Virus record (IMG/VR): IMGVR_UViG_3300042907_001522
Coordinates: 1-27,408 of that record
Reading direction: 5' to 3' (one strand)
Source: a virus
Length of the DNA stretch: 27,408 bases
Shown: positions 1 through 27,408 of the stretch, piece after piece
Layout of the letters: every line of letters begins with the position of its first letter
How positions within the stretch are numbered: the first letter of the stretch is position 1
Notes under the pieces: generated by a model
What the model was told of the DNA's origin: nothing
Databases searched by the model: none
Seen by the model: the letters and a program-made list of their open reading frames with translations, nothing else
Position numbers and translations under genes: made by a program

Positions 1-1877
1 AAGCCGCAGGAATTGGTTTAATAATTTCATCGTTTGTAGCATTAAAAAGTGCGTTTGAACAAAACCAAGAAGTAGCAACAACGTTTTCCGCAGTAATGGA
101 AACTATTAGTATTGTTTTCAATAAGACGGTAGGGGCAGTTATTTCAGCAGCAAAAGCATCATACGAAGCAACAGGTGGATTTAACGCACTTGCAAAAGTA
201 ATGGGCGGTTTACTAAACATTGTACTTGCCCCTTTAAAACTTACATTTTTTAGTTTAAAATTAGGTATTCAAGAATTACAACTTGCTTGGGAAAAATCAT
301 TTTTTGGCGATAAAGACCCTAAAGCAATTAAAGAACTTCGTAAAAATATTAAGGCAACTGAAAAAGATATTGTTGAAGTTGGTAAAAATGTTGTAAAATC
401 CGGTAAAGACATTTACAATAATTTTGGTGAAGCAATAGGTGAAGTTGTTGATTTAGGAAAACGTGGTATTGAAGAAGTAAGTAAGATTAGTATAAGTGCA
501 GCATACGCACAAGGTAAAGCATTAGTAAACGCAAAGAACAATGCTGCGATTGCAGCTGCTCAACAAAGTTTATTAATTGAAAAGTACGATATGCAAGCTG
601 AGAAATTACGTCAAATCAGAGATGAAGAACGTAATTCTATAACAGAACGAATAAAAGCAAATAATGATTTAAAAGCGGTTCTTGACAATCAAGAAAAAGC
701 TATGTTAGCACAGGCTGCGTTACAAGTTCAAGCCGCGCAATTAGAATATAACAAAGCAAAAACTACAGAAAATCAAGTTGCTTTATTAGATGCACAAGCA
801 AACAAAGTTGGAGTATTAGCACAAATAGAAGGGTTACGCTCTGAACAGTTAGCAAATGACCTTGCGTTACAACGTGAAGCTGACGAGTTAACAAAAACAC
901 GAACTGAATCAGAAGTAACTTTAGCAATTGAAAGAGAAAAAGCTACAAATGAATTAATTAAAGACGAAGAAAAGAAACTACAGGCTCAAATCAATACTGC
1001 AAACAAAGAAAAAGAATTACAACTTACAAGACTTCAAGAACAAATAGACGTATATAAATTAGGTACTCAAGGAAGGTTAGACGCTGAAATTGCATATAAC
1101 GAAGCAAAGCAAGAAATTGATTTACAAATTTTATCTTATGAAGAGCAATTAGCAGTCAAGAAATTAGAAAAAATTGCAAAGGAAAAAGTTGTTTTAGAAG
1201 AACTAACATTAAGCGAAAACGAATTAAAATTACAAAAACTAACAGCACAATATGAAGCCGACCAACTGTTATACAAGGACAATAAAGAAATTTTAAAGGC
1301 GCTTGACGTTAAATATTCAAAGGATAAAGAAGATTTAGAAAAGGAAGAACTTGCAAAAAAAGCCGCTCTTTTACAACAACAATTAGATTTAGTCAAAGGA
1401 AGTTTTCAAGCGTTTGCAGACGTAGCAACTTTGTTTGCAGGTAAAAATAAGAAGGCACAAAAAACAGCTTTTAATATACAGAAGGCTGCAAATATTGCTT
1501 CTGCAACAATTGATACTTATACGGCGGCAACTGCGGCATTTAAGTCAGCGGCAGGAATTCCAGTAATAGGAGCTGTACTTGCACCAATAGCCGCTGCAGG
1601 TGCTGTTGCAGCAGGTTTAATTAACATTAAAAAAATAGCGGCATCAAAGTTTGAAGGAGGAGAAACACCAAGTACAGGCGGTGGTGGTGGTGGTGGTGGC
1701 GGTGCAACAGTACCAACAATGAGCGCACCACAATTTAACGTAGTTGGACAAAGTGGCGTTAATCAGTTAGCAAGTTTAAACCAACAACCAATACAAGCAT
1801 ACGTTGTTTCAGGACAAGTAACTTCACAACAGGCACTTGATAGAAACAGGTTAGCAAACGCAACTTTAGGCGGATAG
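1..1877 (+). CDS. Tail tape measure protein, C-terminal part (5' truncated by window)
   Basis: The frame is open from the first complete codon at position 3, so the gene starts upstream of the window; the ATG at 96 is internal. About 625 residues are visible. They are dominated by long Ala/Glu/Lys/Gln-rich helices (coiled coil between roughly residues 150 and 440, counted from position 96), then a hydrophobic Ala/Gly/Ile segment (about 465-510) typical of tape measure C-termini, a run of nine glycines (528-536) and a Gln/Asn-rich tail. Tape measure proteins set tail length and are ejected with the DNA. Length, coiled coil, hydrophobic patch and position in the structural block support the call. 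It is followed within 40 bp by the prohead protease, so tail and head genes are contiguous here. A different large tail or internal virion protein is the alternative. Confidence 0.75.
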   Translation, partial: AAGIGLIISSFVALKSAFEQNQEVATTFSAVMETISIVFNKTVGAVISAAKASYEATGGFNALAKVMGGLLNIVLAPLKLTFFSLKLGIQELQLAWEKSFFGDKDPKAIKELRKNIKATEKDIVEVGKNVVKSGKDIYNNFGEAIGEVVDLGKRGIEEVSKISISAAYAQGKALVNAKNNAAIAAAQQSLLIEKYDMQAEKLRQIRDEERNSITERIKANNDLKAVLDNQEKAMLAQAALQVQAAQLEYNKAKTTENQVALLDAQANKVGVLAQIEGLRSEQLANDLALQREADELTKTRTESEVTLAIEREKATNELIKDEEKKLQAQINTANKEKELQLTRLQEQIDVYKLGTQGRLDAEIAYNEAKQEIDLQILSYEEQLAVKKLEKIAKEKVVLEELTLSENELKLQKLTAQYEADQLLYKDNKEILKALDVKYSKDKEDLEKEELAKKAALLQQQLDLVKGSFQAFADVATLFAGKNKKAQKTAFNIQKAANIASATIDTYTAATAAFKSAAGIPVIGAVLAPIAAAGAVAAGLINIKKIAASKFEGGETPSTGGGGGGGGGATVPTMSAPQFNVVGQSGVNQLASLNQQPIQAYVVSGQVTSQQALDRNRLANATLGG

Positions 1878-1915
1878 AAAATAAAACAAATAAATAAAAA
1901 CTTAATTAATATATT

Positions 1916-2500
1916 ATGCGAATAGTTGAACTTATAATTGACGAAAAAGATGAGACAAGCGGAATAGACGCGGTCTCAGTAGTAGAAAGTCCAGCAATCG
2001 AAAGTGACTTTATAGCATTAAAAAAACACGAAGTAGAACTAAAAGAAGTAGATGCTGAAAAGCGAATACTTATGGGAGCAGCTTTAATTCCTAACAAACA
2101 AATTTACCGTACAAACGAGAAAAAAGAGGAGTACTATATTTATTTTAGTGAAGCAACCGTAAGAAAAGCGAGTGAGTTATTCTTTATGAATAGCAACCAA
2201 AATAACGCGACTTTAGAACACAACCAAAAGTTAGATGGAATGAGTGTGGTTGAAAGTTGGATCGTAGAAGGTGAACACGATAAGTCTATGAATTACGGTT
2301 TTAGCTTACCTAAAGGAACATGGATGATTTCAATGAAAGTAAATAACGATGAGATTTGGAATAAAGTTAAAGCTGGCGAAATAAAAGGTTTTAGCATTGA
2401 AGGTTATTTTGCAGACAAATATGAAATGAGTTTAGTAAATGACGAGCAAATTTTAATGGACAAAATCAAAGAAATTATTTTAAATGGCGAAACAAACTAA
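1916..2500 (+). CDS. XkdF-like prohead maturation protease
   Basis: This 194-aa protein resembles the XkdF/Peptidase_S78_2 family of putative phage serine proteases, which cleave scaffold and capsid precursors during prohead maturation. Family-like stretches are GAALIPNKQIYR (54-65), YYIYFSEATVRKASELFF (73-90), TLEHN (99-103), VVESWIVE (111-118), LPKGTWMISMKVNND (131-145) and KGFSIEGYF (157-165). H102 and S114 are plausible catalytic residues, by analogy with the His/Ser pair of prohead proteases; this is inference. The scaffold and capsid genes downstream fit the role. The start ATG at 1916 has an A-rich leader and no Shine-Dalgarno sequence, as is normal in Bacteroidota. Confidence 0.8.
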   Translation: MRIVELIIDEKDETSGIDAVSVVESPAIESDFIALKKHEVELKEVDAEKRILMGAALIPNKQIYRTNEKKEEYYIYFSEATVRKASELFFMNSNQNNATLEHNQKLDGMSVVESWIVEGEHDKSMNYGFSLPKGTWMISMKVNNDEIWNKVKAGEIKGFSIEGYFADKYEMSLVNDEQILMDKIKEIILNGETN

Positions 2501-2621
2501 CGTTAAAGTTCATCTTAAAAAACCGAAAGTTAAACGTGCAGGAGTACACGCAAAAACACGAAATAGTAAATTAAAGTCAAGTAAAAATTACACCAAAACT
2601 TATACACGACAAGGACGTTAA
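2484..2621 (+). CDS. Small strongly basic protein (45 aa), unknown function
   Basis: A short gene starts at the ATG inside the 3' end of the protease gene (17-bp overlap) and ends with TAA at 2619-2621. The product is about 45 residues, very rich in Lys, Arg, Thr and Ser, with almost no acidic residues (motifs KVHLKKPKV and GVHAKTRNSKLKSSKNY). The composition indicates nucleic-acid binding or a positively charged structural peptide. The overlap with the protease gene and the position before the scaffold and capsid genes suggest a role in the head, for example a small capsid-associated or DNA-binding protein; this is inference. I have seen similar short basic proteins at this position in Bacteroidota phages but cannot name a function. 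Confidence 0.65.
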   Translation: MAKQTNVKVHLKKPKVKRAGVHAKTRNSKLKSSKNYTKTYTRQGR

Positions 2622-2664
2622 GTTTAAAAATACAACAAATAATAAACAATTAAATTATACATAT

Positions 2665-3045
2665 ATGAACACACTACAAAACGTTTACAACAAACTTGCT
2701 AAAACAGAATTAGCAAAACACGATGTTGAATTAGGTTTAGCGCAAGATATTACAGCAGCGGTAAATGCAACACTTGAATTTAAAGAAAAAAGAAAAGCGG
2801 CTTGGAACAAAGCAAGTACGCCTTTAATTGGATTGTATGATATTTTAAGAACGGAATACCAAACGGCTTTAAAAGCACAAAAAGGTATTGCAGACTTAAA
2901 AGAAAAAACAGCTTCATTAGGACTTGAAGTTCCTGCAAAAATGTTAGAAAACGAAAAAGTAATTAGTGCAGTTTTAAAATCATCACAAGCAAAAGTTAGT
3001 GCATTAGATAAAATAATAAACCAAATACCAAATTTAGTATTATGA
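2665..3045 (+). CDS. Hypothetical helical protein in head gene cluster
   Basis: This 126-aa protein has no family I recognise. It is predicted to be mostly helical, Ala/Lys/Leu-rich, with no signal peptide or membrane segment. It sits between the protease/basic peptide and the probable scaffold, and its TGA stop overlaps the ATG of the next gene (3042), which suggests translational coupling. A role in prohead assembly (scaffold accessory, internal head protein) is possible from context only. The start at 2665 follows a long A/T-rich leader. Confidence 0.7.
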   Translation: MNTLQNVYNKLAKTELAKHDVELGLAQDITAAVNATLEFKEKRKAAWNKASTPLIGLYDILRTEYQTALKAQKGIADLKEKTASLGLEVPAKMLENEKVISAVLKSSQAKVSALDKIINQIPNLVL

Positions 3046-3623
3046 AAACAAGCGTAATTAATCAAATCAAAACACTTTTAGGAATGGAAGTGAAATTGGA
3101 AACAATGAAGTTAATGGACGGAATAACAATTTTTGAAGCGGATGCTTTTGAAATGGACAAAGAAGTTTTTATTGTAACTGAAGACGAACAAAAAATTCCT
3201 GTGCCAATTGGAGAATATGAGTTAGAAGACGGACGTATTTTAGTAGTAGAAGTTGAAGGAATTATTTTAGAAATAAAAGAAGTTGCAACTGAAGAAGAAG
3301 TTGTTGAAGAAACGCCAGAAGTAGAAGAAGAAGTTGAAGCACAAGCAACACCAACAGCAAAAAAGACAATAGAAAGCGTAGTTAAAGAAACATTCTTTGC
3401 AGAAATAGAAAAATTAAAAACAGAAAATATAGAGTTAAAAGCACAAATCGAATTACTATCTAAAGTTGAAGAAGTTGCAACTGAAGCAACCGAACTTGCA
3501 GACGTAAAACCTATTGCGTTTAACCCTGAAAACACGAACGAAGTTGAACACTTCCAATATGGTTCAAAGAGACCACGCACAACAATGGACTCAATTTTAG
3601 AAAAAATAAGTAATTTAAAATAA
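3042..3623 (+). CDS. Probable capsid scaffolding protein
   Basis: This 193-aa protein has a beta-rich N-terminal half (about 1-75), a strongly acidic Glu/Val low-complexity linker (about 77-100), a coiled-coil segment (about 120-150, EIEKLKTENIELKAQIELL) and a basic, Asn-containing C-terminal tail ending near KISNLK. An acidic body, a coiled coil and a charged C-terminus, directly upstream of the major capsid gene and close to the protease, match phage scaffolding proteins, which template procapsid assembly and are then degraded. No motif proves it. The ATG overlaps the preceding stop as ATGA. Confidence 0.6.
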   Translation: MKTSVINQIKTLLGMEVKLETMKLMDGITIFEADAFEMDKEVFIVTEDEQKIPVPIGEYELEDGRILVVEVEGIILEIKEVATEEEVVEETPEVEEEVEAQATPTAKKTIESVVKETFFAEIEKLKTENIELKAQIELLSKVEEVATEATELADVKPIAFNPENTNEVEHFQYGSKRPRTTMDSILEKISNLK

Positions 3624-3650
3624 GTATTAACAATTAAAAAAAATTAAAAA

Positions 3651-4583
3651 ATGGCATTAGTAACAACAGGTACTACTTACGCAGGAGAATTTGCCGGTAA
3701 GTATATCGCAGCAGCTTTATTAAGCGCACCAACATTAGAGCAAGGTGGAGTAACAATACTTCCAAACGTTGCTTACAAACAAGTAATTCAAAAAGTAGCA
3801 ACAGGTTCAATCGTAGTTGATGCTTCTTGTGCATTTACAAACACAGGAGACGTAACACTTACTGAAAGCGTTTTAACTACAAAAGAACTTCAAGTAAACC
3901 TTGAGCTTTGTAAAAAAGATTTATTCCAAACTTGGCAAACTGCCGAAATGGGTTACAGTGGTTTTAGAACTTTACCTAAAACGTTTTCTGATTTCTTAAT
4001 TGCACACGTTGCTGAAAAAGTAGCAGCTGCAACAGAAACTGCAATATGGAGCGGAACAGCAGTAAGTGGTTCTTATTTAGGTCTTAAAGCGAAGTTAATC
4101 GCAGGTTCAGCACCAGCAGTAGGTACACCATTAACAGGTGCAGCTTTAACAAGTGCAAACGTGAGCAGTGAAATGGCAAGACTTGTAGATTTAATTCCTG
4201 CATCACTTTACGGAAACGAAGGACTGAGAATTTATGTATCTCAAAAAATTGCTAAATTATACGTACGTTTTTTAGGTGGTTTTGGAGCTTCAGGTTTAGG
4301 AGCAAACGGAGTTAACGCACAAGGTACACAATGGTACACAAACGGTTCACTTTCATTTGAAGGTATTCCAATTTTTATGGCTAACGGACTTGGAGCAGAC
4401 AATATGATTGCAACAACAGTTGACAACCTTTATTTTGGTTGCGGTTTATTAAACGACCAAAACGTAGTTAAGGTTATTGATATGGCTGACATTGACGGAA
4501 GTGCAAATGTACGTGTAGTTTTACGTTACAACGCAGGAGTTGAAATTGGTTTTGCTTCAGACGCAGTAACTTACGGAGCGTAA
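3651..4583 (+). CDS. Major capsid protein
   Basis: This 310-aa protein is rich in Ala, Gly, Thr and Val, neutral, with no signal peptide. It lies directly after the protease and scaffold genes and directly before a strong terminator, which is the classic place for the main coat gene. Composition, the absence of low-complexity segments, and the C-terminal beta-rich stretch ending VVLRYNAGVEIGFASDAVTYGA (the usual P-domain-like ending of HK97-fold coats in Bacteroidota phages) support the call. It has Cys at about residues 60, 86 and 264. An HK97 fold is expected but not proven by sequence alone. Confidence 0.75.
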   Translation: MALVTTGTTYAGEFAGKYIAAALLSAPTLEQGGVTILPNVAYKQVIQKVATGSIVVDASCAFTNTGDVTLTESVLTTKELQVNLELCKKDLFQTWQTAEMGYSGFRTLPKTFSDFLIAHVAEKVAAATETAIWSGTAVSGSYLGLKAKLIAGSAPAVGTPLTGAALTSANVSSEMARLVDLIPASLYGNEGLRIYVSQKIAKLYVRFLGGFGASGLGANGVNAQGTQWYTNGSLSFEGIPIFMANGLGADNMIATTVDNLYFGCGLLNDQNVVKVIDMADIDGSANVRVVLRYNAGVEIGFASDAVTYGA

Positions 4584-4593
4584 TATTAAATAA

Positions 4594-4627
4594 AAAGCGG
4601 GACGTAAAAATTCCGCTTTATTTTATT
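4594..4627 (+). terminator. Rho-independent terminator after the major capsid gene
   Basis: The inverted repeat AAAGCGG (4594-4600) / CCGCTTT (4613-4619) has a 12-nt loop and is followed by a T-rich tail (ATTTTATT). It lies 11 bp after the capsid stop codon and 23 bp before the next start, so it probably limits read-through from the highly expressed capsid gene. Confidence 0.75.
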
Positions 4628-4649
4628 CATAATTTAAAAACAAAACAAC

Positions 4650-5234
4650 ATGCCAAACTGCATATTAACAAATTCAAGACCTGAAAGCTGTAAAGAGTTT
4701 GTAGGCGGTATAAAGTCAATATACTTTATTAACTATAGTGACCTTACTCAACTAGTGCCAACTTTTAGTGTTACCGCAGGCCAAGAAGACAGTATCACTA
4801 CAATTACTGGAGCTACTCAACTTTTTAAGTACGACTTAAAAGGCGCAAATTCTTTTGAGCAAACAATAACAAGTTCAAGAGACAACGGAACTACATTTGT
4901 AGACCAAACTCTAACTTTTACAATTAAAGGTTTAGATGCCGTAGCTACAAAGCAAATGAAATTACTTGCTTGGGGGCGACCACACGTCGTTATAAGAACA
5001 AACGCAAATAATTTCTTTATTGCAGGACTTAGAAACGGAATGGACGTAACTACTGGAACTATTTCAAATGGAACAGCTTTCGGTGACCTAGTTGGTTACA
5101 CAATGACACTTCAAGGAATGGAAGCAATTCCTGCAAACCACTTGAACGTTCAGCAAACCGCTGGTAATCCTTCAACAGATGCTCAATTATTAACTGTATT
5201 TACAGGAGCATCAATAGTAGCTTACCCAATTTAA
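4650..5234 (+). CDS. Probable major tail tube protein
   Basis: This 194-aa, Thr/Ser/Asn-rich, beta-strand-rich protein has no membrane segment. It contains pieces such as FSVTAGQEDSITTITG (39-54), FEQTITSSRDNGTTFVDQTLTFTIKG (69-94) and MTLQGMEAIPANHL (about 150-163), the alternating beta pattern of tail tube subunits. It lies alone between two terminators, directly after the capsid gene, which fits an abundant structural protein. The tail tube is the best guess; a head decoration or other major structural protein is the alternative. Unlike the usual arrangement, it is far from the tail assembly chaperone gene (24228). Confidence 0.5.
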   Translation: MPNCILTNSRPESCKEFVGGIKSIYFINYSDLTQLVPTFSVTAGQEDSITTITGATQLFKYDLKGANSFEQTITSSRDNGTTFVDQTLTFTIKGLDAVATKQMKLLAWGRPHVVIRTNANNFFIAGLRNGMDVTTGTISNGTAFGDLVGYTMTLQGMEAIPANHLNVQQTAGNPSTDAQLLTVFTGASIVAYPI

Positions 5235-5253
5235 AATTAAAAAAATTATTTTT

Positions 5254-5284
5254 AAAGCCATTCGTAATGAGTGGCTTTTTTTTT
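5254..5284 (+). terminator. Strong rho-independent terminator
   Basis: The 10-bp stem AAAGCCATTC (5254-5263) / GAGTGGCTTT (5269-5278), with one T-G wobble and loop GTAAT, runs into nine T residues (5276-5284). It lies 20 bp after the probable tail tube gene and before the gene at 5326. Confidence 0.85.
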
Positions 5285-5325
5285 CCTAAAAAAGAACAAA
5301 AACGCTGTTTTTTAATTATAACTAT

Positions 5326-5658
5326 ATGATAGTATTAACGCCTTCATTAAGTAACCAAACATTTAGTTGTATCCCACGAGATAACACGTTTAATGTGATG
5401 GAAATTACAGATGAGCAAACTAATGTTACCACGGCAATTACAATAATCTCTAGGACTACAGGAGATTACATTTATACAATTACCGCGAGCTACGCATTAA
5501 TAGAGGGACATACTTACACTTTAGTTTTAAGAAATGGTTCTAACATAATTTTTAAGGATAGAGTATTTTGCACCGCACAACCATTAGTTACATTCTCGGT
5601 TAATAATAACCAATATGTAAGTAATTCAACAACAAACACATTTATAGTATATGAGTAA
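5326..5658 (+). CDS. Small beta-rich structural protein, unknown
   Basis: This 110-aa protein is rich in Thr, Ser, Asn, Ile and Val and predicted to be beta-sandwich-like (alternating strands around TGDYIYTITASYALIEGHTY, residues 45-64, and FSVNNNQYVSNSTTNTF near the C-terminus). There is no signal peptide. Proteins of this look lie in structural operons of Flavobacteriaceae phages and could be a head fibre, decoration or Ig-like protein; the function is not established. Its stop overlaps the portal start (5651) by 8 bp, so it is co-translated with the portal. Confidence 0.65.
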   Translation: MIVLTPSLSNQTFSCIPRDNTFNVMEITDEQTNVTTAITIISRTTGDYIYTITASYALIEGHTYTLVLRNGSNIIFKDRVFCTAQPLVTFSVNNNQYVSNSTTNTFIVYE

Positions 5659-7408
5659 CATTCACGTTTTAAATTTATCGGCTTATACGTCACCCGTTAT
5701 TTCGGAAACAAACCGAGAAAATTGGGTAGACTTTTTAACTGAAGACGGAGACCAATACTTTCAATTCTTAATTGAGAGATATTCTAATTCAACAACGAAT
5801 AACGCTATTATAAACAACGTAGCACGATTAATTTACGGAAAAGGTTTAAGTGCATTGGACGCTAATAAAAAGCCGAACGAGTACGCACAAATGATGTCTT
5901 TATTTCACAAAGAAGACGTTAGAAAAATGGTTTTAGATAGGAAAATGTTTGGACAATTTGCTATTCAAGTACACTACAACGACAAGCACGACAAAATATT
6001 AAAAGCATATCATATTCCTGTTAATCTTTTAAGAGCTGAAAAATGCGACAAAGACGGACAAATAACAGGTTATTATTATTCGGACAATTGGGACGATACA
6101 AAAAAGTTTGCACCAATTAGATTTAATGCTTTTGGATATAGCAAAGACAAAATAGAAATACTTTATTCAAAACCTTATTCGGTTGGAATGAAATATTACG
6201 CATATCCTGACTATCAAGGCGCAGTACCTTATACACTTTTAGAAGAAGAAGTTGCCGACTATTTAATTAACGAAGTTCAAAACGGATTTAGTGGAACTAA
6301 AGTTGTAAACTTTAATAACGGAATACCAACGGACGAACAGCAAAGTATTATTTCAAACAAAGTTTTAAGCAAGTTAACAGGTTCACGCGGACAAAAAGTA
6401 ATTGTAGCTTTTAACAACAACGCTGAAAGCAAAACAACAGTTGAAGATATTCCGTTAAACGATGCTCCAGAACACTACACTTATTTAAGCGAAGAATGTT
6501 TACGCAAAATAATGTTAGGACACAATATTACAAGTCCGTTATTATTTGGTGTTGCTTCAACAAACGGCTTTTCAAGTAACGCAGAAGAATTAAAAAATTC
6601 AAGTATTCTTTTTGACAATATGGTTATACGACCATTCCAAGAAGAACTACTTGATGCTTTTGATAGTATATTAGCTTACAACGGAATTGCTTTAAAGTTA
6701 TTTTTTAAGACTTTACAACCACTTGAATTTACGGACTTGGAAAACACGCAGAACGAAGAACAAATAGCTGAAGAAACAGGAACAGAATTAAGCTCACATA
6801 CAAACCCATTAATTGATTTAGGCGAAGAACCACAAGACAATTGGATTTTAATAGACGAAAAACAAGTTGACTACGACACAGACGATGAAGAAAACGAGTT
6901 GTTAAGCAAAGAACCAAAACAAAGTTTATTAAACAAAATTGTTAACTTGGTTTCAACGGGAGATGCAAGACCAAACATAACAAGTAAACAAGACAAAGTA
7001 ATTGACGGAGTAAAATTTGTTGTTCGATATAAATACGAAGGCGAAGTAACGGACAATCCACGTGAATTTTGTACACAAATGGTAAAAGCAAACAAGATTT
7101 ACCGTAAAGAAGATATTTTAAATATGAGTACACAAGTTGTTAACGCAGGTTGGGGGCCTAAAGGAACAGACTACTATTCTATTTGGTTATATAAAGGCGG
7201 TGGAAATTGTCACCACCGTTGGAACAAACAAGTTTATGCAGTCTTTGAAGGAACAGGATTAAACATAACCGCAAACACAAAGAAATTAGCACAAGCAAAA
7301 GCCGCTAAATTTGGTTATGTAGTTACTAATCCAAGTTTAGTTGCAACACGTCCAATCGACATACCAAACACACACGGTTTTTTACCTTCTAACAAACGTT
7401 TTCAATAA
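5651..7408 (+). CDS. Portal protein with C-terminal MuF-like domain
   Basis: This 585-aa protein appears to have two parts. Residues about 1-360 look like a phage portal: NNAIINNVARLIYGKGL (50-66), the helical LDRKMFGQFAIQVHYN stretch, and a later segment (about 270-330) with SEECLRKIMLGHNITSPLLFGV and a FSSNAEELKN helix, as in SPP1/HK97-type portals. Portals form the dodecameric DNA gate that docks the terminase and connector. After an acidic linker (about 365-430), residues about 455-530 carry NPREFC (469-474), YRKEDI and GGGNCHHRW (516-524). These resemble the Cys/His-containing C-terminal domain of MuF-type head morphogenesis proteins, so a minor head domain seems fused to the portal. The call rests on motif recognition. 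The neighbours (connector at 7408, capsid upstream) agree. Confidence 0.8.
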   Translation: MSNIHVLNLSAYTSPVISETNRENWVDFLTEDGDQYFQFLIERYSNSTTNNAIINNVARLIYGKGLSALDANKKPNEYAQMMSLFHKEDVRKMVLDRKMFGQFAIQVHYNDKHDKILKAYHIPVNLLRAEKCDKDGQITGYYYSDNWDDTKKFAPIRFNAFGYSKDKIEILYSKPYSVGMKYYAYPDYQGAVPYTLLEEEVADYLINEVQNGFSGTKVVNFNNGIPTDEQQSIISNKVLSKLTGSRGQKVIVAFNNNAESKTTVEDIPLNDAPEHYTYLSEECLRKIMLGHNITSPLLFGVASTNGFSSNAEELKNSSILFDNMVIRPFQEELLDAFDSILAYNGIALKLFFKTLQPLEFTDLENTQNEEQIAEETGTELSSHTNPLIDLGEEPQDNWILIDEKQVDYDTDDEENELLSKEPKQSLLNKIVNLVSTGDARPNITSKQDKVIDGVKFVVRYKYEGEVTDNPREFCTQMVKANKIYRKEDILNMSTQVVNAGWGPKGTDYYSIWLYKGGGNCHHRWNKQVYAVFEGTGLNITANTKKLAQAKAAKFGYVVTNPSLVATRPIDIPNTHGFLPSNKRFQ

Positions 7409-7908
7409 TGGCAGACGCACTTTTAGTCACAAGACAAGATTTAGTTAAATTCACTTCGTTAAACGGAAATGTCGACACGGACAATTTTATACAATATATT
7501 AAAATCGCACAAGATACAGACTTGCAAAATTTCACAGGTACGAAGCTATTAGACAAGATAAAAGCGGACATAATAGCAAATACATTAAGTGGTAATTATT
7601 TAACGCTTACAACGACTTATTTAAAGCCGATGTTAATTCATTTAGCAATGAAGTATTATTTGCCATTCGCAGCTTACACGATTTCAAACAAAGGAGTTTA
7701 CAAACACAATTCCGAAAATTCAACAAGCGTAGAAAAAAACGAAATAGACTTTTTAATTGAAAAGGAAACACAAATAGCACAACATTACACACAACGTTTT
7801 ATTGACTACATAAGCAACAACACAAATTTGTTTCCAGAATACAACACGAATTCAACAAGTGATATGTTTCCTGACACAAACAATAATTATACCGGATGGT
7901 ACATTTAA
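7408..7908 (+). CDS. Head-tail connector/adaptor (DUF6712-like)
   Basis: This 166-aa protein is mainly helical with a Trp/Tyr-rich C-terminus. Stretches such as ADALLVTRQDLVKFTSLNGNVD (2-23), the YLKPMLIHLAMKYYLPFAAY helix (about 71-90) and EKETQIAQHYTQRFIDYI (113-130) look like DUF6712 proteins, which sit next to portals in Bacteroidota phages and are considered gp6/gp15-like head completion proteins. The start ATG lies directly after the portal stop (shared A at 7408). A connector role is inferred from family and position. Confidence 0.65.
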   Translation: MADALLVTRQDLVKFTSLNGNVDTDNFIQYIKIAQDTDLQNFTGTKLLDKIKADIIANTLSGNYLTLTTTYLKPMLIHLAMKYYLPFAAYTISNKGVYKHNSENSTSVEKNEIDFLIEKETQIAQHYTQRFIDYISNNTNLFPEYNTNSTSDMFPDTNNNYTGWYI

Positions 7909-7982
7909 GAACATACAAACCAAAGGAAGTTAATATCGTAAAGTTAAAGACTTACCTAAATACTATAAAAAATGGGAAGTAG
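7896..7982 (+). CDS. Very small ORF (28 aa) bridging two genes
   Basis: An ATG at 7896, inside the end of the connector gene, opens a 28-codon frame ending with TAG at 7980-7982, which is 11 bp inside the next gene. The peptide is basic and helical (KPKEVNIVKLKTYLNTIKNGK at the C-terminal end). It fills exactly the 63-bp gap between two genes, with overlaps on both sides, the usual sign of a real, translationally coupled phage gene. No function can be given, and it could be chance. Confidence 0.45.
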   Translation: MVHLRTYKPKEVNIVKLKTYLNTIKNGK

Positions 7983-8211
7983 TTGGGGTTCTTTACCGTC
8001 AAGAACAAGTCCAAAAGGTGGACAACGTGGTTGCCTATGTAAAGACGGAAAAAGGTATTCTATAAAGTGTTGTAACGGAAGTTTAAGCGCACAAGGAATA
8101 GGTAATATTACAGGAACAGCTGCACCAATAATTATACCAAGTGCATATAGAATAACAGAAATAAGCGACCAAAGAATAACAGAAAATAACGACAACAGAG
8201 TAACACAATAA
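7972..8211 (+). CDS. Small Cys/Gly-rich structural-region protein
   Basis: This 79-aa protein begins MGSSWGSLPS and contains a cysteine cluster RGCLCKDGKRYSIKCCNGSLSAQGIG (about 19-44, four Cys), followed by an Ile/Thr/Arg/Asn-rich tail with the repeats YRITEI, QRITEN and NRVTQ. The GCLCKD...KCCNG...AQGIG signature occurs in small proteins between connector and fibre genes of Flavobacteriaceae phages as I remember them. The four Cys could bind a metal or form disulfides. Function unknown; a virion component is likely from context. Confidence 0.65.
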   Translation: MGSSWGSLPSRTSPKGGQRGCLCKDGKRYSIKCCNGSLSAQGIGNITGTAAPIIIPSAYRITEISDQRITENNDNRVTQ

Positions 8212-8221
8212 AAAACATAAA

Positions 8222-9343
8222 ATGGCAGATATAAAAATTAGTCAATTAACCGCAAAAGGTTCAGCAATAGCAAATACTGACTTATTAGAAATTAGCGAAA
8301 GTGACGGAGCAGGTGGCTATGTAACAAAGTCGGTTACAGGTGCAAATATTATAGGTTCAAAGCAAAACACTTTAATAAGTGGCACAAACATAAAAACGAT
8401 AAATAGTAATTCGATTTTAGGTAGTGGCAATTTAGTAATAACAGGCGGTGTATCTTCAGTTTCAGCAACAACACCTGTAGTCGCTACAGGAACGACAACA
8501 CCTGTTATTAGTTTAGCTTCAAATTATGGAGATACTCAAAATCCGTATGCTTCAAAGACTGCAAATAATATTTTAGCAGCACCAAACGGAAGTTCAGGAG
8601 TACCAACATTTAGAGCTATTGTAGGCGCAGATATTCCTACACTTAACCAAAACACTACAGGAACAGCAGACAACGTTACAGGAATTGTAGAAGTAGCGAA
8701 TGGTGGTACAGGCACAGCAACTCCAAGTTTGGTAGCAGGAACTAATGTAACTATTACAGGGACATTCCCTAATCAGACTATTAATTCTTCAGGTGGTGGC
8801 GGTGGTGGTAGTACAGGTTTACAATCAGCGGTTTATAGTTCTTTAATTGGTTTTCGAACATCAAACGCACTAACTGCTGGTACTGCTTCATCTCATAGTA
8901 TTTCAAGTGCTAGTATGCAATACGTTCCTTATATACCAAACACAACTTTTACTTGTGTAGAGTTTGCGATTAATGTAATAACTGCACAAGCAACAGGATT
9001 AGCAAGGATTTGTGTTTATTCTTCAAGTAATAATCAACCTACTAATTTATTATACAGTAGTATTGATTTAGATTGTTCAACATCAGGTACAAAAAGTGTT
9101 ATATCTTCTTTTGTTTTTACACAAGGAACAATTTATTGGTTAGGTATTCAAACAAATGTTAATAGTATTACATTTACAGGAATAAATAACGCATCTTGTA
9201 TACCATTATCTTGTAGTACTACGGGTACACAACATACTTCTTGGTCTCAAACTGGACTTACATACGCAAGTGGGGCGCCAAGTGTAGCAGGTGTAAATGC
9301 TTTTGTTTCTGGTAGTACAATTCAAATATCAATGAAAAAATAA
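8222..9343 (+). CDS. Tail fibre / receptor-binding protein
   Basis: This 373-aa protein has an N-terminal fibre-like module (MADIKISQLTAKGSA, NTDLLEISESDGAGGY) common to phage tail fibres that attach to the virion. A central Thr/Gly/Asn-rich shaft follows, with the NGGTGTATPSLVAGTNVTITG motif (about 160-180), then a six-glycine hinge (encoded at 8792-8809). The C-terminal domain (about 205-373) is Ser/Thr/aromatic-rich and predicted to be a beta-sandwich, the probable receptor- or sugar-binding head. The C-terminal domain should vary most between relatives. It is the last large gene before the lysis block. Confidence 0.7.
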   Translation: MADIKISQLTAKGSAIANTDLLEISESDGAGGYVTKSVTGANIIGSKQNTLISGTNIKTINSNSILGSGNLVITGGVSSVSATTPVVATGTTTPVISLASNYGDTQNPYASKTANNILAAPNGSSGVPTFRAIVGADIPTLNQNTTGTADNVTGIVEVANGGTGTATPSLVAGTNVTITGTFPNQTINSSGGGGGGSTGLQSAVYSSLIGFRTSNALTAGTASSHSISSASMQYVPYIPNTTFTCVEFAINVITAQATGLARICVYSSSNNQPTNLLYSSIDLDCSTSGTKSVISSFVFTQGTIYWLGIQTNVNSITFTGINNASCIPLSCSTTGTQHTSWSQTGLTYASGAPSVAGVNAFVSGSTIQISMKK

Positions 9344-9350
9344 TAAAATT

Positions 9351-9506
9351 ATGGCACAATTAAGAAACGAAATTTATGATGAGAACGGACTTGTAAGAGT
9401 TGAGTTCATTGAAGTAGAAAGTCCTACTCAAGAAGAATTAATTGCTCAAAAAGAAGCACAGCTTTTGGCTATGTTTGAAGAATTAAAAGCTTTAAGGGGA
9501 GAATAG
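9351..9506 (+). CDS. Small acidic protein (51 aa), fibre-associated candidate
   Basis: ATG at 9351, 7 bp after the fibre gene stop, to TAG at 9504-9506. The product is 51 aa: a beta-like N-terminal half (LRNEIYDENGLVRVEFIEVE) and a Glu/Ala/Leu-rich helix (about 26-50). Small proteins of this layout often follow tail fibre genes and may act as fibre assembly chaperones or trimerisation partners; that is inference from position. It has no membrane segment and no recognised family. Confidence 0.55.
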   Translation: MAQLRNEIYDENGLVRVEFIEVESPTQEELIAQKEAQLLAMFEELKALRGE

Positions 9507-9671
9507 ATGAAAAGTAACTATTTAGCAAGTCTTTATTTTATTGCGGGTTTTTTAACTTCGTTTTCTTTGATTTGTCAAGGCACAGAACCCTACATTAATT
9601 TGGCAGGTGTTACTTTGTTTTTTTACTTAACTTTCAGTTTAACAGAAGCACTTGAAGATTTAGGATTATGA
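9507..9671 (+). CDS. Small two-helix membrane protein (54 aa), lysis cassette
   Basis: ATG at 9507 directly follows the preceding TAG, and its TGA (9669-9671) overlaps the holin ATG at 9668. The 54-aa product has two hydrophobic segments, about residues 6-23 (ASLYFIAGFLTSFSLIC) and 31-46 (NLAGVTLFFYLTFSL), with a short polar loop between them. The size, topology and coupling to the holin gene make it a candidate second holin, antiholin or pinholin-like protein. It is not a family I can name. Confidence 0.6.
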   Translation: MKSNYLASLYFIAGFLTSFSLICQGTEPYINLAGVTLFFYLTFSLTEALEDLGL

Positions 9672-10129
9672 GACTACAATTATATTTATTACTTTACACA
9701 ATTAAAAATTCAGCGTTGAAACTATTGACTATTTGCTTTTCGTTTTTTTTACCTATTAGCGGAATACTTGGACTTTTATTTGCGTTGATATTATCGGACA
9801 CCGCGACGGGTATATGGAAAGCAAAACATTTAAAACACGAAATAACATCACGCAAACTTTCGGCAATAGTTTCTAAATTACTTTTATACGAGTTGACGGT
9901 TATACTTTTTTACCTTATAGATTACTATATTTTAAACGACATAATTTTACAATTCTTTTCAGTTCCATTAATGCTTACAAAAGTGTTAGCGTTGGTACTT
10001 GCTTCAATAGAAGTTATGAGTATAAACGAAAATTACAAAGTTGTTAAAGGAATAGATTTATGGCAGTCGGCAAAGTTATTATTTGCACGAGCAAAAGAAG
10101 TTAAAGACAACATTAATAAGTTAAAATGA
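9668..10129 (+). CDS. Holin (phage_holin_4 type)
   Basis: This 153-aa membrane protein has hydrophobic segments at about residues 18-42, 70-90 and 95-115. The motif DTATGIWKAKHLKHEITSRKLS (44-65) followed by SKLLLYELTVILFYLID is characteristic of the phage_holin_4/toxin-secretion holin family found in Bacteroides and Flavobacterium phages. Holins permeabilise the inner membrane so that the endolysin can reach peptidoglycan. Its stop overlaps the endolysin start by 4 bp, forming a lysis cassette. Confidence 0.85.
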   Translation: MRLQLYLLLYTIKNSALKLLTICFSFFLPISGILGLLFALILSDTATGIWKAKHLKHEITSRKLSAIVSKLLLYELTVILFYLIDYYILNDIILQFFSVPLMLTKVLALVLASIEVMSINENYKVVKGIDLWQSAKLLFARAKEVKDNINKLK

Positions 10130-10560
10130 ATTTAAGCGCACACGTTACATTAAAAGAGTTTCAAGCTTCAGGAATAGCAACTTTACGAAACCTTAACAAC
10201 CAAATGAACGAGTCGCAAATTGCGTCCGCAAAACTTTTGTGTGAAAACGTGTTTGAACCTTTAAGAATTCACTTAAACAGACCGATACAAATTAGTTCGG
10301 GTTTTCGTAGTTTACAGGTTAATAAAATGATAGGCGGAGCAAAGACTTCACAACATACAAAAGGCGAAGCAATGGACTTACAAATTGGCGCTAAAGGTTT
10401 TAATTTTATTAAAGACAAATTACAATTCGACCAACTAATTTGGGAATTTGGAAACGATGAAAATCCTTCGTGGGTTCACGTTAGTTTCAGTTCTAAAAAT
10501 CGTAAACAAGTATTAAAAGCAACCAAAAAAAATGGGAAAACTATTTATAGTAATTATTAG
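10126..10560 (+). CDS. Endolysin, peptidase M15 family
   Basis: This 144-aa protein resembles M15 (D-Ala-D-Ala carboxypeptidase-like) peptidases. Visible motifs are ISSGFRSLQVNKMIGGAKTSQHTKGEAMDL (56-85) and a C-terminal SWVHVSF (115-121). H77, D84 and H118 form the expected Zn-binding triad, and F101-G109 (FDQLIWEFG) is family-typical. It should cleave peptide cross-links in peptidoglycan during lysis. No signal peptide is visible, so it depends on the adjacent holin for export. It overlaps the spanin-like gene by 29 bp. Confidence 0.9.
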   Translation: MNLSAHVTLKEFQASGIATLRNLNNQMNESQIASAKLLCENVFEPLRIHLNRPIQISSGFRSLQVNKMIGGAKTSQHTKGEAMDLQIGAKGFNFIKDKLQFDQLIWEFGNDENPSWVHVSFSSKNRKQVLKATKKNGKTIYSNY

Positions 10561-10984
10561 CATTTTACTTTATTCGTGTTCGGCTCAATACCATTTAAAC
10601 AAAGCAATAAAGAAGGGTTTTAAATGCGACGAAACAAGTGACACAATTAGAATTACTACTTTGGATAGTATTCCAGTAATTTTAAACGATACTATTTATT
10701 GGGAAAAGGTTTTAAATACAAAAGACACTATTATAAAATATAAAACTGTTTACGTACCAAAGACGCGTTTAGATAAAAAAATTGAATATAGAATAAAAAT
10801 AAAAACTATCTATAAGGATAGAATAGTAGAAAAGGCTCAAGCAAGAGCTGAAGGACAAAAGGCAAAGTCTAATGTTAAATTACGTAGGCCAAAAGGCAAT
10901 CTTAATTTATTATTTGTAGGAGTAGGCATCGGCTTACTTCTATCATATCTCTTTAAATTCGCAAGAGAAAAGTATTCGTTCTAA
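10532..10984 (+). CDS. Candidate unimolecular spanin (lipoprotein with C-terminal TM)
   Basis: This 150-aa protein has an N-terminal hydrophobic signal ending in the lipobox-like LLYSC (C16), a charged periplasmic middle (about 20-120) of alternating strands and Lys/Arg-rich helix, and a single hydrophobic C-terminal segment (about 124-142, LNLLFVGVGIGLLLSYLF) with a basic end. A lipidated N-terminus in the outer membrane plus a C-terminal inner-membrane anchor is the layout of u-spanins, which fuse the two membranes at the end of lysis in Gram-negative hosts. It overlaps the endolysin, as spanins often do. This is a topology-based call; an unrelated lipoprotein is possible. Confidence 0.65.
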   Translation: MGKLFIVIISILLYSCSAQYHLNKAIKKGFKCDETSDTIRITTLDSIPVILNDTIYWEKVLNTKDTIIKYKTVYVPKTRLDKKIEYRIKIKTIYKDRIVEKAQARAEGQKAKSNVKLRRPKGNLNLLFVGVGIGLLLSYLFKFAREKYSF

Positions 10985-10995
10985 TTAAATTATTT

Positions 10996-11760
10996 ATGGT
11001 AAGAAAAAGACTATTTTTCGACATTGAAACGTCGTTCAACGTTGGTATATTTTGGAGAAGTGGTTACAATCTAACTATAAACCCTGGAGATATTATTCAC
11101 GAAAGAGCAATTATCTGTATTTGTTATAAATGGGAGCATGAGCATGACGTTCAATTCTTAACTTGGGATAAAAAGCAATCTGACAAAGCGATGATTAAGG
11201 CTTTTTTAGCAGTTATGCATCAAGCTGATGAGATAGTTGCTCATAATGGAGATAGATTCGATTTAAAATGGATACGAACAAGAGCTATTTTACACGGACT
11301 TGACGTATTTAGTTCTCCTAAGACTATAGATACTCTTAAATTAGCTAAAAGGTATTTTAATTTCAATTCAAACAAATTAGATTACATTGCAAAATATCTT
11401 GGAGTAGGGCAAAAGATGGATACAGGAGGTTTAGACCTATGGAAAGACATTGTGTTTAAGAAAGACAAAGATGCAATGGATAAAATGGTTGCTTATTGCA
11501 AAATGGATGTAACTGTGCTTGAAAACGTGTTTAAAAAATTAAATTCCTATTCTGCACCGTCTACTCATTATGCCGTAATGAATGGTGACGAGAAGTACTG
11601 TTGTCCTGAATGTACAAACTACAATATATATTATAATAAGAAAGTAGTAACAGTTGCAGGTACTATCCACCATTGGTTAAAGTGCAAAGATTGTAACAAA
11701 CACTATAAAATAAACAATAAAAGCTACCAAGAATTTTTAAAATTCAAATATAATTACTAA
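10996..11760 (+). CDS. DEDDy 3'-5' exonuclease-like protein with zinc ribbon
   Basis: This 254-aa protein shows exonuclease motif I FFDIET (D9, E11), motif II AHNGDRFDLKW (82-92, D89) and motif III YCKMDVTVLENVF (Y167, D171), the DEDDy arrangement of the RNase H-like DnaQ/PolB exonuclease group. The C-terminus carries CPEC (203-206) and CKDC (230-233), a candidate zinc ribbon. It likely trims DNA or RNA 3' ends in DNA metabolism or recombination. It is the last gene before a strong terminator, on the late side of the lysis cassette, so late expression is expected. Confidence 0.8.
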   Translation: MVRKRLFFDIETSFNVGIFWRSGYNLTINPGDIIHERAIICICYKWEHEHDVQFLTWDKKQSDKAMIKAFLAVMHQADEIVAHNGDRFDLKWIRTRAILHGLDVFSSPKTIDTLKLAKRYFNFNSNKLDYIAKYLGVGQKMDTGGLDLWKDIVFKKDKDAMDKMVAYCKMDVTVLENVFKKLNSYSAPSTHYAVMNGDEKYCCPECTNYNIYYNKKVVTVAGTIHHWLKCKDCNKHYKINNKSYQEFLKFKYNY

Positions 11761-11783
11761 ATTTGTTATTCATAGTTAGTTTT

Positions 11784-11817
11784 AAAGGGCGGTATTTAAG
11801 AAGCACCGCCTTTTTTT
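11784..11817 (+). terminator. Strong rho-independent terminator closing the late operon
   Basis: The 10-bp stem AAAGGGCGGT (11784-11793) / ACCGCCTTTT (11805-11814), with one G-T wobble and an 11-nt loop, ends in a run of seven T (11811-11817). It separates the structural/lysis block from the early region. Confidence 0.9.
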
Positions 11818-11855
11818 ATGCTCAAAACTTAACACCTGTATACATTTAAATTATT

Positions 11856-11904
11856 ATTGTTAATAACTATCTATAAATTGTTCATAACTATTGTTAGTAA
11901 GTTG
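11856..11904 (+). repeat. Spaced direct repeats upstream of the first early promoter
   Basis: ATTGTTAATAACTAT (11856-11870) recurs as ATTGTTCATAACTAT (11877-11891), 14 of 15 identical with a 21-bp start-to-start spacing. A weaker third copy (ATTGTTAGTAA) starts at 11890. The two-helical-turn spacing next to a promoter suggests binding sites for a dimeric regulator or initiator, but the A/T-rich context weakens the case. Confidence 0.4.
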
Positions 11905-11927
11905 GTATTTATTGTTAAAATAGTATG

Positions 11928-11935
11928 TATATTTG
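11928..11935 (+). promoter_or_regulatory. Bacteroidota-type promoter for the early small-gene operon
   Basis: TATATTTG (11928-11935) matches the Bacteroidota -7 consensus TAnnTTTG. A TTG at 11902-11904 lies 23 bp upstream, a usable -33 element. The ATG of the downstream gene lies at 11967, 31 bp after the element. The extended context (GTATATTTGCATAT then TTTAACTAAC) is shared with the promoters at 13754, 15908 and 19036. Confidence 0.7.
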
Positions 11936-11966
11936 CATATATTATTTAACTAACCAATTTAAAACT

Positions 11967-12128
11967 ATGAAAACAGAATTTAACAAAGTAATTGACTTCT
12001 TGGAAACACAACAACAAGAAGACAAATTAAACACGAACCAACTGCATTTAATTATTCAAACCTTATGCACATTTTTAGATGATGAGCAATTAAAAGAAGT
12101 AGAAAATTTATTTAACCTTAAAAAATAA
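11967..12128 (+). CDS. Hypothetical small helical protein (53 aa)
   Basis: The longest frame begins at an ATG at 11925 that lies within the promoter, so the ATG at 11967, with the AAAACTATG leader used repeatedly in this region, is the real start. The 53-aa product is acidic, Leu/Gln/Glu-rich and helical (FNKVIDFLETQQQEDKL, then LHLIIQTLCTFLDDEQLKEVENL). It is the first gene of an early operon, with no recognised family. Size and location resemble the small host-takeover or regulatory proteins of phage early regions; that is inference only. Confidence 0.65.
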   Translation: MKTEFNKVIDFLETQQQEDKLNTNQLHLIIQTLCTFLDDEQLKEVENLFNLKK

Positions 12129-12132
12129 GACT

Positions 12133-12270
12133 ATGAAAAACTTAATTAATTACTTTACACCAAGAACCGAAGAACACAAGCAATTTTTAACATGCTTTTT
12201 AGGCACTCTAGCGTTCTTTTTTATATTGTCTAATATATTTTATTGTTTAATTTATTTTAAAGCCTTGTAA
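12133..12270 (+). CDS. Small membrane protein (45 aa)
   Basis: ATG at 12133, 4 bp after the previous stop, to TAA at 12268-12270. The N-terminal 18 residues are polar (NYFTPRTEEHKQ) and residues about 19-43 are strongly hydrophobic (LTCFLGTLAFFFILSNIFYC), so a single membrane span is expected. No family is recognised. It may act at the host membrane early in infection, for example in superinfection exclusion, but nothing in the sequence proves it. Confidence 0.55.
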   Translation: MKNLINYFTPRTEEHKQFLTCFLGTLAFFFILSNIFYCLIYFKAL

Positions 12271-12271
12271 G

Positions 12272-12604
12272 ATGGAAAATAGAATTTTAGAAGTACACCA
12301 TAGGGAATGGATCTTAAACTACGAATTTTTAGGTTGGCAATACCAAATATTTGGGACTTGGGAATTTAAAGATTATGACGAAGTAGGTGAATTTGCATTT
12401 ATTGAACTTGATGTTGAAGTTAGTGAAAAATGGATAATTGAAACTGATGACCATTTACAACCGCATATTATTAATATTCGTATTTTAGAAGATGTACGCC
12501 TTGAGATGCAGGAAATAATAAATTCCGATTTAGCAAATTATAACTTTTGGGAATGGAAGACAAGCAATGACGAAAGCAACTATAATTTTTACCACGAACT
12601 ATGA
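12272..12604 (+). CDS. Hypothetical acidic Trp-rich protein
   Basis: This 110-aa protein is acidic and aromatic-rich: seven Trp, including WILNYEFLGWQYQIFGTW (13-30) and NFWEWKTSNDESNYNFYHEL at the C-terminus. There is no signal peptide or membrane segment, and I do not recognise it. It starts 1 bp after the previous gene and its stop overlaps the next start (ATGA at 12601), so it belongs to the same early operon. Acidic, small and early is compatible with an anti-host or DNA-mimic role, but that is speculation. Confidence 0.65.
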   Translation: MENRILEVHHREWILNYEFLGWQYQIFGTWEFKDYDEVGEFAFIELDVEVSEKWIIETDDHLQPHIINIRILEDVRLEMQEIINSDLANYNFWEWKTSNDESNYNFYHEL

Positions 12605-12885
12605 AAGCAGGAACTATATATGACCAATTAGATTGGTGGCAAAGACAATGGCGAGGTTCATTTGACTTAATGTTATATTTAGAAATATGTAGAATTAAAA
12701 AAAACGAAAACCAAAAACAAAAAACTATGAAAAGATACAAAGCAACATTTAAAACTTGGGCGTATGTTGGCGCTCCAATGAAATTAGAAACAAGGATAGT
12801 TGAAGCATATGACTTCCAGCACGTTAAAAACTTAATACAAAAAAACGATGACATTATAATTGAAATTAAACAAATAGAACAATGA
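12601..12885 (+). CDS. Hypothetical protein, possibly two-part
   Basis: This 94-aa reading frame starts at 12601 (ATGA overlap with the previous gene). Its first 42 residues are Trp- and Lys-rich (DQLDWWQRQWRGSFDLMLYL). From M43 (12727) the sequence changes to a compact beta-alpha-like domain (MKRYKATFKTWAYVGAPM to the end) that begins with a good AAAAACTATG leader. The 12727 ATG may be the true start of a 52-aa protein or a second internal start. No family is recognised. Confidence 0.6.
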   Translation: MKAGTIYDQLDWWQRQWRGSFDLMLYLEICRIKKNENQKQKTMKRYKATFKTWAYVGAPMKLETRIVEAYDFQHVKNLIQKNDDIIIEIKQIEQ

Positions 12886-12941
12886 TAGAATTAATAAAAG
12901 AAATTAAATATAGAGAAAATGGACGAACTAACAGTATTTAA
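12882..12941 (+). CDS. Mini-ORF (19 aa), possible relic of a gene start
   Basis: An ATG at 12882, overlapping the previous stop as ATGA, opens only 19 codons. Its first 24 nt are nearly identical to the first 24 nt of the gene at 13386 (both encode MIELIKEI). It overlaps the next start at 12919. It may be a remnant of a duplicated 5' end, or a leader that couples translation. It is probably not a functional protein. Confidence 0.3.
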   Translation: MIELIKEIKYRENGRTNSI

Positions 12942-13173
12942 AAATAGACTTGAGAAGATAGGTATTAAAATTACTCTTACAACAAATATACCTTGGATAT
13001 ATCTTGAGTCTGTAAATGGGAACAAAATAAAGTATGATGATTTCAATTCTAATCATGGTTACACTATTGCTTGGCATCCTATAAAAGAAGGTGAAAAGAT
13101 AAAACTTAACTATGACATAAAAAGAACATTTAAAATAATTAGAAAATATGGGAAAGGTAATACTAGAGTTTGA
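12919..13173 (+). CDS. Hypothetical protein (84 aa)
   Basis: This 84-aa protein is basic and beta-rich (IKITLTTNIPWIYLESVNGNKI; GYTIAWHPIKEGEKIKLNYDI) with a Lys/Arg-rich C-terminus (KRTFKIIRKYGKGNTRV). It contains no signal or membrane segment. Small phage proteins of this layout exist in Flavobacterium phages, but I cannot assign a function. Its 3' end overlaps the next gene by 26 bp. Confidence 0.65.
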   Translation: MDELTVFKNRLEKIGIKITLTTNIPWIYLESVNGNKIKYDDFNSNHGYTIAWHPIKEGEKIKLNYDIKRTFKIIRKYGKGNTRV

Positions 13174-13384
13174 CTCTATAGAAGAGAAAGACGATGCAAG
13201 AATGGCGTTAGATGGCTATAAATGGAAAAACGCAATGTGGGAATTAGACCAATTGCTTCGAGGCGCTGCGAAATATGGTTCTTTTGAGAATAGAGAAGCT
13301 ACGGAAGCTGAAAGAGATATGGCCGATAAAGTAAGAGATGCTATAAGAGACATAATAAATGAACACAATTTAAACTTAGAATAA
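13148..13384 (+). CDS. Conserved phage protein of unknown function (78 aa)
   Basis: This 78-aa acidic, helical protein has the signature ILEFDSIEEKDDARMALDGYKWKNAMWELDQLLRG (5-39) followed by AAKYGSF and a C-terminal DKVRDAIRDIINEHNLNL. I recognise this pattern from small conserved proteins in many phage early regions, without a demonstrated function. It overlaps the upstream gene and is followed after 1 bp by the DnaA-like gene. Confidence 0.75.
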   Translation: MGKVILEFDSIEEKDDARMALDGYKWKNAMWELDQLLRGAAKYGSFENREATEAERDMADKVRDAIRDIINEHNLNLE

Positions 13385-13385
13385 A

Positions 13386-13742
13386 ATGATAGAACTAATA
13401 AAAGAAATAATAGAACAAGACGGACTTGGAAAAAAAAACCGAAAACGTGAAATAATACACAGAAAAATTTATTTATTTAATGCTCTTAGAAATGAAGGTT
13501 ACACTTTAAAAAGAATAGGCGACTTATTTAATATGCACCACGCTTCAATTCTGCATGGTTTAAATACCTACCAAAATTTAGTAGATACAAAAGACAAGCA
13601 ATTAAAACTTGACATTGAGTATTACGAACTTTTGTTAAAAAACAATAAGCCTAATATAGACTTATTAAGTGAAATTAAAAAAGCTAAAAACTTAAATGAC
13701 CTAAGAATTATTCAACAAAGACTTGCAAATGAACTTTATTAA
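13386..13742 (+). CDS. DnaA domain IV-like DNA-binding protein
   Basis: This 118-aa protein has an HTH-like core, YTLKRIGDLFNMHHASILHGLNTYQNL (39-65), that resembles the DnaA C-terminal origin-binding domain: an HTH followed by the signature His-x-Ser-Ile/Val-Leu-His (HHASILHGL, 51-59). No AAA+ ATPase domain is present, so only the DNA-binding half of a DnaA-like protein is seen. The C-terminal part (about 85-118) is helical. It may bind the phage origin, or DnaA boxes on the host chromosome, to redirect replication; this is inference. It ends just before the promoter at 13754. Confidence 0.7.
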   Translation: MIELIKEIIEQDGLGKKNRKREIIHRKIYLFNALRNEGYTLKRIGDLFNMHHASILHGLNTYQNLVDTKDKQLKLDIEYYELLLKNNKPNIDLLSEIKKAKNLNDLRIIQQRLANELY

Positions 13743-13753
13743 AAAAATATATT

Positions 13754-13761
13754 TATATTTG
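13754..13761 (+). promoter_or_regulatory. Bacteroidota-type promoter for the modification operon
   Basis: TATATTTG fits TAnnTTTG. The 45 bp from 13738 to 13782 are identical to 15892-15936, so the promoter and its 5' leader (TAACTAACTTAAAAA) are duplicated. No clear -33 TTG is visible in the A-rich upstream stretch. The start ATG is at 13790, 28 bp after the element. Confidence 0.75.
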
Positions 13762-13789
13762 CATATAACTAACTTAAAAAAATTAAACT

Positions 13790-14053
13790 ATGAACATTTT
13801 AGAAAAAGCGAATGAAATAATAAATACTCGTTCGGAGGAAAAGGAAAGAATGTATGGACCATTTGAGGAAGGAATGGAAAGAGCTGCTAAAATAGCTTCT
13901 GGATGCACCGGCAAGGACTTTACAGCGAATGATATGTACATTTGCTTAGTAGCATTAAAGCTTTCTAGGCAATCTTACAATCATAAAGAAGATAACCTAT
14001 TAGACGCAGTTGCGTATTTAGCAAGTTTAAACAATTACTTAAATAAAAAATAA
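13790..14053 (+). CDS. DUF6378-like phage protein
   Basis: This 87-aa protein starts at the first ATG after the promoter. It has EKERMYGPFEEGMERAAKIAS (17-37), TGKDFTANDMYICLVALKLSRQ (40-61) and KEDNLLDAVAYLASLNNYL (66-84), the pattern of the DUF6378 family of small helical phage proteins found near nucleotide-metabolism genes. The Glu- and Asp-containing helices recall all-alpha NTP pyrophosphatases, but no activity is established. It is the first gene of the operon that continues into the glycosyltransferase-like and hydroxymethylase-like genes. Confidence 0.7.
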   Translation: MNILEKANEIINTRSEEKERMYGPFEEGMERAAKIASGCTGKDFTANDMYICLVALKLSRQSYNHKEDNLLDAVAYLASLNNYLNKK

Positions 14054-14058
14054 AAATT

Positions 14059-15096
14059 ATGAAAATTTTATACACAGGAAGTACCGCTAAACAAACAGAC
14101 GATTTAGCATACACAAGAGCAAGAGTTAAAAGAATTGATGACAACTCTATTATTTGTAATTCTTTAAGAAAACAAGGTTATATTGTTGATAGAAAAAAAA
14201 TAAAATGGGGAGATGATTTGTCAGAATACGACATGGCTATTGTAGGAGTAGGTTGTTTCGGAAGCAATAATTATTCTGGAGATATTTTTAACTCTTTATA
14301 TGCTTTACATGTAATTCCAAAGGTTTTAGTATTTTATGAAGATTGGAAAATTGAAGGCAATATTAGTTCTTTCAAAGGAATGCTAAAGGAAGGAGTTTTG
14401 AAAAAAGCTGTTGAGAAAAAATGGGGCAATGGAGATTATTTTTATGGAGGAGTGGATAACGAAAATTTTGATGTTCAAATAGCAAAAGAAATAATTCAAA
14501 AACTTAGCGATGGTTATTATGACGCTTTAATTCCAGCATTCGATTGGGGAAATAAAGAAATTGTTAGAAAAATAATCAAATCTAAAAACATATACAATTT
14601 AGACCTTACGCCCTATGTTATTGAGAATTGGCAAATAAACCTTAAGCCTGAGCCACAAGAAAAGAAAAAGGAATACATGTTAGCGTCACTTGTTGACCAT
14701 AGAGGTTGGGTTAAGAAAAGCGGAGTAAGATGGAAAGTTAATTATTATGGAGCTAAGTCAATTAAAGACTCAATAAAATTAGATACCGAAACAGAAGTGT
14801 ACAATGAATGTGGAAAATTTTGGGGAATACTTTGTCCTGAATATCCTCACTCAGGAAGTGGTTGGTTTCGTATTAGGTATATTTATTCAGCGCTTCAACG
14901 TTCTATTATTTATACTTCCTACAATGACTTTATGGCTTTAGGTATAAAATGGCTAAGACTTGAAAATTTAAATGACGAAGAATTAAAGGAATACGCTAAT
15001 GAGCAAAGAAAAGCTATTTTTAAGCATTCTTGGAATATAGAAAAATTCGACACTGAACTTAAAAAAATTGTTGATATTAAATTTAATGAAATATGA
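14059..15096 (+). CDS. Putative GT-B glycosyltransferase (candidate DNA base glycosylation)
   Basis: This 345-aa protein begins MKILYTGSTAKQTDDLAYTRARV, a Rossmann-like N-terminus, and has a second domain whose C-terminal part looks like a GT-B donor-binding site: WGILCPEYPHSGSGWFRIRY (255-274), then SALQRSIIYTS and a final helical region with NLNDEELKEYANEQ. I remember similar Gly/Trp/Arg motifs in phage glycosyltransferases linked to modified bases, but the match is by eye. The hydroxymethylase-like gene 140 bp downstream suggests that the acceptor is a hydroxymethylated base in phage DNA, giving protection from host restriction. This is inference; protein or sugar substrates are possible. 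There is no signal peptide, so it is cytoplasmic. Confidence 0.6.
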   Translation: MKILYTGSTAKQTDDLAYTRARVKRIDDNSIICNSLRKQGYIVDRKKIKWGDDLSEYDMAIVGVGCFGSNNYSGDIFNSLYALHVIPKVLVFYEDWKIEGNISSFKGMLKEGVLKKAVEKKWGNGDYFYGGVDNENFDVQIAKEIIQKLSDGYYDALIPAFDWGNKEIVRKIIKSKNIYNLDLTPYVIENWQINLKPEPQEKKKEYMLASLVDHRGWVKKSGVRWKVNYYGAKSIKDSIKLDTETEVYNECGKFWGILCPEYPHSGSGWFRIRYIYSALQRSIIYTSYNDFMALGIKWLRLENLNDEELKEYANEQRKAIFKHSWNIEKFDTELKKIVDIKFNEI

Positions 15097-15260
15097 TAAA
15101 AGATAAACTTTATTCGTTTATATTTGCAGGACAATTAAAAACTGGTAAATATATTGAAAAAAAAACATTGCACGATGGTGTAGTAGTTTATAAATTTACA
15201 GATGGCGTAACAATTTATCCAATAAAAAAAGAAAATATATGTGGCAATTCGAAACAGTAA
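15093..15260 (+). CDS. Small basic protein (55 aa) between the GT and hydroxymethylase genes
   Basis: The ATG at 15093 overlaps the GT stop as ATGA; the frame ends with TAA at 15258-15260, 22 bp into the next gene. The product has about 55 residues and is Lys-rich with beta-strand character (VVVYKFTDGVTIYPIKKENI). Overlaps on both sides argue that it is real and co-translated. No family is recognised. The frame also contains a TTTATATTTGCA sequence at 15117-15128 that resembles the early promoters. Confidence 0.5.
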   Translation: MIKDKLYSFIFAGQLKTGKYIEKKTLHDGVVVYKFTDGVTIYPIKKENICGNSKQ

Positions 15261-15877
15261 CCGAAGCTTTTGAATACTATTATGAAAAAATAGATAGTCA
15301 ACAACAGCAAGAAAATGGAACAAAAGCATTGTACAACCAAATGTTTACAATTTTAGACACTTCTAAAAAAGTAGTTACTTCTAAATTTAGGAATTTTAAA
15401 GTAAGTTATGCTGAAAAGGAATGGGAATGGTATTTAAGCAAAGATAGAAGCGCTGTTGAAATAGCGAAAGTAGCTAAAATATGGTACAATCACATGGATG
15501 ACAGAGGATACGTTAACTCAAATTATGGTTGGCAATGGAGTAGAAACAATCAATTGGAATATGTTATCAATGAACTCAAGAGAGATAAATTTAGTAGACG
15601 TGCTATAATATCTATATACGATGGAAAAGAACACTCTGAGTATTCTAAAGACACTCCTTGTACGTTGTCTATTCAATTTTACTTTACACCAGACTCAAGT
15701 AAATTGCACATGACTGTTTTAATGAGAAGTAACGATTTATGGTTTGGTTTTTGTAATGACGCTTATGCTTTTTTAATGTTACATGAACTTGTTTGCAAAT
15801 CATTAAATGTCGAACAAGGTTTTTATACTCATTACGCTGCTAATTTGCATATTTACGAAAGACACTATAATAAATAA
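15239..15877 (+). CDS. Thymidylate synthase-family dCMP/dUMP hydroxymethylase
   Basis: This 212-aa protein belongs to the thymidylate synthase / pyrimidine hydroxymethylase family. Visible motifs are NSNYGWQW (93-100), SRRAIISIYD (119-128), the catalytic-Cys stretch DTPCTLSIQFYF (138-149, C141), RSNDLWFGFCND (163-174) and LHIYERHY (203-210). T4 gp42, the dCMP hydroxymethylase, has the same NSNYGW and RSNDVVFGFRND pattern, and D174 sits where thymidylate synthase has the Asn that reads uracil. A dCMP substrate is therefore favoured over dUMP, giving 5-hydroxymethyl-dCMP from methylene-tetrahydrofolate. Thymidylate synthase activity is the alternative. The protein is a little shorter than T4 gp42 (246 aa). 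GT-like gene upstream and MazG-type gene downstream support a base-modification pathway. Confidence 0.85.
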   Translation: MWQFETVTEAFEYYYEKIDSQQQQENGTKALYNQMFTILDTSKKVVTSKFRNFKVSYAEKEWEWYLSKDRSAVEIAKVAKIWYNHMDDRGYVNSNYGWQWSRNNQLEYVINELKRDKFSRRAIISIYDGKEHSEYSKDTPCTLSIQFYFTPDSSKLHMTVLMRSNDLWFGFCNDAYAFLMLHELVCKSLNVEQGFYTHYAANLHIYERHYNK

Positions 15878-15907
15878 AAAAAAATAGCTTAATTAAAAAA
15901 ATATATT

Positions 15908-15915
15908 TATATTTG
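15908..15915 (+). promoter_or_regulatory. Bacteroidota-type promoter for the MazG/replication operon
   Basis: TATATTTG fits TAnnTTTG, within the 45-bp block 15892-15936 that is identical to 13738-13782. The ATG of the MazG-like gene is at 15943, 27 bp downstream. No clear -33 TTG is seen. It reads into the operon of MazG-like, PD-(D/E)XK-like, initiator-like and helicase genes. Confidence 0.75.
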
Positions 15916-15942
15916 CATATAACTAACTTAAAAAAAACTACT

Positions 15943-16287
15943 ATGAAACTTAAAAATGAATTTGAACCAATAAGAAATTGGGCTTCCGAAAGAGGAATTT
16001 ACGAAAAAGGAGACGCTAAAACTCAATGTATTAAATTATTTGAGGAAGCAGGCGAGCTATCAAAAGCAATTCTTAATAACGACAAAGATGAAATAATAGA
16101 TGCAATAGGTGATATTGTAGTTGTGTTAACTAATTTAACTGAATTGCTTCCTTTATATAAAGAAGGCGAAACAATGGGTGACATTGAAAAAATTACTATT
16201 GAAGATTGCATAAATTCTGCTTATGAAGTTATAGCGCAAAGAAAAGGTAAAATGATTGGTGGAACTTTTGTAAAAGAAAACTTATGA
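15943..16287 (+). CDS. MazG-like NTP pyrophosphohydrolase (candidate dCTPase-type)
   Basis: The longest frame starts at 15913, inside the promoter, so the ATG at 15943 (after ACTACTATG) is the better start, giving 114 aa. It shows the all-alpha NTP pyrophosphatase metal motif: E34-E35-x-x-E38 (FEEAGELSKAI), then E50-x-x-D53 and D57 (DEIIDAIGDIVVVLTNL). MazG-like enzymes hydrolyse NTPs to NMP and PPi. Close to the hydroxymethylase gene it could act like T4 gp56, removing dCTP to feed dCMP and exclude unmodified cytosine; this is inference from context. It overlaps the next start as ATGA. Confidence 0.85.
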   Translation: MKLKNEFEPIRNWASERGIYEKGDAKTQCIKLFEEAGELSKAILNNDKDEIIDAIGDIVVVLTNLTELLPLYKEGETMGDIEKITIEDCINSAYEVIAQRKGKMIGGTFVKENL

Positions 16288-16703
16288 GAACTTATTTAGC
16301 TAAAATTAAAATACCTAAGGATATTGCAAACAATTCTACAGGTGATATTGGAGAAAAAATTTTCCAATTATGGTTTTCTTTAACATATCAAAACGAAAAT
16401 TTATTTAAACAAAAAGCTGATAGAGACCTTGCTAAAATAGATTTTGCTGACGAAAAAGGTTTTACGTATCAAATAAAATGTACTAAACATAAAACATATA
16501 CATTTAATTGTGCTTTAGATAGCCTGTACGATCATTTAAAAGCTGAGTTATATGTTTTTATACAAATAATAGATGGATATGCTTACATTGAACATTTGCA
16601 CGATAAAGCTTATTGTTTAAATTATGCAAAGTCTTCTTTTACAAATCAAGCTCAAACTTTTATTTATGCTATTGATTTACAACAACAAGTTTTAGAACTA
16701 TGA
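16284..16703 (+). CDS. Putative PD-(D/E)XK nuclease-like protein
   Basis: This 139-aa protein has GDIGEKIFQLWFS (20-32, E24), then KADRDLAKIDF (44-54) and TYQIKCTKHK (61-70). E24, D53 and Q63-x-K65 match the spacing of a PD-(D/E)XK nuclease core with Gln in place of the second acidic residue, as in some restriction-type endonucleases. The match is by eye and weak. The function could be a DNA nuclease acting on host or phage DNA. It overlaps the MazG-like gene (ATGA) and the initiator-like gene (16700). Confidence 0.5.
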   Translation: MRTYLAKIKIPKDIANNSTGDIGEKIFQLWFSLTYQNENLFKQKADRDLAKIDFADEKGFTYQIKCTKHKTYTFNCALDSLYDHLKAELYVFIQIIDGYAYIEHLHDKAYCLNYAKSSFTNQAQTFIYAIDLQQQVLEL

Positions 16704-17326
16704 GTGGTTGGATAAAATTACATAGAAAAATTACTGAATGGGAATGGTTCGAAGACAAAAATACTTTTATTGTTTTTATTACTTTGCTTTTAATGGCAAA
16801 TCATAAGGAAAAAAAGTATAAAGGAATAGTGGTAAAGGTTGGAACTATTGTTACAGGTAGAGATATTTTAGCTAAGCAAACTAAGCTTTCTGTTCAACAA
16901 ATTAGGACCGCTTTAAGCAAACTCAAATTAACCAACGAAATAACCATTGAAACTAGTTCACAAGGTACTGTTATTCAAATAGTTAACTATAAAAAATATC
17001 AACTACTAACCAACGAAATAACCACGGAAGAACCAGTAAATAACCAGCAAGTAGCCAGTAACAAGAATGTAAATAAATTAAATAAAGATATATATAGGAG
17101 TTTCGGTCATTTATTTATAACTGAAGACGAAGTAAATAGGTTATTAGAAACATACACTATTAAACAAATAGACAACATTTTAAACGATATTGAAAACTAT
17201 AAAGGCAATACTAAATATAAAAGTTTATACTTAACGTCTATAAAGTGGCTACATAAAAACGAACCAACATTTGAAGGTATTTCACCCGAAGAAATAAAAG
17301 CTAGAAAACATGGGTTTATTAAATAA
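16700..17326 (+). CDS. HTH replication initiator/helicase-loader-like protein
   Basis: This 208-aa protein begins SGWIKLHRKITEWEWFEDKNTF (2-23), the opening of phage replication-initiator (O/DnaD-like) proteins. A winged-helix region follows, with VKVGTIVTGRDILAKQTKLSVQQIRTALSKLKLTNEI (46-82) and VIQIVNYKKYQ. The C-terminal half is helical with FLITEDEV-like and SLYLTSIKWLHKNEPTF stretches, similar to a DnaD-type module. It probably binds the origin and recruits the helicase encoded by the next gene, which it overlaps by 17 bp. Confidence 0.75.
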   Translation: MSGWIKLHRKITEWEWFEDKNTFIVFITLLLMANHKEKKYKGIVVKVGTIVTGRDILAKQTKLSVQQIRTALSKLKLTNEITIETSSQGTVIQIVNYKKYQLLTNEITTEEPVNNQQVASNKNVNKLNKDIYRSFGHLFITEDEVNRLLETYTIKQIDNILNDIENYKGNTKYKSLYLTSIKWLHKNEPTFEGISPEEIKARKHGFIK

Positions 17327-18200
17327 AGGTTCAGCTATTGAGTATTTATTGAACTACAGAGATGGTAAGATAAAACATGGATTAGAATTAGGAAATGGTT
17401 TAGATGAGTTTATAAAGTTTAAACGAAAACAAGTAAACATAATTCTAGGTCACGATAACGTAGGAAAAACTTATTTTATAAATTGGTATTTTTTAGCATT
17501 AGCTTTAAAGCACAAACTTAAGTTTATTATTTGGAGTGGTGAAAACCAACATGGACAAATTTTACGTGATTTAATTCAAATGTATTCTGGAATAAATTTT
17601 AAAAGTTTATCACACGAAGAAATTGTAAAACATTCAACTTATTTAGAGCAATTTTTTACATTTATTAGCAACGAAAGACTTTACAAACACGATGAATTAT
17701 TCAAAATCTTTGAGGAAAGCGAAGCGGATGTTGCACTTATAGACCCATTTACTGGTTTAGATAGAAGCATGACTTATGAAGGTAACTATCAATTTATGAA
17801 TGCTGCACGACAATTTGTAAATAGAACTGGAATGACAATTTATATAAATACTCATCCAAATACAGAAAGTGGTAGGAGTTCAAACATTTATGTAGACGGC
17901 GATTTCAAAGGACATTTAAAAGCACCATTAAAAGACCATATAGAAGGCGGCAAGGCGTTTACTAATCGTTGTGATGATATGATAGTTATCCACCGACTTA
18001 TAAAGCATGACGTAATGAAATTTGTAACTTGGGTTTCAACTGAAAAAATAAAAGATATGGATACAGGTGGAAAGCATACAGGACTTAATGACCCTGTTTA
18101 TTGTGAGTACAACTATGGACTTGGTTTTACTATCTATGGAAACGATGCGTTAAAAAGCTATAGACCAAAACACGAAAATAAATTAAAAACACTTTTTTAA
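17310..18200 (+). CDS. RecA/DnaB-fold replicative helicase-like ATPase
   Basis: This 296-aa protein carries Walker A GHDNVGKT (47-54) and Walker B VALIDPF (141-147, D145), followed by a switch-like NTHPN (about 175-180) and a C-terminal GKAFTNRCDDMIVIHR (210-225) of the kind found in RecA-fold helicases. It has the core fold only; no primase or large N-terminal domain is seen. The best reading is a phage replicative helicase or helicase-like ATPase, loaded by the preceding initiator-like protein. A gp4/DnaB-like recombinase-type ATPase is the alternative. Confidence 0.75.
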   Translation: MGLLNKGSAIEYLLNYRDGKIKHGLELGNGLDEFIKFKRKQVNIILGHDNVGKTYFINWYFLALALKHKLKFIIWSGENQHGQILRDLIQMYSGINFKSLSHEEIVKHSTYLEQFFTFISNERLYKHDELFKIFEESEADVALIDPFTGLDRSMTYEGNYQFMNAARQFVNRTGMTIYINTHPNTESGRSSNIYVDGDFKGHLKAPLKDHIEGGKAFTNRCDDMIVIHRLIKHDVMKFVTWVSTEKIKDMDTGGKHTGLNDPVYCEYNYGLGFTIYGNDALKSYRPKHENKLKTLF

Positions 18201-18201
18201 A

Positions 18202-18492
18202 ATGGAATTTGAATTATTGATTAGTAGAATTAACTTAAACTACACTTGTTTAAAATTACAAGTAAGCATTGATGAAATAAAAACCAAACATCCAAACCGA
18301 ACAGATTTAATAAGTTCAATGGAGCAAAGTTTACACGAAATAAAAAAAGCAATGGTTGTTTATGACACTTTGGAAAAGGAATTTAGAAGTTCAATGCAAT
18401 CTAACTTTAATCTTCAAAAAATAAATTTAGAACAAATTCAAGAAATACAAAACCTTAAAAGACAAATAGAATTTAATAACTTAGAACTTTGA
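18202..18492 (+). CDS. Hypothetical coiled-coil protein
   Basis: This 96-aa protein is predicted to be almost entirely helical, with a coiled coil in its C-terminal half (LQKINLEQIQEIQNLKRQIEFNNLEL). There is no membrane segment. It starts 1 bp after the helicase gene and its TGA overlaps the next start (TTGA). It is unrecognised; a replication accessory role is possible from position only. Confidence 0.65.
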   Translation: MEFELLISRINLNYTCLKLQVSIDEIKTKHPNRTDLISSMEQSLHEIKKAMVVYDTLEKEFRSSMQSNFNLQKINLEQIQEIQNLKRQIEFNNLEL

Positions 18493-19013
18493 AAGAAATA
18501 ACTAAAAAATGCTTTAATTGTAAAGAACGTTTTTCACCATTTAATATGTTGCAAAAGTTTTGCTTAAAAAATGAATGCATAAAAGCAATGATAGAGATAC
18601 AGAAAGAAAAAGAATGGCTAAAAAAGAAAAAGAAGTTAGTAGAAAACTTAAAAACGCCAAACGATTACTTAAAAATAGCACAACAGGTTTTCAATAAGTT
18701 TATACGTCAAAGAGATAACGGTTTAAATTGTATTAGTTGTGATAAACCTTGCAAAAAAGAAAACGCTGGGCATTACTATTCTCAAGGTGGACACTCTAAC
18801 GTAAGATTTAATGAAGACAACGTGCACTTACAATGCGAACATTGCAATACTTATTTAAGTGGTAACCTATTAAACTATCAAGTAGCTATAGAAAAAAGAA
18901 TTGGAGCTGAAAGATTAATGAACTTACAAGCAATTGCACATGATACAAAGAAGTGGACAAAAGACGAATTAAAAGAATTAATAGAATTTTATAAAAAAAA
19001 AATTAAAAAATAG
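18489..19013 (+). CDS. ninG: NinG-like recombination protein
   Basis: This 174-aa protein fits the NinG (Rap) family. N-terminal zinc-type cysteines C8, C11, C25 and C30 are followed by a Lys-rich helix (EKEWLKKKKK), KFIRQRDNGLNCISCDKPC (72-90), GHYYSQGGHSNVRFNEDN (about 96-113), HLQCEHCNTYLSGN and a C-terminal basic tail. NinG stimulates RecA-independent and Red-type recombination at branched DNA. The start is TTG at 18489: the first in-frame ATG (codon 20) would remove C8 and C11. The TTGA overlap with the previous stop supports it. Confidence 0.85.
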   Translation: MKEITKKCFNCKERFSPFNMLQKFCLKNECIKAMIEIQKEKEWLKKKKKLVENLKTPNDYLKIAQQVFNKFIRQRDNGLNCISCDKPCKKENAGHYYSQGGHSNVRFNEDNVHLQCEHCNTYLSGNLLNYQVAIEKRIGAERLMNLQAIAHDTKKWTKDELKELIEFYKKKIKK

Positions 19014-19035
19014 TCTCTATATAAATAATTATGTT

Positions 19036-19043
19036 TATATTTG
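19036..19043 (+). promoter_or_regulatory. Bacteroidota-type promoter for the recombination operon
   Basis: TATATTTG (in TTTATATTTGCATATAA) fits TAnnTTTG and is followed by a TAACTAACTTAAAAA leader like those at 13754 and 15908. The ATG of the next gene is at 19077, 33 bp downstream. No clear -33 TTG is visible. Confidence 0.75.
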
Positions 19044-19076
19044 CATATAATTATTAACTAACTTAAAAATTTAACT

Positions 19077-19265
19077 ATGAAAGATGTAACTAAAATGAAT
19101 GTTATTGGAGAAGTCATTACTTTTGATGATAGAACTTATGACATAGTAGATGTTATTAATGAGAATGAAAACTTGTTTTATGTGTGCAATTTTTGGTACA
19201 AGAAACACAAAAGCATACCTCAATTAATTCCATCTCAATTTGTAAAAACGTATTATAACAACTAA
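19077..19265 (+). CDS. Hypothetical small protein (62 aa)
   Basis: This 62-aa protein is the first gene behind its own promoter. It is beta-rich (VIGEVITFDDRTYDIVDVINENENLFYVCNFWY, 10-42) with a basic tail. There is no signal peptide. A small SH3-like or KTSC-like nucleic-acid-related fold is possible but unproven. It precedes the ERF annealing gene in the recombination operon. Confidence 0.6.
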   Translation: MKDVTKMNVIGEVITFDDRTYDIVDVINENENLFYVCNFWYKKHKSIPQLIPSQFVKTYYNN

Positions 19266-19275
19266 AACTAAAACT

Positions 19276-19794
19276 ATGAAACATTTATTTAAAGCATTAG
19301 CAGATTTTCAACAAGAAGTACCAGTAATTCACAGAGCAACACAAGGTTATGGTTACACTTACGCTGACCTACCTAAAATTTTTGAAGTAATTAACCCACT
19401 ACTAAAAAAACATGGCTTAGGGTTTACACAATTAATTTATGGAGATAAAATAGCAACTTGTTTATTTCATATTGAAAGTGGTGAAAGCATTGAAAGCAAA
19501 ATTGATATTCCACAGGGAGTAATTTTAAAAGGAATGAACGAGTTTCAAGTTTTAGGAAGCGCAATTACTTATTTAAGACGCTACTCTTTAAGTTCTATGC
19601 TTGGCTTAGTAACAGACAAAGACACAGATGCTTCAGGTGAACAAGTAAAAAGCGAACCAAAGAAACCATCAATAGACAATAAACGATTTGAAGAGGCACT
19701 TGTGGCTATTGAAAATGGCAAGTACACTGTAGCTCAACTCAAAGCAGGATTCGAATTAAGTGAGGCACAAACAAAAGCTTTATTGTTATGTTAA
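19276..19794 (+). CDS. erf: ERF-family single-strand annealing protein
   Basis: This 172-aa protein has the ERF family pattern: QGYGYTYADLPKIFEVINPLLKKHGLGF (23-50), LFHIESGESIESKIDIPQG (63-81) and FQVLGSAITYLRRYSLSSMLGLVTDKDTDA (90-119). ERF proteins anneal complementary single strands in recombination-dependent replication and genome circularisation. The C-terminal tail (about 125-172) is variable, as usual. It overlaps by 7 bp the exonuclease gene, its natural partner. Confidence 0.9.
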   Translation: MKHLFKALADFQQEVPVIHRATQGYGYTYADLPKIFEVINPLLKKHGLGFTQLIYGDKIATCLFHIESGESIESKIDIPQGVILKGMNEFQVLGSAITYLRRYSLSSMLGLVTDKDTDASGEQVKSEPKKPSIDNKRFEEALVAIENGKYTVAQLKAGFELSEAQTKALLLC

Positions 19795-20462
19795 AAGTAA
19801 GATGTTCAGCTTTAGGAGCTATAATGACGAACCCTCGTTCTAAAACAGAAACGTTAAGTGAAACAACTAAAACTTACGTGAAAGAAATGGTTTTAGAACA
19901 TAAATATGGAATTAGAAAAGAATTTACTTCCAAATACACTGACAAAGGTTTACAGTGTGAAGACGAAGCCATAACTTTGGTTAACGATGTTTTAGGTTTA
20001 GGTTTTATTTTTAAGAACGAAGAACATTTTAATAACGAATGGATAACTGGCACGCCTGATGTAAACACGAATGAAATTTTATTAGATGTAAAATGTAGTT
20101 ATGAAGCGCATACCTTTCCATTTTTTGAAGATAAAATACCAAATAAAGGTTACTACTATCAATTAATGGGTTACATGTGGTTAACAGGAAAGACTGAGTC
20201 GTTATTATGTTATTGCTTAGTCAACACACCAATAGAAATTGTAGAAGACGAGGTAAGAAGAGAACATTGGAAACATTTTAAAATTGACGAAGACTTGGAA
20301 ATACGAGAATTTGTAGAAAAGAAACATAACTTTGACCATATACCTAATACAAGCAAGGTAAAAGTCTTTAAGATTGAAAGAGATGAAACAGTAATATGGG
20401 AAATACAGAAAAGAATAGAAGAAGTAAGAATTTATTTTAATCAATTAATAGAAACAATATGA
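19788..20462 (+). CDS. PD-(D/E)XK recombination exonuclease (YqaJ/Cas4-like)
   Basis: This 224-aa protein has KGLQCEDEAITLVNDVLG (53-70, E58/E60), WITGTPDV (85-92, D91) and ILLDVKCS (97-104, D100-x-K102), followed by KGYYYQLMGYMWLTG (about 118-132). This is the PD-(D/E)XK core of lambda-exonuclease/YqaJ/Cas4-type nucleases. With the ERF gene upstream it makes a two-component recombination system: 5'-3' resection, then annealing. Its stop overlaps the next small ORF as ATGA. Confidence 0.85.
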   Translation: MLKVRCSALGAIMTNPRSKTETLSETTKTYVKEMVLEHKYGIRKEFTSKYTDKGLQCEDEAITLVNDVLGLGFIFKNEEHFNNEWITGTPDVNTNEILLDVKCSYEAHTFPFFEDKIPNKGYYYQLMGYMWLTGKTESLLCYCLVNTPIEIVEDEVRREHWKHFKIDEDLEIREFVEKKHNFDHIPNTSKVKVFKIERDETVIWEIQKRIEEVRIYFNQLIETI

Positions 20463-20551
20463 AAGAAAAAACAATAGCAATAGTTATTTGGATAGCAATT
20501 TATGGTTTTGCTGCCGTTGGTATTTACAATTTATTTAATTGGCTGATATGA
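20459..20551 (+). CDS. Mini membrane protein (30 aa)
   Basis: The ATG at 20459 overlaps the exonuclease stop (ATGA), and the TGA at 20549-20551 overlaps the next ATG at 20548. After a charged MKEK start, nearly all 30 residues are hydrophobic (TIAIVIWIAIYGFAAVGIYN), giving one membrane span. Coupling on both sides and the coherent topology argue that it is real. Function unknown. Confidence 0.55.
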   Translation: MKEKTIAIVIWIAIYGFAAVGIYNLFNWLI

Positions 20552-20790
20552 CACCACAAGAAAAGGCAAAAGATTTATACGATAGTTATTGGTATTGTTT
20601 ATTCCAATCTAATATTGAAAAAAGAAATTATTGGAGCAAACAATGTGCATTAATAGCAGTTGATGAGATTATTAAAGTTTGTCCATATATAAGACAAAAA
20701 GATTTGGAGACTTTACAACAATTAAACGCTCCTAATATTTACTTTGTAGAATATTGGAACGAAGTTAAACAAGAAATAGAAAAACTATGA
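20548..20790 (+). CDS. Hypothetical phage protein (80 aa)
   Basis: The ATG at 20548 is preferred over an upstream in-frame TTG at 20539, because it overlaps the preceding TGA. The 80-aa product begins MTPQEKAKDLYDSYW and has NYWSKQCALIAVDEIIKVCPY (29-49) and a C-terminal helix. I recognise the MTPxEKA...AKQCALIAVDEI pattern from many small Bacteroidota phage proteins in recombination operons, without known function. Confidence 0.75.
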   Translation: MTPQEKAKDLYDSYWYCLFQSNIEKRNYWSKQCALIAVDEIIKVCPYIRQKDLETLQQLNAPNIYFVEYWNEVKQEIEKL

Positions 20791-21005
20791 ACATACAAAT
20801 ACAAGACAAAATAGTATTAAGTGTTATGGCTCGTTTTAAAGAACGTTCAGAGCTAGGAATAAAGAAATACCAAAAAACGTTAGAACGAACTGATTTGAGC
20901 ACGTTAGATTGGTTACAACACGCACAAGAAGAAGCAATGGACTTTGTTTTATATCTTGAGCGATTAAAACATGAATACAAACGAGAAACAAATAAAAATA
21001 AATAA
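20787..21005 (+). CDS. Small phage protein, possibly MazG-like (72 aa)
   Basis: This 72-aa protein has RFKERSELGIKKYQKTLERTDLSTLDWLQHAQEEAMDFVLYLERLKHE (16-62), a common phage pattern. E48-E49-x-x-D52 in a helix recalls half of the all-alpha NTP pyrophosphatase metal motif, but the second acidic helix is missing, so activity is doubtful. It overlaps its upstream neighbour (ATGA) and precedes the SSB-like gene. Confidence 0.65.
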   Translation: MNIQIQDKIVLSVMARFKERSELGIKKYQKTLERTDLSTLDWLQHAQEEAMDFVLYLERLKHEYKRETNKNK

Positions 21006-21016
21006 ATAAAAACAAA

Positions 21017-21355
21017 ATGAAAGTAAAAGGAAAAGTGTATTTTATCGGTGAAACAAAGAAAGTAAGCGATAGTTTTAGAACAAGAGAATTAGTAGTAATA
21101 ACAGAAGACCAGTATCCTCAAACAATTCCACTTAAGTTAACTCAAGAGAATTGTGATATTGCAGATGCTTTAAAGTTAAACCAACATTTAGAAGTATCAA
21201 TAAACATTAGAGGTAGAGAATGGTTATCACCTGAAAAGGAAAGAAGGTTTTATTGTTCATTGGAAGCATGGAGAATTGAGGTGTTAGACGAAAGCAATAC
21301 TGAAAAAGCTGTAGTAGTTGAAAAGTTAGATGTTGATGATGATTTACCATTTTGA
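21017..21355 (+). CDS. DUF3127 single-strand DNA-binding-like protein
   Basis: This 112-aa protein matches the DUF3127 pattern, an OB-fold-like family of Bacteroidota: VKGKVYFIGETKKVSDSFRTRELVVITEDQYPQTIPLKLT (2-41), HLEVSINIRGREW (57-69) and a C-terminal acidic tail DVDDDLPF. SSB proteins end with a similar DDDxPF tip that binds recombination and replication partners. This suggests that the protein acts as the phage SSB with the ERF/exonuclease pair. The family match is good, the DNA-binding role is inferred. Confidence 0.8.
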   Translation: MKVKGKVYFIGETKKVSDSFRTRELVVITEDQYPQTIPLKLTQENCDIADALKLNQHLEVSINIRGREWLSPEKERRFYCSLEAWRIEVLDESNTEKAVVVEKLDVDDDLPF

Positions 21356-21357
21356 TT

Positions 21358-21552
21358 ATGTTAATACAAGACGAACAATTAAGAACCGAAGTTAACAAAA
21401 TACTAGGTTTAAAAACACGAAATAGTATTGTTAAAGAGATACAAAGAAAAGGAAACAAATTCCACTTCTTTCAATTAACAAATTTTCTACAACATAAAGA
21501 TGTGTCACTATCTACAATAAAGAAAATAGACGAATATGTAAATAAAGAATAG
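21358..21552 (+). CDS. Hypothetical small protein (64 aa)
   Basis: ATG at 21358 is preferred over the in-frame TTG at 21352, which lies inside the upstream stop region. The 64-aa product is basic and helical, with an HTH-like look (NSIVKEIQRKGNKFHFFQLTNFLQHKDVSLSTIKKIDEYV), so a small DNA-binding regulator is possible. It is the last gene of this operon, before the sigma factor promoter. Confidence 0.6.
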   Translation: MLIQDEQLRTEVNKILGLKTRNSIVKEIQRKGNKFHFFQLTNFLQHKDVSLSTIKKIDEYVNKE

Positions 21553-21614
21553 CTTTTTAATATGAACAAAGCATTGTTTACAAAATAAATAACAAATTGT
21601 TTAAAAATTAATTA

Positions 21615-21622
21615 TAAATTTG
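21615..21622 (+). promoter_or_regulatory. Bacteroidota-type promoter for the sigma factor/terminase operon
   Basis: TAAATTTG fits TAnnTTTG; a TTG at 21597-21599 is 15 bp upstream, slightly short for a -33 element. The ATG at 21645 is 22 bp downstream. The flanks differ from the shared early promoter block, lacking the GCATATAA / TAACTAAC extension. Confidence 0.55.
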
Positions 21623-21644
21623 ATTAAAATTTAAACAACTTAAA

Positions 21645-22193
21645 ATGGAATGGTTAACAAAAGTCGCAATACACCACAAAGAATGGGTTAAAATGGTTAA
21701 CTCATTCGGTGAATACTTTTTTGCTGAAGACATAGTGCAAGAGACATACATAATGTTATTCAAATGGAGCACCGAAGAAAAAATGTTTAAAGATGGACAA
21801 ATAAGTAAAGGATATATGTGGTTAGCTTTAAAAAATACATTTCTACAACACGTAAACAAAAAGAACAAAATTAAATTTATACCATTAGAAGACGTTTACA
21901 ATTTGCAAGTAGAAGATAACACCGAAGAAAATGAAGCATATAACGATTTATTAAATAACATAGATAGTGAGTGTGACAGTTGGCATTGGTACGACAAACA
22001 ACTATTTGAACTCTACAAAAATACAGATAAAAGTTTAAGACAAATAAGTGCAGAAACAAACATAAGCGTATCAAGCATATTCAATACGATCAAAACGTGC
22101 AAGAGGCGAATTAAAAATAACATAGAAGAAGACTATATAGATTTTTTAAACAAAGATTACGAACTAATAAAAACAAAACAAAATGAAAAATGA
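21645..22193 (+). CDS. Phage ECF-like sigma factor
   Basis: This 182-aa protein shows a sigma region 2-like helix AEDIVQETYIMLFKW (27-41) and a region 4-like HTH, LRQISAETNISVSSIFNTIKTCKRRIKNNI (131-160), linked by an acidic segment. The layout is that of small ECF-type sigma factors. It lies between early and late genes, directly upstream of terminase, with its own promoter, so it likely directs host RNA polymerase to late promoters. Sequence divergence is high, so it may instead be an anti-sigma-like or non-sigma HTH protein. Confidence 0.75.
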   Translation: MEWLTKVAIHHKEWVKMVNSFGEYFFAEDIVQETYIMLFKWSTEEKMFKDGQISKGYMWLALKNTFLQHVNKKNKIKFIPLEDVYNLQVEDNTEENEAYNDLLNNIDSECDSWHWYDKQLFELYKNTDKSLRQISAETNISVSSIFNTIKTCKRRIKNNIEEDYIDFLNKDYELIKTKQNEK

Positions 22194-22569
22194 AAGTAAA
22201 GGTCTTGGCGATTCAGTCGAGAAAGTATTAAAAGCAACAGGTATAGACAAGGTTGCAAAATTCCTAATGGGTGAAGACTGTGGATGTGATGAACGTAAAG
22301 AAAAACTAAATAAGTTATTCCCTTACGCAAAACCTAAATGCTTAACAGAAGACGAGTACAATACATTAGACGAGTATTTCAAGCGAAACACAAGCACACT
22401 TACAATTGATGAGCAAATGAGTTTAATAGCTATAAACAATAGAGTATTAGACCAAAGCTTAGTACCTTCAACATGTACAAGTTGTCTAATAGACTTAGTT
22501 AATAAAATGCGTATCATATATAGCGAGTACGTGCCAGAACAAACTGAGGAAGCATCAACAGAAATATAG
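22183..22569 (+). CDS. Conserved phage protein upstream of terminase, unknown
   Basis: This 128-aa protein begins GLGDSVEKVLKATGIDKVAKFLMGEDCGCDERKEKLNKLFPY (7-48), a pattern I associate with small proteins just before the terminase genes in Flavobacterium phages. Cys residues at about 33, 35 and further downstream (TCTSCLIDL) could bind zinc. It overlaps the sigma gene by 11 bp. No function is known to me; it may assist packaging or late regulation. Confidence 0.75.
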   Translation: MKNESKGLGDSVEKVLKATGIDKVAKFLMGEDCGCDERKEKLNKLFPYAKPKCLTEDEYNTLDEYFKRNTSTLTIDEQMSLIAINNRVLDQSLVPSTCTSCLIDLVNKMRIIYSEYVPEQTEEASTEI

Positions 22570-22595
22570 TTTAATAGTGAAACAATACTGAAAAA

Positions 22596-22925
22596 ATGGC
22601 TAACGAAGAAAATTTAAAACCATTTAAAAAAGGTGAGGTTGCAAACCCTAATGGAAGACCTAAAGGAAGTAAGAACCGAAGCACAATAGCGCGTCAATGG
22701 TTAGAAGTTTATCAAGACCAAACTAACCCTTTTACTTATGAAAAGGAAAAGCTTAGTCAAGAAGACTTAATGACATTAGCTCTTATAAAGAAAGCGAGAG
22801 ACGGAGACGTAAACGCTTATAAAGCATTAATGGATAGTGGTTACGGTGCACCAGTTCAACAGATAGAACAAACAAATATAGAACAACCTTTATTTCCTGA
22901 TGTTAATACGGACGACTGCGATTAG
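22596..22925 (+). CDS. Terminase small subunit (candidate)
   Basis: This 109-aa protein has the N-terminal FKKGEVANPNGRPKGSKNRSTIARQWLEVY (9-38) typical of DUF5681-like/small terminase proteins, followed by helices LTMLALIKKARDGDVNAYKALMDSGYG-like (about 60-86). It lies immediately upstream of, and overlaps by 26 bp, the large subunit gene. Small subunits bind the packaging site and regulate the large subunit ATPase and nuclease. The call depends mainly on motif and position. Confidence 0.75.
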   Translation: MANEENLKPFKKGEVANPNGRPKGSKNRSTIARQWLEVYQDQTNPFTYEKEKLSQEDLMTLALIKKARDGDVNAYKALMDSGYGAPVQQIEQTNIEQPLFPDVNTDDCD

Positions 22926-24057
22926 TAAGATCGCAAAGTTAGACAAGAGAGTAAAAATAATTCAAGGAGGAACGTCAGCGGGTAAAACTTTTGGCGTTAT
23001 TCCTTTGCTTATAGACATAGCAACAAAAGGCGTAAATGAAATAAGTATTGTTGCAGAAAGCATTCCACATTTAAGAAGAGGCGCATTAAAAGACTTCATT
23101 AAAATAATGAGATGGAGCAATAGGTTCTTTGAGAATAGGTTCAACAAATCTTTATTAAGATATGAATTTGCAAATGGTTCTTACATAGAATTTTTTAGTG
23201 CAGATGATAGTAGTAAGTTAAGAGGAGCGAGAAGAGACATTCTTTATATCAACGAGTGTAACAACGTTAACTTTGAAGCATACAACGAATTAGCAATACG
23301 TACAAAAAAACGAATATATTTAGACTTTAACCCAGCGAATGAATTTTGGGTACATACAGAGCTAAAAGATGAGCCAGATACAGACTTCTTAATTTTAACC
23401 TACAAGGACAATGAAGCCTTAGATGATAGAATAGTAACAGAGATAGAAAAGAACCGCTTAAAAGCATCTACAAGTTCTTATTGGGCCAATTGGTGGCGTG
23501 TTTATGGTGAAGGTTTAGTAGGAATGTTAGAAGGAGTCGTGTTTTCTAACTATAAAATAATAGATACGATACCAAATGAAGCAAGATTATTAGGTTATGG
23601 ACTAGATTTTGGTTATTCAAACGATCCTACTTCAATTATAGAAGTTTACAACTATAACGGTCAACGAATACTAAACGAAATATGTTATCAAACAGGTTTA
23701 TTAAATAACGACATAGCAAAGAAACTAGAGAAGCATGTAATAGCATACGCAGATAGTTCAGAACCGAAAAGCATCGAAGAAATACGTAGAACTGGACAAC
23801 AAATCAAAGGAGTAACTAAAGGCGCAGACTCAGTAAATTATGGAATACAAATTATGCAGTCACAATCTTACTTAGTTACTTCACAAAGCACGAACCTAAT
23901 TAAAGAGTTAAGGTCTTACTGTTGGGATGCAGACAAAACTGGTAAAACATTAAACAAACCGCAAGGCAAAAATGACCATGCTATTGATGCTGTTCGTTAC
24001 CATGAAATGGAGACATTAGGTTTAAACAGTAACCATGGACAATACTTTATTCGATGA
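22900..24057 (+). CDS. Terminase large subunit
   Basis: This 385-aa protein has Walker A GGTSAGKT (23-30), Walker B ILYINE (114-119), a coupling motif DFNPANEFW (142-150) and an RNase H-like nuclease domain with D236 (GLDFGYSNDPTS), D284 (YADSSEPKSIEEI) and D359/D363 (GKNDHAIDAVRY). It is the packaging motor of the PBSX/Terminase_3-like group. The start at 22900 overlaps the small subunit gene. Its length is slightly below the typical 400-450 aa, but all motifs are present, so it is complete. Confidence 0.95.
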   Translation: MLIRTTAISKIAKLDKRVKIIQGGTSAGKTFGVIPLLIDIATKGVNEISIVAESIPHLRRGALKDFIKIMRWSNRFFENRFNKSLLRYEFANGSYIEFFSADDSSKLRGARRDILYINECNNVNFEAYNELAIRTKKRIYLDFNPANEFWVHTELKDEPDTDFLILTYKDNEALDDRIVTEIEKNRLKASTSSYWANWWRVYGEGLVGMLEGVVFSNYKIIDTIPNEARLLGYGLDFGYSNDPTSIIEVYNYNGQRILNEICYQTGLLNNDIAKKLEKHVIAYADSSEPKSIEEIRRTGQQIKGVTKGADSVNYGIQIMQSQSYLVTSQSTNLIKELRSYCWDADKTGKTLNKPQGKNDHAIDAVRYHEMETLGLNSNHGQYFIR

Positions 24058-24209
24058 ATGACTTAGAGATTATGATGCAAACAGTTCAAATCTATATTTA
24101 TCAAAAGACTGGTAAGCAAGTAAGAATTTACTTAAGAGACATGAGAGATATTAATATGCTAAAACAAGCTTACGATTACATACAAAAAACGCAAACAACA
24201 AATAACTAA
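24054..24209 (+). CDS. Small protein (51 aa) after terminase
   Basis: The ATG at 24054 overlaps the terminase stop by 4 bp (ATGA); the frame ends with TAA at 24207-24209. The product is a 51-aa basic/aromatic peptide (MMQTVQIYIYQKTGKQVRIYLRDMRDINMLKQAYDYIQ) with a likely beta-beta-alpha layout. The overlap supports translation. No family is recognised. It fills the gap between terminase and the tail assembly chaperone gene. Confidence 0.55.
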   Translation: MNDLEIMMQTVQIYIYQKTGKQVRIYLRDMRDINMLKQAYDYIQKTQTTNN

Positions 24210-24227
24210 AATTTTAATTATAATAAT

Positions 24228-24980
24228 ATGCAATTAGAAATTAATGTACCTTCAACTTTAAGTGAAATTCCATTAAAGAGTTATCAAAAATTTTTAAAGG
24301 TTCAAGAAGGTAGTAACGACCCAGAGTTTATTGCACAAAAAATGGTTCAGATATTTTGTGATATTGAATTAAAAGACATCGTCAAAATGAAGTTGACAAG
24401 TTTAAACGAATTAATTGTACACTTTAAAAACTTGTTTGAGCAGAAGCCAAAATTTCAACCTACATTTAAGATAGGTAACCAAGAATTTGGGTTCATAACG
24501 AAACTTGAAGACATAACATTTGGCGAATACGTAGACTTAGAGAATAACTTATTGAAGTGGGATGATTACCACAAAGCAATGGCCGTTTTGTATCGTCCAA
24601 TCAAAATGAAGTTTAAAGACAAATACGAGATAGTTGATTACACGCCGTTAGAGGAAATGCAAGAGCTAATGAAGTTTACTCCTGTAGATATAGCGATTAG
24701 TTCGAGTATTTTTTTTTGGAATTTAGGAGCAGAATTATTGACAGCTTCTCTTACCTATTTGGAAAAGGAGATAAAGAAGAACCCGAAGATGCTAACGAAT
24801 TTAGTGAACAAGCTCAATTTGGAAAACAATGGGGATGGTATCAAAGCGTTTATGCGCTCGCAGGAGGAGACCTTACAAAATTTGACACAGTTACCGGATA
24901 TGGACTTACTTTCTGTCTCACCTATCTCACCTTCGAAAAACAAAAGCAAGAAATTGAACAACGCCAACTTAATAAACTAA
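24228..24980 (+). CDS. Tail assembly chaperone, 0-frame product (gpG-like)
   Basis: This 250-aa protein (0 frame) begins MQLEINVPSTLSEIPLKSYQKF and has FGFITKLEDITFGEYVDLENNLLKWDDYHKAMAVLYRPIKMKFK (about 84-127), a pattern I know from Bacteroidota phages. Chaperones of this type hold the tape measure during tail assembly. After residue 163 the 0 frame runs through a hydrophobic/Leu-rich stretch (FFWNLGAELLTASLTYLEKEI) to NLIN. The position upstream of tail genes supports it. The same DNA carries a second frame from 24701, so a longer fusion product (about 253 aa) is expected by -1 frameshifting at the T run 24709-24717. Confidence 0.75.
   Translation: MQLEINVPSTLSEIPLKSYQKFLKVQEGSNDPEFIAQKMVQIFCDIELKDIVKMKLTSLNELIVHFKNLFEQKPKFQPTFKIGNQEFGFITKLEDITFGEYVDLENNLLKWDDYHKAMAVLYRPIKMKFKDKYEIVDYTPLEEMQELMKFTPVDIAISSSIFFWNLGAELLTASLTYLEKEIKKNPKMLTNLVNKLNLENNGDGIKAFMRSQEETLQNLTQLPDMDLLSVSPISPSKNKSKKLNNANLIN
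24709..24749 (+). promoter_or_regulatory. Candidate -1 programmed ribosomal frameshift site
   Basis: A run of nine T (24709-24717) reads ATT TTT TTT TGG in the 0 frame. A -1 slip lets both Phe codons re-pair exactly, moving to the frame that is open only from 24701 (a TAG at 24698-24700 blocks it before). An AGGAGC (24725-24730) / GCTTCT (24744-24749) stem, six pairs with one G-T, starts 7 nt after the slip site, a suitable stimulator spacing. Confidence 0.7.
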
Positions 24981-24988
24981 AACGATGA
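24716..24988 (+). CDS. Tail assembly chaperone, -1 frame extension (gpT-like part)
   Basis: This frame, open from 24701 to the TGA at 24986-24988, encodes FGKQWGWYQSVYALAGGDLTKFD (35-57), TGYGLTFCLTYLTFEKQKQEIEQRQ, the ending known from G-T fusions of tail assembly chaperones. It has no ATG; the only start would be TTG at 24716 inside the T run. It most likely is made by fusion with the first 163 residues of the 0-frame protein. Its stop overlaps the start of the next gene (24985) as ATGA, while the 0-frame stop at 24978-24980 does not, which supports translation. The fusion product is about 253 aa. Confidence 0.75.
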   Translation: MEFRSRIIDSFSYLFGKGDKEEPEDANEFSEQAQFGKQWGWYQSVYALAGGDLTKFDTVTGYGLTFCLTYLTFEKQKQEIEQRQLNKLKR

Positions 24989-25440
24989 CAGGTTATTACA
25001 ACTTATTAGACAAACTAAAAACACACTTTGATGCAGATGCTATAGTTAACACGGTAACTCAAGGTGATATATTTAAAGTTGACTTAAGTAAACAAACTAT
25101 ATTTCCTTTGTTGCATATCATGGTTAATAACTGTACCTTAAATGGAAACACAATAATTTGGAACATAAGTCTTATAGCGATGGATGTAGTAGACTTGTCA
25201 AAGAGTTCTACAACAGATATATTTTTAGGTAACGATAATGAGATCGATGTTTTAAATACTCAACACGCAGTATTAAATAGAGCTTATGAAATTATAAGAC
25301 ATGGAAACTTAGCTTATGATTTATTTATGGTTGAAGGTTCTGCAAATTTAGAACCATTTACAGAACGATTTGAAAATTACATGGCGGGTTGGACAATGAC
25401 TTTTGACGTAGTTACACCGAACGATATGACAATTTGTTAA
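24985..25440 (+). CDS. Tail terminator-like protein
   Basis: This 151-aa protein has FPLLHIMVNNCTLNGNTIIWNISLIAMDVVD (40-70), DNEIDVLNTQHAVLNRAYEIIRHG (83-106) and the C-terminal FTERFENYMAGWTMTFDVVTPNDMTIC, a layout recalled from tail completion/terminator proteins (gpU/gp17-like) of Bacteroidota phages. Such proteins cap the tail tube and join it to the head. It lies just after the tail chaperone. The ATG overlaps the -1 frame stop. Confidence 0.65.
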   Translation: MTGYYNLLDKLKTHFDADAIVNTVTQGDIFKVDLSKQTIFPLLHIMVNNCTLNGNTIIWNISLIAMDVVDLSKSSTTDIFLGNDNEIDVLNTQHAVLNRAYEIIRHGNLAYDLFMVEGSANLEPFTERFENYMAGWTMTFDVVTPNDMTIC

Positions 25441-25441
25441 G

Positions 25442-25990
25442 ATGGAACAGAGCGAAGTACAACAAGAATTAAATAGGTTTTCAAAGTCGGTAATTAAAGA
25501 AGCACGTAAAAATTTAACTACCTTAAAAAAGAATAACACTAAAGGACTTTATGAAAGTTTAAAGGGAAACGTTAAGGCAATGCCAAATAGTTTGTCTATT
25601 GAATTTGAAATGAATTTGTATGGGCAATTCCAAGACAAAGGAGTTAAAGGTAAAAACCCAAGTTTAGTAAAAAACGGCGTACAAAAAGCACCAAACAGTC
25701 CATTTAGTTTTAAAAACAAAATGCCACCTATGGAACCGTTAAGTAAATGGGCACAAAAAAAGAACATAAGGTTTAGAAATGCAGACGGAACATTTGCAAA
25801 AGGTGGTTATAAGACTTTAGGTTTTTGGTTACAAAAAAGAATATTTGCACAAGGAATAAAACCGAGTTTATTTTTTACCAAACCATTTGAAGCTGCGTTT
25901 AATAGATTGCCGGATGAACTTGTAGAAAAGTTTGGGTTGGATGTAATGAATTTATTTAAACAAACACAATTTAAAAACGAAAAGAAATAA
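25442..25990 (+). CDS. Head-tail joining / tail completion protein (HK97 gp10-like candidate)
   Basis: This 182-aa basic protein has FEMNLYGQFQDKGVKGKNPSL (55-75), PFSFKNKMPPMEPLSKWAQKKNIRFRNADGTFAKG and TLGFWLQKRIFAQGIKPSLFFTKPFEAAF. Proteins with this order sit next to tail genes in Bacteroidota phages and look like the HK97 gp10/minor tail group, which works at the head-tail interface. Function is by analogy. It begins 1 bp after the terminator-like gene and overlaps the next start. Confidence 0.6.
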   Translation: MEQSEVQQELNRFSKSVIKEARKNLTTLKKNNTKGLYESLKGNVKAMPNSLSIEFEMNLYGQFQDKGVKGKNPSLVKNGVQKAPNSPFSFKNKMPPMEPLSKWAQKKNIRFRNADGTFAKGGYKTLGFWLQKRIFAQGIKPSLFFTKPFEAAFNRLPDELVEKFGLDVMNLFKQTQFKNEKK

Positions 25991-27033
25991 TGGCTAATAT
26001 ATTTGCACGTTCACCGTATATAGTAAGAATAGCACAATCAACACAAGTTGGTTCAAAGTTGGAAATATTTTTAAGTCCAACAACTTTTGGCGGAACACCT
26101 ACATACACGTTAAGTAAATTAATTCCTTCACCAACAAATATTGACACTTTGTACGATGTTAGTCCATATATTAGAGAATACATAAAATTCAATTTGTGTG
26201 CAGCAGGTGGAAATTCAGCAGTAACAAACCCAACGAATGAACGAGTAAACGTACAACTAAAACTTTATTGGTATAACGGCACTACCTATGCACAAGTAGG
26301 AGCAACACAAACACACATAGCATTTGACGGTTATACATATTACGAAGACCTTTATAATAAAGATTTAGGAAACTATGGACTTGACGCAGGAAATTATTAC
26401 TATAATCCTACTTCAGACGCAGGAAAAATACGAGTAACAACAGGCGCAAGTTTTACAGCACGTTACACAAATTTAAGCACCGCAGTAGTAACAAGTTTAG
26501 CAGTAGCAAGTTCGACATTTGATATTCCACGAGTAAGAACTGCAAACGTAAACGAAGGAAACAAAGTAGAAATTTTAAACGGAGCTTCAGCAGTACAAGC
26601 AACTTGGTATTTTTATCCGTTAGAAGAATGCAAATATACACCTGTTATAATTGACTTTGTAAACAAGTACGGAGCTTGGCAAAGAGAATTCTTTTTTAAA
26701 GCAAGTACAGATAACTTTAATGTTGAAAACACGGAATACAATTTGATGCAAACATCACAATTTCCAACAACTTTTTATAGTGGATTAGAAGGGCAAAGAA
26801 AAACATTTAATACTAATGGAAAGAAAAGTGTTAAGGTAAATACAGGTTGGGTTTACGAAACTTGGAAGGAAGTTTTAAAACAAATAATGTTAAGCGAACG
26901 AATTCTAATAGACAATAAACCTGCAAAGATTAATACTAAAAGCACGGAGTTGTTTAAGCATATAAACACGAAACAAATAAATTATAGTTTGGAATTTGAG
27001 TTTGCATTTGATGTTATTAATTCAGTTATTTAA
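25990..27033 (+). CDS. Tail-associated structural protein
   Basis: This 347-aa protein is beta-rich (Thr/Asn/Tyr/Val), with RSPYIVRIAQSTQVGSKLEIFLSP (8-31), YTLSKLIPSP (39-48) and YDVSPYIREYIKF (55-67) near the N-terminus; the rest shows alternating strands and C-terminal SLEFEFAFDVINSVI. This pattern belongs to a family of structural proteins found near tape measure genes in Flavobacteriaceae phages; it could form a distal tail or baseplate part. The exact role is unknown. Its stop overlaps the next ATG (27033). Confidence 0.6.
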   Translation: MANIFARSPYIVRIAQSTQVGSKLEIFLSPTTFGGTPTYTLSKLIPSPTNIDTLYDVSPYIREYIKFNLCAAGGNSAVTNPTNERVNVQLKLYWYNGTTYAQVGATQTHIAFDGYTYYEDLYNKDLGNYGLDAGNYYYNPTSDAGKIRVTTGASFTARYTNLSTAVVTSLAVASSTFDIPRVRTANVNEGNKVEILNGASAVQATWYFYPLEECKYTPVIIDFVNKYGAWQREFFFKASTDNFNVENTEYNLMQTSQFPTTFYSGLEGQRKTFNTNGKKSVKVNTGWVYETWKEVLKQIMLSERILIDNKPAKINTKSTELFKHINTKQINYSLEFEFAFDVINSVI

Positions 27034-27408
27034 TGAAAAGGCAAGTAGCAATATTTATAGAAACGGCTTTAGCGCAAACAGAGTTAGAATTTGCACGTTT
27101 AGAATTATTTAACGATGAAAAGATTTCCGTAAGTTCAACCATTCAAAATATTTCGGATATAAGTAAAATATTTACAGACTATTCACAAGGTTTTACAATT
27201 CCTTGTTCACCTACAAACAACGCAATATTTCAGCACTTTTACCAAAACGATGTTGATGCAACTATTGATTATCAAAATAGGTACAACGCTTATATTGAAG
27301 TTGACACGGTGTTATTTAGACGTGGTAAAATTCAACTTGAAAAGACGAACCTAAAAAACGGAAGACCTGATAGTTATTCAGTAACTTTTTACGGAGCAGG
27401 TGTAAGTT
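27033..27408 (+). CDS. Tail structural protein, N-terminal part (3' truncated by window)
   Basis: The frame starts at 27033 (TAATG overlap) and is still open at the window end, so the gene continues; about 125 residues are visible. Features are LELFNDEKISVSSTIQNISDISKIFTDYSQGFTIPCSP (24-61) and NAIFQHFYQNDVD, then beta strands with VLFRRGKIQLEKTNL and DSYSVTFYGAGV. The pattern matches large structural proteins that accompany the preceding gene in Flavobacterium phages, likely tail/baseplate parts. It is followed outside the window, probably by more tail genes and the tape measure N-terminus. Confidence 0.6.
   Translation, partial: MKRQVAIFIETALAQTELEFARLELFNDEKISVSSTIQNISDISKIFTDYSQGFTIPCSPTNNAIFQHFYQNDVDATIDYQNRYNAYIEVDTVLFRRGKIQLEKTNLKNGRPDSYSVTFYGAGVS

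Follow-up and report, generated by a model that had tools for sequence, protein, structure and literature searches.

A predicted T4-like cassette for hydroxymethylcytosine glycosylation, with an exchangeable glycosyltransferase slot, in a small tailed phage

The sequence analyzed, hereafter called the window, is a 27,408-base virus record from IMG/VR that is classed as linear, and five genes follow one another on its plus strand. In order, they encode a DUF6378 protein of 87 aa (13790..14053; PF19905 at 48.8 bits, cut-off 27.1); a GT-B glycosyltransferase (GT) of 345 aa, predicted to transfer a sugar to hydroxymethylcytosine (hmC) in DNA (14059..15096); a small ORF of 55 aa that overlaps both neighboring genes (15093..15260); an enzyme of thymidylate synthase (TS) fold of 212 aa, predicted to be a dCMP hydroxymethylase of the T4 gp42 type (15239..15877); and a MazG-type NTP pyrophosphohydrolase, the candidate dCTP remover (15943..16287, within a 124-aa ORF that opens with TTG at 15913). 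We refer to the genes by their first positions. In the relatives L002 and L005 the MazG gene starts at the ATG corresponding to window position 15943, and the window gene probably starts there rather than at the TTG. A preliminary description of this stretch had placed three genes within 2.3 kb, and all three ORFs are present on the plus strand (the third read from 15913 to 16287). The unit is larger than the three-gene cassette it proposed; the DUF6378 gene and the 55-aa ORF lie inside it, giving the full order DUF6378–[slot]–small ORF–hydroxymethylase–MazG, where the slot, directly 3′ of DUF6378, is occupied in the window by the 14059 gene.

The terminase of the window was nearest to those of Flavobacterium phages (54% in sequence comparison), and this similarity, the basis for the host assignment, suggests a host among the Flavobacteriia. 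Contigs of the window's relatives measured 30–37 kb, and we take the virus to be a small tailed phage, probably infecting Flavobacteriia. Gene maps showed the order DUF6378–GT–TS–MazG repeated in relatives, and dN/dS against L002 was 0.12 for the GT, 0.06 for the TS, 0.07 for MazG, 0.05 for DUF6378, and 0.30 for the small ORF. A recurring order and purifying selection on the genes mark the cassette as more than a chance arrangement.

The 14059 protein matched no Pfam or NCBIfam family in profile searches, and its PHROG match (14998; 3.7e-8) is annotated as "unknown function." A PDB profile search with its alignment likewise gave no convincing match. An AF2 model built from a 63-row alignment was of high confidence (pLDDT 94.2, pTM 0.90), and the top PDB match of this model in Foldseek was T4 beta-glucosyltransferase (BGT; 1qkj, 5.7e-7). 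VIA-align also placed T4 BGT first (1nzd; Z 18.1, 299 aligned residues, rmsd 4.7, 13% identity), followed by SenB (Z 16.7 over 269 residues); T4 alpha-GT scored Z 14.3 over 276. The modeled fold is GT-B across the whole chain, in line with the putative GT-B glycosyltransferase of the preliminary description, which had proposed structure prediction as a check and named an unrelated fold as the outcome that would speak against it. That the protein stands especially near BGT is no more than suggestive, as other GT-B enzymes score nearly as high. Sequence comparison drew no such link: hhalign probabilities were at most 5.6% against the alpha-GT and beta-GT families found in relatives and 2.2% against T4 BGT, with no connection to a further family, f131, and no Pfam match to PF11440, so that the protein belongs to neither T4 GT sequence family by these searches. 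The comparison with the T4 enzymes therefore rests on fold and position. Four residues (G7, W217, W269, and R273) were invariant in 63 of 63 rows and position 94 was acidic in all of them; D95, a candidate catalytic residue, was present in 48 of 63 rows and missing in the 15 most distant. The family is nearly confined to viruses, with 527 of 566 pattern stretches from viral contigs encoding relatives against one of 301 from the genomes of 84,980 species of bacteria and archaea (the patterns of the two scans differed slightly), which speaks against a GT acting on the host surface.

The 15239 protein is a member of the thymidylate synthase family (PF00303; E 8.9e-27, 94.3 bits, cut-off 24.3), and 1337 of 50,697 phage records contained a match to it at E ≤ 1e-8, dCMP-type or otherwise. 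NCBIfam returned thymidylate synthases only, all far under cut-off. Among solved structures, T4 dCMP hydroxymethylase (1b49; E 3.3e-17) was the best match, with the highest-ranking thymidylate synthase behind it (6auj; 1e-12), and the nearest phage relatives were Bacteroides phage genes (50%–51%) annotated as deoxycytidylate 5-hydroxymethyltransferase. Reading the active site by alignment with T4 gp42 and E. coli ThyA (E. coli numbering), we found the gp42 state at Glu58, Tyr94, Cys146, Thr147, Arg166, Asp177, His207, and Tyr209; the catalytic Cys146 is thus kept, and Thr for His147 and Asp for Asn177 are the dCMP-type states. Across 95 family rows, some of them from named phages or duplicates of a contig, Asp177 was found in 94 of the 94 rows with a letter there, the Cys and Thr in every row, and the Glu in 94 of 95. 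Positions 147 and 177 are those reported in PMC8670742 to best separate the TS genes of modified-cytosine contigs from others. The same paper describes an engineered Asn177Asp ThyA that yields 5-methyl-dCMP, so Asp177 alone is no proof of hydroxymethylation.

The protein is also short, with six residues past the place of Tyr209 against 28 in gp42 and 55 in ThyA, a feature common to most relatives examined. A hydroxymethylase active site must let water in, and the short C-terminus would fit such an enzyme. In a maximum-likelihood tree of TS proteins, the deep forks had weak support, and the branches leading to T4 gp42 and to copy a of BF503P2 were long. Taken from its residues, the enzyme looks like the gp42-like hydroxymethylase first proposed, and a thymidylate synthase or methylase appears less likely; as far as computation bears on the earlier alternative of an enzyme acting only as thymidylate synthase, the predicted active site is dCMP-type, not dUMP-type.

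The 15913 product scored above or at the cut-offs of two related profiles (MazG, PF03819, 24.6 bits against 22; PRA-PH, 21.3 against 21.3) and matched the MazG-like PHROGs 715 and 1992, consistent with the MazG-like NTP pyrophosphohydrolase noted at the outset; its domain type makes it a candidate for the dCTP-removing enzyme. Viral contigs were scanned with patterns taken from the window TS protein, giving 81 TS contigs (window included, repeats removed), which form one related group (TS identity 50%–100%) because the patterns came from that protein. No more than four genes away from the TS-type gene lay a MazG-family gene in 74 of the 81 and a DUF6378 gene in 63. The DUF6378 profile found no match in the PDB, and the protein may have a role related to the nucleotide pool. 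We considered whether it and the protein encoded at 20787 are MazG relatives and found no support for this in hhalign, where neither exceeded 0.5% against the MazG family and the comparison of one with the other gave 7%. The preliminary description had seen no dNMP kinase, and three kinase families (DNMK, the gp1 family, PF21448; Thymidylate_kin; Cytidylate_kin) had no match in any of 14 cassette contigs (the window and 13 relatives of 30–37 kb), all classed as linear and possibly incomplete; the T4 control was recovered in the PF21448 scan.

The layout that most of the gene maps show around the TS-type gene is DUF6378–[slot]–hydroxymethylase–MazG, often with a further small gene. A short ORF at the place of 15093–15260 was called by script in 57 of 81 contigs, or 47 after removal of ten with unrelated sequence. 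The slot held a member of the 14059 family in 18 contigs, a T4 beta-GT homolog in 34, a T4 alpha-GT homolog in 12, a 440-aa protein (f131) in three, and f58 or an f73–f69–f58 trio in nine; the remaining five were cut or otherwise arranged (two of them, L007 and L057, carry a 14059 relative next to the TS-type gene). The alpha-GT homologs were recognized by PF11440 (2.8e-15) and phrog_2888 and the beta-GT homologs by phrog_7922 and an hhalign probability of 99.4% to T4 BGT, each assignment made from one representative or family alignment. The trio comprises a PLP enzyme, a GDSH-motif protein, and an uncharacterized protein; for f69, the predicted structure had a pLDDT of 55 and the PDB profile search no convincing match.

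Five pairs of contigs with differing slots were compared along their flanks. The closest pair, L112 (alpha-GT) and L014 (an FkbM methyltransferase plus a 14059 family member), shared 97.8% identity over 1276 aligned bases to one side of the slot and 98.1% over 4373 to the other, and their slots are non-homologous despite these near-identical flanks. Flank identities were 93.2% and 94.6% for L107 (alpha-GT) and L108 (beta-GT), and, for L016 (14059 family), 92.2% on both sides against L090 (alpha-GT), 91.9% and 91.7% against L091 (f131), and 85.1% and 86.0% against L097 (beta-GT). The window itself was 98.3% identical to L005 over 12130–12885 and 99.2% over 15233–20551, falling to only 85.6% over 12889–15056, with GT proteins 69% identical. 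Exchange with homologs of the T4 alpha-GT and beta-GT gives the reading of 14059 as an hmC glycosyltransferase firmer support than it had in the preliminary description. We put at about even odds the broader proposal that the slot is a dedicated place for swapping cytosine-decorating genes in small Bacteroidota phages, with at least three GT families lacking detectable similarity (among them the 14059 family as a new hmC-GT class) and a non-sugar module in some slots, so that kin differ in their DNA coats and evade decoration-specific defenses.

Gene maps of the best 80 of the 527 relatives' loci showed the 14059 family in other settings as well: 18 were beside a TS-type gene, 33 had a second layout, 28 were actinophage-like, and one (L006) fitted none of these. 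The second layout runs DUF6378–GT, mostly with f4 and genes for DNA polymerase B and ribonucleotide reductase after it (the names of f17, f21, and f24 come from family search), and the actinophage-like layout has a pair of GT-family genes, either in tandem or with f60 between them. Seventeen phage records carried a relative, of which five were tested. Four of these (DSL-LC01, Sixama, GMA2, and MW202657) each encode a TS with Thr147 and Asp177. The fifth, C48C1, had no TS match and carries a gene for a TET/JBP dioxygenase (3.3e-19) that overlaps, at its end, the start of the GT; phage TET enzymes have reportedly been described by Burke and colleagues in 2021. A TET scan of 27 records was above cut-off in C48C1 only, with two weak matches below cut-off in G017. 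In Sixama, GMA2, and MW202657, the genes that precede the GT gave no convincing alignment to the C48C1 gene. The actinophage-like contigs G017–G022 had a D-type TS in six of six and a C5 cytosine methylase in five of six. Evidence to the contrary came from 16 second-layout contigs (27–205 kb), of which 14 showed no TS; G010 and G012 each had a canonical TS and a second copy, that of G012 being D-type, and in a 205-kb contig neither TS nor C5 methylase nor TET was matched. The TS-less contigs are either incomplete, or use another source of hmC, or have a GT with another acceptor. A UDP-galactopyranose mutase gene follows the GT in L125 and also lies beside the GT in DSL-LC01; in Lactobacillus phage ATCCB it is found beside a beta-GT.

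Fold, active-site residues, synteny, and exchange together favor a T4-like cytosine hypermodification cassette, to which we give a probability of about 0.8 and whose reactions would run as follows. The 15239 enzyme, going by its fold and active site, would add a hydroxymethyl group to dCMP, and the MazG-type pyrophosphatase, perhaps with the DUF6378 protein, would deplete dCTP in favor of hm-dCTP. The phosphorylation up to hm-dCTP would fall to host kinases or to a phage kinase that escaped recognition here. After replication, the 14059 enzyme would glycosylate hmC in DNA, with a nucleotide sugar as donor, as its fold, its synteny, and its exchange with T4-type GT genes suggest. Decoration would then differ between close relatives, because the gene for the last step sits in the swap slot.

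The main competing account, which we consider unlikely, is that 15239 acts as an ordinary thymidylate synthase, or else as a dCMP methylase that yields 5mC as the one of phage Xp12 does, and that 14059 glycosylates something else, for example host surface sugars or a virion protein. The TS fold of 15239 and its NCBIfam matches, thymidylate synthases only and far under cut-off, would suit such an account, as would the 5-methyl-dCMP product of the engineered Asp177 ThyA (PMC8670742). Yet Thr147 and Asp177 occur jointly, as in T4 gp42, and the C-terminus is shorter still than that of gp42 and far shorter than that of ThyA. The partner role proposed for 14059 also sits poorly with a slot exchanged with DNA-hmC glucosyltransferase families, a TET gene beside the GT in C48C1, and a family almost absent from cellular genomes.

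Slightly less probable again is that hmC is made and 14059 works at another point, on hm-dCMP or hm-dCTP before replication or by extending a sugar placed by another enzyme. A carbamoyltransferase that acts both on hm-dCTP and on DNA (PMC8670742) offers a parallel for the former, and tandem GT-family gene pairs in several relatives for the latter. However, none of the other window ORFs among the 30 scanned is a GT, so the window supplies no first sugar to extend. The T4 alpha-GT and beta-GT, whose homologs exchange with 14059, act on DNA. That the cassette is decaying and inactive seems very improbable: the shortness of 15239 and the absent kinase step might point that way, but dN/dS is 0.05–0.20 across the four genes, the active-site residues are kept in nearly all family rows, and most of the relatives inspected have an equally abbreviated C-terminus. 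We therefore return to the T4-like hmC-glycosylation cassette, with a GT of its own sequence family in a swap slot, whose T4-like working is well supported by computation; the overall reading of the preliminary description thus gains from fold, active site, and slot exchange.

Sugar on cytosines should help to hide the phage DNA from bacterial defenses. The results point to a probable DNA glycosyltransferase family, as yet with no Pfam or NCBIfam model, found with two sources of hmC (the TS type and TET). Some defenses depend on one decoration, as described for Brig1 and alpha-glucosylation in PMC13216743, and the near-isogenic pairs found in nature, alike but for the decorating gene, would thus allow a test of defense-driven exchange. 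The PLP-containing slot trio is a place to look for non-glycosyl cytosine modification, and the UDP-galactopyranose mutase beside the GT in L125, DSL-LC01, and ATCCB predicts a galactofuranose donor in those phages.

The T4 hmC pathway uses the gp42 dCMP hydroxymethylase, beta-GT and alpha-GT, the gp56 dCTPase, and the gp1 dNMP kinase. The window resembles it in a TS-fold hydroxymethylase with the same active-site states, a GT-B transferase adjoining the hydroxymethylase (as T4 b-gt adjoins gene 42), and an NTP pyrophosphohydrolase nearby. It differs in that its GT belongs to another sequence family, its pyrophosphohydrolase is of the MazG type rather than gp56, the 14 cassette contigs yielded no dNMP kinase, and the cassette phages are about 30 kb with a GT slot exchanged between families. 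RB69, a T4-like coliphage and to that extent different, offers a precedent: in PMC6024577, a diverged GT-B transferase (ORF003c) replaces the T4 ones and gives another sugar, arabinosyl-hmC. The MetaGPA contigs with an hmC carbamoyltransferase (PMC8670742) likewise have a TS with Asp177 and non-His147 next to PRA-PH/MazG and an hmC-decorating enzyme, although the group added is a carbamoyl and not a sugar. Closer to the window, the alpha-GT and beta-GT homologs of other slots share the position between DUF6378 and the hydroxymethylase and differ in being recognizable members of the T4 alpha-GT (PF11440) and beta-GT families. DSL-LC01, Sixama, GMA2, C48C1, and MW202657 share the GT family of 14059 itself, with a D-type TS elsewhere in the genome or, in C48C1, a TET gene beside the GT; DSL-LC01, Sixama, and GMA2 differ in having two GT-family genes and an f29-family methylase gene (PF00145) nearby, and DSL-LC01 further in its UDP-galactopyranose mutase.

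The interval between the DUF6378 gene and the thymidylate synthase (TS)-type gene, which we refer to as the slot, is occupied by different families in different relatives. One occupant is a trio of genes, f73-f69-f58 (L142–L149 and L188–L205; e.g., 2288–4998 in L147), encoding a GDSH-motif protein, an uncharacterized protein, and a PLP-dependent enzyme. The trio lay between DUF6378 and TS in 16 of the 18 loci found in a second scan, several of which were contigs already in the earlier TS scan; in the remaining two, the sequence stops before TS. We consider the trio a candidate non-sugar hmC module. In three other contigs (L091, 3558–4880; L096; L098), the slot holds only f131, a 440-aa protein with no match in Pfam, PHROG, or NCBIfam. 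Accessory genes also occur in the slot (L014, 5203–5853; L030, 865–1509; L123, 3442–4068; L136, 3643–4059): an FkbM methyltransferase accompanies the family of the predicted glycosyltransferase (GT) at 14059, and a cytidylyltransferase-like gene accompanies a beta-GT homologue.

Within the window, a small ORF (55 aa; 15093–15260) lies between GT and TS, overlapping both neighbors. A short ORF at this junction was detected by script in 57 of the 81 nonredundant viral contigs with a TS-type gene (47 once ten unrelated sequences were dropped). The uncharacterized gene downstream from MazG (16284–16703) keeps its position in several relatives and is fast-changing (dN/dS of 0.53 against L002). The PHROG matches of a 72-aa protein (20787–21005) are exclusively to families of unknown function; in some loci, relatives of this protein immediately precede the slot.

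Bacteroides phage BF503P2 carries two hydroxymethylase-type genes (5109–5915 and 7989–8669), one of which has Leu in the place of the catalytic Glu58. At 6586–8035 in phage C48C1, whose record had no TS match, the end of a TET/JBP dioxygenase gene extends into the beginning of the 14059 homologue. In a 205-kb contig (L032) and its kin, DUF6378-GT adjoins polymerase and ribonucleotide reductase genes, and searches of the 205-kb contig for TS, C5 methylase, and TET gave no match.

Finally, a UDP-galactopyranose mutase gene adjoins a GT gene (a beta-GT in ATCCB) in L125 (2861–4868), DSL-LC01 (7992–11137), and Lactobacillus phage ATCCB (2926–5981), with a TS-type gene also alongside in L125 and ATCCB. 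Galactofuranosyl-hmC is a possible product of such loci.
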